DNA of 64,000 nt from Seonamhaeicola sp. S2-3. Lineage in GTDB: Bacteria; Bacteroidota; Bacteroidia; Flavobacteriales; Flavobacteriaceae. Positions 1 through 64,000 of this stretch are shown here, one piece after another. Position 1 is the stretch's first letter; each line of letters begins with the position of its first letter. The notes under the pieces were generated by a model. The model was not told where the DNA came from, searched no databases, and worked only from the letters and a program-made list of their open reading frames with translations. The stretch lies in assembly GCF_001971785.1 (NCBI RefSeq), contig NZ_CP019389.1, forward strand, positions 1,251,001 to 1,315,000, written 5' to 3'. The position numbers and the translations under genes were made by a program.

Positions 1-220
1 TAATCCATCCGATTAAATGGATATGTGCTATTATGGCTACATTCTTACCATCGCTTAAAACTTCTTTTGCATCACCTGCAAACTCAGAAGCAGCCTCTTT
101 GGCTTCTTTAGCAAATTCTTTTGCCTTTTCACCTGCTTTATCGGCAGTTTTTTTAGCGCCTTCTTTGGCATCTCCTAACATATCGTTTAGGTCGTCGCTT
201 AAATTCTTTTCGTCAGACAT
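1..220 (-). CDS. Small membrane protein with charged helical N-terminus (partial, cut by window edge)
   Basis: The ATG lies at 218-220 and the frame stays open for 73 codons to the window edge, so only the N-terminal part is present. Residues 1 to about 57 are rich in Lys, Glu, Asp and Ala with an amphipathic-helix pattern (for example AGEKAKEFAKEAKEAASEF). A hydrophobic segment then starts (NVAIIAHIHLIGWI). This layout resembles the short flavobacterial proteins with a charged helix followed by a DUF4870/TM2-like membrane domain. That match is from memory and rests on a short stretch. The function is unknown; a stress-related membrane protein is only a guess. Confidence 0.75.
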   Translation of the reverse strand, partial: MSDEKNLSDDLNDMLGDAKEGAKKTADKAGEKAKEFAKEAKEAASEFAGDAKEVLSDGKNVAIIAHIHLIGWI

Positions 221-316
221 TATGTTTTTAATTTATGGTTAGACTATAAAATTAAAAATTTAAATTTACTTAATGTTATTTATGCTTTAAATTTTAATTC
301 TGTTACACTTCATTTT

Positions 317-1081
317 TTATCTAAATAACATAATAATACCTCCTATAGCAGTAACAATAATTATAAAGTGCCTATACTTTGCATTAGAAATTAACTTTAC
401 CACTCTGGCTCCCATAAAAAAACCAATAGCCACCACCGGAAATAATATTAAATTTAAAACAAGTGTATCTTTAGAAACCGTTTTCCATACAAAAAAGTGG
501 AATGGCAGTTTAAATACATTTATAATAAAAAATAACCACGCTGCTGTACCTATAAACTGGTTTTTAGGCAACCTCATGGCTAAAAAATAAATATTTGAAA
601 CTGGTCCTGCTAAGTTTCCTACCATGGTGGTAAACCCAGACAAAAAACCCATAGAAGATGAAAACACTTTGTTTTGTGGTACTGTTGTTGATTTTCTTTT
701 TTCAAAATACCACATAATTAAAACAGAACTTATAACTATAATAGCCATTACTTGTTTAAACAGTACTTCAGAAATGGCATCACCTACCCAAACTCCTACT
801 AAAACGCCAATTACCATCCAGGGTAAAAGTAGTTTAATAAATTTCCATTGGGCGTGCCTATTGTAATAACTTACTGCTAAAACATCGGCACTAATAAGCA
901 TAGGTAATAATATTCCTGTTGATGCTTTTTCACCAAAAACAAAGGCTAATATTAAAATAATAATAATGCCAATACCTTTAATTCCTGATTTAGACAAGCC
1001 CAAAACAAAGGCAGCTATTGCAATAGCTACCCATTTTAAAAGTGATAAATTATATGATTGAAGAATTTCTGCTATTCCCAA
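317..1081 (-). CDS. TSUP-family (TauE/SafE) membrane permease
   Basis: A 254-residue protein made almost wholly of hydrophobic helices, about eight by eye, in the two-half layout of the TauE/SafE (TSUP) family. Glycine-rich, proline-containing helices recur (LSKSGIKGIG near the start; FLSGFTTMVGNLAGPVSN in the second half), which is the family signature. Members export or import sulfite, sulfonates or organic acids across the inner membrane; the substrate cannot be read here. The start is a TTG at 1079-1081: an in-frame TAG lies three codons upstream and the next Met is about 60 residues in. A TACATTTG box sits just upstream, so the gene probably has its own promoter. Confidence 0.88.
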   Translation of the reverse strand: MGIAEILQSYNLSLLKWVAIAIAAFVLGLSKSGIKGIGIIIILILAFVFGEKASTGILLPMLISADVLAVSYYNRHAQWKFIKLLLPWMVIGVLVGVWVGDAISEVLFKQVMAIIVISSVLIMWYFEKRKSTTVPQNKVFSSSMGFLSGFTTMVGNLAGPVSNIYFLAMRLPKNQFIGTAAWLFFIINVFKLPFHFFVWKTVSKDTLVLNLILFPVVAIGFFMGARVVKLISNAKYRHFIIIVTAIGGIIMLFR

Positions 1082-1114
1082 ATTATGCTAGATAAAAGCT
1101 ATTTAATTGTTTTA

Positions 1115-1122
1115 CAAATGTA
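1115..1122 (-). promoter_or_regulatory. Candidate -7 box (TACATTTG) of the TSUP permease gene
   Basis: On the minus strand the sequence reads TACATTTG, matching the Bacteroidota -7 consensus TAnnTTTG, 33 bases before the TTG start. No clear -33 TTG is seen at the usual distance, so the call rests on the -7 box alone. Confidence 0.4.
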
Positions 1123-1130
1123 ATGTCATT

Positions 1131-1514
1131 TTATTTAAAAGCTGCATCAACGGGCTCCCAAAGTTCAATTTTATTACCATCGTTATCTAAAATCCATCCA
1201 AATTTACCGTAATCGTATTCTTCAATTTCTCCTATTACGGTTACACCTTCTTCTTTTAATGTTTTAATTAATTCATGTAAATTTTCAACACGATAATTAA
1301 ACATAAAGTCTTTTTTTGAAGGCTCAAAATATTTGGTATCTTCAGGAAACGGACTCCACTGTGTAGAGTTATCATTTCCTTCTTTATCTTTCCCCCAAAA
1401 GGTACATCCGTAATCATCGGTATTAAACCCTAAGTGTTTTTTGTACCAATCTTTTGTGGCTTTTGGGTTTTTTGTTTTAAAAAATAGCCCACCTATTCCT
1501 GTTACTCTTTTCAT
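1131..1514 (-). CDS. VOC (glyoxalase/bleomycin-resistance fold) protein
   Basis: A 127-residue single-domain VOC protein. The N-terminus VTGIGGLFFKTKNPKATKDW and the C-terminal metal-site segment DNDGNKIELWEP are typical of the beta-alpha-beta-beta-beta fold used by glyoxalases, dioxygenases and antibiotic-binding proteins. The Glu of IELWEP is a normal metal ligand in this family. The substrate cannot be predicted. It is the last gene of a tight minus-strand run DUF4199 > DUF1801 > VOC > VOC, 11 bases after the second VOC gene. Confidence 0.88.
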   Translation of the reverse strand: MKRVTGIGGLFFKTKNPKATKDWYKKHLGFNTDDYGCTFWGKDKEGNDNSTQWSPFPEDTKYFEPSKKDFMFNYRVENLHELIKTLKEEGVTVIGEIEEYDYGKFGWILDNDGNKIELWEPVDAAFK

Positions 1515-1525
1515 TTTTATTTAAT

Positions 1526-1897
1526 TTAAATGTGTTGATCTATAAGTATGGTATTTCCGTCGGGGTCATACATAACAATACTTGCTGGACCAGAAGTGTT
1601 CTCGTCAGCTTCTCTTTCTAACTTAATATTATGATTTTTTAAATGTTTTTGAATGGCTCTTACATCATCAAAAGATTTAACAGCATTGGCGTTTTCATCC
1701 CAACCAGGATTAAAAGTTAAAATGTTTTGTTCAAACATACCTTGAAATAAACCAATGAGCGCATTACCATTTTTCATTATTAAATAATTTTGCTCTATAG
1801 CACCAGCAAAAACACTAAACCCTAGTGTTTCATAAAATGTTTTTGAGGCTTTAATGTCTTTTACACTAAGACTTGTTGAAAATGCACCTAATTTCAT
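1526..1897 (-). CDS. VOC-family protein
   Basis: A 123-residue single-domain VOC protein. FSTSLSVKDIKASKTFYETLGF at the start and VMYDPDGNTILIDQ at the end are the two standard family motifs. In the last motif the usual metal-ligand Glu is replaced by Ile or Asp (TILIDQ), so it may bind ligands without a metal. It differs clearly from the neighbouring VOC protein, so this is not a recent duplication. It lies 19 bases downstream of the DUF1801 gene in the same operon. The function is not predictable. Confidence 0.86.
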   Translation of the reverse strand: MKLGAFSTSLSVKDIKASKTFYETLGFSVFAGAIEQNYLIMKNGNALIGLFQGMFEQNILTFNPGWDENANAVKSFDDVRAIQKHLKNHNIKLEREADENTSGPASIVMYDPDGNTILIDQHI

Positions 1898-1916
1898 TTG
1901 TTATTGATTTTTATGA

Positions 1917-2375
1917 TTATTTCTTTTTAATGGCTGTTTCATAAATGTTTATCCATTCTTCTACAGTTATTTTTTTTGCTAATTTGCCTATTAATTCAAA
2001 TGGTATTTCATCAATCTTTTTAAACCTAATGCAACTCTTCCCCATATCTAATTTACGTTTGCAATGTTTAGGGTATTCTTTCACAAACCAATCGTGTAAT
2101 TCTGGGTTTGAATAAATGCCACTATGATAAAGATTGACTGAATTTTTCTGCGATGCAAAACTCATAAAAGGCAGTGGCTCTTTAGGATTACAATGATATC
2201 CACTAGGGTATATAGTGTGTGGCACATAATACCCAATCATTCCATACTGAATACCTTCTTCAAACCCTTTTGGTAAATTATCTTTAATTGTTTTTCTTAA
2301 GTTTTTTAGAGCGTTTTGTCTGTCTTCAGGAACTTGACTAATATAATCGTCTGGTGATGTGGCTTGGTATTGCAT
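1917..2375 (-). CDS. DUF1801 (YdhG/YdeI-like) protein
   Basis: A 152-residue cytosolic protein. The pattern SPDDYISQVPEDRQNALKNLRKTI followed by a central EEGIQYGMIGY and a C-terminal CIRFKKIDEIPFELIGKLAKKIT is the DUF1801 (YdhG-like) fold. The family has a structure but no settled reaction; some Gram-positive relatives are described as iron chaperones, which is not shown for this type. Only five bases separate it from the upstream DUF4199 gene, so the two are almost surely co-transcribed. Confidence 0.85.
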   Translation of the reverse strand: MQYQATSPDDYISQVPEDRQNALKNLRKTIKDNLPKGFEEGIQYGMIGYYVPHTIYPSGYHCNPKEPLPFMSFASQKNSVNLYHSGIYSNPELHDWFVKEYPKHCKRKLDMGKSCIRFKKIDEIPFELIGKLAKKITVEEWINIYETAIKKK

Positions 2376-2380
2376 ATAAA

Positions 2381-2839
2381 TTATTTACGTTGAAGTATTA
2401 ATCCTGAAATTAAAGATATTATAAACCCGATAACAGTAACTAATGTAACCATAAATATGCTGGCGTTAAGGCTAGACATTTCTATTATTTCATTTTCCTT
2501 TCCTGCATCTCGCATCATTTGATAATAATTTTCAAACCAATCGGGGTTTATAAATTGGGTATAAATAAAATCTGCTATACCAATACCTATTGCAACTAAA
2601 ACAGAAATAAACACTCCTATTATTAAAGCTTTCCCTAAAGAAATAACACCATTATTAACGTTATCTCTGTAATGCTTTATACCGAAGAAAACAAAGGACA
2701 GCGATATAAAAATAGATATATACCCTAAAATTTCGTTGGTAGAATAGCTTAAATCTTTCCCTAGTGTTAAATGAATTAAGAAAATAATTAAGCCTACTAA
2801 TAAACCGTATAACCCGTACTTAAAAATTGTTGATTTCAT
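2381..2839 (-). CDS. DUF4199 four-helix membrane protein
   Basis: A 152-residue integral membrane protein with four hydrophobic helices: residues about 7-27, 37-55, 67-95 and 125-150. The order of helices and the loop between helices 3 and 4 (TQFINPDWFENYYQMMRDAG) fit DUF4199, a family common in Bacteroidota with no known function. It leads the operon DUF4199 > DUF1801 > VOC > VOC. It is preceded by a TACTTTTG box and an inverted repeat, and by the gene for a membrane-tethered LuxR-type protein that may control it. Confidence 0.85.
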   Translation of the reverse strand: MKSTIFKYGLYGLLVGLIIFLIHLTLGKDLSYSTNEILGYISIFISLSFVFFGIKHYRDNVNNGVISLGKALIIGVFISVLVAIGIGIADFIYTQFINPDWFENYYQMMRDAGKENEIIEMSSLNASIFMVTLVTVIGFIISLISGLILQRK

Positions 2840-2866
2840 ACCGTTTCGTTTTAAAGATTAACAATT

Positions 2867-2874
2867 CAAAAGTA
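2867..2874 (-). promoter_or_regulatory. Candidate -7 box (TACTTTTG) of the DUF4199 operon
   Basis: The minus strand reads TACTTTTG, a full match to TAnnTTTG, 28 bases before the ATG of the DUF4199 gene. There is no good -33 TTG at 17-23 bases, which would fit a promoter that depends on an activator. Confidence 0.45.
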
Positions 2875-2904
2875 GGTGGTAACAGTAATTTAGAGGTCAT
2901 ACTA

Positions 2905-2926
2905 AAGTACCAATCTATTAGTACTT
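2905..2926. promoter_or_regulatory. Inverted repeat AAGTAC-N10-GTACTT, possible LuxR-type operator
   Basis: Two perfect 6-base arms, AAGTAC and GTACTT, lie ten bases apart between the LuxR-type gene and the DUF4199 gene. The centre is about 45 bases upstream of the DUF4199 -7 box, a usual place for an activator site. The link to the neighbouring regulator is inferred from position only. Confidence 0.35.
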
Positions 2927-2945
2927 AGGTATAAATGTATGAATT

Positions 2946-3356
2946 TTAAATAATTTTATAATCTTTAGCAATTTGTAATGCCTGTGTGCGTCTTTTAGCA
3001 TTTAGTTTAACCAGTAAGTTAGATACGTGTGTTTTTATAGTGCTTTCTGAAAGATATAATTTATTACCTATTTCTTTATTTGATAAGCCTTCTGAAATAG
3101 CCTGTAAAACCTCATATTCTCGTTTTGTAATTTCTAATTCTGAAATCTTTTCATAATCTATTTCTGTAGAAACTAACTCATTTTTACTAAGGCTTTTTTT
3201 ATTGATATAAATGCCAATAATTAAAAAAACTATAGCTATAACCCCTATTATTATTTCTATTTTTAGACTACCAGAAAGCACTGCATACTTACTTATTTGA
3301 AACAGTAGTAGTATAGCAAAAATGAGTACAGAAAAAACAAGAACGGTTTTTTTCAT
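2946..3356 (-). CDS. Membrane-tethered LuxR-type helix-turn-helix regulator
   Basis: A 136-residue protein with two N-terminal membrane helices (about 4-24 and 32-51), a short linker and a C-terminal LuxR/GerE DNA-binding domain. The domain signature is clear: LTKREYEVLQAI-like start (EITKREYEVLQAISEGLSNK), then GNKLYLSESTIKTHVSNLL and KLNAKRRTQAL. There is no receiver or kinase domain, so any signal would have to come through the membrane part or a partner. It ends about 100 bases before the DUF4199 gene, and an inverted repeat lies between them. A role as local activator of the DUF4199 operon is inferred. Confidence 0.85.
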   Translation of the reverse strand: MKKTVLVFSVLIFAILLLFQISKYAVLSGSLKIEIIIGVIAIVFLIIGIYINKKSLSKNELVSTEIDYEKISELEITKREYEVLQAISEGLSNKEIGNKLYLSESTIKTHVSNLLVKLNAKRRTQALQIAKDYKII

Positions 3357-3365
3357 CTCATAAAT

Positions 3366-4301
3366 TTAACAAAATTTAGCTTTTATTTTGTTTACAATGG
3401 TTTGTGCTAATTTTTCTTTACTTTCTACCGTCCAACCAGCTACATGAGGTGATAATAATACGTTTTCAGCTTTAATTAAATATTTAAAAGCTTCTGGCAT
3501 TTCTGTAGAAAATAAACTTTCAAAAGAGGCTTTTTCATACTCTAAAACATCTAATCCAGCACCTAATATTTTCCCTGTTTTTAATGCCGAAACTAAATCT
3601 GAAGTTACTACACTTTTACCTCTTGCTGTATTAATTAACCAAAATGGTTTTTTAAACTTATTGATAAATTCTGAGTTCACCATACCTAAAGTTAAAGGTG
3701 TTTGAGGCGTGTGTAAACTAAGCACATCAACCTTTTGTTGAAATTCTTTTAGGCTAACTTGTTTAGCGTTATCATCGCCAACATTGTCTTTAATATCATA
3801 ACACAACACGTTAACATCAAACCCTCTTAATTTTTTTGCAAATGCTTTACCCATATTGCCGTAGCCAATAAGCCCAACAGTTCTACCGTCTAACTCTATA
3901 CCACGGTTTTCTTCTCTTAGCCATTTGCCATTTCTAACCTCAGCATCGGCTTTATTAAGTTTGTTAAAGAGCGATAGTAACATGCCCAAAGCATGCTCTC
4001 CAACTGCGTTTCTATTACCTTCTGGGGCAGAAATTAAGTAAACGCCTTTTGATTTGGCATAATCACAATCTATGTTTTCTAAACCTGCTCCAACTCTTCC
4101 TATAAATTTTAGGTTAGTGGCAGCATCTAAAAATTGTTTATCTATGGTAAATCTACTACGAATAACAATACCTTCATATTCTGAAATTTTAGCTTCAATA
4201 GCTTCTTTTGAAGATGAATAATCTTCATGATTTGTAAAACCTAAATTATTTAGTTGACTAATAAGTAACTCGTGATTGGTGTCTAAGTGAAGAACTTTCA
4301 T
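3366..4301 (-). CDS. D-2-hydroxyacid dehydrogenase, phosphoglycerate-dehydrogenase type without ACT domain
   Basis: A 311-residue NAD-dependent dehydrogenase. The Rossmann dinucleotide motif is VGLIGYGNMGKAFAKKL near residue 145, and the catalytic trio is seen as Arg in LINTARGKSV, Glu in VLEYEKASF and His in LLSPHVAGWT. Substrate-side motifs such as RVGAGLENIDCDYAKSKG match the SerA/hydroxypyruvate reductase branch. It lacks the C-terminal ACT/ASB domains of longer SerA proteins. It may make 3-phosphohydroxypyruvate for serine or reduce another 2-ketoacid; no serC or serB lies nearby to decide. It ends nine bases before the LuxR-type gene. Confidence 0.87.
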   Translation of the reverse strand: MKVLHLDTNHELLISQLNNLGFTNHEDYSSSKEAIEAKISEYEGIVIRSRFTIDKQFLDAATNLKFIGRVGAGLENIDCDYAKSKGVYLISAPEGNRNAVGEHALGMLLSLFNKLNKADAEVRNGKWLREENRGIELDGRTVGLIGYGNMGKAFAKKLRGFDVNVLCYDIKDNVGDDNAKQVSLKEFQQKVDVLSLHTPQTPLTLGMVNSEFINKFKKPFWLINTARGKSVVTSDLVSALKTGKILGAGLDVLEYEKASFESLFSTEMPEAFKYLIKAENVLLSPHVAGWTVESKEKLAQTIVNKIKAKFC

Positions 4302-4415
4302 AATTAAAAATATTGGATAAAATTACGAAGTTTTAGATTAGCGAATAAGGAATCATAAGAATTTTATGAGGCACTAAAATAAATTTAATACAAGCAAGTT
4401 TAAACTTAACAAATG

Positions 4416-5801
4416 TTAAATACCTAAAATAAGTTTGGCAATAGAAAAATAAAGTAAAATACCTAAAATATCGTTGCTGGTGGTAATAAATGGTCCGGTA
4501 GCAATAGCTGGGTCTATACCGCGTTTATCTAAAAATAAAGGCACAAAAGTTCCTATTAAACCTGCAATAATAATAACAGCTACTAATGACACTGAAACGG
4601 CTAAGGCTTTATTCATTTCGCCTCCATATATCCAAACAAATATGAATAAAAACGCAGCTAAAATAACACCATTAAGCATTGCTAAAAGCATTTCTTTTAA
4701 AAGTCTGCTATTAACACTTCCTTTTACATCATCGTTAGCAAGTCCTTGAACAATAATAGCACTTGATTGCACCCCAACATTTCCTGCCATGGCTGCAATA
4801 AGTGGGGTAAAAAAGAATAATACGGCATATTCTTTAAATGCCTCATGGAAACCTTCCATAATTAAAAAGGAACCTACACCACCAATTAATCCTAAAAATA
4901 GCCATGGTAAGCGGGCTCTAGTAAGTTCGAAAATACTGTCATCAGAATCTACATCGGCAGTAATACCTGCTGCCATTTGATAGTCTCTTTCTGCTTCTTC
5001 TTTTAAAACATCTACAATATCATCAATGGTTATGCGTCCTAATAGTACTTTATTATCGTCGCTTTCAATAACAGGAATGGCTTCTAAATCGTATTTAGCC
5101 ATAATTTTGGCAATCTCTTCGGCATCTTCGTTTACATTTACATAATCTACGTTAGATATATAAATATCTGCTATTTTTTGATCGCTTTTGGCTACTATTA
5201 AATCTTTAAGAGATAAACGCCCAATAAGTTTTTCATCTTTAGTAACCACATAAATGGAGTGTACTCTGGTTACTTCTTTGGCTTGCCCTCTAATTCTACG
5301 TAAACACCCCGCAACGGTCCAGGTTTCGTAAACTTTTACAAGCTCTTTAGCCATAAGTGCTCCTGCAGTGCCTTCTTCATATTTTAAGAGCTCTTTAATT
5401 TCCTCTTTATGCTCTTCATCTTCAATATTTGAGATTACTTCATGCTGACGCGATTCAGGAAGTTCGGCAATCATGTCGGCAGCATCATCGGTATCTAATT
5501 CTTCTACCTCTTCAGCAATTTCTTTGGCAGATAAGTTTTTTAATACCCTTTCTCTGGTATCCTCATCTAACTCCACCAAAATATCTGAAGTTGTTTCAGA
5601 ATCTAGAAGTTTTATAACATATATAGCCTCTTCTAGATTAAGTTCATCTAAAATTTCGGCTATATCGGCATAATGAAACTCTTTTAAAAGCTTTTGTAAT
5701 TCCTTGTTGTTTTGTTCTTCAACAAGTGTTTTAACTTGCTCTAAAAGTTCTTCTGTAACCTCAAATTGTTGTATGTTATCTCTTTCTTCAGACAAATGCA
5801 A
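4416..5801 (-). CDS. mgtE: Magnesium transporter MgtE
   Basis: A 461-residue protein with the MgtE layout. A helical acidic N-domain with repeats such as HYADIAEILDELNLEEA and DTDDAADMIAELPESRQ covers residues 1-140, two CBS domains cover about 145-270, and five membrane helices fill the C-terminal 180 residues. The pore end carries GPFITTSNDILGILLYF, including the conserved Asn-Asp pair used in Mg2+ selection. The cytosolic domains sense Mg2+ and close the channel when it is plentiful (known for the family). It starts 12 bases after rsmA stops, so the two are co-transcribed. Confidence 0.96.
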   Translation of the reverse strand: MHLSEERDNIQQFEVTEELLEQVKTLVEEQNNKELQKLLKEFHYADIAEILDELNLEEAIYVIKLLDSETTSDILVELDEDTRERVLKNLSAKEIAEEVEELDTDDAADMIAELPESRQHEVISNIEDEEHKEEIKELLKYEEGTAGALMAKELVKVYETWTVAGCLRRIRGQAKEVTRVHSIYVVTKDEKLIGRLSLKDLIVAKSDQKIADIYISNVDYVNVNEDAEEIAKIMAKYDLEAIPVIESDDNKVLLGRITIDDIVDVLKEEAERDYQMAAGITADVDSDDSIFELTRARLPWLFLGLIGGVGSFLIMEGFHEAFKEYAVLFFFTPLIAAMAGNVGVQSSAIIVQGLANDDVKGSVNSRLLKEMLLAMLNGVILAAFLFIFVWIYGGEMNKALAVSVSLVAVIIIAGLIGTFVPLFLDKRGIDPAIATGPFITTSNDILGILLYFSIAKLILGI

Positions 5802-5813
5802 AGCTTTAAAAGA

Positions 5814-6602
5814 TTAAACATCTTTTTCAATTAATAAAGTAAGTTCTACGAACTGTGTAACACTTAATTGCTCCGGACGCTTGCCAAAGATACTATTTGC
5901 TTTTAAATTATCTGATAAATTGAATGTTTTTAAACTGTTACGAAGTGTTTTTCTACGCTGCTGAAATGCTGTTTTTACCACTTTAAAGAATAATACCTCA
6001 TTACATGGTAAGTTGTAATCTGTTTTTCTAATGAGCCTTAAGACGCCCGAATCTACTTTTGGTGGAGGGTTAAAAACCGATGGTGGCACGGTAAACAAAT
6101 ATTCGGCATTATAAAAAGCTTGGGTTAAAACCGAAAGAATACCATACACTTTGCTGCCTTCTTTTGAACAGATGCGTTTTGCTACTTCTTTTTGAAACAT
6201 CCCTGTAAATTCTGGGATTTGATGACGCAACTCTAAGGCTTTAAATACTATTTGTGATGAAATGTTATATGGAAAGTTACCTGTAATGGCAAAAGAGTCG
6301 TCTCCAAAAACTTCACTTAAATTATATTTTAAGAAATCTTTCTCAATAATTCTGGGTGCTAAATTAAGGTAGTGAGCTTGCAAATACGCAACCGATTCTG
6401 TATCAATTTCTATAACGTAGGTTTCAACATCTTTTTCTAAAAGGTATTTGGTGAGCACCCCCATTCCTGGACCTATTTCTAGTACTTTTTTATAGCCATT
6501 TAAAGTAAGTGTATCGCCTATTTTTTTGGCTATATTTTCGTCTTTTAAAAAATGCTGCCCTAAATATTTTTTTGCCTTTACTTGATGTTGATTACTAGCC
6601 AC
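5814..6602 (-). CDS. rsmA: 16S rRNA dimethyladenosine transferase RsmA (KsgA)
   Basis: A 262-residue SAM-dependent methyltransferase that dimethylates the two adenines near the 3' end of 16S rRNA. The family motifs are all present: [15 protein letters not shown] at the start, [16 protein letters not shown] for SAM, the catalytic motif [12 protein letters not shown], and [14 protein letters not shown] near the C-terminus. The best start is a GTG at 6600-6602, because no ATG occurs before the conserved QHFLKD block. It sits in a run with the GNAT gene upstream and mgtE downstream. Confidence 0.96.
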
Positions 6603-6637
6603 TTATTATTAGTTATTTTGAGAGAATTTCTCATTTA

Positions 6638-7066
6638 TTAATTGGCAATATACCTATAAACATTGGTTGTTCTTTTTTTAAACCCTAACTTTTGATAGAG
6701 TTTATTAGCAGCAACTCTTTCTGGACTTGATGTTAAGTCTATTTTAGTTACCCCGTTACTAATGGCATAATTTATAGCAAATTGTGTTAAACTTTTACCA
6801 ACACCTTTGCCTCTAGCTAATTTGTCTACCACCACATCTTCAATCCAAGCTTTTTCTCCGGTGGGTATTTTATTAAACACCAGTGTTAATGTACCTAAAA
6901 TATTGTTATCTTCTTCTGCAATAAAAAGGTATGTACTATTAGAATTTACTATAGTTTCTAAATCTGTTCTAGTAGGTATTTTGCTGGTTGACGAAAGTTG
7001 TGGAATTAAATTTTCTATAGCATTTAAAACGTAATCACTTACCTTATCTACTTTAGATATTTTCAT
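6638..7066 (-). CDS. GNAT-family N-acetyltransferase
   Basis: A 142-residue GNAT protein. The acetyl-CoA motif A is VVDKLARGKGVGKSLTQFAI (the R/Q-x-x-G-x-G/A loop seen as RGKGVG), and motif B is YQKLGFKKRTTNVY. The N-terminus MKISKVDKVSDYVLNAIENL is a normal GNAT start, so the ATG at 7064-7066 is preferred over an upstream in-frame GTG at 7099. The acceptor is unknown. The gene lies between the DUF4286 gene and rsmA in one minus-strand run. Confidence 0.86.
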   Translation of the reverse strand: MKISKVDKVSDYVLNAIENLIPQLSSTSKIPTRTDLETIVNSNSTYLFIAEEDNNILGTLTLVFNKIPTGEKAWIEDVVVDKLARGKGVGKSLTQFAINYAISNGVTKIDLTSSPERVAANKLYQKLGFKKRTTNVYRYIAN

Positions 7067-7107
7067 AGTATTTTTATTAATTACAAGTTTTGAAAACACT
7101 AAAATCT

Positions 7108-7437
7108 TTAGTTAGGACTAATGTTTACAAAGTATTCATCTACCAATTCTAGTTCGGTTCTAAAAGCTAACATTTTGTCTGCAAATCTTTTTTGAGCATC
7201 TGCTCTTAAGCGTTGTGCATCTTCTTTATAATAAGCGTCTAGTGCTTCTCGAGAATAGGCTCTGTACTGAATAGAATATGTTACGCCTCCTGTTTCTTCT
7301 TCAATTAAAACCCGCGTTAATGTGGCTTTATCAAACTTACCGGTACCTAATACTTGTGGAATATGTTCTTTTATCCACTCTAACCATTCTTCATGAATAG
7401 ACTCATCTATATTTGCTGTTACGTTGTATATTATCAT
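7108..7437 (-). CDS. DUF4286 family protein
   Basis: A 109-residue cytosolic protein starting MIIYNVTANIDESIHEEWLEW. With the central SIQYRAYSREALDAYYKEDA and the late RFADKMLAFRTELELV this matches DUF4286, a small Bacteroidota family with a ferredoxin-like (dimeric alpha-beta barrel) look. No function is known. It lies 36 bases after the TPR gene and 41 before the GNAT gene, in the run that leads to rsmA and mgtE. Confidence 0.85.
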   Translation of the reverse strand: MIIYNVTANIDESIHEEWLEWIKEHIPQVLGTGKFDKATLTRVLIEEETGGVTYSIQYRAYSREALDAYYKEDAQRLRADAQKRFADKMLAFRTELELVDEYFVNISPN

Positions 7438-7473
7438 AATTTTAAAATTCCAATATTTTTATAATTAGGGTAT

Positions 7474-9249
7474 TTAATTTATATCATCACCTCTTAATGC
7501 TCTGTACCGTTTTCTAGCATCAACAAAATAAATACTATCGGCATGATTAAATATAATTTGTTCATACAAAGATTTTGCTTTTTCTGGTTGGTTTAAAACT
7601 TCTTCATACAAACGCCCTAAATTGAAATAGGCATCATCTGCTAAAATGCCATCTCTGTAATTTTCTATAAGTACTTCAAAATTTGCTACCGCCTTATTTA
7701 TTTCACCTTTCTGTTTAAATAATTGCCCTTGTTTAAAGAGTGTTTGCGCTATAATGGGTTCTGTATTATGTTCGTTTAAAATTTTGTTTAAAATAGAAAT
7801 AGCTTGGTCTGTTTTATTTTGAAAAGCTAATAAATCTGCTTTAGCATACAATTTTAAAGCTGTTTGGGTAGAGTCTTCGTACTTATTATCTGAGATAAGC
7901 AATTTTAAATCGAGTGCATCATTAGCAATTAATTGAGATGTTGATGATTTTAGTATTTTAAGCTGTGATTCTGCCCATTTAAAATCGCCTTTATAATAAC
8001 TGGTTTTAGCTACTCTAAAACGTGCTTCTTGAGATATTGTACTATTTTTTAAATTACGCTGAATTTGCGTGTAATATATTAAGGCTTGGTTAAATTTTTC
8101 TTGCAAAACTAAAATATCTCCCAATTCTAATTTTACTTGGGCTTTTTGTAATCTGTTTATAGGTAATTCTAAGGTTTTTTCTAAAACTTTAGTGGCTTCG
8201 GTGGTTTTATCCATATAAAACGCTAAAAAATGCGCATAGGCAATTTGTAAATCTAAGGTCTGCGAAAAGGTTCCGAATTCTTCAAAAAGCGCTAAATATT
8301 TTTTATTTATTTCTTGATAGTTTTCTTTAGAGCTTTCTTTAGTTTCTATTTGAATTAAATAATATTGCGCATTGAGTTTTGTTTCTAAATCTTGGGCAGT
8401 ATTAATGATGTAATTGTAAATTTCTTTAGCAATGTCATTTTGGTTTTCATTAGCAGCTATTCTTCCCAATTCTTTTATTCTTTCTAAACTTTCTGGTTGC
8501 CTGTTAAAAATGGCTTTTTCTTGAATAAATGCTTTTTTGAAATCTTTTTGTTGAATGAATAGCCAACTCAACATCTCATTCCACAGTAAATTGGGTTCTT
8601 GTTGTAATTTTTTTAGTAAAATTTTTCTAAGAAGTATGTTATTTTCATCATCTCCGTTCTCTCCTAAAAACCCGTTTATTCTTCTTTTAATATCGCCTAA
8701 TGAAATGGGACTAGTCTCTGCAAAATTTAAATAGCTGTTAAACATTTTCTCAATGTGTCCTTGCTCACCATACAACTGTGCCAACTGAATATTAAAATTG
8801 TAATCTGGATTTAGTTGCATGGCTTTTTCATAAGCAACAACCGCTTCATTTAAAAGTGAATGACTTTGAAAACTCCTAGCTATTGCAAACACATAACTTG
8901 GTATTTCATTAATCTGTTCTAGTGCCTGTGAGTAATAAGCATTTGCTCTTTGAACATCATTTTTTAGTTGGTAATTAAACCCTAACTCAACCAATAAGGC
9001 TGGGTAATTAATTTTAGAAATAAGGTTTTTAAGAAATGTTTCGGCTTCATCATATTGCTCTAACTGCTGATGTGAAGCTATTATTTGATTTACATAATTT
9101 ATGTTAGAAGGGTTTTGAGCATAAAGCTTTTTATACTCATGAAGTGCTTTATCAAACTCTCCTTTCTTAAAATAATCAACAGCCAAATTTGCATCTTGTG
9201 CAAAAAGATTAAAAGACAGGAATACACATAAAACAAATAGGGCTCTCAT
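7474..9249 (-). CDS. Secreted tetratricopeptide-repeat protein
   Basis: A 591-residue protein with a signal peptide (MRALFVLCVFLSFNLFAQ, cleaved near residue 18) followed by TPR repeats along its whole length. Clear units include DYFKKGEFDKALHEYKKLYAQNPSN, AVVAYEKAMQLNPDYN, and at the end DDAYFNLGRLYEEVLNQPEKAKSLYEQ. The ATG at 9247-9249 is chosen because it begins the signal peptide; the frame is open upstream to a TTG at 9336, but those residues do not look like a leader. It is probably periplasmic and acts as a protein-binding scaffold. It is the first gene of the run to mgtE, with a TACATTTG box just upstream. Confidence 0.9.
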   Translation of the reverse strand: MRALFVLCVFLSFNLFAQDANLAVDYFKKGEFDKALHEYKKLYAQNPSNINYVNQIIASHQQLEQYDEAETFLKNLISKINYPALLVELGFNYQLKNDVQRANAYYSQALEQINEIPSYVFAIARSFQSHSLLNEAVVAYEKAMQLNPDYNFNIQLAQLYGEQGHIEKMFNSYLNFAETSPISLGDIKRRINGFLGENGDDENNILLRKILLKKLQQEPNLLWNEMLSWLFIQQKDFKKAFIQEKAIFNRQPESLERIKELGRIAANENQNDIAKEIYNYIINTAQDLETKLNAQYYLIQIETKESSKENYQEINKKYLALFEEFGTFSQTLDLQIAYAHFLAFYMDKTTEATKVLEKTLELPINRLQKAQVKLELGDILVLQEKFNQALIYYTQIQRNLKNSTISQEARFRVAKTSYYKGDFKWAESQLKILKSSTSQLIANDALDLKLLISDNKYEDSTQTALKLYAKADLLAFQNKTDQAISILNKILNEHNTEPIIAQTLFKQGQLFKQKGEINKAVANFEVLIENYRDGILADDAYFNLGRLYEEVLNQPEKAKSLYEQIIFNHADSIYFVDARKRYRALRGDDIN

Positions 9250-9262
9250 GCTGTAAATATAA

Positions 9263-9270
9263 CAAATGTA
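9263..9270 (-). promoter_or_regulatory. Candidate -7 box (TACATTTG) of the TPR-rsmA-mgtE run
   Basis: The minus strand reads TACATTTG, matching TAnnTTTG, only 13 bases before the ATG at 9249. The leader would be very short. No strong -33 element is seen. The upstream terminator at 9298-9326 supports a new transcript starting here. Confidence 0.45.
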
Positions 9271-9297
9271 GTAGGTTGAAAATGTAAATATTTTAAT

Positions 9298-9326
9298 AAA
9301 AAAATGCCCGAAATAAATTTCGGGCA
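9298..9326 (-). terminator. Rho-independent terminator after the 40-codon gene
   Basis: A 9-base-pair stem (TGCCCGAAA with TTTCGGGCA) and a TTTA loop is followed on the minus strand by seven Ts. It lies 115 bases after the stop of the small gene at 9441-9563 and before the TPR gene. Just before the stem the minus strand has TTTTGGTTGGTTA, also found at the terminator at 40593-40635. Confidence 0.85.
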
Positions 9327-9440
9327 CATTAACCAACCAAAAAATAAACGTTCTATTAACAACCGTTAAATATAAAAACGATGGTATTATTCAGATTGGG
9401 GACAATCTTAAATTTTTTAAAATATTATAAGAGAAAATCC

Positions 9441-9563
9441 CTATTTACTCACAATAGCGGTTGAATTATTCTCAGATTTTACAATTTGAAAATCTGAAAA
9501 TAATACTTTACCAGCAAATAAAATGAGTGCAATTAAAAGAATGAAGCGTTTTAAATTTTTCAT
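9441..9563 (-). CDS. 40-residue single-helix membrane or secreted peptide
   Basis: A small gene: ATG at 9561-9563 and TAG at 9441-9443. The product starts MKNLKRFILLIALILFAGKV, a basic end followed by a 14-residue hydrophobic helix. A short polar tail ends NNSTAIVSK. It could be a single-pass membrane peptide or a secreted peptide with a weak signal. The frame is supported by an ATG, a clean hydrophobic profile and a strong terminator downstream that would otherwise serve no gene. It is in a 489-base interval between serS and the TPR gene. I do not recognise a family. Confidence 0.55.
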   Translation of the reverse strand: MKNLKRFILLIALILFAGKVLFSDFQIVKSENNSTAIVSK

Positions 9564-9738
9564 GGTTAGTAAGTTTGATAGATTTGGTTGTACTAACATC
9601 TAAAATATAAAACGAAAAACAAAGAGAAGCTTTTAAAATTCGTTGAACAACACTATAAACATGCATTTCGTCGATAAAAACAACAAAAACCCATTTGTTT
9701 TGTAGGTTTTTACTTCTTGTTTTAAGGCTGTAGAACGC

Positions 9739-11010
9739 TTAATTTATTATTTTAAAACCTGTATATGGTTGTAATACTTCTGGTATTACAATACCGTCTT
9801 TTGTTTGGTAATTTTCTAAAATTCCGGCTAATACACGTGGCAATGCTAAAGAACTTCCATTAAGGGTATGTGCTAATTCATTTTTACCATTACTGTTTTT
9901 AAAACGCAACTTTAAACGGTTAGCCTGAAAAGTTTCAAAGTTAGATACTGATGATATTTCTAACCATCTATCTTGAGCTGTAGAAAACACTTCAAAATCA
10001 TAAGTTAATGCAGAGGTAAATCCTAAATCACCACCACAAAGCTTTAATATTCTGTAAGGTAATTTTAACTCTTGCAAAATGGTTTTTACATGAGCCACCA
10101 TACCGTCTAAAGCTTCATAAGATTTACTTGGGTGTTCTACTCTTAAAATTTCAACCTTATCAAACTGATGTAATCTATTTAAACCTCTTACATGCGCACC
10201 GTAACTCCCTGCTTCTCTACGAAAACATGGTGTGTAACCAGTAATAGCTAATGGTAGCTCGGTTTCATTTAAAACAACATCTCTAAAAATGTTTGTTCCT
10301 GGAACCTCTGCTGTAGGAATTAAATATAAATTATCTGCCGTTACATGGTACATTTGCCCTTCTTTATCTGGTAATTGCCCTGTACCAAAACCAGAGGCTT
10401 CATTTACCAAATGAGGTAACTGAAATTCTGTATAACCCGCCTCTGTATTTTTATCTAAAAAATAGGTAATTAAAGCACGTTGTAATTTAGCACCCTTACC
10501 TTTATATACTGGAAAACCGGCTCCTGTAATTTTGTTACCAAGTTCAAAATCTATGATGTCATATTTTTTGGCAAGCTCCCAATGTGGTAATGCTCCTTCT
10601 TCTAAAACTGGTATATCGCCTTCTCTATAAACCTCTTCATTATCATCTTCTGTATTTCCTGCCGGAACAATACTGTTAGGCACATTGGGTATTTTATATA
10701 AAAGCTCGTTTAACTCGTTAGTTTTGTTATTAAGATCTTCTGTTAGTTTTTTTGAAGTTTCTTTTAATTGTCCGGTTTTAGTTTTTATTTGATTTGCTTC
10801 TTCTACCTTTCCAGACTTAAACAACATGCCAATTTCTTTTGAAAGCGCGTTAGATTCTGCCAAAGTATTATCTAACTCTGTTTGAATTTTTCTGCGATCT
10901 TCATCTAAAGCAATTACTTGGTTTATATCGTTGGTAGCATCAATATTTCTTTTTGCTAACCTCTCTATTACCAAATCTTTGTTTTCTCTAATAAAAGGTA
11001 CTTGTAACAT
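9739..11010 (-). CDS. serS: Seryl-tRNA synthetase
   Basis: A 423-residue class II synthetase of normal length. The N-terminal part (about 1-105) is the long antiparallel coiled-coil that grips tRNA-Ser (DEDRRKIQTELDNTLAESNA onward). The catalytic domain shows motif 2 as FRREAGSYG and motif 3 as GSSLALPRVLAGILENYQ. It charges tRNA-Ser and also makes Ser-tRNA-Sec where needed. A TACTTTTG box lies 20 bases before the ATG, so it is probably a single-gene transcript; the next gene downstream is the small 40-codon one after 175 bases. Confidence 0.97.
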   Translation of the reverse strand: MLQVPFIRENKDLVIERLAKRNIDATNDINQVIALDEDRRKIQTELDNTLAESNALSKEIGMLFKSGKVEEANQIKTKTGQLKETSKKLTEDLNNKTNELNELLYKIPNVPNSIVPAGNTEDDNEEVYREGDIPVLEEGALPHWELAKKYDIIDFELGNKITGAGFPVYKGKGAKLQRALITYFLDKNTEAGYTEFQLPHLVNEASGFGTGQLPDKEGQMYHVTADNLYLIPTAEVPGTNIFRDVVLNETELPLAITGYTPCFRREAGSYGAHVRGLNRLHQFDKVEILRVEHPSKSYEALDGMVAHVKTILQELKLPYRILKLCGGDLGFTSALTYDFEVFSTAQDRWLEISSVSNFETFQANRLKLRFKNSNGKNELAHTLNGSSLALPRVLAGILENYQTKDGIVIPEVLQPYTGFKIIN

Positions 11011-11029
11011 GTCTTAAAAATTTGAGCGA

Positions 11030-11037
11030 CAAAAGTA
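11030..11037 (-). promoter_or_regulatory. Candidate -7 box (TACTTTTG) of serS
   Basis: The minus strand reads TACTTTTG, a full TAnnTTTG match, 20 bases before the serS ATG. No TTG is found at the expected -33 distance. Confidence 0.45.
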
Positions 11038-11187
11038 CATGATTTTTTTCATTTTTAGGTTTCTTAAAACTAAATGAAATAAAATTATGGACTAAAAAAG
11101 TGGTTACTAAAATGAAACTAAATTTTGTTTTTTATAAGCCACAAAATTTTAGTTTTACTGAATAAATTTAAGGATTTACAAAGAAAA

Positions 11188-12504
11188 TTAATCTTGTTTT
11201 GAAGGTAAAATCCACTTACTGTGTTTAAAAGTTTCCCATTCAACACTAGCTAAATCAACATCAGGGTTTATAAGCTGTTTATATGGCCTGCCATTTACAC
11301 TTATTTTGCAATTTACATATACTTCAACATCTTGATTATTCTTTTTAAAAATTTCTTTTAAGCGTTGAGCAAACTGCCAAATCATATCTGGTTTTACACT
11401 AACACCTCTTTGTTGTTTTCTGGTTAAATAGTTGCTTAATTTAACATGTATAACACGCCCTGTTTCTTTATTTTTAACGGTATATGTTGCAGAACCACTT
11501 TTGGCTCTTAGCATCATACGCCATGAAAGTCTGTGGCCTTCTTCAGTCCATAAAACATCATCTTTAATAACATGATGACGCAATGGTAGCAGTATTTGAA
11601 AAACAAAGTAAACTGTAAAAAATGTAACCAACGGGATTTTAAATTTTGGAAGTATAACTTCTTTAGAACTGTAAAACGGTTTCTTTTTTAAAAATAGTTG
11701 TTGAATGGTTTTTGGCTCAAAAAAGAATAAGGAAAATGCTAATGATAAATAAGGGAATATTCCTATTTGAAACACAAACGAATTAAATAAATGAAAGATT
11801 ATTGATGCAAAAAAAGCATACTTTCTGGTTGGTTTAAATAATAGCAAAGGAATAATTAGTCCGTCAAAAATAACGCCTCCATAAGCCAAAATATAATGCA
11901 ACCATTTTTTTTGAAGCAACTCACCTACAAGAAAATAATTGCTCTTTGGTTTCATTAATAATTCAATAACCGTTGTATTTAACCAATCTGGATACAACTT
12001 AGCTATTGATGCGTAAGTGTAAACAATAAACAATTGTAATACAATAACCCATTTGCACCAAATAGGCATAGAAAATTGTTTTAAACTGGGATTTTGTTTT
12101 ACATCAATTGAGGCATATTTGTTTGCTGGCAAAAACGCCATAATACTGCTAATGAGTATAAGTAAATAATAATGATTGTTATAAGATGATTTCTGCATTA
12201 AATATGTTGCAGACCACATAATAGTAAATGCAATTATGCTAAAACGATATTTATAACCTAACATTACAAACAAACTAAAAACTCCCATAATAGCATAATA
12301 ACCATACATACCATATCCTGGTAGTGGTTGTAACCACTCAAAACCAATAAAAGAAAATGTAAATTCTGGGTCTATTAATGTACGTTTAACCCATCCTGTA
12401 AAAATAGCTCCAACAGATTCTAGAAAACAAAGTAACCCGAAAATAACCCGAAAAACAATAAGGGCAGCATTATCAATATGCTTAAACAAGCCATTATTAA
12501 TCAT
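11188..12504 (-). CDS. HTTM-domain membrane protein (vitamin K-dependent gamma-carboxylase-like)
   Basis: A 438-residue protein with at least seven hydrophobic helices in the first 285 residues and a soluble C-terminal region. The patterns IDNAALIVFRVIFGLLCFLE and MQKSSYNNHYYLLILISSIM are those of the HTTM domain found in the membrane part of vitamin K-dependent gamma-carboxylase. The bacterial members are largely uncharacterised, so carboxylation of glutamate or a protein is not assured. Its ATG overlaps the end of ribF by eight bases, which points to translational coupling. Confidence 0.82.
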   Translation of the reverse strand: MINNGLFKHIDNAALIVFRVIFGLLCFLESVGAIFTGWVKRTLIDPEFTFSFIGFEWLQPLPGYGMYGYYAIMGVFSLFVMLGYKYRFSIIAFTIMWSATYLMQKSSYNNHYYLLILISSIMAFLPANKYASIDVKQNPSLKQFSMPIWCKWVIVLQLFIVYTYASIAKLYPDWLNTTVIELLMKPKSNYFLVGELLQKKWLHYILAYGGVIFDGLIIPLLLFKPTRKYAFFASIIFHLFNSFVFQIGIFPYLSLAFSLFFFEPKTIQQLFLKKKPFYSSKEVILPKFKIPLVTFFTVYFVFQILLPLRHHVIKDDVLWTEEGHRLSWRMMLRAKSGSATYTVKNKETGRVIHVKLSNYLTRKQQRGVSVKPDMIWQFAQRLKEIFKKNNQDVEVYVNCKISVNGRPYKQLINPDVDLASVEWETFKHSKWILPSKQD

Positions 12505-13432
12505 GGTGTGTAGCTATATAGGTGAGTGCTATTTCCTTATCTTTTTTAAGTTGATTTTTTAAGACTTCAACAGATTCAAACTTTTTCTCATCTCTAATAC
12601 GTTTAAGCAATTCTATTTTAATTGGTTGGTTATAAATATCTTTGTTAAAGTTGAAAAAGTTAACCTCTATAGTTTCTTTTTTACCATTTACAGTTGGGTT
12701 CATTCCTATATTCATCATACCGTATATGGTTACTCCCTCAATATTAGATTTTACAATATAAGAGCCATGTTTTGGTATTAGTTTATAATTTTCTGTAACA
12801 TTAATATTTGCCGTAGGAAACCCTAATTTCTTACCCAAACCTTTCCCTTTGGTTACGGTTCCTGATATTATAAAATTATAACCTAAATATGCATTGGCTT
12901 TGGTTATATTGCCTTCGTTTAGAGCATTTCTAATTTTTGTAGAACTTACAGCAACATCATCAATATCTTGAGCCGATATTTCTTCAACTTCAAAGCCATA
13001 AATCTCACCAAACTCTTTAAGGTCATTTATATCGGCATTTCTATTTCTTCCAAACCTATGATCATAACCAATAATTACTTTTTTGGCATTGAGTTTATCT
13101 ACTAAAAGATCTTTAACAAAATCTTTAGCAGTAAGCCTTGAAAATTCTTTAGTAAACTCTTTAATAAGTAAAAAATCTAGTCCAACAGATTCTAAAATTT
13201 GGCGCCTTTCATCAATGGTATTAATCAATTTAATATTAGAATCTTTTTGAAGTACCATTCTGGGGTGCGGAAAAAAAGTAAGTATAACAGATTTTAAATC
13301 TTCTTGTTTCCCTGTATTTACAAGACGTTCAATAATTTTTCTATGCCCAATATGAACACCATCAAAAGTACCAATGGTAACCACCGTGGGTTTTACAGAT
13401 TTATACGCTGTAATATTCTCTACACTACTCAT
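12497..13432 (-). CDS. ribF: Bifunctional riboflavin kinase / FAD synthetase
   Basis: A 311-residue protein that turns riboflavin into FMN and then FAD. The N-terminal FAD synthetase has the nucleotidyltransferase start VVTIGTFDGVHIGHRKII and the later ISSTKIR-like block (AVSSTKIRNALNEG). The C-terminal flavokinase begins about residue 185 with GTVTKGKGLGKKLGFPTANI and holds TYGMMNIG-like and EVNFFNFNKDIYNQ motifs. It is the first gene of a two-gene unit with the HTTM gene and is divergent from the metalloprotease gene. Confidence 0.96.
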   Translation of the reverse strand: MSSVENITAYKSVKPTVVTIGTFDGVHIGHRKIIERLVNTGKQEDLKSVILTFFPHPRMVLQKDSNIKLINTIDERRQILESVGLDFLLIKEFTKEFSRLTAKDFVKDLLVDKLNAKKVIIGYDHRFGRNRNADINDLKEFGEIYGFEVEEISAQDIDDVAVSSTKIRNALNEGNITKANAYLGYNFIISGTVTKGKGLGKKLGFPTANINVTENYKLIPKHGSYIVKSNIEGVTIYGMMNIGMNPTVNGKKETIEVNFFNFNKDIYNQPIKIELLKRIRDEKKFESVEVLKNQLKKDKEIALTYIATHHD

Positions 13433-13445
13433 TTAACTCACCAAA

Positions 13446-13476
13446 TTGTTAATTTAATTTAAAAAAGTTAGATTTG
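13446..13476 (+). promoter_or_regulatory. Promoter of the secreted metalloprotease (TTG-N20-TAGATTTG)
   Basis: A TTG at 13446-13448 and TAGATTTG at 13469-13476 are 20 bases apart. Both elements and the spacing fit the Bacteroidota consensus TTG-N17-23-TAnnTTTG. The start codon follows 36 bases later. Confidence 0.6.
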
Positions 13477-13512
13477 TTACTAAACAAAAAGAAATTGCCC
13501 CGAAAAATCTTT

Positions 13513-16500
13513 ATGAAAACAAAACTACATTATGTTTTATCAATAGCAACACTTTTAATTGCATTTTCAAGTTTTGCTCAAAATTCTTATTGGAAAAAAC
13601 TAGAATCTGCTAAAAACTCTGAAAAAATATCTAAGTTTCAAATAGATAAAAATAAAGCACATTTTTTTAAGGTTAATAGGGCTCAATTTAACAAAAACAA
13701 AGCAACAGCTTCTTTAAGAAGTTCAAAAAAAAAAGATGAAAACACTATTATCTCAATTCCTGGAATTAACGGAGAGATAGAACAATTTAAAATTTTTGAA
13801 GCCCCTGTTTTTGCTCCAGAATTATCGGCTAAATTCCCCCAAATTAAATCGTATGTAGGTTATAGTTTAAACAAATCTGGTGTACGACTAAGAATGAGTA
13901 CCTCTCCTGAAGGTATTCAAACCATGATTTCGTATCCAGATAAACCAAACGTGTTTATGCAGCCCATTGAAAAAGGTTCAGATACTTACGTTTTATACAA
14001 CAAGGGTAGTAACAGCGCAACATTACATTGTAAAACAATTGATGAAGTAAGTGAAACCTTAAAAAGTAACCTTTCAACTTTAAAAACAAATGATGAAGGC
14101 GGTGCTAATAACCAAGTACTTCAAAAATTCAGAATAGCCATTTCTGTAACTGCTGAATATACAGATTACCATGGCGGAACCGTAGCTGATGCCTTAGCTG
14201 CCATAAACACCACATTAAGCAGAGTAAATGAAGTTTTTGAAACCGATATGGCTATTACTTTTGAACTCGTTGCAAATAATGATCAATTAATTTATACAGA
14301 CCCCTCAACAGACCCCTATTCTAATGCTAGTGTTGGTGCAGAAGGTTCATGGAGCTCAGAAGTACAATCAACAATAACCAGTGTAATTGGAGAAGCTAAT
14401 TACGATATAGGGCATCTTTTTGGAGCATCTGGTGGCGGTGGAAATGCCGGTTGTATTGGGTGTGTATGTAATAATAATACTAAAGGAAGTGCCTACACTT
14501 CACCTTCTGATGGTGTACCAGAAGGCGATTTATTTGATATTGATTTTGTGGCCCATGAAATTGGTCACCAGATGGGTGCAAATCATACTTGGGCTTTTGA
14601 AAACGAAGGCACAGGCGTTCAGTCTGAACCTGGTAGTGGATCAACAATAATGGCTTATGCTGGCCTTGAAGGAGCTAATAATGTTGAATTAAGTGGCGAT
14701 GATTATTTTCATTACCACAGCATTAAACAAATACTTGATAATCTAACAGGAAAAAGTTGTCAAACAACAGAAGTTATAAGCAATAATCCTCCAATTGCAG
14801 ATGCTGGTAGTGATTATAATATCCCTAAAGGAACCGCTTATGTTTTAAAAGGATCTGCTACAGATACTGATAGCGGTGACAACCTAACCTATTGCTGGGA
14901 ACAAACCGATAGTGGCATTACTAACTATCTAAATTTTGGCCCAACATTAACCACAGGGTCAATGAACAGGTCTTTACCGCCATCTAGTTCTCCAAACCGC
15001 TATATACCAAAATTCAGTAGTGTTTTAGCTGGAAAAACAGAACAAACCAATCCAACTTTAGGTAGTGACTGGGAAACCGTTGCTTCGGTTGGAAGAACGC
15101 TTAATTGGGCGTTAACAGTTAGAGATAGATATAATAGCACTTCAACAGGAGGGCAATCTAGCTATGATACCATGCAAATAATTGTTGAAGACGTAACCCC
15201 TTTTACGGTTGATAACCCCATTTCTTGGGCACAAGGAAGCATTCAAACTATTACTTGGGTTGTTGGAGAAACCACCAACGCTACTATAAATTGTCAAAAT
15301 GTAAATATTCTTTTATCTACCGATGGAGGCGCTACATTTACAACTATAGCATCAAACACGCCTAATGATGGCTCTTTTGATTACACAGTGCCTGCCACCA
15401 TTGCAGATACTAACCAAGCTAGAATTTTAATAGAAGCGGCTGATAATATATTTTATGATGTATCTGATTTTAACTTCTCTATTTCTACAGACCCCGACTT
15501 TTTTATGGTAAATGACGTTTTATCACCAATTAATTGTGGAGATGCTACTGCCACTTTTAATTTTGTTTATGAAGCAGCTAATGGTTTTTCTGAAACTGTA
15601 ACATTTAGTGCTTCAGGAAATCCTTTAGGTTCAACAGTATCGTTTTCACCTTCTAGCATGTCCTCTTCAGGCAATGTTACCATGACAATATCTGATTTAG
15701 ATGATGTTTCACAAGGAGATTATACTATTACTGTTACAGGAACATCAACATCAATTACTAAAAATACAGACTTTGAGTTTCCTTTTTATAATGGTGTTTG
15801 CTCTTCTGTAGCCAATACTGAATATGCAACCAGCACCACTTTAGTTCAATTTAACACAATTAATCAAGTATCTGCTAAACCTTCTGGATACAGTAATTAC
15901 ACTTCCGTATCAACAGATGTAAATAGAAATATCTCTTACGACTTAACTGTTAATGTAAATACCGATGGTAATTTTACAACCAATACAAAAGTTTGGATAG
16001 ATTGGAACCAAAACTGTAGTTTTGATGATGCTGGTGAAGAATATAATTTAGGTGATGCCACCAATGTTGCTAATGGAGCTACAGCTAATTCACCGTTTAC
16101 AATTACAGTGCCTGCCGATGCCGTTACAGGTAATACTACTATGAGAGTTTCAACAAAATTTAAAGATGACGGACTTGTAACTTCATGTGAAAACGGGTTT
16201 GATGGTGAGGTTGAAGATTACACACTAAATATTTTACCAAATTCTGATTATGAAACATCTATCTCATTGGTACAATTAAACAGTATTAATAATGCATCTG
16301 ATAAAGACTCTAGTTATTCTGATTATACATCAATTTCAACAGATATTAATAGAAATAGTAATTATGATTTAACCGTTAATGTTAATACTGAAGGAAATTT
16401 TACCACCAATACAATGGCTTGGATAGATTGGAACCAAAATGGCATTTTTACAGATGCTGGTGAAACATATGATTTAGGAGAAGCAACAAACGCTTCAAAT

Positions 16501-16938
16501 ACAATAACAAGCAACTCACCGCTCTCTATAAATGTGCCTATAGATGCCGCTTTAGGAAGCACTATTATGCGTGTTGCAACAGGCTATATTGGTGAGTCTG
16601 AATTAAATCCCTCTACAAATGGTGGTGATGGCGAAGTTGAAGATTACACGCTAAATATAACACCTACTGCCAATATTGAACAATATGGTTTTGATAACTT
16701 TATAGTATACCCTAACCCTAATAATGGTGAATTTACCATTAAATTAAATGGCTCTCTAACTAGAGATATTACTATTGAACTTTTTGATGCTAGAGGTAGA
16801 TTTTTATTAAGAAAAGTATTTCAAGCAACTGGAGACTTTCAAGAAGATGTTCAGCTTAATTACGTACAATCTGGTATGTATATTTTAAATGTAAGTGATG
16901 GGGTAAAAAAATCAACTAAAAAGATAATTGTTAAATAG
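13513..16938 (+). CDS. Secreted reprolysin-like zinc metalloprotease with GEVED repeats and T9SS sorting domain
   Basis: A 1141-residue secreted protein. A signal peptide (MKTKLHYVLSIATLLIAFSS, then FAQ) is followed by a propeptide-like region to about residue 200. The metzincin catalytic domain has the zinc motif HEIGHQMGANH with His348, Glu349, His352 and His358 and a following Met-turn (TIMAYAG). Two similar GEVED-type modules occupy about 771-912 and 913-1050. A type A T9SS C-terminal domain (FIVYPNPNNGEFTIKLNG to KKIIVK) follows, so export should go through the type IX pathway and end on the cell surface. An upstream in-frame TTG at 13474 is not used as start because the signal peptide begins at the ATG. 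It is a single gene facing away from ribF. Confidence 0.93.
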   Translation: MKTKLHYVLSIATLLIAFSSFAQNSYWKKLESAKNSEKISKFQIDKNKAHFFKVNRAQFNKNKATASLRSSKKKDENTIISIPGINGEIEQFKIFEAPVFAPELSAKFPQIKSYVGYSLNKSGVRLRMSTSPEGIQTMISYPDKPNVFMQPIEKGSDTYVLYNKGSNSATLHCKTIDEVSETLKSNLSTLKTNDEGGANNQVLQKFRIAISVTAEYTDYHGGTVADALAAINTTLSRVNEVFETDMAITFELVANNDQLIYTDPSTDPYSNASVGAEGSWSSEVQSTITSVIGEANYDIGHLFGASGGGGNAGCIGCVCNNNTKGSAYTSPSDGVPEGDLFDIDFVAHEIGHQMGANHTWAFENEGTGVQSEPGSGSTIMAYAGLEGANNVELSGDDYFHYHSIKQILDNLTGKSCQTTEVISNNPPIADAGSDYNIPKGTAYVLKGSATDTDSGDNLTYCWEQTDSGITNYLNFGPTLTTGSMNRSLPPSSSPNRYIPKFSSVLAGKTEQTNPTLGSDWETVASVGRTLNWALTVRDRYNSTSTGGQSSYDTMQIIVEDVTPFTVDNPISWAQGSIQTITWVVGETTNATINCQNVNILLSTDGGATFTTIASNTPNDGSFDYTVPATIADTNQARILIEAADNIFYDVSDFNFSISTDPDFFMVNDVLSPINCGDATATFNFVYEAANGFSETVTFSASGNPLGSTVSFSPSSMSSSGNVTMTISDLDDVSQGDYTITVTGTSTSITKNTDFEFPFYNGVCSSVANTEYATSTTLVQFNTINQVSAKPSGYSNYTSVSTDVNRNISYDLTVNVNTDGNFTTNTKVWIDWNQNCSFDDAGEEYNLGDATNVANGATANSPFTITVPADAVTGNTTMRVSTKFKDDGLVTSCENGFDGEVEDYTLNILPNSDYETSISLVQLNSINNASDKDSSYSDYTSISTDINRNSNYDLTVNVNTEGNFTTNTMAWIDWNQNGIFTDAGETYDLGEATNASNTITSNSPLSINVPIDAALGSTIMRVATGYIGESELNPSTNGGDGEVEDYTLNITPTANIEQYGFDNFIVYPNPNNGEFTIKLNGSLTRDITIELFDARGRFLLRKVFQATGDFQEDVQLNYVQSGMYILNVSDGVKKSTKKIIVK
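15823..16660 (+). repeat. Tandem duplication of a GEVED module inside the metalloprotease gene
   Basis: Two copies of about 426 bases lie head to tail, 15823-16248 and 16249-16660. The shared protein motifs are NRN-YDLTVNVNT-GNFTTNT, WIDWNQN and GEVEDYTLNI. Identity is visible at DNA level in stretches such as TGGATAGATTGGAACCAAAA, so the duplication is not ancient. Confidence 0.85.
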
Positions 16939-16959
16939 AATTTATCTTTGGCAGCAACT

Positions 16960-17595
16960 TTATTTACCATTAAAGGCATTCATTGTATTGTTTACACCTG
17001 CCAATACAAATGATTTTATAAGCTCTACTGATTTGTCAAGTCTCTCTGGAAGTTTATCATTTTCATCATCATTCCACTCGCCTAAAACATAATCAATTTG
17101 TCTGCCTTTGCTAAAAGCATCACTAATACCAAATCTAAAACGATTATATTTTGTTGTATTTAATTTAGCTTGAATATCTTTTAATCCGTTATGCCCTCCA
17201 TCACTTCCTTTCGCTTTTAAGCGAATGCTTCCAAAAGGCAAGTTTAAATCATCTGTAATAATTAATAAATTTTCTAACGGAATTTTCTCTTTAGTTAACC
17301 AATACAATACGGCTTTCCCGCTTAAATTCATAAATGTATTTGGTTTTAAAAAGATAAACGTTCTTCCTTTTAATTTATAGGTAGCTATATCACCTAATTT
17401 TTGGGTTTCAAAGGTTACATCTTCTTTTTTAGCAAAATGATCTAATACTTTAAACCCAATATTATGGCGTGTGTTTTCATACTTTTCGCCAATATTACCT
17501 AAACCAACTATTAAAAACTTCTTCATAGGATTTTCTTCTTCAATAATAAAAGACGGTGTTCTTTTTTTAAAAAGTTTCCATATAAACTGACACAT
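16960..17595 (-). CDS. pth: Peptidyl-tRNA hydrolase with N-terminal extension
   Basis: A 211-residue protein that recycles peptidyl-tRNA. The Pth core starts MKKFLIVGLGNIGEKYENTR, with the catalytic His in TRHNIGFKVLDHF, and shows FLKPNTFMNLSGKAV and KGSDGGHNGLKDIQ. It is preceded by about 23 residues (MCQFIWKLFKKRTPSFIIEE) absent from the E. coli protein. The ATG at 17593-17595 opens this extension; a TTG four codons upstream is less likely, and the inner ATG at 17526 could also be the true start. It faces the metalloprotease gene tail to tail and is divided from rplY by a terminator. Confidence 0.94.
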   Translation of the reverse strand: MCQFIWKLFKKRTPSFIIEEENPMKKFLIVGLGNIGEKYENTRHNIGFKVLDHFAKKEDVTFETQKLGDIATYKLKGRTFIFLKPNTFMNLSGKAVLYWLTKEKIPLENLLIITDDLNLPFGSIRLKAKGSDGGHNGLKDIQAKLNTTKYNRFRFGISDAFSKGRQIDYVLGEWNDDENDKLPERLDKSVELIKSFVLAGVNNTMNAFNGK

Positions 17596-17620
17596 GGTAT
17601 TTTTCAATTTGTGTAAAAAT

Positions 17621-17650
17621 AAAAAAGCATCCTGAATTACACAGGATGCT
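17621..17650 (-). terminator. Rho-independent terminator after rplY
   Basis: The stem AGCATCCTG with CAGGATGCT, 9 base pairs and a 7-base loop, is followed on the minus strand by six Ts. It sits 24 bases after the rplY stop and ends the prs-rplY transcript. Confidence 0.88.
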
Positions 17651-17673
17651 TTTATATTTAAACTAGAATATTA

Positions 17674-18297
17674 CTATTCTTGAGCTGCTTCTGCTGCAGG
17701 TGCTTCTGCTCCTTCTTCTAATTCTTCATCATCGTCATCATCTGCTACTGCAGTTCTTGATGTTCTTACTTGACAAACAACATTGTTATCTGGATGTAAA
17801 ATAGTGTAAGCATCATTTTGTAAATCACCTACATTAATTTTGTCTCCAATTTTTAATGGTGTAATATCTACTTCAATAAAATCTGGTAAGTTAGCAGGCA
17901 ACGCTTTAATACGTAATTTTCTGTATGGTCTTCTTAAAATACCACCATTTTTAACACCTTTAGAGTTACCTACAACTTTAATTGGAATATTTAAAGAAAT
18001 TTCTTTGTCTTCAAATAATTGATAGAAGTCTGCGTGCAAAATTCTATCTGTAACAGGGTGAAACTGTATATCTTGCAATACAGCATCAAAAGTTTCACCA
18101 CCTTCTAAATTAATTACAACTGTATGCGCATTAGGCGTATAAACCAGTTTAGAGAAGGCCAATTCAGGTGCTGAGAAATGCACTGGTTTGTCTCCTCCGT
18201 ATAATACGCAAGGAACCTTTCCAGCATTACGTAAGGCTTTTGTTGCTTTTTTGCCCACGCTTTCTCTTTGAGATCCGTTGATTGTAATTGATTTCAT
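17674..18297 (-). CDS. rplY: 50S ribosomal protein L25 (general stress protein Ctc type)
   Basis: A 207-residue long-form L25/Ctc protein that binds 5S rRNA. The N-terminal L25 fold starts [20 protein letters not shown] and includes VPCVLYGG and [20 protein letters not shown]. The second Ctc domain covers about 95-185. The tail is very acidic ([15 protein letters not shown] then AAEAAQE), common in Bacteroidota. It follows prs by 23 bases, an arrangement seen in many bacteria, and is closed by a terminator. Confidence 0.96.
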
Positions 18298-18320
18298 TTT
18301 ATTTAAATTTAATTATTAAT

Positions 18321-19262
18321 TTACATTATAAATTTTGAACTTATTGATTGGTTGTTATGTACTCTTTCCATAACCTCAGCAAACAAATCTGCACAACTTA
18401 ATACTCTAATTTTATCACTTTTTTGTGTTAATGGTATTGAGTCTGTAACAATAAGTTCTTCTAATTTTGAATTTTTTAAATTCTCATAAGCCTTTCCAGA
18501 TAAAATAGGATGCGTACAAATGGCTCTAACACTTAAGGCGCCACGTTCTATCATTAAATCTGCGGCTTTAGAAAGCGTTCCTGCGGTGTCTACCATATCA
18601 TCAACCAATACTACGTTTTTACCAGTAACATCTCCTATAAGTTCCATGTGAGAAATTACATTTGCCTTAGCACGTTGTTTATAACAAATAACAACATCAC
18701 TTTTTAATGTTTTAGAATAAGCATACGCTCTCTTAGAACCTCCCATATCTGGCGAAGCTATGGTAAGATTATCTAAGTTTAAACTTTTTAAGTAAGGCAA
18801 GAAGATGGTTGATGCAAATAAATGATCTACAGGTTTTTCAAAAAATCCCTGAATTTGATCTGCATGCAAATCCATTGTAATTATACGTGTTGCACCAGCT
18901 GCCTCTAACATTTTAGCTACTAATTTAGCTGCTATTGGTACCCTTGGCTTGTCTTTTCTATCTTGTCTTGCCCAACCAAAATACGGTAATACTGCGGTAA
19001 TGTGTCTTGCTGATGCACGTTTAGCAGCATCAATCATCAACAACATTTCCATTAAATTTTCAGGCCCAGGATGTGTTGATCCTATAATGAAAATGCGTGT
19101 TCCGCGTATAGATTCTTCATATGATGGTTGAAATTCACCATCACTGTAAGTAGAGGTAATTACATTACCTAATTCTGCGCCAAAAGCTTTAGCTATTTTT
19201 TCACCAAGTTCTACACTTTGCGTACAAGCAAATATTTTAGCTTCTGTAATTACAATAGGCAT
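18321..19262 (-). CDS. prs: Ribose-phosphate pyrophosphokinase
   Basis: A 313-residue enzyme that makes PRPP from ribose 5-phosphate and ATP for purine, pyrimidine, His, Trp and NAD synthesis. Seen motifs are the divalent-cation site TMDLHADQIQGFF, the PRPP loop VVLVDDMVDTAGTLSKAA, and RQDRKDKPRVPIAAKLVA. It is co-transcribed with rplY. A TAAATTTG box lies about 52 bases upstream. Confidence 0.97.
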   Translation of the reverse strand: MPIVITEAKIFACTQSVELGEKIAKAFGAELGNVITSTYSDGEFQPSYEESIRGTRIFIIGSTHPGPENLMEMLLMIDAAKRASARHITAVLPYFGWARQDRKDKPRVPIAAKLVAKMLEAAGATRIITMDLHADQIQGFFEKPVDHLFASTIFLPYLKSLNLDNLTIASPDMGGSKRAYAYSKTLKSDVVICYKQRAKANVISHMELIGDVTGKNVVLVDDMVDTAGTLSKAADLMIERGALSVRAICTHPILSGKAYENLKNSKLEELIVTDSIPLTQKSDKIRVLSCADLFAEVMERVHNNQSISSKFIM

Positions 19263-19313
19263 GGGTAACGTGTTGTTTTATAGTGACTAAGACCAGATTT
19301 TTTAAACGAGGTG

Positions 19314-19321
19314 CAAATTTA
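19314..19321 (-). promoter_or_regulatory. Candidate -7 box (TAAATTTG) of the prs-rplY operon
   Basis: The minus strand reads TAAATTTG, a full TAnnTTTG match, 52 bases before the prs ATG. No -33 TTG is clear. Confidence 0.4.
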
Positions 19322-19361
19322 TACATTTATTTTTACCTAAAAAGTATATTGTAGAGTATTT

Positions 19362-19394
19362 TTGTGCATAATATTAAAAAATAATATATTTTTG
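19362..19394 (+). promoter_or_regulatory. Promoter of tRNA-Leu (TTG-N22-TATTTTTG)
   Basis: TTG at 19362-19364 and TATTTTTG at 19387-19394 are 22 bases apart. The tRNA begins 12 bases after the -7 box, which leaves a short leader of a few bases. Confidence 0.55.
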
Positions 19395-19406
19395 CTGTCC
19401 TGAAAC

Positions 19407-19488
19407 GCTCAAGTGGCGGAATTGGTAGACGCGCTGGATTCAAAATCCAGTTTCTTCGGAAGTGTGGGTTCGATTCCCACCTTGAGTA
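19407..19488 (+). tRNA. tRNA-Leu (anticodon CAA)
   Basis: The acceptor arms GCTCAAG and CTTGAGT pair with one G-U. The anticodon stem is CTGGA/TCCAG with loop TTCAAAA, giving CAA at 19441-19443 (reads UUG). A long variable arm (TTTCTTCGGAAGT) and the T-loop GTTCGATTC are present, as expected for leucine. The discriminator is A and CCA is not encoded. Confidence 0.97.
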
Positions 19489-19499
19489 CTAAAAAATAA

Positions 19500-19535
19500 A
19501 GCTAACTTCTTAATTAATAAGTTGTTAGCTTTTTT
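19500..19535 (+). terminator. Terminator of tRNA-Leu
   Basis: AGCTAAC and GTTAGCT form a stem, extended by inner pairs TTAATTAA, followed by six Ts. It begins 12 bases after the tRNA. Confidence 0.85.
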
Positions 19536-19982
19536 GTTTTTAAAGAATTGTACGTTAAATCACAGATCATGTCCAAAAGTTGTGTGTAGATTGTGTAAAC
19601 AGTTAAATGGTTCTCTTAAAAAAGACAACGTACTGAAACTTGCTCTAGACCCACTAAACTTTGTATAATTATATCAGGATTTATTTATTAACTTGTATAG
19701 CTATTTTAGGACGGGTCAACCTTATGGATATCCTATGCTTTACCTATGAATAAAATTATTGAATTTTCCCAGTTCATAATCAATTGTTGTGTTTAGGCAA
19801 AAATTGGTCATGATCCGTTGTTTCTTCACCAAATCAGGCAACATCGTTATTTATAATCTTTTTAAATACTGGCATTCAAACCATTCCTGACAAAAGTCAT
19901 AAAATTCAAGTGTTCATTTATCTAATTTTAATCCGCTTTTCACCACAAGTTCTACAGTATTGTTAACTAAAAAGCATTAACT
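19536..19982. other. Gene-free stretch between tRNA-Leu and the PFOR-Rnf operon
   Basis: No intact gene, clear promoter or repeat is seen on either strand. On the minus strand, 19780-19970 reads as about 63 codons of protein-like sequence with two in-frame stops (for example LEFYDFCQEWFECQYLKK, later TTDHDQFLPKHNN), which could be a decayed gene. Near 19647 and 19713 the short inverted motif AGACCC / GGGTCA occurs. No copy of the tRNA 3' end and no integrase is visible, so an integrated element is not supported. The promoter of the next operon must lie somewhere here. Confidence 0.5.
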
Positions 19983-20330
19983 ATGAACACCACAGATACT
20001 AAATTTAAACAAGCAGAGCAATTTCTTGAATCTGCTAAAAAAGAATTAAACAGACCAGCAGAAGATGTTGTACCATATATGGTATGCAAAAGTACACACA
20101 AATCTATAGCCCATTTTTTAATGGGATTTTTATTGCAAAATAATGTTGCATTTAATGAAGATGACACTGTAGAAGTTTTACTAAAAAAATGCCAAAACAT
20201 TAGTGATAAATTCAACAATTTAGATTTAAAACCTATAACGTTTTCGAAAGATTACGAGTATAGTACAGAATTTAATCAAATGCAAAAATGTATTGATTTA
20301 GCTAACCATACCAAAGAATTAGTTGATTAA
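19983..20330 (+). CDS. HEPN-like small helical protein
   Basis: A 115-residue all-helical protein. The layout KFKQAEQFLESAKKELNRPA, then VVPYMVCKSTHKSIAHFLMG and the C-terminal QMQKCIDLANHTKELV, is that of HEPN-domain proteins. The Arg-x(4-6)-His motif of HEPN ribonucleases is not seen: the matching segment has Lys and His only (CKSTHKSIAH). An RNase role is therefore not supported. Its stop is 47 bases before nifJ, so it probably leads that operon. What a HEPN-like protein does beside PFOR is unknown; a partner or assembly role is a guess. Confidence 0.7.
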   Translation: MNTTDTKFKQAEQFLESAKKELNRPAEDVVPYMVCKSTHKSIAHFLMGFLLQNNVAFNEDDTVEVLLKKCQNISDKFNNLDLKPITFSKDYEYSTEFNQMQKCIDLANHTKELVD

Positions 20331-20377
20331 ATTATAGTAACCAGATATTAAAATAATACACCATAAATTCTCATCCT

Positions 20378-23300
20378 ATGAGCACGTCGATATTTCAAAA
20401 AAGAACAGGCAAGAAGAACAAAACAACTAAATTTAAATACCCAGGTAAACCCATTGCTACCGATGGAAACACCGCCGCCATTATGTGCGAACGTGAATCT
20501 ACCGATGCTGCTGGAGCATACCCAATAACACCTTCTACTCAAATGGGCGAATATTGGGCCGATGCTGCTGCTAAAGGGCATTTAAATATTTCAGACAAAC
20601 CTTTAATATTCATTGAGCCCGAAGGCGAACATGCTGCCGCTGCAGTTACTGCAGGCTTATCAATGACTGGTTTACGTGCTGCAAACTTTTCATCTGGTCA
20701 AGGTATTGCATATATGCATGAATCTCTTTATGCAGCTGTTGGTAAACGCCTAACTTATGTGTTAAATATCGGTGCTCGTGCCATGACAAAATCTACATTA
20801 AACGTTCACGCGGGTCATGATGATTACCATGCTGTAGATGACACTGGTTTTTTCCAAATGTTCGCTAAAAAAGCACAACATGTGGCAGACCTTAATATTA
20901 TTTCTCACCGCATTGCTGAATTAGCGCTTACTCCTGGTATTATTGCTCAAGATGGGTTTTTAACCACACATTTAATAGAGTCTTTTCTATTACCAGAACG
21001 TGAATTAATTAAGGAATATCTTGGAAGACCTGATGATATTATAAAAACTCCAACACCCGCGCAACGTATTATTTATGGTGAAACACGTCGTCGTATACCA
21101 GAACTTTGGGATGTAGACAATCCTTTAATGGCAGGAATTGTTCAAAATCAAGATTCTTACATGCAAAGTGTTGCTGCTCAACGTCCTTTCTTCTTTGATC
21201 ATATTGAAGCATTAGCAGACCAAGCTTTTGACGAATATTATGAACTTACTGGCAGACGCTATCAACGTGTCATGACATATCGATCAGATGATGCAGATTA
21301 CCTTATTTTAGGACAAGGAAGTTTAGTTCCTAGTGCCGAAGTAGTTGTAGATTATTTACGTGAAACAAGAGGTATTAAAGTAGGTGTGGTAGATTTAGTT
21401 ATGTTTAGACCATTCCCTGCAGATATGCTTGGTGAAATACTAAAAGGTAAAAAAGCTGTTACTATTTTAGAACGATTAGACCAACCTTTAGCAGTAGATT
21501 CTCCAATTACACGAGAAGTTCGTTCTGTTATAAATAAATGTATAGAAAACGGCATCAACAAAAATCAAAAACCTTACCCAGAATTAAGTTCATATGCTTT
21601 AGGCGATATTCCTTCAGTATATTCTGGAGCATTTGGTTTAGGTAGCCGCGACTTACAACCAGAAGGTATTATAGGTGCAGTTGAAAACATGCTACCTAAA
21701 GGCAAACAAAAAAAACAGTTTTACCTTTCTATAGATTTTATTAAAAAAGTACCTAGTTCTCCAAAACAAAAAGCTTATCAAGAAACCATTGAAGAATCTT
21801 ATCCAAAAGTTAAAGAACTAGCTATTAGAGGGTCAGAAAACCCTAACCTTATGCCAAAAGACGCTATTACTGTGCGTTTCCACTCCATAGGTGGTTGGGG
21901 AGCTATTACAACGGGTAAAAATCTTGCAATGACCTTGTATGAGCTACTTGGTTATAACATTAAAGCAAATCCAAAATATGGTTCTGAGAAAAAAGGACAG
22001 CCCACTACTTATTATTTAGCTGCTGCCCCAGAACCTATTAGAATAAATTGCGAATATTATTTTGTTGATGTAGTACTATCTCCAGACCCAAATGTATTTA
22101 AACATACCAACGCACTAGCTGGACTTAAAAAAGGAGGTAGCTTTATTATTCAAAGTGATAAAAATACACCAGATGAAGTTTGGGCCGAAATTCCTGAACA
22201 TTACCAAAAAATAATTGTTGATAATGATATTCATGTATTCTATATAGATGGATTTAAAATTGCAAGAGAAGAAGCTACAGACCCTGAACTTCAATTACGT
22301 ATGCAGGGTATTGCTTTCCAAGGCGCCTTTTTTGCAGCTTCCCCTCTAATGAAAAAATCTGGACTTACAGAAGAAAAACTACTAAAAGCTATTGAAGATC
22401 AATTACAATACAAATTTGGTTCAAAAGGACAACGTGTTGTAGATGACAATATGCGTGTAGTAAAACGTGGTTTTGATGAAGTACATGAAATTACAAACAA
22501 AACGCTAGGAACCAAAAAGAAAACAAACGGTATTGCCGCACAAAGTTTACCAGTTCCTAGAATGATGAAAGAAATTCCTCAAAGTGAATCTAAACTTAGT
22601 GATATTCATCGTTTTTGGGAGCAAACAGGTAATTTCTATCTAAAAGGAATGGGTAATGATAACCTTACCGATCCGTTTATTGGATTAAGTGTTATGCCTG
22701 CTGTTTCATCGGTATTCCGAGATATGACAGGTATTCGTTTTGAACACCCAGAATGGATTCCTAATAACTGTACAGCTTGTGGCGACTGTTATACCATATG
22801 CCCAGATACAGCAATTCCTGGACTGGTAAGTGAAGTATCCGATGTTTTTGATACCATAGTAAAACGGGTTAAAAAGAACCACGGAAAAGTAGAACACCTA
22901 CCTAAAGCAGTTCGTAAACTAGAAGGTCATGTTAGAAAATTATTCAATACATCTAAAAGCGGAGAAACAGTTAATGATTTTATTAAGCATGGTATAGACA
23001 TGACGCTTGATGACTTCAATAACGACCCAGGATTAATTAAAGAATTTGATTGGTTTAAAGACGAATTAGGAGAATTTAAATTTGCCTTAACCAGACCATA
23101 CTATGATTTACATGAGAAAAAAGAAAAAAACAGCGGTGGATTATTCAGCATAACCATTAACCCTACTACGTGTAAAGGTTGTATGGAATGTGTTGAAGTA
23201 TGTAATGATGGAGCACTTATTAAAATACCACAAACCGAAGGCTCTGTTGCAAGATTAAATAAAGAATGGGATTTTTGGTTAGACTTACCTAGCACCCCTC

Positions 23301-25321
23301 AAAAGTTCAATCGTATTGATGACCTTGAAGAAAAAATAGGTCCATTAGAAACTATTTTATTAAACAAAGACGCCTACTTAAACTTTGCTAGTGGAGATGG
23401 TGCATGTTTAGGTTGTTCTGAAAAATCAGTAGTACACATTTTCACAGCCACTGTAGAGTCTCTCATGCAACCACGTATTGAGAAGCATATGGCGTACTTA
23501 AAAGAGCTAACAGATAAGCTAGAAAAACACATTCAGGTTAAATTAATGGATGGTGTGAATTTAACAGATTCCAATACCATGTCTAAAATCATAACCGAAA
23601 TGCAAAATTCAGATTTAACCATGGCTGAAATAACCCGTAGGTTAGAGTCTGAACAAGGAGGCGAACCCGTTGACCAAGAATGGTTACGAGATGTAACGCA
23701 ATTACTTGCTCAATTAAAAAACCTACAATGGAAATACACCAACGGAACCACTGGAAAAGGTAGAGCCAATATGGGTATGCTTAACTCTACTGGTTGTACA
23801 TCGGTTTGGGGTAGCACATGGCCTTTTAACCCATATCCTTTCCCATGGGCAAATCATTTATTCCAAGATTCACCTTCTATGGCAATGGGAATATTTGAAG
23901 GGCACATGGCTAAAATGGCAGATGGTTTTAAAGCCATTAGAAAAGCAGAACTAGAACTTTCTGGAAAATACAATCCTGAAGAACATGACCAATTCTTTAC
24001 CTATTTTAATTGGAAACAATTTACAGATGAAGAGTGGTTACTTTGTCCACCAGTAGTAGCATTAGGTGGAGATGGCGCCATGTACGATATTGGTTTCCAA
24101 AACTTATCTCGTTTAATGGCTTCAGGAAAACCAATAAAAGTAATTATTGTTGATACACAAGTATATTCTAACACAGGAGGACAAGCTTGTACTTCCGGAT
24201 TTATTGGTCAGGTATCAGATATGGCACAATACGGTAAAGTATGGAAAGGAAAAAGTGAACCTAGAAAAGAAATTGGCCTCATAGCTATGGCACACAGAAA
24301 CACTTATGTGTTACAAGGTTCTTTAGCAAACACAAGCCAAATGATTGAAGGATTTATTGATGGTTTAACCACTAAACGTCCTGCGCTATTCAATCTATAT
24401 ACAACCTGCCAACCAGAACATGGTGTAGCAGATGATTTAGGTTCTCATCAAGCAAAACTTGCTGTAGAATCTAGAGCATATCCTATTTTTAAATACAATC
24501 CAGATAATGGAATAAAAGCTAAAGAAGCCTTTGATTTATCAGGAAACCCTGCAATGAATCAAACATGGCCAACTTATACTTTAAAATACCTAGAATACGG
24601 TCAAGAGCAAACCATGGAATTACCAATGACCTTTGCAGACTTTGCTTTAACCGAAGCCCGATTTAGAAAACATTTTAGAAAAGTACCTAGAAATGCTTGG
24701 AATGAAAACATGATATTACTAGCAGACTTTTTAGAATTAGATGAAAACGAACGCGAAGGTAAATTCCCTTATATCTGGGCAGTAGATAGAGATCAAAAAC
24801 TAAACAGAGTATTGGTTGCTAAACCAATTGTAGATTCTTGTGAAGAACGACGCGATTTCTGGTTAATGCTACGCGATCTTGCTGGTGTAGAACCAGAAAA
24901 ACTACAAGAAGAAAACCTTGAAGAAAAAATAAGAAATGAAGTTGTTGGAAATATAGCACAAGGTTTAATGCAACTTGCTGGTGGTAACGGAAGTGACGCT
25001 CTTAAAATAGCTATGGAAAAACCCGCAGAATCAAATGGTTTAGCTGCAGAAGAAGCCCAATCAAATGGAGAATATATGGCGCCGTGGTTAGAATCTGATG
25101 AGTGTACCTCTTGCGATGAGTGCATAAATATTAACTCCAATATTTTTGCTTACAATGATGATAACAAAGCTTATATAAAAAATCCAAAAGGAGGTCCTTA
25201 TGAAGACTTAGTTAAAGCTGCCGAAAAATGTACAGCAGGTGTAATACACCCTGGTTTACCGGCAGATAAACTAGCAAAAGATATGGAAAAATGGATAAGT
25301 AGAGGCGAAAAGTATAATTAA
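20378..25321 (+). CDS. nifJ: Pyruvate:ferredoxin (flavodoxin) oxidoreductase, giant form with C-terminal ferredoxin domain
   Basis: A 1647-residue single-chain PFOR, versus about 1170-1200 for the usual enzyme. In order: the pyrimidine-binding domain I (YPITPSTQMGEYWADAAAKG near residue 50), domain II, the gamma domain (FHSIGGWGAITTGKNLAM near 505), a two-cluster ferredoxin domain (Cys798/801/804/808 and Cys932/935/938/942), and the TPP domain. The TPP domain has Cys1010/1013 for the proximal cluster, GGDGAMYDIG near 1231 and YSNTGGQ near 1258. An extra C-terminal ferredoxin-like domain carries Cys1576, 1579, 1582 and 1618. The two central clusters are parted by about 120 residues, far more than normal. 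The reaction is pyruvate + CoA + 2 oxidised ferredoxin to acetyl-CoA + CO2, in the cytosol; another 2-oxoacid is possible. It is followed at once by rnfC. Confidence 0.95.
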   Translation: MSTSIFQKRTGKKNKTTKFKYPGKPIATDGNTAAIMCERESTDAAGAYPITPSTQMGEYWADAAAKGHLNISDKPLIFIEPEGEHAAAAVTAGLSMTGLRAANFSSGQGIAYMHESLYAAVGKRLTYVLNIGARAMTKSTLNVHAGHDDYHAVDDTGFFQMFAKKAQHVADLNIISHRIAELALTPGIIAQDGFLTTHLIESFLLPERELIKEYLGRPDDIIKTPTPAQRIIYGETRRRIPELWDVDNPLMAGIVQNQDSYMQSVAAQRPFFFDHIEALADQAFDEYYELTGRRYQRVMTYRSDDADYLILGQGSLVPSAEVVVDYLRETRGIKVGVVDLVMFRPFPADMLGEILKGKKAVTILERLDQPLAVDSPITREVRSVINKCIENGINKNQKPYPELSSYALGDIPSVYSGAFGLGSRDLQPEGIIGAVENMLPKGKQKKQFYLSIDFIKKVPSSPKQKAYQETIEESYPKVKELAIRGSENPNLMPKDAITVRFHSIGGWGAITTGKNLAMTLYELLGYNIKANPKYGSEKKGQPTTYYLAAAPEPIRINCEYYFVDVVLSPDPNVFKHTNALAGLKKGGSFIIQSDKNTPDEVWAEIPEHYQKIIVDNDIHVFYIDGFKIAREEATDPELQLRMQGIAFQGAFFAASPLMKKSGLTEEKLLKAIEDQLQYKFGSKGQRVVDDNMRVVKRGFDEVHEITNKTLGTKKKTNGIAAQSLPVPRMMKEIPQSESKLSDIHRFWEQTGNFYLKGMGNDNLTDPFIGLSVMPAVSSVFRDMTGIRFEHPEWIPNNCTACGDCYTICPDTAIPGLVSEVSDVFDTIVKRVKKNHGKVEHLPKAVRKLEGHVRKLFNTSKSGETVNDFIKHGIDMTLDDFNNDPGLIKEFDWFKDELGEFKFALTRPYYDLHEKKEKNSGGLFSITINPTTCKGCMECVEVCNDGALIKIPQTEGSVARLNKEWDFWLDLPSTPQKFNRIDDLEEKIGPLETILLNKDAYLNFASGDGACLGCSEKSVVHIFTATVESLMQPRIEKHMAYLKELTDKLEKHIQVKLMDGVNLTDSNTMSKIITEMQNSDLTMAEITRRLESEQGGEPVDQEWLRDVTQLLAQLKNLQWKYTNGTTGKGRANMGMLNSTGCTSVWGSTWPFNPYPFPWANHLFQDSPSMAMGIFEGHMAKMADGFKAIRKAELELSGKYNPEEHDQFFTYFNWKQFTDEEWLLCPPVVALGGDGAMYDIGFQNLSRLMASGKPIKVIIVDTQVYSNTGGQACTSGFIGQVSDMAQYGKVWKGKSEPRKEIGLIAMAHRNTYVLQGSLANTSQMIEGFIDGLTTKRPALFNLYTTCQPEHGVADDLGSHQAKLAVESRAYPIFKYNPDNGIKAKEAFDLSGNPAMNQTWPTYTLKYLEYGQEQTMELPMTFADFALTEARFRKHFRKVPRNAWNENMILLADFLELDENEREGKFPYIWAVDRDQKLNRVLVAKPIVDSCEERRDFWLMLRDLAGVEPEKLQEENLEEKIRNEVVGNIAQGLMQLAGGNGSDALKIAMEKPAESNGLAAEEAQSNGEYMAPWLESDECTSCDECININSNIFAYNDDNKAYIKNPKGGPYEDLVKAAEKCTAGVIHPGLPADKLAKDMEKWISRGEKYN

Positions 25322-25336
25322 TATACAAATGGCATA

Positions 25337-26695
25337 ATGGCATTGTTCAATTTTCATAAAGACACATTTAAGCACGGTATTCATCCACCTGAGAGTAAAG
25401 ACGAAACTAACGGCTTACCAATAAGGCAGTTTCCCTTTTCTCCACTAATTATTTTACCAATGGCGCAACATATTGGTGCGCCTTCACAAATAATTGTTCG
25501 GGAAGGACAAGAAGTACATAGAGGACAATTATTAGCAAAAGCTGGTGGTTACGTTTCTGTGCCTATGCATGCGCCAGTTTCAGGAATTATTAAGAAAATT
25601 GCAAATGTTCCAACAATTTCGGGTAAAATGTCTCCTGGTATTTTTATTGAAGCATTTCCGTTTTCAACACAAGAAGTTCTTGAAGGAAACCCCATTGACC
25701 CCAATACAGCAACACCCGAAGAAATTTTACAGGCAATTCAAGATGCCGGAATTGTAGGGTTGGGTGGTGCTGCATTTCCAACGCATGTGAAACTAAAAGT
25801 TCCAGAAGGAAAAAAATGTGATACTTTAATTATTAATGGTATTGAATGTGAACCTTATTTAACAACAGACCACCGTGTTATGTTAGAGCAGGAAAAAGAC
25901 ATTTTTACCGGTATTAGATATTTATTGAAAGCCACAGGAACTAAAAAAGTTATTATAGGAATTGAAGCCAACAAACAAGATGCCGCTAACCATTTAAAAA
26001 AACATATTCCTGAAGATTTACCTGTTACAGTAAAAGTGCTTCCTGTTAAATACCCCCAAGGCGCAGAAAAAATGTTAGTAACTGCTGTTTTAGGGAAAGA
26101 AATTCCATCAGGCAAACTTCCTATTGAAGTTGGTGTTGTTGTGGTTAATGTAGCAACCACTGCCGAAATAGGAAGATTACTACCTCATGGTCAAGGCATT
26201 CAAGAACGCGTTATTACCATTGCAGGACCAGGAGTTAAAAAGAAAGGAAATTATACTATTCCAATAGGCACACCTCTACGTTTTGTACTAGAACAAGTAG
26301 GTGTTGATGAAGAAATTAGCGAAGTTTATATGGGGGGTCCCATGATGGGAGTTGCTGTTTCAAACTTAGATATTTCAATAGTAAAAGGTACTTCAGGTAT
26401 TCTTGTCTTTACAAAAAAGAATGTAAGTAGATCACCTAAAATATATCCTTGTATTAAATGTGGCGCTTGTGTAGATGCATGTCCTATTTTATTAAATCCA
26501 TCAAAACTAGGTATCCTAGCAAAATTTGAAGCTTATAATGAAATGGCTTCAGATTTTAATTTAATGGATTGTTTTGAATGTGGCTCATGTACGTACGTGT
26601 GTCCATCTCATATACCACTGGTACAGTATTTTAGATTAGCCAAACGCGTTGTAAGAAAGCGTGAAGCAGAAAAAAAAGAGAAAGTAGATGCTTAA
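25337..26695 (+). CDS. rnfC: Rnf electron transport complex subunit C
   Basis: A 452-residue peripheral subunit that exchanges electrons with NAD(H). The N-terminal HGIHPPESKD, a GLGGAAFPTHVK motif at about 141 (FMN/NADH-binding fold like NqrF/Nuo51), a SLBB-like part, and two [4Fe-4S] sets starting at Cys372 (CIKCGACVDACP) and Cys412 (CFECGSCTYVCP) identify RnfC. It starts 15 bases after nifJ stops and overlaps rnfD by eight bases, so the operon is continuous. Confidence 0.96.
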   Translation: MALFNFHKDTFKHGIHPPESKDETNGLPIRQFPFSPLIILPMAQHIGAPSQIIVREGQEVHRGQLLAKAGGYVSVPMHAPVSGIIKKIANVPTISGKMSPGIFIEAFPFSTQEVLEGNPIDPNTATPEEILQAIQDAGIVGLGGAAFPTHVKLKVPEGKKCDTLIINGIECEPYLTTDHRVMLEQEKDIFTGIRYLLKATGTKKVIIGIEANKQDAANHLKKHIPEDLPVTVKVLPVKYPQGAEKMLVTAVLGKEIPSGKLPIEVGVVVVNVATTAEIGRLLPHGQGIQERVITIAGPGVKKKGNYTIPIGTPLRFVLEQVGVDEEISEVYMGGPMMGVAVSNLDISIVKGTSGILVFTKKNVSRSPKIYPCIKCGACVDACPILLNPSKLGILAKFEAYNEMASDFNLMDCFECGSCTYVCPSHIPLVQYFRLAKRVVRKREAEKKEKVDA

Positions 26696-27689
26696 AAAAA
26701 CATTAGATATTAGCTCATCGCCACATATAGTTAAGGGGCGAAGTACAGAAGATATTATGAAAAACGTAGTATGGGCGTTGTTACCTGTTGTGTTTTTCTC
26801 TGTTTATTCTTTTGGACTAAATGCATTACTAGTAATATTTACAACAACCTTTGCGAGTGTATTCACTGAACATTTTTTATGTAAACTTTCTAAAAAAGAA
26901 ACTACTATTAATGATTATTCTGCAGTAATTACTGGGTTGCTACTAGGACTTTCATTACCCCCAAGTTTTCCATTATGGATGGCTTTTGTAGGTGGTGTTA
27001 TAGCTATTGCGCTTGGTAAGTATATTTTTGGCGGTTTAGGATACAATGTGTTTAATCCTGCATTAGTAGCTAGAGCTGTTTTACAAGCCGCTTTTCCAGT
27101 TGCCATTACTACATGGCATCCAGCATTTCTATCAAACCGATTTACATCTATTTCGCAATCTGTTTTTACATGGCCTTTTATGGAGCCACAATACGATGCT
27201 ATTTCGGGAGCAACCCCACTTTCAGCATTTAAGTTTGATGGTATTACAACATCAACAGCAGAATTAGCTTTCGGTCAAATAAGTGGTTCAACAGGAGAAA
27301 CCTGCGCTATAATCATTGCTTTGGGTGGTATCTATTTAATTGCACGTAATATGATGTCATGGAGAATTCCAGTTGCAGTACTACTAAGTGCTTTTTTATT
27401 AAGTGGAATACTTTATTTATTCAATAGTGAAATATACCCATCGCCAGTGTTTATGCTATTATCTGGAGGATTAATGCTAGGAGCTGTTTTTATGGCTACA
27501 GACATGGTTTCATCTCCAATAACGCCACTAGGTTTGTGGATATATGGTGCTATAATTGGCATTCTAACCATTGTAATTAGAGTGTGGGGTGGTTTATCAG
27601 AAGGGGTTATGTATTCTATTCTATTAGCTAATGCTATTTCTCCCCATATAGATTCGGTTATTAAAAATCGAGTATATGGAACTAAATAA
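26688..27689 (+). CDS. rnfD: Rnf complex subunit D (covalent-FMN membrane subunit)
   Basis: A 333-residue membrane protein with about nine or ten helices. It starts MLKKTLDISSSPHIVKGRST, the classic RnfD head, and contains the FMN attachment motif SGATPLSA near residue 174, where Thr carries FMN by phosphoester in the family. The motif GGLGYNVFNPALVARA is also standard. RnfD is part of the ion-moving core. Its gene overlaps rnfC and is followed 14 bases later by rnfG. Confidence 0.96.
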   Translation: MLKKTLDISSSPHIVKGRSTEDIMKNVVWALLPVVFFSVYSFGLNALLVIFTTTFASVFTEHFLCKLSKKETTINDYSAVITGLLLGLSLPPSFPLWMAFVGGVIAIALGKYIFGGLGYNVFNPALVARAVLQAAFPVAITTWHPAFLSNRFTSISQSVFTWPFMEPQYDAISGATPLSAFKFDGITTSTAELAFGQISGSTGETCAIIIALGGIYLIARNMMSWRIPVAVLLSAFLLSGILYLFNSEIYPSPVFMLLSGGLMLGAVFMATDMVSSPITPLGLWIYGAIIGILTIVIRVWGGLSEGVMYSILLANAISPHIDSVIKNRVYGTK

Positions 27690-27703
27690 AAAATGAAAGC
27701 CGC

Positions 27704-28408
27704 ATGAGTGAAGTTGCTAACATAAAAAAACAAAATCTTGCTGGTAGCAAAAAAATGTTATTGGCTATGGTTAGTATTGGGATTATAAGTGCGTTGCTTA
27801 TAGTTACAACCTTTGAATTAACACTACCACGTGTACAAAAATTAAAGGCTGAAGCACTAGAAAAAGCCATTTTTGAAGTGCTACCAGGAACCGTTAAAAC
27901 CCAAGCTTTTGGTGTAAATAACAACGGAGAATTATTTAAAATGGAAGCAGGAGACAAAACCGAAACTACAGTTTACGCAGGGTATGATGATAATAACAAT
28001 ATTGTAGGGTATGCCGTAGAAGCTTCGGGACAAGGATATGCAGATATTATAAGGGTATTGTATGGGTATAAACCAGATAAAGAAATACTCATTGGTTTTC
28101 AAGTTTTAGAAAGTAAAGAAACTCCAGGACTGGGTGATAAAATTGAAAAGGAAGTACATTTTCTAAACAATTTTAAAGCACTAGATGTTAGTTTAACATC
28201 CAACAAAAAAGAGTTAAACAACAAAGTAATTACTGTAAAACAAGGCGAAAAAGTAAACCCTTGGGAAATAGACGGCATTACCGGAGCTACAATCTCATCA
28301 AGAGCTATAGGAAATATTATTGGAACAAGTACAGAAACCTTAGTTCCAATTTTATATAATCATTTTAAGAACAACAATCATAAAACAAGTGAAAGCAATG
28401 AGCAATGA
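27704..28408 (+). CDS. rnfG: Rnf complex subunit G (FMN-binding)
   Basis: A 234-residue protein with one N-terminal membrane helix (about 18-38) and an extracytoplasmic FMN domain. Key blocks are ASGQGYADIIRVLYGYKPD, ESKETPGLGDKI, and the FMN attachment site DGITGATISSRAIGNII near residue 196, where the Thr after GA binds FMN. It overlaps rnfE by 11 bases. Confidence 0.95.
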   Translation: MSEVANIKKQNLAGSKKMLLAMVSIGIISALLIVTTFELTLPRVQKLKAEALEKAIFEVLPGTVKTQAFGVNNNGELFKMEAGDKTETTVYAGYDDNNNIVGYAVEASGQGYADIIRVLYGYKPDKEILIGFQVLESKETPGLGDKIEKEVHFLNNFKALDVSLTSNKKELNNKVITVKQGEKVNPWEIDGITGATISSRAIGNIIGTSTETLVPILYNHFKNNNHKTSESNEQ

Positions 28409-29030
28409 CAATGCTTCATCAAAGAAAAAGGTAACCTCAACCGATGAGTTTATTAAAGGATTGTGGAAAGACAACCCCGTATTTGTACAGGTACTAGGTA
28501 TGTGCCCAGTATTGGCTGTTTCTAATACGGCAGAAAATGCTCTTGCCATGGGATTGGCCACCGCTTTTGTTTTGTTAATGTCTAATATTTTAGTTTCTCT
28601 ATTAAGAAATTTTGTTCCTAAGCAGGTACGTATAGCCTCATATATTCTCATCATTGCTACGTTTGTTACGGTAACAGATTATGCTATTCAAGCCATAAGT
28701 GTTGAATTACATAAAAGCTTAGGAGCTTTCATCTCGCTTATTGTGGTAAACTGTTTGATTTTGAGTAGAGCAGAAGCATTTGCCTCTAAAAACACCGTAT
28801 CAAAATCTATTTTTGATGCTTTAGGAATGGGCTTAGGCTTTACGTTTGCACTTTTCTGTTTAGGAGCAGTAAGAGAAATTCTTGGTAACGGTTCTATATT
28901 CAATATAGCTATTTTTCCTGAAGGATTTCAAAGTTGGATAGTCATGATATTACCTGCTGGTGGATTTTTTACTCTAGCCATATGGCTACTTATAATTAAC
29001 GGAATACAAACAAGAAAAACAAAATCATGA
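28398..29030 (+). CDS. rnfE: Rnf complex subunit E
   Basis: A 210-residue membrane protein with six helices, homologous to NqrD. LWKDNPVFVQVLGMCPVLAV and VVNCLILSRAEAFASKN carry the two cysteines that, with those of RnfA, hold an iron centre within the membrane. The ATG at 28398 is preferred over an in-frame GTG nine bases upstream; both overlap the end of rnfG. It overlaps rnfA by four bases (ATGA). Confidence 0.95.
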   Translation: MSNDNASSKKKVTSTDEFIKGLWKDNPVFVQVLGMCPVLAVSNTAENALAMGLATAFVLLMSNILVSLLRNFVPKQVRIASYILIIATFVTVTDYAIQAISVELHKSLGAFISLIVVNCLILSRAEAFASKNTVSKSIFDALGMGLGFTFALFCLGAVREILGNGSIFNIAIFPEGFQSWIVMILPAGGFFTLAIWLLIINGIQTRKTKS

Positions 29031-29608
29031 ATACGGAATCTTTAGGTACTATTTTTCTAAATGCATGCTTAGTTAACAACTTTGTTTTGGCTTATTTCTT
29101 AGGTATTTGTCCATTCTTAGGTGTATCTGGAAAAATGGAAACTGCCACAAAAATGGGTGGCGCAGTAATGTTTGTAATGCTAATAAGCTCTATGTGTGCT
29201 TACGGAATACATGCTTTTTTAGTAAGTATTGGTGCACCTTTTTTACAACTTATTAGCTATATAGTTGTAATAGCTTCTACCGTGCAGTTAGTAGAAATGT
29301 TCATTAAAAAAATAAGTCCATCCTTATTCAGATCTCTTGGAATATTTCTTCCTTTAATTACAACAAATTGTGCCATTTTGGGTGTAGCATTATTTCAAAC
29401 AAATAAAGAATATGACTTTTTAGAAAGTATAGTATATGCGCTTGGTGCCGGGGCAGGATTTACACTAGCATTAATATTAATTGCCGGATTAAGAGAACAA
29501 TTAGAATTTGCCGAAGTTCCAAAAATTTCAAAAGGAACAGCTTTAACACTATTTATTGCTGGCATCTTATCGCTATGCTTTATGGGATTTGCAGGTTTAG
29601 GAGGTTAA
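29027..29608 (+). CDS. rnfA: Rnf complex subunit A
   Basis: A 193-residue six-helix membrane protein, the partner of RnfE and homologous to NqrE. NNFVLAYFLGICPFLGVSGK and PLITTNCAILGVALFQ are the matching Cys-bearing half-helices. Its gene overlaps rnfE (ATGA) and is followed 14 bases later by a small Cys-rich membrane protein gene, placed just where an Fe-S assembly helper would be useful. Confidence 0.96.
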   Translation: MNTESLGTIFLNACLVNNFVLAYFLGICPFLGVSGKMETATKMGGAVMFVMLISSMCAYGIHAFLVSIGAPFLQLISYIVVIASTVQLVEMFIKKISPSLFRSLGIFLPLITTNCAILGVALFQTNKEYDFLESIVYALGAGAGFTLALILIAGLREQLEFAEVPKISKGTALTLFIAGILSLCFMGFAGLGG

Positions 29609-29622
29609 AAAAGAATAACAAA

Positions 29623-29829
29623 ATGATTAAATCACTCATCATAGGAATTGGTTTTATAGTAACTATAGCAGTAGCTTGGGTACTAGTGCAAACCTTATGG
29701 AAAAAAGTTTTTAAAGAAGAATACTCTCAAGACGATGTTTTAGCAGGCAGAAGAAACTGCTCTAATTGTGGTTGTACCACCGTTTGTAAACGAAAGGATA
29801 AAGGGGAAATAACCCCTAAAACTTATTAA
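29623..29829 (+). CDS. 68-residue Cys-rich single-pass membrane protein (NqrM/FeoB-associated type)
   Basis: The ATG at 29623 gives a 68-residue protein; the longer frame from 29575 only re-reads the end of rnfA. One membrane helix (about 3-25) is followed by a short soluble tail with Cys46, Cys49, Cys51 and Cys55 (NCSNCGCTTVCKRK). This is the layout of NqrM, the iron-delivery factor needed for the NqrD/NqrE site, and of FeoB-associated Cys-rich proteins. RnfA and RnfE are the homologues of NqrE and NqrD, so a maturation role for the RnfA/E iron centre is a reasonable inference, not shown. It lies between rnfA and the FNR gene. Confidence 0.75.
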   Translation: MIKSLIIGIGFIVTIAVAWVLVQTLWKKVFKEEYSQDDVLAGRRNCSNCGCTTVCKRKDKGEITPKTY

Positions 29830-29860
29830 ATAAAGAATAACAATAAAATATAAAATAAAC

Positions 29861-30718
29861 ATGGCACATTTATTAGATTTCGATACCGAAAAACAATATA
29901 AGGCAGTGGTTAAAAAAACATCTAGATTAACCCCACAAGACACCGAAGAGGTGCGTGAAATTGTACTAGAAGTTAAAGACCAAGGATTTAATTGCGAGGT
30001 AGACCAAAGTTTTGGCGTATTGGTAAAAGCCTCAGGAGATTTTGGAAACACTTATCATCATAGACTTTACAGTGTAGCAGATTTACCAGCAAAAGTTAAT
30101 GGTAATCCAAAAATTACCATGTTAGTAAAACGTTGCTCGTATGTTGATGATTTTAATGGTGAAGAATATAAAGGTATTGCTTCTCATTATTTATGCAACC
30201 GAAAAAAAGGTGATGAAATAACACTTACAGGGCCGTTTCAACTACCATTTAAAGTACCTGATGATAAAACAGCTAACATGATACTCATTGGTATGGGTAC
30301 AGGTATTGCGCCTTTCCGTGCTTTTATTAAACACATTTATAAAAATGTAAAAAATTGGGAAGGAAAAATTAGATTGTTTTATGGTGCACGTAGCGGTTTA
30401 GAATTATTGTATTTAAATGATAAAGATGGTGATTTAACTAATTACTATGACAAAGATACCTTTGAAGCATTTCATGCACTAAGTCCAAGACCTCATTGGG
30501 CAGATTCTATTGAGTTAGAAAAAGTAATTGAAGAACAAACAGCAGAATTAAAAGAACTACTTTCTAAATCTAACACTTATGTGTACGTTGCAGGATATGC
30601 AAATATACTTAGCAAACTCAACAAATCATTTTCTAAAGTTCTAGGATCAGAAGAAAAATGGAAGCTTCGAAAAGCAGAACTAATAGCTGGTAGAAAATGG
30701 GCTGAAATTATTTTTTAA
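29861..30718 (+). CDS. Plant-type ferredoxin-NADP+ reductase
   Basis: A 285-residue FAD flavoprotein. The FAD motif is RLYSVADLP at Arg68, and the pyridine-nucleotide motif is GMGTGIAPFRAF near 146. The chain ends in an aromatic residue (KWAEIIF), as in plant-type FNR where the last residue stacks on the flavin. At the position of the usual CG motif there is VYVAGYANIL, so the usual Cys is an Ala (about 244). It would pass electrons between reduced ferredoxin and NADP+. It sits between the small Cys-rich gene and rnfB, 31 bases after the former, inside the rnf operon. Confidence 0.88.
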   Translation: MAHLLDFDTEKQYKAVVKKTSRLTPQDTEEVREIVLEVKDQGFNCEVDQSFGVLVKASGDFGNTYHHRLYSVADLPAKVNGNPKITMLVKRCSYVDDFNGEEYKGIASHYLCNRKKGDEITLTGPFQLPFKVPDDKTANMILIGMGTGIAPFRAFIKHIYKNVKNWEGKIRLFYGARSGLELLYLNDKDGDLTNYYDKDTFEAFHALSPRPHWADSIELEKVIEEQTAELKELLSKSNTYVYVAGYANILSKLNKSFSKVLGSEEKWKLRKAELIAGRKWAEIIF

Positions 30719-30771
30719 AGTGAATTGTTAAATAAAGAAACATGATGTTTCAATAAAATTCGTGAATTAAT

Positions 30772-31638
30772 ATGTCTATCATTACCGCCATTGCCGCACT
30801 TGGAGGGTTAACTTTACTACTTGCAATTATGCTTATAGTTGCAAACAAAAAGCTTTATGTTTATGAAGACCCTCGTATAGATAAAGTTGAAGATATGTTA
30901 CCTCACGCAAATTGTGGCGCATGCGGGTATCCAGGTTGCAGACCATTTGCAGAAGCTCTAGTTCATGGAAAATCATTACCTGGAAAATGCACTGTTAGTA
31001 CAGATGAAGGCAGACTCTCTATAGCCAAATTTCTTGGGGTAGATTTAGGTGCTGAAGAAAAACAAGTTGCGCGTTTAGCTTGTGCCGGCGGAACCAACGT
31101 AGCTATTAATAGAGCACAATATGTAGGAATTCAAAGTTGTCAAGCAGCTGCCCTAGTTTCAGGTGGCGGTAAAGGATGCTTTTGGGGATGCTTAGGACAT
31201 GGTGATTGCGAAGTGGTATGTGATTTTGATGCTATTACCATGAATGAACATGGATTACCTGTAGTAGACACAGAAAAGTGTACCGCCTGTGGCGATTGTG
31301 TAGAAGCATGTCCTAAAGATTTATTCTCTCTCCAACCTATAAGCCATAAACTTTGGGTAGCCTGTAAAAACTTAGAACACGGAGAAGCTGTTTTAGAAGA
31401 ATGCCAAGTAGGTTGTACCGCCTGCGGAAAATGTGCCATGGATGCCCCTGGTGAATTAATTACAATGAAAAATAATTTACCCCATATTAATTACGCAGAA
31501 AACCATAACACCCAAAAACCCATTGAACGATGCCCAACAGGAGCCATTGTATGGGTAGAAAGCAACGGTGTTATTGTAAAAGGTAAAGAAAGTAAAAAAA
31601 TAATCCGTAAGGGTGCTAGATTAATGGGCAACACTTAA
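30772..31638 (+). CDS. rnfB: Rnf complex subunit B (ferredoxin-type Fe-S subunit)
   Basis: A 288-residue subunit anchored by one N-terminal helix (3-24). The RnfB Fe-S domain CGACGYPGCRPFAEAL follows, then KGCFWGCLGHGDCEVVC, CTACGDCVEACPKDLF, and a last set with CQVGCTACGKCAMDAP. RnfB takes electrons from reduced ferredoxin and feeds the membrane core. It is last in the operon, separated from the FNR gene by 53 bases. The order C-D-G-E-A-B is that of clostridial Rnf operons, here with two extra genes between A and B. Confidence 0.95.
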   Translation: MSIITAIAALGGLTLLLAIMLIVANKKLYVYEDPRIDKVEDMLPHANCGACGYPGCRPFAEALVHGKSLPGKCTVSTDEGRLSIAKFLGVDLGAEEKQVARLACAGGTNVAINRAQYVGIQSCQAAALVSGGGKGCFWGCLGHGDCEVVCDFDAITMNEHGLPVVDTEKCTACGDCVEACPKDLFSLQPISHKLWVACKNLEHGEAVLEECQVGCTACGKCAMDAPGELITMKNNLPHINYAENHNTQKPIERCPTGAIVWVESNGVIVKGKESKKIIRKGARLMGNT

Positions 31639-31697
31639 ATTAATCTTTAACTTTTAAACTCATCAAATATATAATCAAAGTCATTATATTTTTAAAA

Positions 31698-31721
31698 AAT
31701 TACTTAAAGGTTTAAGTAATT
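31698..31721. promoter_or_regulatory. Perfect inverted repeat AATTACTTAAA-GG-TTTAAGTAATT
   Basis: Two perfect 11-base arms with only two bases between them, 60 bases after rnfB. A loose T-rich run (CTTCCTTTTTAT) follows, so it could be a weak terminator of the rnf operon; the very short loop also fits a protein-binding operator. Confidence 0.45.
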
Positions 31722-31795
31722 ACATCTTCCTTTTTATAAAAACAAAGAAACCTTTCAAACCTCCCATTAATACAAGGGTTTCAAAATAATCCTAT

Positions 31796-31852
31796 ATAAA
31801 TATAGCATTGCTTATTTATCAATTTTAAAACATAAATAACAAGGCTATTTAT
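31796..31852. promoter_or_regulatory. Pair of ATAAATA...TATTTAT inverted repeats upstream of xylB
   Basis: First site 31796-31819: arms ATAAATA and TATTTAT around AGCATTGCT, itself symmetrical. Second site 31832-31852: the same arms around ACAAGGC. Two equal half-site pairs before a sugar operon that has a LacI-type regulator suggest operator sites; AT-richness makes chance harder to exclude. Confidence 0.35.
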
Positions 31853-31964
31853 TTATAAATTACACAAATATTAACAATAATTGAATATCTTTAAGGTTAG
31901 AATCATTTCGCTTTAAACCTCTATAATAAATAGAGGTTTAAATTACCAACTAAACTTTAAAATT

Positions 31965-33449
31965 TTGTACTACTTAGGATTAGATATAGGGAGTTCCTCT
32001 GTAAAAGTGGCTCTTGTAAATGCCATATCAGGCGAAAATATTTTAAGCCTCAACGAACCTACCACAGAGATGGAAATTTTAGCCCTACAAAACGATTGGG
32101 CAGAACAAGATCCAGACATGTGGTGGAACTACGTTTGTAAAGCCATTAAACGCGTATTAGCCGAAACAGAAGCCGATGCTTCAAAAATTGCAGGTATTGG
32201 TATATCTTACCAAATGCACGGACTCGTTATTGTTGATAAAAATGGGAAACCATTACGTAACGCCATCATTTGGTGTGATAGTAGAGCTGTTGAAATTGGT
32301 GAAACTGCTCATAAAGGATTAGGCGAAGACTTTTGCGCAGAACATTTATTAAACTCACCTGGCAATTTTACCGCTTCAAAATTAAAATGGGTAAAAGAAA
32401 ACGAACCCAAAATCTACAAGCAAGTTTATAAATATATGCTACCTGGTGATTATATTGCTTACAAACTAACAGGTGATATTGTTACCACAAAAAACAGTTT
32501 ATCTGAAGGGATTCTTTGGGATTATAAAAATGATGCTTTAGCCGAATCTCTTTTAAATTATTATGGCATTGATAAAAATTTAACACCCACCATAGTAGAT
32601 AATTTTACCAACCAAGGTGTTACTAACAACAAGGCTTTTGAGGCTACTGGAATTCCTGCAGGTGTACCTGTTACATATCGTGCCGGAGACCAACCCAATA
32701 ACGCCTTATCACTTAATATTTTCAACCATGGCGAAGTAGCTGCCACTGGCGGTACTTCGGGGGTAATTTATGCGGTTACCAATAAATTACAATCAAAAGA
32801 ATCATCAAGAATCAATCATTTTATTCATGTAAATTACACACCAACAAACACAACCATAGGTAAATTATTATGTATTAATGGTTGTGGTATTATGTACCGT
32901 TGGCTTAAAGATAACATTGGTATAGGTTCTTATGAAGCTATGAATAATAAAGCTGCCGAAGTTCCTATAGGTTCAGATGGTGTTGTAATTATTCCTTTTG
33001 GAAATGGAGCCGAACGTATGCTTAACAGTAAAAATATTGGCGCACACTTTTTAAACTTCAATTTAAACCTTCATAATAATGCGCACTTATGTAGAGCTGC
33101 GCTTGAAGGTATTGCTTTTGCCTTTGTTTATGGTATGGAAATTTTAAAAAATGATAATGCCGAAATTAAAGTCATTCGCGCTGGAAATGACAACTTATTT
33201 AGAGCCGAAATTTTCTCAAAAACAGTAGCTACTCTTATAGGGCATGAAATTGAAATTTATAATACCACAGGAGCTGTTGGTGCTGCACGAGCCGCTGGAT
33301 TAACCGATGGTAATTTTGAAAAATTTGGTGCCAGCATTACTAAAAATGATCACGTAATGACTTTTACACCTATAAAAGACAAAGCTCCTTATCAAGAAGC
33401 TTATTTAAATTGGAAAAAAGAATTAGAAATAATACTAAAAAATAAATAA
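31965..33449 (+). CDS. xylB: Xylulokinase
   Basis: A 494-residue FGGY-family kinase that phosphorylates D-xylulose to xylulose 5-phosphate. The ATP/phosphate motif is [15 protein letters not shown] at the start, the substrate motif is [20 protein letters not shown], and [10 protein letters not shown], with the late [17 protein letters not shown], gives the kinase core. The start is a TTG at 31965: it is directly before the conserved YYLGLDIG and an in-frame stop lies shortly upstream. The next gene, xylA, starts ten bases later. Confidence 0.93.
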
Positions 33450-33459
33450 CATTATAATT

Positions 33460-34767
33460 ATGGAATATTTTAAAGGCATTGATGCTATAAAATACGAAGG
33501 AAGAGAATCTGATAATCCCTTAGCATTTAAATGGTACAACCCAGACCAAGTTGTTGCTGGTAAAACCATGCGAGAACATTTTAAATTTGCCATTGCTTAC
33601 TGGCATTCCTTCTGTGGACAAGGAGCAGACCCATTTGGACCAGGAACACAAAACTTTGCATGGGATAAAGCTTCAGATCCTATTCAGGCTGCAAAAGATA
33701 AAGCCGATGCCGCTTTTGAATTTATTTCTAAAATGGGTTTTGACTATTTCTGTTTTCATGATTTTGATTTGGTTCAAGAAGCGCCAACATTAGCAGAATC
33801 TGAAAAAAGATTGCAAACCATTGTTGAATATATTAAAGAGAAAAAAGCCGAAACTGGTAAAAAATTACTTTGGGGAACTGCTAACTGCTTTTCTAACCCA
33901 AGATATATGAATGGTGCTGCTACCAACCCAGAATTTAATGTAGTGGCCAGAGCAGGTGCACAAATTAAATTAGCTTTAGATGCAACCATGGCTTTAGATG
34001 GAGAAAATTACGTGTTTTGGGGCGGACGCGAAGGCTACATGTCTTTGTTAAATACTGATATGAAACGTGAGTTAGACCACATGGCACAACTTTTAACCAT
34101 GGCTAGAGATTACGCTCGCGGACAAGGATTTACGGGTACTTTCTTTATTGAACCTAAACCCATGGAACCTATGAAACACCAGTATGATTTTGATGCTGCT
34201 ACAGCAATTGGTTTCCTTAAAAACTATGGTTTAGATAAAGATTTTAAAATGAATATTGAAGTAAACCACGCTACTTTAGCACAACATACCTTCCAACATG
34301 AATTAGAGGTTTCTGCAAGTGCAGGTATGCTAGGAAGTATTGATGCTAACCGTGGCGATTACCAAAATGGTTGGGATACAGACCAATTCCCTAATAACAT
34401 CCAAGAAACCACAGAAGCTATGTTAGTATTTCTTAAAGCTGGCGGTTTACAAGGTGGTGGTGTTAATTTTGATGCAAAAATTAGAAGAAACTCAACCGAT
34501 ATTGAAGATATATTTCATGCACATATTGGTGGCGCCGATACATTTGCAAGAGCATTAATTACCGCCGATAAAATAATATCTTCATCTCAATACGAAACCT
34601 TAAGAAAAGAAAGATACAGCTCTTTTGACTCTGGAAAAGGAAAAGATTTTGAAAGCGGAAAACTTGATTTAAAAGCGCTTTATAACATTGCTCAAGAAAA
34701 TGGCGAATTACCATTAATTAGTGGTAAACAAGAACTTTTTGAAAATATAATTAACCAATATATTTAA
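33460..34767 (+). CDS. xylA: Xylose isomerase
   Basis: A 435-residue class II xylose isomerase converting D-xylose to D-xylulose. Signature blocks include [27 protein letters not shown] with the catalytic His, [12 protein letters not shown], and the metal site [17 protein letters not shown]. Two metal ions sit in a TIM barrel in this family. It lies ten bases after xylB and ten before the symporter gene, a plain sugar operon. Confidence 0.97.
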
Positions 34768-34777
34768 TACACAAATT

Positions 34778-36193
34778 ATGGAAACAACTAACTCTAAGTA
34801 TTTAATTAAACTAACTTTAGTAGCCACATTAGGTGGGCTGCTATTTGGGTATGACACAGCAGTTATTTCAGGTACAGTAAGTTCTTTAGAACACTTCTTT
34901 GTATTACCATTTGGACTAGAAGAAACTGCTGCAAATTCCCGCTTAGGGTTGGTTGTTTCAAGTGCCTTAATAGGTTGTATTATTGGAGGACTCTCTGGAG
35001 GTGTAATTAGTAAAAAATTAGGACGTAAAAACGGATTAATTTTAGCTGCTATTCTATTTTTGCTTTCGGCCTTAGGGTCTGCAATGCCAGAAATGCTTGT
35101 TAAACCTATTGGAGAAGCAGATCATACCTTTATCTATATTTTTATTGTTTACAGGATTATAGGAGGTATTGGTGTTGGACTAGCTTCTATGCTTTCTCCC
35201 TTGTACATTGCTGAAATTGCACCTGCAAAAATTAGAGGTAAGCTAGTTTCAATGAACCAGTTTGCTATTATTTTTGGTATGTTGGTGGTTTATTTTGTTA
35301 ATTATTACATAGCTAAACAAGGTGACGATTCGTGGCTAAATACTATAGGATGGCGATGGATGTTTGCTTCTGAAACAATTCCTGCTGGATTATTTTTATT
35401 AATGTTATTTATGGTTCCAGACACACCTAGATCGTTAGTTTTAAAATCACAACCAGAAAAAGCTTTACAGGTTTTAACTAAAGTAAATGGTATTGATGAA
35501 GCTAAAAAGATTTTAGGTGAAATTCAAAATACAGTAGTTAGTCATTCTGGTAAATTATTCTCTTTTGGTATAACGGTAATTATAATTGGTGTTTTACTAT
35601 CTGTTTTTCAACAATTTGTTGGCATTAATGTAGTGCTTTACTATGCGCCCGAAATATTTAAAAGTATGGGTTCTGGAACAGACGCGGCATTATTACAAAC
35701 CATAATTGTTGGGTCTGTTAACTTAATTTTTACTGTTCTAGCTATAATGACGGTAGATAAATATGGTAGAAAACCGCTTATGATAATTGGTGCCGTAGGA
35801 ATGGCTTTTGCAATGTTTGCTTTAGGTACTTCATTTTTTATGGAATCTGTGGGTATAGGAGCCCTTATTTTTATGCTAATTTATGTGGCTAGTTTTGCTA
35901 TGAGTTGGGGACCTGTTTGTTGGGTGCTTTTATCTGAAATTTTTCCTAATAAAATTAGAGGTAAAGCCTTAGCCGTAGCTGTAGCTGCACAATGGATTTC
36001 TAATTATTTAGTTTCATGGACATTCCCTATGTTAGATAAAAACACCTATTTATTAGAAACATTTAACCATGGTTTTGCCTATTGGATTTATGGTGTTATG
36101 GGTGTTTTAGCGGCCTTATTAGTATGGAAATTTGTACCTGAAACTAAAGGTAAAACACTAGAGGAAATGGAAAATATTTGGAAGAAAAAATAA
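34778..36193 (+). CDS. xylE: MFS sugar:proton symporter, XylE-like
   Basis: A 471-residue, 12-helix sugar transporter of the major facilitator family. Typical blocks are GGLLFGYDTAVISGTV in helix 1, GGVISKKLGRKNGLIL between helices 2 and 3, GVGLASMLSPLYIAEIAPAK, WRWMFASETIPAGLFL, QQFVGINVVLYYAPEIFKSM and the end VPETKGKTLEEME. D-xylose import with protons is inferred from the operon. A terminator follows within 60 bases. Confidence 0.92.
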   Translation: METTNSKYLIKLTLVATLGGLLFGYDTAVISGTVSSLEHFFVLPFGLEETAANSRLGLVVSSALIGCIIGGLSGGVISKKLGRKNGLILAAILFLLSALGSAMPEMLVKPIGEADHTFIYIFIVYRIIGGIGVGLASMLSPLYIAEIAPAKIRGKLVSMNQFAIIFGMLVVYFVNYYIAKQGDDSWLNTIGWRWMFASETIPAGLFLLMLFMVPDTPRSLVLKSQPEKALQVLTKVNGIDEAKKILGEIQNTVVSHSGKLFSFGITVIIIGVLLSVFQQFVGINVVLYYAPEIFKSMGSGTDAALLQTIIVGSVNLIFTVLAIMTVDKYGRKPLMIIGAVGMAFAMFALGTSFFMESVGIGALIFMLIYVASFAMSWGPVCWVLLSEIFPNKIRGKALAVAVAAQWISNYLVSWTFPMLDKNTYLLETFNHGFAYWIYGVMGVLAALLVWKFVPETKGKTLEEMENIWKKK

Positions 36194-36217
36194 TTATTTG
36201 GTTGTTTTTAACAAAAA

Positions 36218-36256
36218 AGAAGTCTATCTATAAATTATGTTAGGCTTCTTTTTTTA
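36218..36256 (+). terminator. Bidirectional terminator between xylE and the LacI-type gene
   Basis: A 9-base-pair stem (AGAAGTCTA with TAGGCTTCT, one G-U) and a 14-base loop is followed by seven Ts; on the other strand it is also followed by a T run. It serves both convergent genes. Upstream is TTTGGTTGTTTT, similar to the motif before two other terminators. Confidence 0.82.
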
Positions 36257-37276
36257 TTTTAACGGTTTTGTACTCTGCCTTTCAATTAAACTTGTTTTAA
36301 TCACTTTTGTTTGAAATGGTTCTTCGGCATTTCCTTCTAATCTGTTTATAAGTATGGTTGCCGCCATTTCGCCAATATATTTCCCGTGCTGACTAACAGT
36401 GGTAATTTTAGGTGATACGTATTGTGGTAATTTACCATTTGTAAAGCAAATGATAGACATTTCATCAGGAATTTTATATCCCATACGTTTAACAATTTCT
36501 AGAGATTCAACTGCCGAACTTTCTTCTAAACATAACAATCCATCAATAGATTTATCGCCTAGAACAATCTTCATTAAAGTTTCAAAATCATCATGCTTTC
36601 CTATCTTAACAATAAGCTTTGGGTCTACCGGTATATCATTTTCAATTAAAGCTTTTTTGTAACCCTCGGCTCTTAATTTTCCAACACTTAAATTATCTAT
36701 CACAGAAATTAATGCAATTTTTTTACAACCTGTTTTTATTAAATGATTGGTAGCATGACGCGCCCCTTCAAAATCATCAACAACTACCTTATCACATTCA
36801 ATTTCATGTGTTACCCTATCAAACATAACCATAGGAACACCTTCATTAATAGCATTTTTTAAATGTTGGTAACTTTCTTTTACTTGGGTTTCTTCTGCAA
36901 GAGATAAAATAAAACCATCTAAAGTGCCATTTTTTAAAAGTTCCATAGTTTTAAGCTCCTTTTCATGAGATTCATTTGAAATACAAGAAATTAAACTATA
37001 CCCCTTTTCGGTTGCTTTTTCTTCAATACCCACAAACACTTTGGCAAAAAAAGTATTCATAATATTGGGTATAATTACGCCTATGGTTTTGGTTTTTTTG
37101 TTAAGCAAACTTAAGGCTACACTATTGGGCTTGTAATTATGTGCCTTGGCGTATTGCTGAATTTTATCTTTTGTTTTGGCGCTAATTTCATAACTATCAC
37201 TCAATGCCTTTGATACTGTGGCTATAGACACATCAAACTCATTAGCAATATGTTTTAAAGTAATACGCTTTTTCAT
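36254..37276 (-). CDS. LacI-family transcriptional regulator of the xylose genes
   Basis: A 340-residue LacI/GalR repressor. The N-terminal helix-turn-helix is ITLKHIANEFDVSIATVSKA followed by the hinge NSVALSLLNKKTKTIGVIIP; the periplasmic-binding-like sugar domain fills the rest. The ATG at 37274-37276 begins MKKRITLKH; a TTG eight codons upstream is less likely. It is convergent to xylBAE, so it would be made from its own promoter. Control of the xyl operon by xylose or a related sugar is inferred from position. Confidence 0.92.
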   Translation of the reverse strand: MKKRITLKHIANEFDVSIATVSKALSDSYEISAKTKDKIQQYAKAHNYKPNSVALSLLNKKTKTIGVIIPNIMNTFFAKVFVGIEEKATEKGYSLISCISNESHEKELKTMELLKNGTLDGFILSLAEETQVKESYQHLKNAINEGVPMVMFDRVTHEIECDKVVVDDFEGARHATNHLIKTGCKKIALISVIDNLSVGKLRAEGYKKALIENDIPVDPKLIVKIGKHDDFETLMKIVLGDKSIDGLLCLEESSAVESLEIVKRMGYKIPDEMSIICFTNGKLPQYVSPKITTVSQHGKYIGEMAATILINRLEGNAEEPFQTKVIKTSLIERQSTKPLK

Positions 37277-37367
37277 CTTCAAAATAAATACATCAAACAA
37301 AAAGTAAGCTAATTTAAAGCATTTATTTTAGTTATAATCTGCATTTTCAATACATTTAGGTTTTAGT

Positions 37368-37375
37368 TACCTTTG
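37368..37375 (+). promoter_or_regulatory. Candidate -7 box (TACCTTTG) of the yicC-gmk-nadD run
   Basis: TACCTTTG matches TAnnTTTG, 20 bases before the ATG of the YicC-family gene. No -33 TTG at the expected distance. Confidence 0.42.
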
Positions 37376-37395
37376 CTAACTTAATACACAAGCTT

Positions 37396-38253
37396 ATGAT
37401 TTATTCAATGACAGGTTACGGAAAATCTGTTTTGCAATTACCTACAAAAAAAATTACCATTGAGTTAAAATCTCTAAACAGTAAAAATCTTGATTTAAAT
37501 GCAAGAATGCCTACTATTTATAGAGAAAAAGAACTTATAATTAGAAAATTACTTGCTGATAAATTAGTGCGTGGTAAAGTAGATTTTTCTATTTATGTTG
37601 AAGTTACTGCAGATGACTCTTCAACCCAAATTAACAAACCAGTTGTAAATCAATACATCAAACAATTAAAAGATGTAGTTAATGGCGATGAAATAGAGTT
37701 GCTTAAAATGGCGGTTAGGTTTCCCGATGCTCTAAATACAGTGCGAGAAGAAATTGATGAAGACGAATGGAATGCTATTAAAACCGAAATTGATAATGCA
37801 GTAACCTCCTTAAATGATTATAGATTAAATGAAGGTAAAACTCTAGAAGCAGATTTTAGAAAACGTATTGAAAATATTGATACTATTCTTGAGCAGGTAA
37901 TTAAAATGGATCCTGACCGCATAAAAGCAGTTAGAGAAAGGTTGCTAAAGGGCGTTGAAGAACTAAAGGAGAAATATGACGAAAACCGTTTTGAACAAGA
38001 ATTGGTATACTATATTGAAAAATTTGATATAACAGAAGAAAAGGTGCGCTTAAAAAACCACTTAAACTATTTTATTGAAACCTTAAACACCAAAGATTCT
38101 AACGGAAAAAAACTAGGTTTTATAGGGCAAGAAATTGGTAGAGAAATAAACACCATTGGCTCAAAAAGTAACTACGCCCCCATGCAACAATTAGTAGTAC
38201 AAATGAAGGATGAACTTGAAAAAATTAAGGAACAATTATTGAATGTCCTTTAA
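37396..38253 (+). CDS. YicC-family endoribonuclease
   Basis: A 285-residue YicC protein. The N-terminal domain starts MIYSMTGYGKSVLQLPTKKI with ELKSLNSKNLDLNARMP, and the C-terminal DUF1732 ends EIGREINTIGSKSNYAPMQQ. Family members are oligomeric RNases that act on small RNAs in E. coli (RNase YicC); the target here is unknown. It precedes gmk by 18 bases, an arrangement found widely across bacteria. Confidence 0.93.
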   Translation: MIYSMTGYGKSVLQLPTKKITIELKSLNSKNLDLNARMPTIYREKELIIRKLLADKLVRGKVDFSIYVEVTADDSSTQINKPVVNQYIKQLKDVVNGDEIELLKMAVRFPDALNTVREEIDEDEWNAIKTEIDNAVTSLNDYRLNEGKTLEADFRKRIENIDTILEQVIKMDPDRIKAVRERLLKGVEELKEKYDENRFEQELVYYIEKFDITEEKVRLKNHLNYFIETLNTKDSNGKKLGFIGQEIGREINTIGSKSNYAPMQQLVVQMKDELEKIKEQLLNVL

Positions 38254-38271
38254 TTAAAAACGTTTTAATTA

Positions 38272-38859
38272 GTGATTGAACAAAAGAAAAAACAAGGCAA
38301 ATTAATTGTATTTTCAGCACCATCGGGTTCTGGAAAAACAACCATTGTAAGGCATTTATTAAATATTGAAAATTTAAATTTAGAGTTTTCAATATCGGCT
38401 ACTTCACGTGAAAAACGCGGTACTGAAGTAAACGGAAAAGACTACTATTTTTTATCTGCCAAAGAATTTAAAACTAAAATTAAAAACGAAGAGTTTTTAG
38501 AGTGGGAAGAAGTTTATAGAGATAATTTTTATGGCACTTTAAAAACCGAAGTTGAGCGTATTTGGGCAATGGGCAAACACGTTATTTTTGATATTGATGT
38601 TTCTGGCGGTTTACGCATTAAACGTAAATTCCCAGAGCAAACATTAGCCATTTTTGTAAAACCCCCAAGCATTGATGAACTTAAAATACGGCTAAAAAAA
38701 CGCAAAACAGAAAGCCCAGAAAAAATAAGTATGCGGGTTGCTAAAGCATCAGCAGAATTAGCAACAGCTCCTTTATTTGATGAAATTATTATAAATGATA
38801 CTTTAGAACACGCACTTACTGAAGCCGAAACTTTAGTTAACAACTTTGTAAATTCTTAA
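38272..38859 (+). CDS. gmk: Guanylate kinase
   Basis: A 195-residue enzyme converting GMP to GDP. The P-loop is FSAPSGSGKTTIVRHLL at about residue 14, and the GMP-binding block is SISATSREKRGTEVNGKDYY with the later EWEEVYRDNFYGTLKTEVER. The best start is a GTG at 38272; an in-frame stop lies upstream and no ATG precedes the P-loop. It is two bases before nadD. Confidence 0.96.
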   Translation: MIEQKKKQGKLIVFSAPSGSGKTTIVRHLLNIENLNLEFSISATSREKRGTEVNGKDYYFLSAKEFKTKIKNEEFLEWEEVYRDNFYGTLKTEVERIWAMGKHVIFDIDVSGGLRIKRKFPEQTLAIFVKPPSIDELKIRLKKRKTESPEKISMRVAKASAELATAPLFDEIIINDTLEHALTEAETLVNNFVNS

Positions 38860-38861
38860 TA

Positions 38862-39440
38862 ATGAAGGTTGGTTTATACTTTGGTTCCTTTAACCCTATT
38901 CATGTTGGTCATTTAGTTATTGCTAACCATTTTGCTGAGTTTAGCGACCTAGATCAAGTTTGGTTTGTTGTAACCCCTCATAACCCATTTAAGAAAAAAA
39001 GTTCTCTTTTAGATAATTACCAACGTTTAGAAATGGTTTATAGAGCCACTGAAGATTATCCTAAATTAAAACCTAGTGATATTGAGTTTAAATTACCACA
39101 ACCTAATTATACCATTAATACGCTTGTTCATTTAGAAGAAAAATACACAAACCATGAATTTTGCCTAATTATGGGAGAAGATAATTTAAAACATTTTCAT
39201 AAGTGGAAAAACGCTAGTGTTATTATTGAAAATTACCATATTTATGTTTACCCAAGAATGTTAAAAGAGCCCATAGAAACAGAATTTAACAACCATAAAA
39301 AGGTGCATTATATTAACGCTCCTGTAATGGAAATTTCTTCAACTTTCATAAGAAAATCTATAAAAGAAGGTAAAAACATACAACCCTTATTACCACATAA
39401 TGTATGGAAATATTTAGATGAAATGAATTTTTATAAGTAA
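38862..39440 (+). CDS. nadD: Nicotinate-nucleotide adenylyltransferase
   Basis: A 192-residue enzyme that makes deamido-NAD+ from nicotinate mononucleotide and ATP. It shows the nucleotidyltransferase start VGLYFGSFNPIHVGHLVIA, the middle FVVTPHNPFKKKS and the ISSTFIRKSI motif (residue about 160). It starts right after gmk. A lipoprotein gene at 40696 is of a type often mislabelled as this enzyme; this one is the real NadD. Confidence 0.96.
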   Translation: MKVGLYFGSFNPIHVGHLVIANHFAEFSDLDQVWFVVTPHNPFKKKSSLLDNYQRLEMVYRATEDYPKLKPSDIEFKLPQPNYTINTLVHLEEKYTNHEFCLIMGEDNLKHFHKWKNASVIIENYHIYVYPRMLKEPIETEFNNHKKVHYINAPVMEISSTFIRKSIKEGKNIQPLLPHNVWKYLDEMNFYK

Positions 39441-39455
39441 AATAACTTAGTTTTG

Positions 39456-39470
39456 AATGAAATTTTCATT
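39456..39470. promoter_or_regulatory. Palindrome AATGAAATTTTCATT upstream of mgsA
   Basis: Perfect 7-base arms around one central base, between a TTG at 39453-39455 and TAATTTCG near 39474. The latter pair are 19 bases apart and resemble a TTG / TAnnTTTG promoter with one mismatch. The palindrome fills the spacer, so it may be an operator for mgsA. Confidence 0.35.
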
Positions 39471-39515
39471 TAGTTAATTTCGTTTTATGTACAATAATTT
39501 ATAATAGGATTAAGA

Positions 39516-39878
39516 ATGGAAATAGCCATAATTGCACATGATGGTAAAAAAGCTGAAATGGTTCAGTTTTTAAATCATCATAAAGAAAAACTTCAAGAAA
39601 AAAACATCAATATAATATCTACTGGTACTACAGGAAGTAAAGTAGAAAAAGCAGGCATAAAAGTTACCCGATTATTATCTGGCCCACTTGGTGGTGATGC
39701 CCAAATAGCTGCACGAGTTGCTGAAGGAATATGCAAAATGGTCATCTTTTTTAGAGACCCTTTAGAAAAGCATCCTCATGAACCAGACGTTAATATGCTC
39801 ATGAGATTATGTGATGTACATGATGTGCCACTTGCTACAAATCCTGCTACAGCAGAATTATTAGTTAAAGCACTCTAA
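39516..39878 (+). CDS. mgsA: Methylglyoxal synthase
   Basis: A 120-residue protein that converts dihydroxyacetone phosphate to methylglyoxal and phosphate, a bypass when sugar phosphates pile up. The core IIAHDGKKAEMVQFLNHHKE, IISTGTTGSKVEKAG, SGPLGGDAQIAARVAEG and FFRDPLEKHPHEPDVNML is fully conserved, including the catalytic Asp in GGDAQ. It is shorter than the E. coli enzyme (152) at both ends. It is alone on its strand. Confidence 0.95.
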   Translation: MEIAIIAHDGKKAEMVQFLNHHKEKLQEKNINIISTGTTGSKVEKAGIKVTRLLSGPLGGDAQIAARVAEGICKMVIFFRDPLEKHPHEPDVNMLMRLCDVHDVPLATNPATAELLVKAL

Positions 39879-39911
39879 TACATTTGGGCTTTATAAAAAA
39901 GAAAAACTAAG

Positions 39912-40406
39912 CTAAGGCATACCATTAGCAACTGGAACACGTATCACTAAACCTGGATAAATGTTATTTGGGTGAGATAGCATTGGTTTGTTTGCCTCAA
40001 ATATTTTGTAATACATTTTGGGGTTTCCATAAAAAACTTTGGCTATCTTACCTAAAGAATCTTTTTCTCTAACCGTATAAAACTTAGATTCAGTAGATTT
40101 ATCTTTAACAATTATTAAATCTTCTACTTTATCAATACCTACAGAATTGCCCACAATTAAAATTATTTTTTCTTTAATTTCTTGACTAGGAGCTATTCCT
40201 TTAACAGTTGCAATACAATCGTTAATAGAAATTGAAAATTCACTCACTTTAAACTTCATGTCTAAAATTTTTCTTTTCAATTTCATTGCTGCAATTTCTT
40301 CTAATTTCATTTCAATAATAGCAGCTTGAGATACATCCAACGGATTCATCTTGCCAATTCCAAACACTCTTGTCCCTTTATCTTTTATAAATGTAAATGT
40401 CTTCAT
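39912..40406 (-). CDS. BON- and LysM-domain protein (Kbp/YgaU-like)
   Basis: A 164-residue protein with a BON domain (about 45-95; DMKFKVSEFSISINDCIATV and onward) and a C-terminal LysM domain (FYTVREKDSLGKIAKVFYGN to LVIRVP). This is the layout of E. coli Kbp (YgaU), a K+-binding protein. There is no signal peptide, as in Kbp. The start could be the ATG at 40415 or that at 40406; the second gives MKTFTFIKDKGTRVFGIGK, closest to the Kbp head, and was chosen. Confidence 0.88.
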   Translation of the reverse strand: MKTFTFIKDKGTRVFGIGKMNPLDVSQAAIIEMKLEEIAAMKLKRKILDMKFKVSEFSISINDCIATVKGIAPSQEIKEKIILIVGNSVGIDKVEDLIIVKDKSTESKFYTVREKDSLGKIAKVFYGNPKMYYKIFEANKPMLSHPNNIYPGLVIRVPVANGMP

Positions 40407-40592
40407 TAGTAGCATAATTAAAAGGGCTAAACAATACTGTTATAAATCACGTTTCAATTTTATCTACTTTTTTAGATGACAGATTTAAATTAATCTTGCG
40501 CCATTACTTTAAAAAAATTATTAAATTTTGTAACTGTTTGTTTTTGTGCAAAATAAAATGCTGATTTTTCTGATTATCTAAATGAGTTTTAG

Positions 40593-40635
40593 AAAAAAGA
40601 AACCGCTTAAAGTGAAGTTACTTTAAAGCGGTTTC
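40593..40635 (-). terminator. Strong terminator of the lipoprotein gene
   Basis: A 15-base-pair stem (GAAACCGCTT-AAAGT with ACTTTAAAGCGGTTTC, one bulged T) is followed on the minus strand by six Ts. It is 61 bases after the lipoprotein stop. Just before the stem the minus strand reads TTTGGTTGGTTA, shared with the terminator at 9298-9326. Confidence 0.9.
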
Positions 40636-40695
40636 TAAACTAAATAACCAACCAAATTTTTAAAAAACCTAATCTTTTTGGCTCTTACCAAATGT

Positions 40696-41631
40696 TTAGT
40701 CTCTTGTATTTTCTCTAGGGTTATCAACCCTGTCATTTTTAAATTTACGTTTCTTTTCTACCTCAATAGTTTTACCTTTTGAATCTGTAGTTTTTAAATA
40801 CTGTATATATCCTCTTCCTTTAAACTCATACACGGTTTCAGATGATGGATGATACAACTCTATGGTTTCGTCATTTATAACGCTTAATTCAAAGAATTCA
40901 TTGTCAAAGAAATCATAATCTAATGTTAAAGTTTTTAAATACATATTACCCGTAACATTCCCTACACCGTAAATGCCTGTGTAATCCCAATAAAGATAAT
41001 TTACATTAGTTCCTACATTGTCTTGTGAACTTTTAAAGGTTGAATCATTACCTCCTGGTAAAAACTGTAAAAAGTTTTCGTTATCAAATTCATTTATAGC
41101 TCCAAAATTACTAGTATATATTTTTTCCCAAGCTTCATATTCTTGTAAGAAGTAGTGAATATTATCATAAAAAACGTAATCGTAATCAAACGTATTTCTT
41201 TGATAACCATCTAAAAAATAAGATGTATCATTATTAGGATTGTAAAGCTCAATAGTGTTGCTATCTATTTGATAAACGTCGAAAGTAGAAAACCCATCAA
41301 TATCATGAAAAACATCTAAAATCATATCATAAGCATCATAAGTTCCAACGTCAATTCCATACCCATTTCCGTTACTACCTAAGCCTACAATATTATTATT
41401 TGCATACACCACGCCTCCTTTAAATGATATTGTAAATGCTTTTTGTAAAAAAGGGGTTTCTCCGTATCCTTTGGTTGCATTGATATCGACATACCACAAC
41501 TCATAAGAGCTTAACAACTGATTTATTGAAATTGTAGGCTCATCAAAATCATCAACACGAATTTCTGTATGGCATGATGTAAATAAAGTTGCAGATAATG
41601 CAAAAGCAAAAAGTAATTTTATAGTTTTCAT
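40696..41631 (-). CDS. Flavobacterial lipoprotein of unknown function
   Basis: A 311-residue lipoprotein: signal MKTIKLLFAFALSATLFTSC with the lipobox FTSC, then a beta-rich acidic body. Two similar halves are seen: SFKGGVVYANNNIVGLG / IELYNPNNDTSYFLDGYQRN, and KTLTLDYDFFDNEFFELSVI / IELYHPSSETVYEFKGRGYI. The family is common in Flavobacteriaceae and, as far as I recall, is often labelled nicotinic acid mononucleotide adenyltransferase. It has no nucleotidyltransferase motif, so that label is wrong. The C-terminal tail is very basic. The function is unknown; it should sit in the outer membrane or periplasm. Confidence 0.85.
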   Translation of the reverse strand: MKTIKLLFAFALSATLFTSCHTEIRVDDFDEPTISINQLLSSYELWYVDINATKGYGETPFLQKAFTISFKGGVVYANNNIVGLGSNGNGYGIDVGTYDAYDMILDVFHDIDGFSTFDVYQIDSNTIELYNPNNDTSYFLDGYQRNTFDYDYVFYDNIHYFLQEYEAWEKIYTSNFGAINEFDNENFLQFLPGGNDSTFKSSQDNVGTNVNYLYWDYTGIYGVGNVTGNMYLKTLTLDYDFFDNEFFELSVINDETIELYHPSSETVYEFKGRGYIQYLKTTDSKGKTIEVEKKRKFKNDRVDNPRENTRD

Positions 41632-41730
41632 ATTGAATTATTTTAGGGTTTATATTATCTGTAGTTCAAAACGCATGCCAAAAAAATGTTATTATTAGTT
41701 TAAGTATCTAACAAACTTTAATATTTTACG

Positions 41731-41738
41731 TATTTTTG
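41731..41738 (+). promoter_or_regulatory. Candidate -7 box (TATTTTTG) of gpsA
   Basis: TATTTTTG, a full TAnnTTTG match, ends 25 bases before the gpsA ATG. No TTG is found at 17-23 bases upstream. Confidence 0.45.
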
Positions 41739-41763
41739 AACTGAAAAACTACTTGATTTTTTT

Positions 41764-42765
41764 ATGGAAAAGCCTTTAAAATATGCGGTTTTTGGTGGTG
41801 GAAGTTGGGCAACAGCTATTGTGAAAATGCTTTGTGAAAATGCTGATGAAGTTGGGTGGTACATGAGAAGCGCTTACACTAAAGCACACCTTTTAAAAGA
41901 ACAACACAATCCCAATTATTTAAGTTCTGTTGAATTTAATTTAAATCAACTTAAATTAAGTAATGATATTAACGAAATTGCAGAATGGGCAGATGTGTTA
42001 TTTTTTGTTATCCCATCGGCATTTATTCATAGTGAGCTGGAAAAATTAACCATAAACATATCAAATAAAATTATTGTTTCGGCTGTTAAAGGTATTATAC
42101 CAGAAACTGGATTATTGGTTGGTGAGCATTTTCATGAATTTTATAATATTCCTTTAGAAAACATAGCCGTTATTGCAGGTCCATGTCATGCCGAAGAAGT
42201 AGCCTTAGAACGTTTATCTTATTTAACCATTTCTTGTGCAGACACAAAAAAAGCACGAAAAATAGCCAATAAATTATCTAGCGATTATATAAAAACCAAA
42301 ATTAGCGATGATATTGTTGGTGTAGAATATGCCGTAATGCTTAAAAACATTTACGCCATAGCTGCGGGAATTGCCCACGGATTAGGGTACGGAGATAATT
42401 TCCAGAGTGTACTTATGAGCAACTCTATTAGAGAAATGAAGCGTTTTATTAAAAAAATGCATAAAATGAAGCGTAATATTAATAACTCTGCTTATTTGGG
42501 TGATTTGTTAGTTACGGGCTATTCTACATTTTCTAGAAACCGTATGTTTGGAAATATGATAGGTAAAGGCTATACCGTAAAATCTGCCCAAATGGAAATG
42601 AATATGGTTGCAGAAGGTTATTATGCCGCTAAAAGCGCTCATTTATTAAATGAAAAAAACCTTAAAAAAACACGGTTGCCTATAATAAATGCGGTTTATG
42701 AGATTTTATACGAAAACAAAAACCCAAAAAAGGTATTTAAAAAGCTTACAGAAAAGTTAGATTAA
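41764..42765 (+). CDS. gpsA: NAD(P)H-dependent glycerol-3-phosphate dehydrogenase
   Basis: A 333-residue enzyme that makes sn-glycerol 3-phosphate for phospholipids from dihydroxyacetone phosphate. The N-terminal nucleotide-binding motif is VFGGGSWATAIVKML, the middle VIAGPCHAEEVALE has the GPxxAxE pattern, and VEYAVMLKNIYAIAAGIAHG holds the catalytic Lys. The last part, LVTGYSTFSRNRMFGNMIGKG, is the conserved substrate segment. It is alone, divergent from the lipoprotein gene. Confidence 0.96.
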   Translation: MEKPLKYAVFGGGSWATAIVKMLCENADEVGWYMRSAYTKAHLLKEQHNPNYLSSVEFNLNQLKLSNDINEIAEWADVLFFVIPSAFIHSELEKLTINISNKIIVSAVKGIIPETGLLVGEHFHEFYNIPLENIAVIAGPCHAEEVALERLSYLTISCADTKKARKIANKLSSDYIKTKISDDIVGVEYAVMLKNIYAIAAGIAHGLGYGDNFQSVLMSNSIREMKRFIKKMHKMKRNINNSAYLGDLLVTGYSTFSRNRMFGNMIGKGYTVKSAQMEMNMVAEGYYAAKSAHLLNEKNLKKTRLPIINAVYEILYENKNPKKVFKKLTEKLD

Positions 42766-42804
42766 ATTTAACAATTTAAGTCTTTTATTTTACTCATCTT
42801 TAGG

Positions 42805-42812
42805 TACTTTTG
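42805..42812 (+). promoter_or_regulatory. Candidate -7 box (TACTTTTG) almost touching the start codon
   Basis: TACTTTTG ends only four bases before the ATG at 42817. If used, transcription would begin at or next to the ATG and give a leaderless mRNA. Confidence 0.4.
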
Positions 42813-42816
42813 TGCC

Positions 42817-43170
42817 ATGAAAAAGATTTTATACTTTCTTTTACTATGTAGTCTTTTTGGTTATAGCGCTTCTAATAATACATTAGAAGATGTTACAACC
42901 AAGACTACAACAAAAGAAAATGTCTGGAAAATTTATAATCCAGATACATTTTACTTTTCGCCAAAAAGTACAGAAAGTATTCTTTTTAATTTAACTGATG
43001 TTAGGTTTAACTCTAATAATGTTACTCCTAACGACACTCTATTTAACTTTAAAAAACATTTTGAAACACTAATTTCAGAGTCTTATAAAGTTAAATTTAA
43101 AACACAAAATATAATATTTGTGCCTTTTAATAACACAGATATTATCTTTCCTTTTCATACGCACTGGTAA
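42817..43170 (+). CDS. Secreted protein of unknown function
   Basis: A 117-residue protein with a signal peptide (MKKILYFLLLCSLFGYSAS, cleaved near residue 19) and no known domain. The mature part has a mixed polar and aromatic makeup and ends FPFHTHW, a Trp-His-rich tail. It is probably periplasmic. It is preceded by gpsA (51 bases) and a -7 box close to the ATG. I do not recognise the family. Confidence 0.7.
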   Translation: MKKILYFLLLCSLFGYSASNNTLEDVTTKTTTKENVWKIYNPDTFYFSPKSTESILFNLTDVRFNSNNVTPNDTLFNFKKHFETLISESYKVKFKTQNIIFVPFNNTDIIFPFHTHW

Positions 43171-43267
43171 ATCTATCTTTTTATCGTTTTTAAAATTTAT
43201 TCTTGCTTCTAAATAGAGAAGTTAAGGTAAAAATTCACACCCTTATTTTAATTAAAAAAACATAAAA

Positions 43268-43738
43268 ATGGATTCACAAAGCATTCTTATTGGGATAGTT
43301 ATAGCTTTTATTTGCTGTATCCCTTTCATTATATTTTATTTTAACAAAAAAAAACAAAAGCAAATATTAATTAACCATTTAAATGATGTTGCCAAAAAGA
43401 ACAATGCCAACATTAGTGAGTTTGAAATCTTTAATAAATCTATAATAGCCGTAGATAAAGAAAATTTACTTGCTTTTTATATAAAAAATGATGAACCTAC
43501 TATTGTTGATTTAAAAAACACATCGCATTGTTTTATAAATATTAACAGAAAACCTACTAAAAATAGTAAAAAAGAAATTATTTCAACAATTGATATTTGT
43601 TTTTCTCAAACATCTAAAAACCAATATGTGTTTAGGGTATATAATGAAGAAATAGACCCTCCTTTAAGTGGTGAGACTATATTTTCAAATAAATGGATAA
43701 ACACTTTTAATAAACAAATAAAACGTATTGCTGCTTAA
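43268..43738 (+). CDS. Membrane-anchored protein of unknown function
   Basis: A 156-residue protein with one N-terminal membrane helix (about 5-25, SILIGIVIAFICCIPFIIFY), then a basic stretch NKKKQKQ and a soluble domain. The domain has a beta-rich look (NISEFEIFNKSIIAVDKENL, then ISTIDICFSQTSKNQYVFRV), as in small PH-like folds that read cell state. No family match can be named. It is on the same strand as the previous gene, 97 bases later, and ends at a bidirectional terminator. Confidence 0.7.
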   Translation: MDSQSILIGIVIAFICCIPFIIFYFNKKKQKQILINHLNDVAKKNNANISEFEIFNKSIIAVDKENLLAFYIKNDEPTIVDLKNTSHCFININRKPTKNSKKEIISTIDICFSQTSKNQYVFRVYNEEIDPPLSGETIFSNKWINTFNKQIKRIAA

Positions 43739-43740
43739 TA

Positions 43741-43776
43741 AAAAGCCTTATGAACTTTGTGTTTATGAGGCTTTTT
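43741..43776 (+). terminator. Bidirectional terminator at a convergent gene pair
   Basis: AAAAGCCTTA pairs with TGAGGCTTTT (one G-U, 10 pairs, 15-base loop), followed by Ts on both strands. It separates the membrane-anchored protein gene from the minus-strand gene that stops at 43776. Confidence 0.85.
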
Positions 43777-44171
43777 TATTTTACTAAAACCCCTTTAACA
43801 TCCATTAAGGGTACAGGCTGTAATGCTTTTAAATTGATGGTGTTTTTTCTAAATAGGTATGTTTTATCAAACATTTGGTTGCCCTGAAAAAAAGTAACCT
43901 TAAATTGATTGTTAAACGCAAACAATTCTTCAGGCATTAACTCTATTTTAGCATAGCTTTTTTTAGGTAGTTTGTCTAATTTTTTCCGAAGTACTGAGGT
44001 TTTTTTATTTTCTGAAAAACCACTGGTAACTATAAGCACCATGTCTAAAGCAACCTCTTTATCGTTAATTATATAGGCATTCCAATCTTGGGTTTTATAA
44101 ACCTGGTTATATTCATTAACAATAGCAATATAAACTCCTTCTACTTTTGGAATTTGAATATCTTTTTTCAT
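43776..44171 (-). CDS. Conserved small cytosolic protein of unknown function
   Basis: A 131-residue protein with no signal peptide or membrane helix. It alternates beta-like stretches (VEGVYIAIVNEYNQVYKTQD, DMVLIVTSGFS, IELMPEELFAFNNQFKVTFF) and basic segments. I cannot place it in a family with confidence. It is the last gene of the minus-strand run with the TetR gene upstream (19 bases), so it may belong to that transcript. Confidence 0.65.
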   Translation of the reverse strand: MKKDIQIPKVEGVYIAIVNEYNQVYKTQDWNAYIINDKEVALDMVLIVTSGFSENKKTSVLRKKLDKLPKKSYAKIELMPEELFAFNNQFKVTFFQGNQMFDKTYLFRKNTINLKALQPVPLMDVKGVLVK

Positions 44172-44190
44172 GGTGTCAAAAATATATATT

Positions 44191-44784
44191 TTACTTCAAA
44201 TATGGATTAAAATATTGCTTGCTAATTATACCACTTAAGTTATACAAAACAAAATGCTTAAAAAGGGTATCTTCACCGTATAATTCAAATAAATTATTAT
44301 TTTTAAATAGCAAATTATCTACTCTAAAAAAATAAATTTTCACTATTAATTCTAAGTTTACCTCAGGTTTTATATGGCCTTGTTCTTGAGCTTTTTTTAG
44401 TAAACTTAGAATAGTGCTTTTAGATAAATTTTCAATAAAATCTTCAAACAATTTGTTGGCTTTAGGGTAATATTTTTTAAGCCCAAATAAAAAAGAAGGT
44501 TTGAAATATTTTAAATATTCAAACCCTCTTTTATAAATTAATATAACACATAAAACAGTATCATTACTATAACTAGTAATAATGCTATTTATATTTTCTT
44601 CATATTCTTTTAATAAAATTTCAAGACTGCCTGCAACTAAGTCTTCTTTGTTTTTAAAAAAAGAATAGATTGTTTTTTTAGATATTCCTAAATCGCTTGC
44701 AATTTCATCTAAAGTAACATGTTTGCTACCAAATTGTGTGAATTTAGTTTTAGCATAATTTAATAATTCGGTTTTGGTAATCAA
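44191..44784 (-). CDS. TetR-family transcriptional regulator
   Basis: A 197-residue regulator. The N-terminal helix-turn-helix is KFTQFGSKHVTLDEIASDLG then ISKKTIYSFFKNKEDLV, an exact TetR pattern; the C-terminal 140 residues form the ligand and dimer helices. The start is a TTG at 44782-44784, three codons after an in-frame TAA, with no nearby ATG. It follows the Usp gene by 13 bases at the end of the efflux operon. It may repress an efflux or stress gene; the target is unknown. Confidence 0.87.
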   Translation of the reverse strand: MITKTELLNYAKTKFTQFGSKHVTLDEIASDLGISKKTIYSFFKNKEDLVAGSLEILLKEYEENINSIITSYSNDTVLCVILIYKRGFEYLKYFKPSFLFGLKKYYPKANKLFEDFIENLSKSTILSLLKKAQEQGHIKPEVNLELIVKIYFFRVDNLLFKNNNLFELYGEDTLFKHFVLYNLSGIISKQYFNPYLK

Positions 44785-44797
44785 TTTTTATTCAATA

Positions 44798-45613
44798 TTA
44801 TTCAATAGGAATTGATAATAAAGGAATATCTAACCCAGATGCCATTACCCTTGTTTTACTTTTATGAGTAATAGATTCCCAAAAACCATATTTTTTGGGA
44901 ATCATTACCAATAAATCTGACTTAGATTTTACAATCTCTTTTTCAATTTCATTTATTACCGCATCTGAATTTACTTTTTTATATAGATAGGTTACATTTT
45001 CAAGTCCTTCCTCTATATTTTCAACAGTGTTTTTGTTGGCTTGCAACTCATTTACTTTCTTTTCAACATAAAAAACCTCTACTTCAGCCTTCAAGTCAAC
45101 TGCTATTTTTCTTAACTTCACCAAGGTTCTTAAAGGAATATCGTTCATAACATCACAGGCAAACAAAATTTTATGTATACCCTTAAACTGCGCCTTTACT
45201 GGTATGGCCAAAACCGGAAACTTTTTCATGCTTATCAAGGTTGTTGTAGGGTTTCCTAATAAGTTTTGTTCCATTGATTTTTCTGACATCCCAATTACAA
45301 GTAACCGTGAATTGTAGCTTGTCATTAAAGTATCTATTTCTCTTTCAAAATCTACATAACTACATTGAAAATCAACTTCAATATTAAATTTTTCAGATAC
45401 ATCTAAAGCCTGTTTCTTTAATTTGTCTCTATCTTTCTCAATTAACTTTTCCATTGATTGTGATGACAACCAAGTGTTTGACGCATGTAAAGGCAATTTA
45501 AAGGCATTAAAAAACACTAATTTAATTTTTAACACCTGCGCTAATGATGCTGCGTACAACACAGCGTTGTTTGATGTTTTTGAAAAATTTGTTGCTACTA
45601 TTATGGCACTCAT
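44798..45613 (-). CDS. Universal stress protein, two-domain
   Basis: A 271-residue protein with two UspA-like domains (1-140 and 147-271). The first has IIVATNFSKTSNNAVLYAAS and ends VIGMSEKSMEQNLLGNPTTT with the phosphate-loop look, followed by FPVLAIP. The second is weaker (KILFACDVMNDIPLRTLVKL, MIPKKYGFWESITHKSKTR, DIPLLSIP). It sits after the efflux genes, which hints at a stress response; a direct tie to efflux is inferred. Confidence 0.88.
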   Translation of the reverse strand: MSAIIVATNFSKTSNNAVLYAASLAQVLKIKLVFFNAFKLPLHASNTWLSSQSMEKLIEKDRDKLKKQALDVSEKFNIEVDFQCSYVDFEREIDTLMTSYNSRLLVIGMSEKSMEQNLLGNPTTTLISMKKFPVLAIPVKAQFKGIHKILFACDVMNDIPLRTLVKLRKIAVDLKAEVEVFYVEKKVNELQANKNTVENIEEGLENVTYLYKKVNSDAVINEIEKEIVKSKSDLLVMIPKKYGFWESITHKSKTRVMASGLDIPLLSIPIE

Positions 45614-45654
45614 AATTTGTAATTAATTCTGTTAATAATTATACAACCCTAGTT

Positions 45655-47064
45655 TTACTTCCATCCACCACCAAGTGCTTCGTATAAATTAACTACACTT
45701 AGTAATTGTTGTAGTTTGTTATCAATCACATTTAATTCAGCACTTAGCACACTTTCTCTAGCTGTTAATAAATCTAGGTAATTTGCTAAACCGTTTTGCA
45801 ATAATTCTTCTGAATTTGCTTCGGCTTGTCTAAGCGCTTCAACTTCATTTTTACGATACTCGAATTTTTTGGTTTCAGCATTATAATCGTAAAGTGCGTT
45901 AGAGACTTCGTTTCCGGCAGTTAACAAGGTTTTCTTAAAATTCAATAAGGCTTGTTCTTGTTGTGCTTTTGCTACTTCGTGTTGAGTTCTAATAGAACGC
46001 TTATTAAAAATAGGCTGTGTTAAACCACCAATAACCGTTGCAAATAATGAATTAGCGCTAAATAAGTCGTCTAATTCTAAACTTTGAAATCCGCCACTTG
46101 CAGTTAAAGTTAACGATGGGTAAAAGTTGCTTTTTGCTACATTGGTTAACTCAAATGCATTAATTAAGCTATATTCTGAAGCAATCACATCTGGTCTGTT
46201 TCTTAACAATGTTACCGGCACGCCTAATGTAACATTGGCATCCAATTGCTGTTCGGTTAACTTACTACGTTCAATATGTTTTGCTGGTCTACCTAATAAC
46301 AGATTTAAGGTATTTTCAGCTTTAAAAATAGCAGCTTCTAAATCTACTTTTAAAGCTTTAGCATTGTTATACTGCGCAATATATTGGTCTACCGCAACTT
46401 GTGTAACGTTTCCAGCGTCTTTTAACGCTTTTATTGTATACACACTACTATCTCTAGTAGCAATTGTTTTTTCGGTAATCTCTAATTGCTCATCTAAAGC
46501 CAAAAGTTGATAATACGTTGAAGCAATTGCTGCAATTAATTCGGTTTTAACCGCTTTGTGTGCTGCTACCGTTTGTAAATAACTGGCTTCACCAGCGCGT
46601 TTATTGCTTCGTATTTTTCCCCAAACATCAGCTTCCCAAGATAAACTTCCAGACAGCTCATATTGATCTAAAGAAGAGAAAAGTCCACCAAATTGACTAT
46701 TTGATGATAGTTCTTGGTGTGTTACTTGAGCAGTTCCAGATAAGGTTGGGAAATAACCTGCTTTACCTTGTTTCATATAAGCTTCAGCAGCTGCTATTTG
46801 TTGAATGGCCACACGAATATCTAAATTGTTCTGAAGACCTTCTTCAATATATTCAGCTAAATATTGGTCTTTAAACATATCTTTCCACGATACATCTGCC
46901 AAAGACACACTATCTTGTGGCAAATTATCGGTTCTGTATAAATGTTCTGTTTCTTCTAACTCCGGACGTGTATAGTCCTTTGCCACAAAACAACTTTGTA
47001 ATGTTAGCGCAAGCATTAATACCAATGCGCCTTTACTAAAATTTCTATTTATAGTTGATTTCAT
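45655..47064 (-). CDS. Outer-membrane efflux lipoprotein (TolC/OprM, NodT type)
   Basis: A 469-residue outer-membrane factor. The lipoprotein signal MKSTINRNFSKGALVLMLAL then TLQSC gives the lipobox. Two OEP repeats follow, with LAEYIEEGLQNNLDIRVAIQ and the late ALLNFKKTLLTAGNEVSNAL, and an RNRPDVIASEYSLINA segment near 290. It forms the channel of a tripartite pump. It lies two bases after the RND permease gene. Confidence 0.94.
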   Translation of the reverse strand: MKSTINRNFSKGALVLMLALTLQSCFVAKDYTRPELEETEHLYRTDNLPQDSVSLADVSWKDMFKDQYLAEYIEEGLQNNLDIRVAIQQIAAAEAYMKQGKAGYFPTLSGTAQVTHQELSSNSQFGGLFSSLDQYELSGSLSWEADVWGKIRSNKRAGEASYLQTVAAHKAVKTELIAAIASTYYQLLALDEQLEITEKTIATRDSSVYTIKALKDAGNVTQVAVDQYIAQYNNAKALKVDLEAAIFKAENTLNLLLGRPAKHIERSKLTEQQLDANVTLGVPVTLLRNRPDVIASEYSLINAFELTNVAKSNFYPSLTLTASGGFQSLELDDLFSANSLFATVIGGLTQPIFNKRSIRTQHEVAKAQQEQALLNFKKTLLTAGNEVSNALYDYNAETKKFEYRKNEVEALRQAEANSEELLQNGLANYLDLLTARESVLSAELNVIDNKLQQLLSVVNLYEALGGGWK

Positions 47065-47066
47065 TG

Positions 47067-50000
47067 TTATTGTTCTTCAATTGTTTGTACTACAGGTTTA
47101 CTTGATACTTTTTCTTGTAACCATTGGAAAAAGATGAATAAAATTGGAATAACAAATACACCTAAAAGGGTTCCTATTAACATACCTCCAGCGGCTCCTG
47201 TACCAATAGAATTGTTTCCTTCGGCACCAACACCTTTGGCTAACACCAATGGCATTAAACCTAGTATAAAGGCAAACGATGTCATTAAAATAGGACGTAA
47301 ACGTGCTTTGGCACCATGAATTGCGGCATCTACAATACCTTCGCCTTGTTTACGGCGTTGCAGTGCAAATTCTACAATTAATATAGCATTTTTAGCCAAA
47401 AGACCAACTAACATAATGAGTGCAATTTGGAAATAGATGTTGTTTTCTAATCCGAAAAACTTTGTACTTATATAGGCACCAAATACACCAAATGGTAGCG
47501 ATAATAATACCGAAAATGGTAAAATATAACTCTCGTATTGCGCACTTAATAAGAAGTACACAAACAGAATACTCAAGATGAAAATAAACGTGGTTTGGTT
47601 ACCTGCATTTACCTCTTCTCGTGTTAAACCAGAATACGCAACGGTGTAGTTACTTGGCAATTTAGCAACTTCTTCTTCAATAACCCTAATGGCATCACCC
47701 GTACTATAACCAGGGTTTGTGGCACCTGTTATGGTTGTAGAATTAAACAGGTTGAAACGCGTTACCGATTGCGGACCATACACCCGTTTTAGGCTTACAA
47801 ATTGGGTTATAGGTGTCATCTCTCCAGAACTGGTTCTTACATACATACTGTTTAGGTCGCTTTCATCGGCTCTATCTTCAGGTAACGATTGGATATATAC
47901 CCTATATTGCTTACCAAATCGGCTAAAATCTGAAGCGTAAATTCCACCAATATATCCTTGCAAGGTTCCAAAAATACTGCTCACACTTACACCTTTTTCT
48001 TTAGCTAATGGCACATTAACTTCCATTTCGTATTGTGGATAATTAGTATTGAAAGCCGATGTTGCATACTTAATTTCGGGGTGACTCATTAAAGCCATAG
48101 AAAACTCCTTATTGGCTTTATCTAAATCTGTAAACTCGCCACCAAACTTATCTAATAAGTTAATTTCAAATCCTGCGGAATTACCAAATCCACGAATACT
48201 AGGTGGGGAGAAGAAAATAATATTAGCCTCTGGAATGGTTGCTGCAATACCAAACAGTTTACCTGTGATGGCTTGTACTGATAAGGCTTCTGATTCTCTA
48301 TCAGACCAGTCATCTAACTTTACGAAACCAATACCAAAGTTGCTACCTGCACCACTAATTAAACTTCTACCTTTAACAAAACTAACTGCCTCTACACCAT
48401 CAAGGTCTTTAATTTTTGCATATAATTTTCTAGTAACATCATCGGTTCTGTCTAACGATGCTCCAGCAGGCAATTCAATATTTGCAAAAATAATTCCTCT
48501 ATCTTCATTCGGTACAAATCCTGTTGGAGTTGTTGTTGATGCCCAATAAATACCTACACCAGCAATAATTAATAACAGTACAGATACAAACTTATTTTTA
48601 TATAAAACCTGAAGTGATTTTCCGTATTTGCTAACTGTAGCATCAAAGCCACGATTAAATAAGGTATAGAATTTTTGAAGTGCGTTTTTGCCTTTTAATT
48701 CTTCATCGTGCTTGTGTTCTTTTAATAAAAGTGCACACAATGCAGGACTCAACGTTAAGGCGTTTACTGCCGAAATTAAAATGGCAATAATTAAGGTTAC
48801 ACCAAATTGCTCGTAAAATACACCTGTTGGACCCGTTACAAAGGTTACTGGAATAAACACCGCTGCCATTACTAAAGTGATGGAAATAATAGCACCAGAA
48901 ATCTCATTCATGGCTTTTAACGTAGCACTTTTTGGTTTTTTCTCCCCACTTTCCATCTTGGCATGCACCGCTTCAACAACCACAATGGCATCATCTACTA
49001 CAATACCAATGGCCAATACTAATGCGAATAGCGTTAATAGGTTGATGGAATAGCCAAACACATTTAAGAAAAAGAATGTACCTATAATGGAAACCGGTAC
49101 TGCAATGGCAGGAATTAAAGTAGAACGGAAGTCTTGCAAAAAGATAAACACCACCAAGAATACTAATAAAAAGGCTTCTAATAGCGTACTAATTACTTTA
49201 TCTATAGAGGCATTAAGGAATAAACTTGTATCATATGGAACAAAAAAGTCTAATCCTTCTGGCAAGTCTTGCTTAACATCTTCTAGTGTTGACTTTATAT
49301 TTTCAATAATTTCTTGGGCGTTAGAACCTTTAGTTTGAAAAACCCCCATAAACACAGCAGGATTTCCTTTAGTCATAGCGTTAGATGCGTATGATTGCGC
49401 ATCTAATTCAATATCGGCAACATCTTTTAAACGTAAAAATTCGCCATTTCCTAAGGCTTTAATAACAATGTCTGCATACTGACTTTCTTGTTTAAATCGT
49501 CCACTATATTTTATAACATAAGAGAACGATTCCCCATTATTTTCACCTAATGAACCAGCAGCAGCTTCTAAGTTTTGTTCGCTTAAAGCAGCTGAAATAT
49601 CTGAAGGCATTAAGTTGTAAGCCGCTAATTTTTCGGGCTTTAACCAAACACGCATGGCATAATCTTTTTGTGAAAACACAGACACATCACCAACGCCTTT
49701 AATACGCTGTAAGGCAGGTATCACGTTTATTTTTAAGTAATTCTGAATGTAAGTAGCGTCATATTCGTCATTTTCAGAATACATAGAAATAAACATTAAA
49801 GCACTGGTTTCTTGCTTTTGGGTTACAATACCTGTTTGTATGACTTCAGATGGCAATAATGCATTGGCTCTAGCTACACGGTTTTGTACGTTTACCGCAG
49901 CTATATCGGCATCTATTGTTTGATCAAAATATACCGTGATTTCGGCAGTACCAGTGTTTGAAGCGGTAGACGTAATGTAGGTCATCCCTTCTACACCATT

Positions 50001-50207
50001 AATTTGCTCTTCAATTGGTATTATAACACTCTCTAAAACGGTCTCTGCGTTTGCACCTGTATAGTTGGCCGTAACTTTAATAGTTGGTGGCGCAATATCT
50101 GGATATTCCTCTATAGGCAAACTGGTAATACTTATAACACCAAGTACAACAATAATAATAGAAATTACTGTTGAAAGAACGGGTCTTTCAATAAATGTTT
50201 TTAACAT
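47067..50207 (-). CDS. RND multidrug efflux permease (HAE1/AcrB type)
   Basis: A 1046-residue inner-membrane pump with 12 helices and two large periplasmic loops. It opens MLKTFIERPVLSTVISIIIV. The proton-relay pair is in GIVVDDAIVVVEAVH (two Asp), and the Lys partner in LLAKNAILIVEFALQ. Those residues correspond to AcrB Asp407, Asp408 and Lys940. It should export hydrophobic drugs using the proton gradient. The operon order is regulator > adaptor > permease > channel. Confidence 0.97.
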   Translation of the reverse strand: MLKTFIERPVLSTVISIIIVVLGVISITSLPIEEYPDIAPPTIKVTANYTGANAETVLESVIIPIEEQINGVEGMTYITSTASNTGTAEITVYFDQTIDADIAAVNVQNRVARANALLPSEVIQTGIVTQKQETSALMFISMYSENDEYDATYIQNYLKINVIPALQRIKGVGDVSVFSQKDYAMRVWLKPEKLAAYNLMPSDISAALSEQNLEAAAGSLGENNGESFSYVIKYSGRFKQESQYADIVIKALGNGEFLRLKDVADIELDAQSYASNAMTKGNPAVFMGVFQTKGSNAQEIIENIKSTLEDVKQDLPEGLDFFVPYDTSLFLNASIDKVISTLLEAFLLVFLVVFIFLQDFRSTLIPAIAVPVSIIGTFFFLNVFGYSINLLTLFALVLAIGIVVDDAIVVVEAVHAKMESGEKKPKSATLKAMNEISGAIISITLVMAAVFIPVTFVTGPTGVFYEQFGVTLIIAILISAVNALTLSPALCALLLKEHKHDEELKGKNALQKFYTLFNRGFDATVSKYGKSLQVLYKNKFVSVLLLIIAGVGIYWASTTTPTGFVPNEDRGIIFANIELPAGASLDRTDDVTRKLYAKIKDLDGVEAVSFVKGRSLISGAGSNFGIGFVKLDDWSDRESEALSVQAITGKLFGIAATIPEANIIFFSPPSIRGFGNSAGFEINLLDKFGGEFTDLDKANKEFSMALMSHPEIKYATSAFNTNYPQYEMEVNVPLAKEKGVSVSSIFGTLQGYIGGIYASDFSRFGKQYRVYIQSLPEDRADESDLNSMYVRTSSGEMTPITQFVSLKRVYGPQSVTRFNLFNSTTITGATNPGYSTGDAIRVIEEEVAKLPSNYTVAYSGLTREEVNAGNQTTFIFILSILFVYFLLSAQYESYILPFSVLLSLPFGVFGAYISTKFFGLENNIYFQIALIMLVGLLAKNAILIVEFALQRRKQGEGIVDAAIHGAKARLRPILMTSFAFILGLMPLVLAKGVGAEGNNSIGTGAAGGMLIGTLLGVFVIPILFIFFQWLQEKVSSKPVVQTIEEQ

Positions 50208-50234
50208 AACTAATAAATATGTTTATGTGATTTT

Positions 50235-51368
50235 TTAGTTTCTAAATAAAGTAGCTACTTTTTCTGTGGCTTTTTCAAATGGAATTTCTTGTGGTGTAAT
50301 TGGCATACCATCTCGTAATTTTGATACACCAGATGCTATAATTTTAGTATTAGCATCAATACCAGATTCAATAACATACAAATTATCTACTTTGGCTTGT
50401 ACCTTAACAACTTTACTTTTTGCCGAATTGTTTTCATCAATTGTAAATACCATTACTTTGCCTTGTTGCTCATACGTTGCAGATTGTGGTATTACAATAG
50501 CATTATTATAAGTTGAAGGAATTTTAATTTTACCACTGCTACCATTGGTTAAAATTTCGTTAGGGTTATCAAAAATCGCACGTAAACTAATAGTTCCTGT
50601 ATTTTGATTAACCTGTCCTGTACTTGTTTGTATTTTACCCTTTACGTTATAAGTACTACCATTGGCAAGTATTAAACTTACCTCTGGATAGTTTTTAAGT
50701 TTTTCTTCTAAGTTTTTACCTTTTGCGTTTTGAATAAAATCTAAGTAATCTGTTTCATTTAAACTAAAAAAGGCATATACTTTACTAATATCACTAACGG
50801 TTGTAAGTGGTGTAGCATCTGCAGCACTTACTAAAGCGCCTTCTCTAAAATTAATTGAACCAACATAGCCATCTACCGGACTTTTTACTGTTGCGTAACT
50901 AATATTAGCAACAATACTGCTATAATTAGCTTTGGCTTGCGCTAAATTAGCTTTAGCTGTTTCTAATTGTACTTGACTAATAATATTTTTTTCAACCAAT
51001 GGTTTTAGTTTATTAACCTCAACTTGCGCTACATTAACCTGTGCTTTTGCTGCTTCGGCATCTTGACTTAAGGCTTGGGTTTCTAATTTAAAAAGTGGCT
51101 GACCTTTACGTACTCTTGCGCCTTCATCTACCAACACTTTTTGTATGTATCCTGTAGTTTTTGCTCTAACATCACTACTTACAATACCTTCTATACTTAC
51201 AGGATATTCTGCATAGCCTGTAACTGTTTGCGGTTGTAATTGCGTTACCGGAAACGGTAAGGCTTGTTGTTTTGCTGCTACTGGCGCCTTTTCTTTATTA
51301 CCACAGCTTACTATGGTTATAAACACACTAGCAACTACTGCTATTAAAATTATTTTACGATTTCTCAT
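50235..51368 (-). CDS. RND efflux periplasmic adaptor (AcrA-like lipoprotein)
   Basis: A 377-residue membrane fusion protein. A lipoprotein signal (VASVFITIVSCGNKEKAP) gives the anchor. The lipoyl-like half is seen as TGYIQKVLVDEGARVRKGQP, the coiled-coil hairpin covers about 95-155 (AEAAKAQVNVAQVEVNKLKP), and the second lipoyl half is YATVKSPVDGYVGSINFREG. It links permease to channel. It starts 20 bases after the GbsR-type gene. Confidence 0.95.
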   Translation of the reverse strand: MRNRKIILIAVVASVFITIVSCGNKEKAPVAAKQQALPFPVTQLQPQTVTGYAEYPVSIEGIVSSDVRAKTTGYIQKVLVDEGARVRKGQPLFKLETQALSQDAEAAKAQVNVAQVEVNKLKPLVEKNIISQVQLETAKANLAQAKANYSSIVANISYATVKSPVDGYVGSINFREGALVSAADATPLTTVSDISKVYAFFSLNETDYLDFIQNAKGKNLEEKLKNYPEVSLILANGSTYNVKGKIQTSTGQVNQNTGTISLRAIFDNPNEILTNGSSGKIKIPSTYNNAIVIPQSATYEQQGKVMVFTIDENNSAKSKVVKVQAKVDNLYVIESGIDANTKIIASGVSKLRDGMPITPQEIPFEKATEKVATLFRN

Positions 51369-51388
51369 TTTTCTTTTTTTCTTTTTTG

Positions 51389-51898
51389 TTAAAGGTTAAA
51401 TTTATTATTGACTAGGTTTTCTCTTAATTGTTTGATAGATCTTATTGCTTCATTAAGAAACTTTAAATAATCGTTATGAAACGAAAGTTCAAATTTTTCT
51501 GTTTCTTCACTTTCTTCAGTAACTTGATTATTTATAGCTTGCTTGTAGGCTTTAATTTCTAGATGCAATTCCTTAATAGTTTCCCATTCTGAAATCATAG
51601 CATCAATATGATGGAGTACAGAGTCTTTATTTACTATAAAGTATTTTTTTCGGTCTCCGGTTTTAGTGAAATATTCTATTTTTTGTAAGTCTTGTAAATG
51701 ATTTAAGTGTGTAGATATAGTACTTTTGCTAGCACATAAAATGCTTACAAGATCATCAAAGGTAGTGCCTCTTCTGCCCGTTAATATAATGAAAGACAAA
51801 ATTCTTGCTGCCACCGGTGCTAAATTTTCTCTATTTTCTAAATGCACCCCTAGCTTCTCTACCAATGCCATTTTTTTACTACATATTTCCTTTGTCAT
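51389..51898 (-). CDS. GbsR/MarR-family regulator of the efflux operon
   Basis: A 169-residue winged-helix protein. The block PVAARILSFIILTGRRGTTF then DLVSILCASKSTISTHLNHL is the GbsR/MarR DNA-binding fold; the C-terminal half is helical and acidic (KQAINNQVTEESEETEKFEL). It is the first gene of the pump operon and has a palindrome in its own promoter, so it probably represses the whole operon and itself. The inducer is unknown. Confidence 0.9.
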   Translation of the reverse strand: MTKEICSKKMALVEKLGVHLENRENLAPVAARILSFIILTGRRGTTFDDLVSILCASKSTISTHLNHLQDLQKIEYFTKTGDRKKYFIVNKDSVLHHIDAMISEWETIKELHLEIKAYKQAINNQVTEESEETEKFELSFHNDYLKFLNEAIRSIKQLRENLVNNKFNL

Positions 51899-51926
51899 AA
51901 TATCATTCTTAAAAATAATAACGGGG

Positions 51927-51960
51927 CAAATTTACATTTAGTTCGGTTTTGACCGAACAA
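51927..51960 (-). promoter_or_regulatory. Efflux operon promoter with palindromic operator in the spacer
   Basis: On the minus strand a TTG (51958-51960) and a TAAATTTG box (51927-51934) are 23 bases apart, both matching Bacteroidota consensus. The spacer is nearly filled by an exact palindrome, 51941-51958, GTTCGGTCAAAACCGAAC on the minus strand. A bound dimer would block both elements. Confidence 0.65.
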
Positions 51961-51984
51961 AACGAAGTTAAAATATTGTTAAAT

Positions 51985-52021
51985 AAAAAATCCCGAGAGT
52001 TAGAAATAACTTCTCGGGATT
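51985..52021 (-). terminator. Terminator of pheS
   Basis: AATCCCGAG and CTCGGGATT form a 9-base-pair stem, extended by inner AGTTA/TAACT, followed on the minus strand by six Ts. It ends the pheS transcript 22 bases after the stop. Confidence 0.88.
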
Positions 52022-52043
52022 AAATTTTTAGTGTATTTAAGTT

Positions 52044-53063
52044 TTATAAAGCCGATTTAAACTGCTCTAAAAAACGTACATCGTTTTCACTTAATAAACG
52101 AATATCACCTATTTGATGTAGTAGCATAGCAATACGGTCTATTCCCATACCAAAGGCAAAACCAGAATATTCTTTAGAGTCTATACCACAGTTTTTAAGT
52201 ACATTAGGGTCTACCATGCCGCAGCCCATAATTTCTAACCAACCGGTTCCTTTTGTTATACGGTAATCGGTTTCTGTTTTTAAACCCCAATACACATCAA
52301 CTTCTGCACTTGGCTCTGTAAATGGAAAATATGACGGACGTAACCTAATTTCAGACTTTCCAAACATTTCTTTGGTAAAATATTGAAGTGTTTGCTTTAA
52401 ATCTGCAAAACTAACATCTTTATCAATATATAAACCTTCTACCTGATGGAAAAAACAATGCGAACGTGCTGAAATAGCTTCGTTTCTATACACTCTACCT
52501 GGTGAAATGGTACGAATTGGCGGTTTGTTATTTTCCATATAACGTACCTGAACAGAACTGGTGTGTGTACGTAGTAAAATATCTGGATTGGTTTGTATAA
52601 AAAAGGTATCCTGCATATCACGAGCGGGGTGATATTCTGGCAAGTTCAAGGCGGTAAAATTATGCCAATCATCTTCAATTTCTGGCCCTTCACTAACATT
52701 AAAACCAATGCGCGAAAAGATATCTATAATTTGATTTTTAACTATAGAAATAGGATGACGTGCCCCAATTTCTATGGGTTCTCCTGGGCGCGATAAATCG
52801 CCATAAATGCCTTTTTCTTCTTCTTTACTTTCAAGCTCTTCTTTTAAGGCTTTTACTTTATCTTCGGCTGTTTTTTTAAGTTGGTTTATGGTTTGACCAA
52901 ACTCACGCTTTTGCTCATTTGCAACATTTTTAAACTCTGCAAAATAATCATTTAACAAGCCTTTTTTACCTAAATATTTTATACGGAAAGCTTCTACTTC
53001 TTCCTTTGTTTGTGCTGAAAATGCTTCGGCTTCCGCTATGAGTTCTTTTAATTTATCAATCAT
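52044..53063 (-). CDS. pheS: Phenylalanyl-tRNA synthetase alpha subunit
   Basis: A 339-residue class II synthetase subunit. The N-terminal coiled-coil (1-85) binds tRNA. The catalytic part has GARHPISIVKNQIIDIFSRI, motif 2 as SPGRVYRNEAISARSHCFFH, and motif 3 as GFAFGMGIDRIAMLLHQIGD. It pairs with PheT, whose gene is not in this window, as often in Bacteroidota. A TAAATTTG box is 24 bases before the ATG. Confidence 0.97.
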   Translation of the reverse strand: MIDKLKELIAEAEAFSAQTKEEVEAFRIKYLGKKGLLNDYFAEFKNVANEQKREFGQTINQLKKTAEDKVKALKEELESKEEEKGIYGDLSRPGEPIEIGARHPISIVKNQIIDIFSRIGFNVSEGPEIEDDWHNFTALNLPEYHPARDMQDTFFIQTNPDILLRTHTSSVQVRYMENNKPPIRTISPGRVYRNEAISARSHCFFHQVEGLYIDKDVSFADLKQTLQYFTKEMFGKSEIRLRPSYFPFTEPSAEVDVYWGLKTETDYRITKGTGWLEIMGCGMVDPNVLKNCGIDSKEYSGFAFGMGIDRIAMLLHQIGDIRLLSENDVRFLEQFKSAL

Positions 53064-53086
53064 GACATTAATTCAAAAATAGAAGG

Positions 53087-53094
53087 CAAATTTA
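53087..53094 (-). promoter_or_regulatory. Candidate -7 box (TAAATTTG) of pheS
   Basis: The minus strand reads TAAATTTG, a full TAnnTTTG match, 24 bases before the pheS ATG, between the stop of the upstream gene and pheS. No -33 TTG is clear. Confidence 0.45.
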
Positions 53095-53100
53095 GTAAAT

Positions 53101-53457
53101 CTATTCTATAAACTCGGCTTCTAGAAAATAGTTTACAATAGCTTCTTTCATTAAAACACTTTGTTCTCCTGCTTTTAAATGTGGTAATTGCTCTAACATT
53201 TTGTAATGTGGCCAACCATCAGGGTCTATAAAATCTAATTTATAATAACCATAGGGTTCTAAAAGCCTGCATATGGCTATATGCATGAGGTCTAGTTTTT
53301 GGTCTTTTTTAAACGTTCTGTTTAATTGACCAAGTTCCTGAACACCAATTAAATATATAATAGCATCAAGATCTAGTGGGTCTCCATCTGCAAATTGATT
53401 GGAGAGTTTTTTTACCACTTCTTGCCAACGTTCTTTTAACTGTTCGTCTCTAGACAT
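53101..53457 (-). CDS. Small conserved flavobacterial protein
   Basis: A 118-residue cytosolic protein, alpha-helical and acidic (MSRDEQLKERWQEVVKKLSN, later LMHIAICRLLEPYGYYKLDF). It has no signal or membrane part. I know similar flavobacterial proteins only as conserved hypotheticals. It is upstream of pheS (37 bases) and divergent from cvpA. A TAACTTTG box, 53474-53481 on the minus strand, may be its promoter. Confidence 0.72.
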   Translation of the reverse strand: MSRDEQLKERWQEVVKKLSNQFADGDPLDLDAIIYLIGVQELGQLNRTFKKDQKLDLMHIAICRLLEPYGYYKLDFIDPDGWPHYKMLEQLPHLKAGEQSVLMKEAIVNYFLEAEFIE

Positions 53458-53473
53458 ACTAATTTTTAAGTTG

Positions 53474-53481
53474 CAAAGTTA
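53474..53481 (-). promoter_or_regulatory. Candidate -7 box (TAACTTTG) of the small conserved gene
   Basis: The minus strand reads TAACTTTG, matching TAnnTTTG, 16 bases before the ATG at 53457. No -33 TTG is seen. Confidence 0.38.
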
Positions 53482-53502
53482 ATAAACTAGGCACGACTTA
53501 TT

Positions 53503-53510
53503 TATATTTG
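53503..53510 (+). promoter_or_regulatory. Candidate -7 box (TATATTTG) of cvpA
   Basis: TATATTTG matches TAnnTTTG, 16 bases before the cvpA ATG. The nearest upstream TTG is 29 bases away, too far for the consensus. Confidence 0.4.
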
Positions 53511-53526
53511 TTTAAATTGAAATTTT

Positions 53527-54048
53527 ATGGGTTTTATAGATATTGTTTTAGGGGCTTTAATTTTATTTGGCCTAATTAGAGGGTTAATGAAAGGGCTTTT
53601 TGTTGAAGTAGCTTCTTTAATAGCATTAGTTGCCGGTGTTTACGGAGCTATACACTTTAGTAATTTTGCAGGCGATTTTTTAACCGAAAAGGTTGATTGG
53701 AATGACAAAACCATTAGCATTGTTGCTTTTGCTATTACTTTTGTTGTTATTGTATTAGCTATTGCTTTAGCTGGAAAAGCCTTAACTAAATTAGCAGATT
53801 TTGCAGCTTTGGGTATTATTAATAAACTTTTAGGAGCTGCTTTTGGAGCGCTGAAAATTGCTGTAATACTAAGTGTGGTTTTAATTGTTTTTGATAGATT
53901 TAATAAAACCATTCCGTTTGCTGATGAAGAGGATTTAGAATCTTCAATGTTATACCAACCCGTAAAATCTTTAGTACCTACTATTTTCCCGAGTATTTTG
54001 GGTGATAAAAACGATGATGAAGCAGAAACTATGAATAATGAGGTATAA
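53527..54048 (+). CDS. CvpA-family membrane protein
   Basis: A 173-residue inner-membrane protein with four helices (4-20, 27-45, 65-85, 103-125 by eye). The head GFIDIVLGALILFGLIRGLM and the motif LVAGVYGAIHFSNFAGDFL are typical of CvpA (colicin V production). The family is tied to envelope and stress traits without a known mechanism. It is alone on its strand, divergent from the small conserved gene. Confidence 0.88.
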   Translation: MGFIDIVLGALILFGLIRGLMKGLFVEVASLIALVAGVYGAIHFSNFAGDFLTEKVDWNDKTISIVAFAITFVVIVLAIALAGKALTKLADFAALGIINKLLGAAFGALKIAVILSVVLIVFDRFNKTIPFADEEDLESSMLYQPVKSLVPTIFPSILGDKNDDEAETMNNEV

Positions 54049-54053
54049 AAATA

Positions 54054-54082
54054 CCCCCAAATAGTGTCTAACTTTTTGGGGG
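54054..54082 (-). terminator. Probable terminator between cvpA and the carbonic anhydrase gene
   Basis: CCCCCAAA pairs with TTTGGGGG (8 pairs, 13-base loop). On the minus strand a weak T run (TATTTTTA) follows, so it is most likely the end of the carbonic anhydrase transcript; on the plus strand no T run follows. Confidence 0.55.
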
Positions 54083-54107
54083 CACTTCAAAAACAGCGGC
54101 TTTTTAT

Positions 54108-54734
54108 TTAATCTAAATGATAGATTTCCATAATATCTCCTAAATACTTTTCAAAATCAATTTTTAAATCGATAAGTTTTCCGGTATGAACATCAAAAAC
54201 CCAACCGTGAACTTGCAACCCTCTATCTCTGTATGCCTTTTGTACGGCTGCTGTTTTAATTAGGTTTACACATTGTTCTTTTACATTAAGTTCTACCAGT
54301 CTGTCATATTTTTTTTCTTCATCTTCAATGGCATTTAATTCTTTTTTGTGTATACGATAAACATCCCTAATGTTACGCAACCAAGGGTTTAAAATGCCTA
54401 AATCTGCCGATTGCATTGCTGCTTTTACACCACCACAGGCATAGTGCCCGCAAACTATAACATGATTAACCTTTAAATGATTAACTGCATAATTAACTAC
54501 AGACATAGCATTTAAATCAATACTAATTACCATGTTGGCTATGTTACGATGCACAAAAACCTCCCCTGGTTTTGCTCCCATAAGTTCTTCGGCTGTTACA
54601 CGACTATCTGAACAGCCAATGTATAGTAAATCTGGGTTTTGACCTTTACCTAAATCATCAAAATAATTACTATCTACAGATAGTTTCTCATTTATCCATG
54701 CTTTATTGTTTTCAAATACTTTATCTAGATTCAT
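54108..54734 (-). CDS. Beta-class carbonic anhydrase
   Basis: A 208-residue zinc enzyme that interconverts CO2 and bicarbonate. The zinc and acid-base motif is CSDSR at Cys41-Asp43-Arg45, and HYAC gives His97 and Cys100 as further zinc ligands, followed by GGVKAAM. The layout matches the Can (CynT-like) group. No signal peptide, so it acts in the cytosol. It starts four bases after the SulP gene, so the two form a pair. Confidence 0.95.
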   Translation of the reverse strand: MNLDKVFENNKAWINEKLSVDSNYFDDLGKGQNPDLLYIGCSDSRVTAEELMGAKPGEVFVHRNIANMVISIDLNAMSVVNYAVNHLKVNHVIVCGHYACGGVKAAMQSADLGILNPWLRNIRDVYRIHKKELNAIEDEEKKYDRLVELNVKEQCVNLIKTAAVQKAYRDRGLQVHGWVFDVHTGKLIDLKIDFEKYLGDIMEIYHLD

Positions 54735-54738
54735 TGTT

Positions 54739-56604
54739 TTAAGTATTTGTATCTTGAACGTTTTCTTTTATCCATTTCATACATTCTTTAAATGTAGTAA
54801 ATATATGTTCTTCTGGAACAAAATCTGGAATAATATCAATACGCTCCATCATATAGCGTGGTTGTGGTAATAGGTCAACAAATAAGAAATCTATACCTTT
54901 TTTTCTTAAATCTAAAAGCATGTCTTCTAAGGCATATAAACCTGATTGGTCCATATATTGCATTCTATCAAATCGTATTACAACTGTTTTAGCTGTATCT
55001 GGTATTTGAGTTGCCAATTGTTGAAAATCGCTAGTTGACCCAAAAAACAACGGTCCTTTAATATGCTTGATAAACACCTCTTCTTTTAGGTTTTCTGGGA
55101 AACCAACTTCGTCTTCCCATGCTTCTTCTTTTAATGTTTTCACATCAGAACGTTCTGCAGTTAAATCTCCTATTTTTTTCATAAACATTAAAGACGCTAT
55201 AACTAAACCAATTCCAACGGCATAAACTAAATTCCAGAATGTAGATAATATTAAAACGGTTAGCATTATAACTACTTCCATGCTAAATTTAATAGGGCCA
55301 ATACTTACATCTCTAGGTAAATTAGGTATGGCTTTTAAGCCTTTATAATCCATAACACCAATACCAACTGTTACTAAAATACCGGCTAAAACAGCTGCGG
55401 GAATTTTTGAGGCTATAGGACCTAAACCTAAAAGAATAACAAAAAGTAGTACCCCAGCTATCATACCTGATAATTTGGTTTTACCACCAGAAGTAATATT
55501 CACCACCGTACGAATGGTTGCTCCTGCCCCAGGAAGCCCCCCAAAAAAGGCGGCAATACTGTTACCTATACCTTGACCTACCAACTCTTTATTAGGTTTG
55601 TGTTTGGTTTTTGTCATATTATCTGCAACAACACTAGTTAATAATGAATCTATAGCTCCTAACAATGCCAAGGTTAGTGCTGTAAATATGTATGGTGTTA
55701 TACTGCTTAGTTTAAAGGTTGTGAAAATTTCTAGGTTTGGGATAGGTAAACCACTAGGAATTTCTTCAATAGGTCTATAGTTTAATCCAAACCCTATAGC
55801 AATACCAGACATAACAATTAATGCTACCAAAGTACTAGGGACAACTTTTGTAATACGTTTAAAACCATAAATAATAAAAATGGTTCCTAAAGCTAGAGCT
55901 AACTCTAACCAATTAATGTTTTTTAAGGCTCTAGGCAAAACTTTAATTGCTCCTAAAACACCTGAGGCTTCGGTGCCTGCAAGGGTTTTACTTTCTCTTA
56001 AAATATCGTCATCACTAATTTTTTCAGCTCTATTAATGGTTTCTTTAAAATTTTCTAAAACTAAAATGCCTTCTCCAGCTTCTTCTTTTAAAATATTTTC
56101 AAGAATAATTTCTTCTGCTTGTGGTTTAAATTGTTCTACAAACTGCTCATCTTCTTTTGGGTAGTACCCTAATGAAGGTAATATTTGAGTAATTAAAATA
56201 ATAACCCCTATGGCGGTCATAAAACCTGATACTACAGGATAAGGAATGTACCTAATATACTTACCTAAGCCTAATATACCTAAGCCAACTTGCATTAAAC
56301 CTGCCAATAAAAAAACTGATAAAATTACGGGCATTGCTTTATTAACATCGCCATCATTAACAGCAATAATTCCAGCTATAACTACCATACTTACAGCTGT
56401 CATTGGAGCTGTTGGTCCCGAAATTTGTGTACTTGTACCTCCAAAAAGTGCAGCAAAAAAGCTTATAAAAATAGCACCATAAAGTCCTGCACTAGGGCCT
56501 AAACCTGAAGAAACTCCAAAGGCTAAAGCTAAAGGTAATGCAACAATACCTGCCGTGATACCACCAAAGGCATCTCCCTTAATATTCGAGAATAAATTTT
56601 TCAT
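54739..56604 (-). CDS. SulP-family anion permease with STAS domain
   Basis: A 621-residue permease. The membrane part opens KGDAFGGITAGIVALPLALA and contains FGGTSTQISGPTAPMTAVS, a SulP signature, with the late NSIAAFFGGLPGAGATIRTV. A soluble insert of about 80 residues lies around 145-225. The C-terminal STAS domain covers about 505-615 (GPLFFGSTSDFQQLATQIPD, DQSGLYALEDMLLDLRKKG). The family carries sulfate, bicarbonate and other anions. The carbonic anhydrase partner four bases downstream points to bicarbonate, by inference. Confidence 0.92.
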   Translation of the reverse strand: MKNLFSNIKGDAFGGITAGIVALPLALAFGVSSGLGPSAGLYGAIFISFFAALFGGTSTQISGPTAPMTAVSMVVIAGIIAVNDGDVNKAMPVILSVFLLAGLMQVGLGILGLGKYIRYIPYPVVSGFMTAIGVIILITQILPSLGYYPKEDEQFVEQFKPQAEEIILENILKEEAGEGILVLENFKETINRAEKISDDDILRESKTLAGTEASGVLGAIKVLPRALKNINWLELALALGTIFIIYGFKRITKVVPSTLVALIVMSGIAIGFGLNYRPIEEIPSGLPIPNLEIFTTFKLSSITPYIFTALTLALLGAIDSLLTSVVADNMTKTKHKPNKELVGQGIGNSIAAFFGGLPGAGATIRTVVNITSGGKTKLSGMIAGVLLFVILLGLGPIASKIPAAVLAGILVTVGIGVMDYKGLKAIPNLPRDVSIGPIKFSMEVVIMLTVLILSTFWNLVYAVGIGLVIASLMFMKKIGDLTAERSDVKTLKEEAWEDEVGFPENLKEEVFIKHIKGPLFFGSTSDFQQLATQIPDTAKTVVIRFDRMQYMDQSGLYALEDMLLDLRKKGIDFLFVDLLPQPRYMMERIDIIPDFVPEEHIFTTFKECMKWIKENVQDTNT

Positions 56605-56669
56605 TTTTTTATTTAGTTTAATTTAAAAGAAACGTAAGAAGGTAGTTCATTTTAATTTCTTGAACAAGC

Positions 56670-57374
56670 TTAAAAGTTAACAAATGATATTATGTTAAAT
56701 TGATCTCTGCTACTTGTTTCAAAAAACTGATTCATATACCCTGCTTCAATTCTAATATTTTTATTTAAATTATATCCTAAACCACCATAAACTCTATTTC
56801 TATCGAAAATGGAACTTGTAGTGTTTAAGAATATTTCATTGTATGCTGATAAATAAAATTTACTGTTTTCCTTTTCCTTGGTTTTAAAGGGTACTTTTAA
56901 TGCTAGGAAATAACGAAACCTCATTTTAAAATCACTTTCAACAAAGCGTTGTTCAAACCTGTAACGGTGACTTAAGCTTACATTACCTATAGATTGTTTT
57001 GATATGAATTGTTGAAAAATTCTATGTTCATTTACTGATGTTTTATTATCTGTTTCGTCTAAATAATTTTCTGAAAGAATGTATCCATACCCTAATAACA
57101 CATTATTTTTTCCTTCATTAAAAGTATATCCTAATCCTGTTCTTAATAGTAATTGCTCTAAATCTCCAATAGCATTATAGTTACGGTATTGAACTTCATG
57201 ATGAAGGTTCCATTTTTGGTTAATGTTTTTGTTTCCTATATAAATTAACCAGTTACCAAAATTACTATCTTGACTTTGAGCAAATACGGGCAGCACTAGT
57301 AAAATTACTAATGCTACCGTACTTATTTTCTTTTTCAATACAAGTTTTCCCAATCCTTGCGGTTTATTAGTCAT
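56670..57374 (-). CDS. DUF2490 outer-membrane beta-barrel protein
   Basis: A 234-residue protein with a signal peptide (KKKISTVALVILLVLPVFAQ) and alternating aromatic beta strands (NFGNWLIYIGNKNINQKWNL, HHEVQYRNYNAIGDLEQLLL, HRYRFEQRFVESDFKMRFRY) ending in a C-terminal Phe. This is DUF2490, a family of predicted outer-membrane barrels. It overlaps the end of the second carbonic anhydrase gene by eight bases, an unusual tie between a barrel and a cytosolic enzyme. Confidence 0.85.
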   Translation of the reverse strand: MTNKPQGLGKLVLKKKISTVALVILLVLPVFAQSQDSNFGNWLIYIGNKNINQKWNLHHEVQYRNYNAIGDLEQLLLRTGLGYTFNEGKNNVLLGYGYILSENYLDETDNKTSVNEHRIFQQFISKQSIGNVSLSHRYRFEQRFVESDFKMRFRYFLALKVPFKTKEKENSKFYLSAYNEIFLNTTSSIFDRNRVYGGLGYNLNKNIRIEAGYMNQFFETSSRDQFNIISFVNF

Positions 57375-57996
57375 AAAATTCTACAACTCCTGTGTTAACA
57401 TCGTACATAGCTCCAATTATTTTTATCTCTCCGTTTTTCTCCATTTCTGAGAGTATTGGGCTTTCTTTATGTATTCTGTTAATGGTTAATTCTACATTCT
57501 TTTTAGAAACACTATCAACAAATTCAAGGTTTTTTGAGTTTCTTAGGCTAGAATCTTCTGGTTCAGCAACGGCATTTACTGCTGGTGTAATTTTTTCAAT
57601 AAGCTTTGTTAAATTACCCATTTCGGCATGATCGCAAGCGCCTTTTATCGCGCCACAACTTGTATGCCCTAGTACAACTATTAGCTTAGTTCCTGCTAAT
57701 TTACATGCAAATTCCATACTTCCTAAAATATCTTCATTTACAAAGTTTCCGGCTATTCTTACACTAAAAATGTCTCCTAAACCTTGATCAAAAACTAATT
57801 CTGCTGATACTCTAGAATCAATACAGCTTAAAATGGTTGCAAAAGGAAATTGCCCTTCGCTTGTATCGTTTACTTGTTCTAATAAGTTTCTGTTGGCTTT
57901 TAAGTTTTGTTGAAACCTTAAGTTTCCTTCTTTTAAAAACTGTAATGACTTATCTGGAGTCATTGTTGCTTGTGTTTCTTTTGTGTGTGCCTTCAT
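57367..57996 (-). CDS. Beta-carbonic anhydrase, second copy
   Basis: A 209-residue beta-carbonic anhydrase of another subgroup than the first. Zinc and acid-base motif CIDSR gives Cys58, Asp60 and Arg62, and LGHTSCGAIKGAC gives His111 and Cys114. The start TPDKSLQFLKEGNLRFQQNL is the common head of this group. It is cytosolic. It lies between the Usp gene and the DUF2490 gene. Confidence 0.94.
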   Translation of the reverse strand: MKAHTKETQATMTPDKSLQFLKEGNLRFQQNLKANRNLLEQVNDTSEGQFPFATILSCIDSRVSAELVFDQGLGDIFSVRIAGNFVNEDILGSMEFACKLAGTKLIVVLGHTSCGAIKGACDHAEMGNLTKLIEKITPAVNAVAEPEDSSLRNSKNLEFVDSVSKKNVELTINRIHKESPILSEMEKNGEIKIIGAMYDVNTGVVEFYD

Positions 57997-58040
57997 AATA
58001 TTTTTAATTTAAAATCATTTCTTGTTTGTAATCTTTACTG

Positions 58041-58847
58041 CTATGCAGTTAGTAATAAAGAAACATTAAGCCTCTTAATTACTCCGTCTAAATTTATATT
58101 TGTGTATAGCCCCTTGTTACTTTTGGTATTAACACTATTTTTATTAATACATAACAACCCAACATTGCTTTTTAATAGATAGTTTGACAAGTTATTTAAG
58201 ACATTAGAATTAGGCTCAAACACATATTCTACAGTTTTGTTAGATGTTACATCTTTTTTGTTCTGACTAGACAAATTAGTAGACTTTTTAATTTTAAATG
58301 CCTTAATGGGTTTTTGTGTTAAATCCATTAAAGTTTTTGTTAAATCTGAGTTTGATAATTGTTCAAAATCATTTAAAATACCTAAAGATAAATTCTCATT
58401 ATATTCTAAAACACTTTTATTAGAGGCAATAAGTACTGTACCTTTGTATTTTTTAAGAATAAACTTGGTTAAATTATCTCCAATTAACTTTAGTGCATTA
58501 AATCGCTTTTTTCCTAAAACTATAATATCTGGGTTTATGTTTTGTATATACGTTTCTATTTCATGCTTTACGCTACCATAAACTATATCATAATTTATAT
58601 GAAGTTGTTTGTCTACAGATTTTACAATAGTTTCTATATGATTTTTACGTTCTAAATAATCTCTATTAAACACACGTAAAGATGAAAGTTGATTGTCTGT
58701 TTTAATAACCTCAACTGGTTTTTTTACATGTAAAAGATTAATATCTCCGCCAATCATTTTAGCTAAATTGGCGGTGGTTTTTAATATAGTGTCAGAACTT
58801 TTGCTTAAGTCTGAAAGTACTAAAATTTTATATTTATTATGCTTCAT
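58041..58847 (-). CDS. Universal stress protein-like, two-domain
   Basis: A 268-residue protein whose first half is a UspA domain (KILVLSDLSKSSDTILKTTA, then IQNINPDIIVLGKKRFNALK and YKGTVLIASN). The second half (150-268) is a degraded Usp-like domain without clear nucleotide motifs. It starts seven bases after SulP2, so it is co-transcribed with it and may regulate that permease; Usp proteins near SulP or CA genes are a known theme, the link here is inferred. Confidence 0.82.
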   Translation of the reverse strand: MKHNKYKILVLSDLSKSSDTILKTTANLAKMIGGDINLLHVKKPVEVIKTDNQLSSLRVFNRDYLERKNHIETIVKSVDKQLHINYDIVYGSVKHEIETYIQNINPDIIVLGKKRFNALKLIGDNLTKFILKKYKGTVLIASNKSVLEYNENLSLGILNDFEQLSNSDLTKTLMDLTQKPIKAFKIKKSTNLSSQNKKDVTSNKTVEYVFEPNSNVLNNLSNYLLKSNVGLLCINKNSVNTKSNKGLYTNINLDGVIKRLNVSLLLTA

Positions 58848-58854
58848 GACTTAA

Positions 58855-60444
58855 TTAACTTAAACTTAAATTAGACTTTGGTCTATCATTAAAAAATTTG
58901 ATAAAACTTGCTGGATTTTCTACTATACCTCTTTTAGAAACCAGTTTAATATCAATGTTTCGTTCTTCTGCCTTGTACAGAAAATCTTCAAGAATTTCAA
59001 TAATATCATTGTCTAAATACCTTGTTTTAATAAGATCTAACTCTAAATATGTGTCTCTTGGTAAGCTGTCTAATTCTTTTAAAATAGCTCCTTTATTAAA
59101 AAACGTTACTTCTTCTGCAAGCGTCATTTTTATTTTATGCTTACCATTGCTTTTATCTTCAATATGAAGAAAATGTGAGTTTTGGTAGCTTTTTAATAAT
59201 ATTACTACAATGCCTACTAATAAACCTAAACCAATACCAAACAATAAATCTGTAAATACAATACCAACTACCGTTACTATAAAGGGCGCCCATTGTTTCC
59301 ACCCAAGTTTATACATAGATTTAAATAACGATGGTTTTGCTAACTTATATCCAACAACCAATAAAATAGCTGCTAATACAGAAAGTGGTATCATATTTAA
59401 CAATCTTGGAATTAGTATTACTGAAATTAATAGTAAGAACCCATGAATTATGGTTGATAATTTACTTTTTCCGCCAGATTGGATATTTGCAGAACTTCTA
59501 ACAATTACTTGCGTTATTGGAAGTCCTCCTATTAAACCTGAAATTATATTACCTGTTCCTTGTGCTAATAACTCTCTGTTAGTAGGTGTTGTATTTTTGT
59601 CTGGATCTATTTTATCAGACGCCTCTACACACAATAATGTTTCTAAACTTGCTACTAATGCTATTGTAAATGCTGTAACCCAAACATCAACATTAGTAAT
59701 AGCCATGAAATTTGGGAAATTAAATTGATTAAGAAAATCTGAGGCACTTTCAGGAATTGGTACACTAACTAAATGCTTACCTGCAATAGAAAGTGGGCCG
59801 CCCTTTGTGAAATTATAAAAAAGAATTCCTAAAACAACAGCAACCAAAGGCCCTTGAATAAGTTTAAATATTTTTCCTTTTTTTGAAAGAACACGATCCC
59901 ATAGTACTAAAATAGCTAAACTAATAATGCCTATTATAGCAGCCCCTGGATGAATATTACTTAACATTGAAAACAGTTCTGAAAACGTATTTCCTCCATC
60001 TATTTCAAAAAACTCTAAATCCCACGCAGACTCTTCATCATAACCAAAAAAGTTTGGGATTTGTTTTAAAATTATTATGATACCTATACCAGTAAGCATT
60101 CCTTTAATTACTGATGATGGGAAATAATATCCAATAACTCCTGCTTTTAATACACCAAATAACAATTGAATAACTCCGCCCAATACTACGGCAACTAAAA
60201 AATTTTGGTAGCCACCTAGGGTTCCTATGGCTGTTAATACTATGGCTGCTAAACCTGCAGCAGGCCCACTAACACCTACTTTAGAGCCACTTAATGCGCC
60301 TACAACAATACCTCCAATAATACCAGCTATTAATCCTGAAAACAAGGGCGCTCCACTGGCAAGAGCTATACCTAAACACAATGGTAAGGCAACAAAAAAT
60401 ACAACTATACTCGCTGGTAAGTCTTTTTTAATACTTTTAAACAT
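58855..60444 (-). CDS. SulP-family anion permease, second copy, with short STAS-like tail
   Basis: A 529-residue permease. It opens KKDLPASIVVFFVALPLCLG and has LSGSKVGVSGPAAGLAAIVL and NIISGLIGGLPITQVIVRSS as SulP signatures, with a C-terminal STAS-like part (about 435-520; KMTLAEEVTFFNKGAILKEL, LDNDIIEILEDFLYKAEERN). It is only distantly similar to SulP1, so not a recent copy. It is the first gene of the block with Usp, CA2, DUF2490, SulP1 and CA1. The substrate is likely bicarbonate by context. Confidence 0.92.
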   Translation of the reverse strand: MFKSIKKDLPASIVVFFVALPLCLGIALASGAPLFSGLIAGIIGGIVVGALSGSKVGVSGPAAGLAAIVLTAIGTLGGYQNFLVAVVLGGVIQLLFGVLKAGVIGYYFPSSVIKGMLTGIGIIIILKQIPNFFGYDEESAWDLEFFEIDGGNTFSELFSMLSNIHPGAAIIGIISLAILVLWDRVLSKKGKIFKLIQGPLVAVVLGILFYNFTKGGPLSIAGKHLVSVPIPESASDFLNQFNFPNFMAITNVDVWVTAFTIALVASLETLLCVEASDKIDPDKNTTPTNRELLAQGTGNIISGLIGGLPITQVIVRSSANIQSGGKSKLSTIIHGFLLLISVILIPRLLNMIPLSVLAAILLVVGYKLAKPSLFKSMYKLGWKQWAPFIVTVVGIVFTDLLFGIGLGLLVGIVVILLKSYQNSHFLHIEDKSNGKHKIKMTLAEEVTFFNKGAILKELDSLPRDTYLELDLIKTRYLDNDIIEILEDFLYKAEERNIDIKLVSKRGIVENPASFIKFFNDRPKSNLSLS

Positions 60445-60531
60445 ATTATAAATAAATAATGTCTCTTAATTAAAAAACTAAGAGGTTAAAAAATTGATTT
60501 TAGACTGTAATGTCTTTTTAAAAACTAAAAT

Positions 60532-60834
60532 TTATAATATGTAAAAGTCTGGGGGAGGGGAAATTAAATTTAAGTGAGGTTTTTGATATTTTTTATAGTA
60601 ATACTCTGAATTGTTTTCAGAATTATTAGAAACAATAACTATATCATCTGCTCCTAAATCTGAAAATAAAACCTTTTTATCACTACTTTTTGAATTACTC
60701 TTTTCTTCTTCTTCTGAAGTGGTGTAATACGTAGAAATATCAATAGAGTCATCAACTAACACAATGATTGATGGTGCCATTAGAAATGACACAAAAATCA
60801 CTAAAAAAAATGTAGAAATGACTTTTTTAAACAC
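60532..60834 (-). CDS. Small membrane or secreted protein, unknown
   Basis: A 100-residue protein with one hydrophobic N-terminal stretch (MFKKVISTFFLVIFVSFLMA) and a polar, Ser/Glu-rich body (EEEEKSNSKSSDKK, then DIVIVSNNSENNSEYYYKKY) ending ISPPPDFYIL. The start is a GTG at 60832-60834; the next Met is inside the hydrophobic stretch. It resembles short uncharacterised flavobacterial proteins with a Pro-Pro-rich C-terminus. A TATATTTG box lies upstream. Confidence 0.7.
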   Translation of the reverse strand: MFKKVISTFFLVIFVSFLMAPSIIVLVDDSIDISTYYTTSEEEEKSNSKSSDKKVLFSDLGADDIVIVSNNSENNSEYYYKKYQKPHLNLISPPPDFYIL

Positions 60835-60855
60835 TTATTAAAAATTTTTGAAAAG

Positions 60856-60863
60856 CAAATATA
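60856..60863 (-). promoter_or_regulatory. Candidate -7 box (TATATTTG) of the small secreted protein gene
   Basis: The minus strand reads TATATTTG, a full TAnnTTTG match, 21 bases before the GTG at 60834 and just after the batE stop. No -33 TTG seen. Confidence 0.42.
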
Positions 60864-60886
60864 TGCTTTTTATTGTTAAGGAAATA

Positions 60887-61645
60887 TTAAAAATCATTCA
60901 ACAATTTAATATCTTCTGAAATTATCCAACCTGTTTTTCCGTCTGCAAGCTTAATTTTGTTCCAATCATTATATGTTTCTTCTACTTGTACTTTAGTGCC
61001 TTCATGCAATCTAAAAGCCTCTTCGCTTCTTAAATTTGGATCGCTTTTAACTTTGGCTTCTTGCACAAAAATTATGGCTGGATTATCTTTTTCATCTAAA
61101 TTATATCTATGAAACGCAAATGCTAAGGTTACACAAACTAGAAAAAGTGATGCTAAACTTCCTATAAATGTCATTCTTTTAACTAGGGTAGAGTATGCAA
61201 AATAATAGACTAAAAACAAGATTACAAAACAAAACACCAAAGCAATTGATGTTTTTGCCCAATTATCAAAACTTAAAGTGTTGGTAATATTTTTCATTAA
61301 TCTAGACAATCCTGCATCTGGTATTTCCTCTATAGCATCAATAGTCATGTTTTTTGCAAATGCTATATTGTTTTTTATATCTGCATCATTAGGATTAAGT
61401 TGTAAAGCCTTTTCATAATAATAAATACTAGGGGCTATATTGTTTAATTTATAATGGGCATTGGCTAAGTTAAAATATAAGTCGGCAGAGTGTTTTTTTG
61501 TTTCTAATATTGCCATATACTTATCAATAGCTTCTGCATATTTACCTTCATTATACAAAGCATTTCCTTGCTCAAACAATGCTTGATTTTGAGCAAACAA
61601 TGTTGAACTAAACAATAACAGTGCTAAATAGAATATTTTTTTCAT
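60887..61645 (-). CDS. batE: BatE, TPR and SH3 membrane protein
   Basis: A 252-residue protein. It has a signal peptide (MKKIFYLALLLFSSTLFAQ) and two to three TPR repeats (ALFEQGNALYNEGKYAEAID, ADLYFNLANAHYKLNNIAPS, YYYEKALQLNPNDADIKNNI). Two membrane helices (about 135-155 and 163-180) are followed by a C-terminal bacterial SH3 domain (KVKSDPNLRSEEAFRLHEGT to GKTGWIISEDI). It is the last gene of the Bat (Bacteroides aerotolerance) cluster, one base after batD. In the cluster it would help assemble MoxR-VWA complexes, by family knowledge. Confidence 0.88.
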   Translation of the reverse strand: MKKIFYLALLLFSSTLFAQNQALFEQGNALYNEGKYAEAIDKYMAILETKKHSADLYFNLANAHYKLNNIAPSIYYYEKALQLNPNDADIKNNIAFAKNMTIDAIEEIPDAGLSRLMKNITNTLSFDNWAKTSIALVFCFVILFLVYYFAYSTLVKRMTFIGSLASLFLVCVTLAFAFHRYNLDEKDNPAIIFVQEAKVKSDPNLRSEEAFRLHEGTKVQVEETYNDWNKIKLADGKTGWIISEDIKLLNDF

Positions 61646-61646
61646 T

Positions 61647-63422
61647 TTAACGTGCTTGCTTATCTATTAAAGAAATGGTTTTGGCTGCTTTTTCATAATC
61701 TTCGTTCATAGTAACCGTGTCTATAGGCGTATATCTGGCTAATTCACAGTTTTCTATAATGCTTATAAAGTTATTAATGGTACTTTCTTCAACCTGTTTT
61801 TCTTTAAGCAGATTTGTTATTTTTTCTTTGCTAAAATCGCTCGTTTCTATAAGTAATTTAGCTTTTAAATAATTATGTAATGCCTTTTCTAATGCAATGT
61901 AGAAGGCTTCTTTTTGACCAAGTGATTTTTTAGCGCCTTTTAAATATTTTTTTGCTAATTTATCTGCTTTTCTTATTCGGTTTCCATATACATCAGCATC
62001 TCTACTTGCTTTTTTACGTCTTATTACAATAGCTAACGGAATTGCTAAAAATGGTAATAAAAGTAGGCTCCAAAATGCTTTAGTTTTAAAGAAATGTGTT
62101 TTACTAATATTACTAAAATTAGTTTTTGTTTTTATAAATGCAAATTGATCGCTATTAAGTACAACCGCTTGTTTATTGTTTTCTACTGTGCTGTTTTCTG
62201 AAGTTGGTGTGCTTGATGAAGGTCCGTTAACAACATCTATAACAATTTCTTCTGAAGTTAAACGCTTATAAGTTTTTGTATCTAAATCGAAATAAGAAAA
62301 TGAAATACTTGGTATGGGGTACTTACCCTTAAACTGAGGAACCACCGTGTAACTATCTAAAATACTTCCTTGCATTCCAGATAAGTTGGTTCTTATTTGC
62401 TCGCTATGTTCGGGTTCATACACTTCTAATGAACTTGGTAATGATATTTTAGGGAGCTTAAACAATTTTAAATTTCCGTTTCCTTTAACACTTACTTTTA
62501 TTTGTAATGACTCAGAAGCGTCTAATTTTGCTTTAGAACTTGTAACATTTAGCTTAAAATTTCTACCAACAGCCCCCGTAAAATCTACTGGTTTTCCTGT
62601 TTCTGGTAGCGCTTTTACATTAATTGTTCTAATTCCAGAAGACACTCTTTTGTTAACTCTGGTCATTATTCTACTACCAAAAATATCGCGTCTGTTAGTT
62701 GGTACTTGCACTGGTACATCTAATACTAAAGCTGGTATTTTTAATTTACCTGTTTTTTGTGGTATTAAAAGTTGTTTCATCATAACTACATAACTGTAGT
62801 CTTCACCTTTATAAGTACCTTGTTCTAATCTTAACTCTTTAATTTCTATATTTTGATTCCAGAAATCTTTAAAAGTTGGAATATCTATAGTTCCTGGTGT
62901 TTGGATACGAATATTTGGAGCCACATATAATTTATAAACTACCGAAATAGCTTCATTTAAATATGGGTTAGGTTTAGAAATTTCTGCTTCTAAATGGATG
63001 CTTTCTGAAGCCACATAATTGGGATCATTAGGATCTTTAGGAACTTCTACAGCTTCTGTTACTTCAATTTTTACAGGTACTGTTTTATAGGTTTCTCCAT
63101 CTATTGTAATGCTTGCTTGAGATATTGTGAATGTTCCTCTCTTTTTTGGTGCCAGAAAATAGGTGTAGGTTTTTTTATAAGTTCTTACACCATTTATCCA
63201 AGAATTACTTACCGATTGACTAGGGCCTGCAACAACTGTAAAGTTTGAAAAACTTGGTGGATTAAAATTATCGCCATCTTCATTCATTATAAAATCTATA
63301 CGCAATCGTTCATTAACCCCAAGTTTCTTTTTACTTACTTTGGCCTCAAATGTTACTTGAGCCATTGTAAAACTTGAAACTAACAGTAGTAATAAAATGG
63401 ATATGTAATTTTTAAACTTCAT
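61647..63422 (-). CDS. batD: BatD, oxygen-tolerance membrane protein
   Basis: A 591-residue BatD protein. The ATG at 63420-63422 begins the signal MKFKNYISILLLLLVSSFTM then AQ; an in-frame TTG seven codons upstream is not chosen. The large periplasmic beta-rich domain covers about 20-450 (RLRIDFIMNEDGDNFNPPSF, SIHLEAEISKPNPYLNEAIS, KTGKLKIPALVLDVPVQVPT), followed by one membrane helix (about 445-465) and a cytosolic helical tail. Bat proteins are linked to aerotolerance in Bacteroides; the precise action is unknown. Confidence 0.92.
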   Translation of the reverse strand: MKFKNYISILLLLLVSSFTMAQVTFEAKVSKKKLGVNERLRIDFIMNEDGDNFNPPSFSNFTVVAGPSQSVSNSWINGVRTYKKTYTYFLAPKKRGTFTISQASITIDGETYKTVPVKIEVTEAVEVPKDPNDPNYVASESIHLEAEISKPNPYLNEAISVVYKLYVAPNIRIQTPGTIDIPTFKDFWNQNIEIKELRLEQGTYKGEDYSYVVMMKQLLIPQKTGKLKIPALVLDVPVQVPTNRRDIFGSRIMTRVNKRVSSGIRTINVKALPETGKPVDFTGAVGRNFKLNVTSSKAKLDASESLQIKVSVKGNGNLKLFKLPKISLPSSLEVYEPEHSEQIRTNLSGMQGSILDSYTVVPQFKGKYPIPSISFSYFDLDTKTYKRLTSEEIVIDVVNGPSSSTPTSENSTVENNKQAVVLNSDQFAFIKTKTNFSNISKTHFFKTKAFWSLLLLPFLAIPLAIVIRRKKASRDADVYGNRIRKADKLAKKYLKGAKKSLGQKEAFYIALEKALHNYLKAKLLIETSDFSKEKITNLLKEKQVEESTINNFISIIENCELARYTPIDTVTMNEDYEKAAKTISLIDKQAR

Positions 63423-63449
63423 TCTTCTTATTTCAGCTAACAAGTTTCT

Positions 63450-64000
63450 TTACCAATCTTTTTCAGTTTTTACTTTAACGCCTTTTTGCTTTTCAGCATT
63501 CATTTTTTCTTGAACTTTTTGTTCTTGATTATTCATGGCTTCTAATAAATTCTTTATTTGCTGAGGAGACATTTTACCTTGCTGGGGTTTTGGAGGCTGC
63601 TTATTTTCATCATTTTTATCGCCTTGTTTACCCTTATCATCTTTTTCATCTTGAGGTTTTCCGTCTTCATCTTTTTTGTCATCTCCCTCTTTTTCTTTCT
63701 CCTTGCCTTCGTCTTGGTTTTCTTTATCTTCTTTATTATCGCCTTGGTTATCTTTATTTTCGTTTTCCTTGTCTTTGTCTTTATTGTCCTGGTTCTCTTT
63801 ATTATCTTGGTTTTCGTTATTGTCTTGGTTGTTTTTATCGTCTTCGTTTTGGTCTTTATTTTGCTGTTCCTGTTTAGCGCACTCTTTTGCTAATGCTAAA
63901 TTGTAGCGTGTTTCATCATCGGTTGGATCATTTCTTAAAGCGTTTTTATAGGCTTCTACAGCTTCGGTACATTTTTTATTTTGCATTAAGATGTTTCCTA
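63450..64000 (-). CDS. batC: BatC-like TPR protein with charged repeats (partial, cut by window edge)
   Basis: The frame is open from the TGA at 63450 to the window edge, so the start lies outside. The first visible part is a TPR unit (GNILMQNKKCTEAVEAYKNA, DDETRYNLALAKECAKQEQQ). A stretch of about 90 residues made almost only of Asp, Asn, Glu, Gln and Lys then leads to MSPQQIKNLLEAMNNQEQKV and a basic end. This is the layout of BatC, which sits before batD in the Bat cluster (27 bases here). A BatB/C fusion cannot be excluded. Confidence 0.82.
   Translation of the reverse strand, partial: GNILMQNKKCTEAVEAYKNALRNDPTDDETRYNLALAKECAKQEQQNKDQNEDDKNNQDNNENQDNKENQDNKDKDKENENKDNQGDNKEDKENQDEGKEKEKEGDDKKDEDGKPQDEKDDKGKQGDKNDENKQPPKPQQGKMSPQQIKNLLEAMNNQEQKVQEKMNAEKQKGVKVKTEKDW

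What the first reader, a model, noticed from the sequence alone, without database searches (positions are those of the whole stretch)
19983..31638. PFOR, Rnf and FNR in one operon: a ferredoxin hub in a flavobacterium
A giant PFOR gene is followed within 15 bases by rnfC-D-G-E-A, then a Cys-rich membrane protein, an FNR and rnfB, all on one strand with overlaps or short gaps. Rnf and PFOR are mainly known from anaerobes and phototrophs; in Flavobacteriaceae the usual pump is Nqr. Packing the ferredoxin source (PFOR), a ferredoxin:NAD+ pump (Rnf) and a ferredoxin:NADP+ exit (FNR) in one unit suggests a switchable low-potential electron module. It could work in oxidation, or backwards to carboxylate acetyl-CoA.
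Basis: partly seen in the sequence, partly recalled or inferred. Interest (0 to 1): 0.7.

Follow-up and report, generated by a model that had tools for sequence, protein, structure and literature searches.

The report
Mobile pyruvate-oxidising, ion-pumping gene module
A marine bacterium from an oxygen-respiring family carries a gene cassette that probably oxidises pyruvate with a ferredoxin-tailed enzyme and feeds the electrons into its own ion pump; scattered bacteria of several phyla share the same cassette as a block.

Summary
Window 19983-31638 holds, on one strand, a HEPN-like gene, a 1647-aa PFOR, rnfC-D-G-E-A, a small membrane Cys protein, a plant-type FNR and rnfB. It is a recurrent unit: 47 of the 47 fetched relatives with enough flank (of 80) hold PFOR, rnfCDGEA, fnr and rnfB, in Bacteroidota, Calditrichota, Pseudomonadota, Myxococcota and Acidobacteriota. 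Its PFOR is a separate family with a C-terminal 4Fe-4S ferredoxin domain (77 of 77; 0 of 25 ordinary Bacteroidota PFORs). Its RnfC forms one clade. In Flavobacteriaceae it is rare (8 of 397), and in one genus it is a 12.2-kb presence/absence beside tRNA-Leu. The 14 holders tested keep Nqr and the 12 Bacteroidota among them keep PDH E1, so it is an accessory route. Most likely it is a laterally moving, energy-conserving alternative to PDH for low-oxygen or over-reduced states: electrons to NAD+ through Rnf, to NADP+ through FNR. Direction, complex formation and oxygen tolerance are untested. My paper searches listed no description of the unit.

The parts
19407..19489 (+). tRNA-Leu (CAA), left border of the segment that congeners lack
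   Evidence: ARAGORN; same tRNA next to prs in L176-L180 and L039
19494..31688 (.). 12.2-kb segment absent from congeners; borders are known to tens of bases
   Evidence: left homology to L176, L177, L179 stops at 19489-19493; it resumes as a 25-32-base match at 31689-31695 and then from about 31866-31940
19983..20330 (+). 115-aa HEPN-like four-helix protein, role unknown
   Evidence: PF05168 at E 0.0052, 17.4 bits, below cut-off 22; model pLDDT 91.5, top 5 PDB fold matches all HEPN but at E 0.017-0.049; found in 26 of 47 complete relatives, not found in congeners L039 and L050
20378..25321 (+). long PFOR (1647 aa) with PFOR-type 4Fe-4S sites and a C-terminal 4Fe-4S ferredoxin domain (Cys 1576, 1579, 1582, 1618)
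25337..26695 (+). rnfC
   Evidence: TIGR01945 506.8 bits
26688..27689 (+). rnfD
   Evidence: TIGR01946 322 bits; conserved GATPL motif
27704..28408 (+). rnfG
   Evidence: TIGR01947 103.3 bits, just over cut-off; conserved tGATISS motif
28389..29030 (+). rnfE (GTG start as listed; an in-frame ATG lies at 28398)
   Evidence: TIGR01948 244.3 bits
29027..29608 (+). rnfA
   Evidence: TIGR01943 240 bits
29575..29829 (+). small membrane protein with one likely helix and a CxxCxCxxxC tail; relatives begin at the in-frame ATG at 29623; NqrM-like by eye
   Evidence: no Pfam family over cut-off; found in 46 of 47 complete relatives
29861..30718 (+). plant-type ferredoxin-NADP reductase
   Evidence: closest solved chain 2b5o FNR, E 7.1e-28; RLYS conserved and GmgTGIAPF largely conserved over 55 loci
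30772..31638 (+). rnfB
   Evidence: TIGR01944 97.5 bits; closest solved chains 9eri_B and 7zc6_B RnfB

Best explanation
A self-contained, laterally moving module that works as an energy-conserving alternative to pyruvate dehydrogenase. Steps: (1) the long PFOR oxidises pyruvate to acetyl-CoA and CO2 (inferred from family and conserved sites); (2) electrons run along its 4Fe-4S clusters to its own C-terminal ferredoxin domain (domain shown; path inferred); (3) that domain hands them to RnfB, and Rnf reduces NAD+ while pumping Na+ or H+ (six subunits and motifs shown; coupling inferred from the family); (4) the FNR takes a share to NADP+ (family shown; partner inferred); (5) the small Cys protein probably helps to load the iron-sulphur centre between RnfA and RnfE, as NqrM does for Nqr (inferred). 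It is used beside PDH and Nqr, most likely when oxygen is scarce or NADH/NAD+ is high and PDH is held back (inferred).
For: Complete core in 47 of 47 testable relatives of 80. RnfC over cut-off in 14 of 14 module-positive genomes and in 0 of 10 flavobacteria without the PFOR, picked by hand. 70 module RnfC form one side of a branch against 23 others, SH-aLRT 100, quick tree. Over 55 loci with all eight genes, tree distances of the 28 gene pairs correlate at r 0.69-0.93, permuted maxima 0.16-0.41. C-terminal ferredoxin cysteines in 77 of 77; in the model this part matches D. africanus ferredoxin I at rmsd 0.8, E 0.04. Rnf motifs conserved; ApbE flavin transferase in 20 of 20 genomes. PDH E1 alpha over cut-off in 12 of 12 Bacteroidota holders (22 of 24 genomes in all) and NqrF in 24 of 24: an extra route. 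Precedent: Synechocystis PFOR is needed in aerobic, highly reducing conditions when PDH is inactivated (PMC8887894, abstract and passages). In M. buryatense, whose genome carries the module (L099), a gene called por rose at the CH4/O2 ratio best for growth (PMC7154130, passages); whether it is this PFOR was not checked.
Against: No expression, enzyme or transport data. Pyruvate as substrate rests on homology of about 28% to ordinary PFORs, and the curated PFOR model is not met. Direction is not fixed by sequence. In a sample of 118 genomes of the phylum, 17 of the 19 with RnfC are not among the two long-PFOR holders: Rnf does not need this PFOR. Of 38 well-supported PFOR splits 11 conflict with RnfC, 6-9 with D, G, E, A and FNR, 0 with RnfB. 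Exceptions: L075 has no rnfC in 4.9 kb downstream; L105, left out of the count by 27 bases of flank, has no rnfB in 10 kb upstream or 7.5 kb to its contig end. The deeper relative on a Gemmatirosa plasmid has PFOR and Rnf but no detected fnr or Cys protein. Synechocystis PFOR was stable in oxygen but needed anaerobic conditions for activity in vitro.
Confidence: 0.58

Rival explanations
1. It runs in reverse: Rnf spends NADH and the ion gradient, FNR spends NADPH, to reduce the PFOR ferredoxin domain, and PFOR carboxylates acetyl-CoA to pyruvate during growth on two-carbon or fatty substrates.
For: Rnf is reversible (PMC12174285, start of abstract); PFOR works as pyruvate synthase in Aquifex (PMC10052474, start of abstract); PDH already covers oxidation in the 12 Bacteroidota holders tested.
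Against: It would cost energy in a respiring cell; no sign of direction in the genes. Glyoxylate-shunt genes were not searched.
Confidence: 0.17
2. FNR and Rnf work mainly as an ion-driven NADH/NADPH transhydrogenase through the PFOR ferredoxin domain, with pyruvate oxidation secondary.
For: FNR, Rnf and the PFOR are together in the 47 complete relatives.
Against: A 1647-aa PFOR would be a costly ferredoxin, and many of its TPP-domain and cluster residues are invariant; the Gemmatirosa form has no detected FNR.
Confidence: 0.1
3. It supplies low-potential electrons to other ferredoxin enzymes, above all nitrogenase.
For: Rnf1 does this in Azotobacter (PMC12174285, passages); two methanotroph holders have nifH; in M. 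buryatense por and nif genes rose in the same condition.
Against: nifH is over cut-off in 2 of 14 holders, none of them a flavobacterium; the two methanotrophs each carry two further Rnf sets.
Confidence: 0.08
4. Only neighbours: PFOR, Rnf and FNR are separately useful and were packed by transfer, without working together.
For: Sporadic spread and a presence/absence site favour packing; many Bacteroidota have Rnf without this PFOR.
Against: Same content in several phyla; Rnf tracks the PFOR in the flavobacteria tested; ferredoxin tail peculiar to this PFOR family.
Confidence: 0.07

Closest known systems
Homodimeric PFOR / NifJ (Desulfovibrio africanus 1b0p, Moorella thermoacetica 6cin)
   Same: Domain order, cluster cysteines, best sequence and fold matches
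   Different: 1647 aa, about 28% identity, below TIGR02176 cut-off; extra stretches; C-terminal ferredoxin domain; tied to Rnf. Fold match of residues 490-1647 is only TM 0.39-0.41, rmsd 10-12
Rnf complex (RnfABCDGE; solved in Clostridium tetanomorphum and others)
   Same: All six subunits, flavin and Fe-S motifs. The order C-D-G-E-A with rnfB last is also that of 4 of 6 ordinary Bacteroidota rnf loci read
   Different: Own RnfC clade, 40-46% identical to 17 other Bacteroidota RnfC; linked PFOR, Cys protein and FNR, of which neither FNR nor Cys protein was detected in those 6 loci; one of them has an ordinary PFOR about 3 kb from rnfB
Pyruvate:NADP+ oxidoreductase of Euglena and Cryptosporidium (recalled, not tested)
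   Same: Would link PFOR chemistry to NADP+
   Different: There one fused protein; here separate genes plus an ion pump
Synechocystis PFOR with ferredoxins and FNR (PMC8887894, passages)
   Same: PFOR used beside PDH in an oxygen-exposed cell
   Different: Uses free low-abundance ferredoxins; no Rnf is mentioned in the passages seen
Na+-NQR with its maturation protein NqrM
   Same: Homologous core; NqrM (one protein from genome G777, L149) has one helix and CxCxxxCxxRK, the window protein CxCxxxCxRK, compared by eye
   Different: The Cys protein here has no PF04400 match and belongs to an Rnf operon

Membership tests
PFOR (NifJ type) | TPP, gamma and Fer4 domains in NifJ order | tested here: met
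PFOR (NifJ type) | Curated equivalog score TIGR02176 | tested here: not met
   407.2 bits against 911.35; filed as a divergent PFOR-like family, not as NifJ itself
PFOR (NifJ type) | Cysteines of three 4Fe-4S clusters | tested here: met
   Cys 798, 801, 804, 808, 932, 935, 938, 942, 1010, 1013, 1140, 1344 identical in 77 of 77; which Cys binds which cluster is recalled
PFOR (NifJ type) | Pyruvate as substrate | not testable with these tools
   YPITPS and ARA motifs align with solved PFORs; their link to pyruvate is recalled
Rnf complex | Subunits A, B, C, D, E, G | tested here: met
   all over NCBIfam cut-offs
Rnf complex | Flavinylation motifs in RnfD and RnfG, Cys in RnfA and RnfE, FMN and Fe-S motifs in RnfC and RnfB | tested here: met
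   conserved over 55 loci; the roles of the motifs are recalled
Rnf complex | Ferredoxin:NAD+ activity coupled to ion transport | not testable with these tools
   no biochemistry here
Plant-type FNR | FAD and nucleotide motifs; nearest solved relatives are FNR | tested here: met
Plant-type FNR | NADP(H) specificity | tested here: inconclusive
   largely conserved sprp (ALSPRPHW in the window) lies where solved FNRs have S-R-E; residue roles recalled
NqrM | Match to PF04400 | tested here: not met
   no PF04400 hit for the window protein and one relative
HEPN (gene 19983-20330) | Pfam PF05168 over cut-off | tested here: not met
   17.4 bits against 22; fold resembles HEPN weakly

The most novel reading that the evidence does not exclude
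An ion-pumping pyruvate dehydrogenase: a membrane-docked supercomplex in which the ferredoxin domain of PFOR plugs directly into RnfB, so that low-potential electrons never meet free ferredoxin or oxygen, with FNR docking on the same domain as an NADP+ branch. The block spreads between phyla (for example between Cyclobacteriaceae and Methylotuvimicrobium) as a plug-in that lets aerobes use PFOR chemistry.
Probability: 0.3. Interest if true: 0.82.

Novelty: new variant of a known kind. Interest (0 to 1): 0.6.

Why it matters
PFOR and Rnf are best known from anaerobes; here they form one exchangeable cassette in lineages that mostly respire oxygen (recalled), with a ferredoxin domain fused to the PFOR that could shield low-potential electrons. 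If true, it gives aerobes a pyruvate oxidation step that saves energy which PDH loses and makes NADPH on demand, and shows how anaerobic bioenergetics travels between phyla. A genus-level presence/absence site and a tractable methanotroph holder (M. buryatense) make it testable.

Tried and rejected
Nitrogen fixation as the general role: rejected, nifH over cut-off in 2 of 14 holders. Replacement of PDH or Nqr: rejected for the genomes tested; the two methanotrophs were not tested for another type of PDH E1. Common trait of Flavobacteriaceae: rejected (8 of 397). rnfB at the 3' end as a mark of the module: rejected on re-reading, since 4 of 6 ordinary Bacteroidota loci have it too. Att-type direct repeats at the two borders: none longer than 8 bases (one search looked within each border only); no integrase among the genes of the segment. 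Gain or loss in the genus: unresolved, since a pth-rplY-prs tree does not group the three holders. The module is no closer to congeners (82.5-82.8% DNA) than to Hyunsoonleella (83.2-83.6%), while pth-prs is 83.4-84.1 against 80.0-80.6 (best piece, partly covered): a weak hint of transfer. In the PFOR tree the split relatives L119-L121 and the second L096 copy gave branches of 5-7 changes per column; I use that tree for the module rows only. Trees are quick ones, with warnings on long branches and letter make-up. The model of PFOR residues 490-1647 is middling (pLDDT 68.6), so no interface was read from it.

Rows dropped: the 80 named loci are the best of 440; 33 of the 80 lacked flank for the completeness count, L105 by 27 bases; the count asks for genes on the PFOR strand within the locus (at most about 10 kb off), not for strict adjacency. 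55 loci (window and L123 included) held all eight genes; 77 PFORs of at least 1600 aa; 58 for the structure alignment; of the 25 ordinary PFORs, 7 are cut at a locus end. Taxa are those of record titles, many of them MAGs (L059, titled Rickettsiales, sits among Bacteroidota in both trees). Names of prs, pth, rplY, xylB, xylA and of nqrA-E in L147 are read by eye.

Papers: searches listed none on this unit; most subscription papers are not held. I saw passages of PMC7154130, PMC4014512, PMC12174285 and PMC8887894 (with its abstract), the rest only as listings.
Full report
What is there. The window lies at 1,251,001-1,315,000 of a 3.75-Mb single-contig genome. Its genus is inferred to be Seonamhaeicola: the two other holders in the genus (92% PFOR identity) have the coordinates of S. 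sediminis and S. aphaedonensis records. On the plus strand follow a 115-aa gene, a 1647-aa PFOR, rnfC, rnfD, rnfG, rnfE, rnfA, a small Cys-rich membrane protein, an FNR and rnfB, with gaps of 47, 15, -8, 14, -20, -4, -34, 31 and 53 bases. All six Rnf subunits exceed their NCBIfam subfamily cut-offs, rnfG only just. No small ferredoxin gene was seen in the segment or at its ends.

The PFOR is a family of its own. It has the NifJ domain order but scores 407 bits against a cut-off of 911 for the curated PFOR model. In a phylum sample of 395 genomes two hold a near full-length match (the window's own and G111 at 77%); four more hold partial matches at 38-51%, and ordinary PFORs are about 26-29% identical over part of the query. 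Its C-terminal end is a single-cluster ferredoxin domain (PF13370 at 1573-1624; in the model it matches ferredoxin I of D. africanus at rmsd 0.8, E 0.04). The four cysteines are identical in 77 of 77 module PFORs. A CxxCxxC...C pattern near the end is present in 77 of 77 of these and in 0 of 25 ordinary PFORs, 7 of the 25 being cut at a locus end. The model of residues 490-1647 is middling (pLDDT 68.6); its best fold matches are PFORs, aligned over about 1070 columns but at TM 0.39-0.40 and rmsd near 11.

The unit recurs. A scan of genome contigs kept the best 80 of 440 loci. Of these, 47 have at least 7.5 kb after and 1.5 kb before the PFOR, and 47 of 47 carry rnfC, D, G, E, A, fnr and rnfB with it on the same strand (all loci). 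rnfB is last in 38 (33 Bacteroidota, 4 titled Pseudomonadota, among them two methanotroph genomes, and 1 unassigned) and first in 9 (2 Calditrichota, 2 Myxococcota, 4 Pseudomonadota of which 3 Halieaceae, 1 Acidobacteriota). The Cys protein was found in 46, the first gene in 26; the first gene was not found in the congeners L039 and L050. Exceptions outside the count: L075 shows no rnfC in 4.9 kb; L105, 27 bases short of the flank limit, shows no rnfB in 10 kb upstream or 7.5 kb to its contig end. Six ordinary Bacteroidota rnf loci show neither FNR nor Cys protein; four of the six also have rnfB last; one (L154) has an ordinary PFOR about 3 kb before rnfB. In L096 a PFOR of 1277 aa without the ferredoxin tail forms rnfB-PFOR-rnfCDGEA directly upstream of the module, and on a Gemmatirosa plasmid a 50% identical PFOR with the tail lies in rnfB-PFOR-rnfCDG-EA without a detected fnr. 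The PFOR-Rnf link may thus be older than the FNR and Cys additions (inference).

Inheritance. 70 module RnfC form one side of a branch, SH-aLRT 100, against 23 others; a clade of 14 rows holds 13 flavobacterial ones and one unassigned Bacteroidota MAG; Methylotuvimicrobium and its kin nest within Cyclobacteriaceae. The PFOR tree agrees on the last two points. Over 55 loci with all eight genes, distances of the 28 gene pairs correlate at r 0.69-0.93, permuted maxima 0.16-0.41; of 38 well-supported PFOR splits, 11 conflict with RnfC, 7 with RnfD, 6 with RnfG, 9 with RnfE, 7 with RnfA, 6 with FNR and 0 with RnfB. This fits transfer largely as a block, with noise or some exchange.

Rarity and mobility. 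The long PFOR is in 3 of 7 genomes of the genus and 8 of 397 of the family, 7 of 237 genera. In the genus it lies beside prs and tRNA-Leu(CAA); the four congeners without it keep prs and the tRNA. Against L177, L179 and L176 the window's homology stops at the tRNA end (19489-19493) and resumes as a 25-32-base match at 31689-31695, then from about 31866-31940, so a segment of 12.2 kb is present or absent. In L176 a further stretch lies between tRNA and xylB, and L178 shows no xylB within the stretch read. In Hyunsoonleella the module lies elsewhere, downstream of tRNA-Pro; in 14 other loci scanned (Flavivirga, Flagellimonas and others, methanotrophs included) no tRNA is near. A 1.07-Mb plasmid of Persicobacter psychrovividus carries the module without a detected first gene. 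No long direct repeats mark the borders.

Genome context. Of 24 genomes (14 holders, 10 flavobacteria without it, picked by hand), NqrF is over cut-off in 24, PDH E1 alpha in 22 (all but the two methanotrophs, not tested for another E1 type), RnfC in 14 of 14 holders and 0 of 10 others. Across the phylum Rnf is often alone: 19 of 118 genomes have RnfC, two of them the long-PFOR holders. ApbE is in 20 of 20 tested. nifH is over cut-off only in the two methanotrophs. The window's genome has no second match to this PFOR at E 0.001.

How it probably works. PFOR oxidises pyruvate; electrons pass to its ferredoxin tail, then to RnfB and through Rnf to NAD+ with ion export; FNR branches to NADP+. The first step rests on family and aligned motifs, the tail on sequence and a weak fold match, Rnf competence on conserved motifs, the FNR type on nearest solved chains. 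The Cys protein resembles, by eye, one NqrM (L149); the 2025 review says that insertion of the intramembrane 2Fe-2S centre into NQR seems to require NqrM (PMC12174285, passages). It fails PF04400, so this is a working likeness, not membership. The setting of use, low oxygen or high NADH/NAD+, follows the Synechocystis precedent (PMC8887894), where PFOR was stable in oxygen but needed anaerobic conditions for activity in vitro; it is inference.

Known or new. PMC4014512 gives rnfBCDGEA as the Chlorobi/Bacteroidetes order and mentions no pyruvate gene (0 occurrences of 'pyruvate' and 'nifJ'); the passages of the 2025 review do not describe such a unit. Known parts, new combination: a real, recurrent and mobile module; the mechanism is well motivated but untested.

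Noticed in passing
window 11188-12504 (-): HTTM plus vitamin K-dependent gamma-carboxylase lumenal domain protein in a flavobacterium.
   Followed up: no
window 13474-16938 (+): 1154-aa reprolysin-like metallopeptidase with GEVED and Por secretion tail, beside pth.
   Followed up: no
L096 613-9707: A second cluster rnfB-PFOR (1277 aa, no ferredoxin tail)-rnfCDGEA directly upstream of the module: a possible older form.
   Followed up: partly
L181 (Gemmatirosa kalamazoonensis plasmid): Distant PFOR with ferredoxin tail plus Rnf cluster, without a detected fnr, on a 1.1-Mb plasmid.
   Followed up: partly
L119, L120, L121: In an unnamed family of the same phylum the relatives of the long PFOR are two neighbouring genes (about 660 and 540 aa) with no Rnf detected in the 20 kb read.
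   Followed up: partly
window 31702-31717: Palindrome acttaaaggtttaagt at the right border, kept in empty sites of congeners L177 and L179.
   Followed up: no
window 19983-20330: HEPN-like small gene heads the operon in 26 of 47 complete relatives but was not found in the congeners L039 and L050; its role beside PFOR is unexplained.
   Followed up: partly
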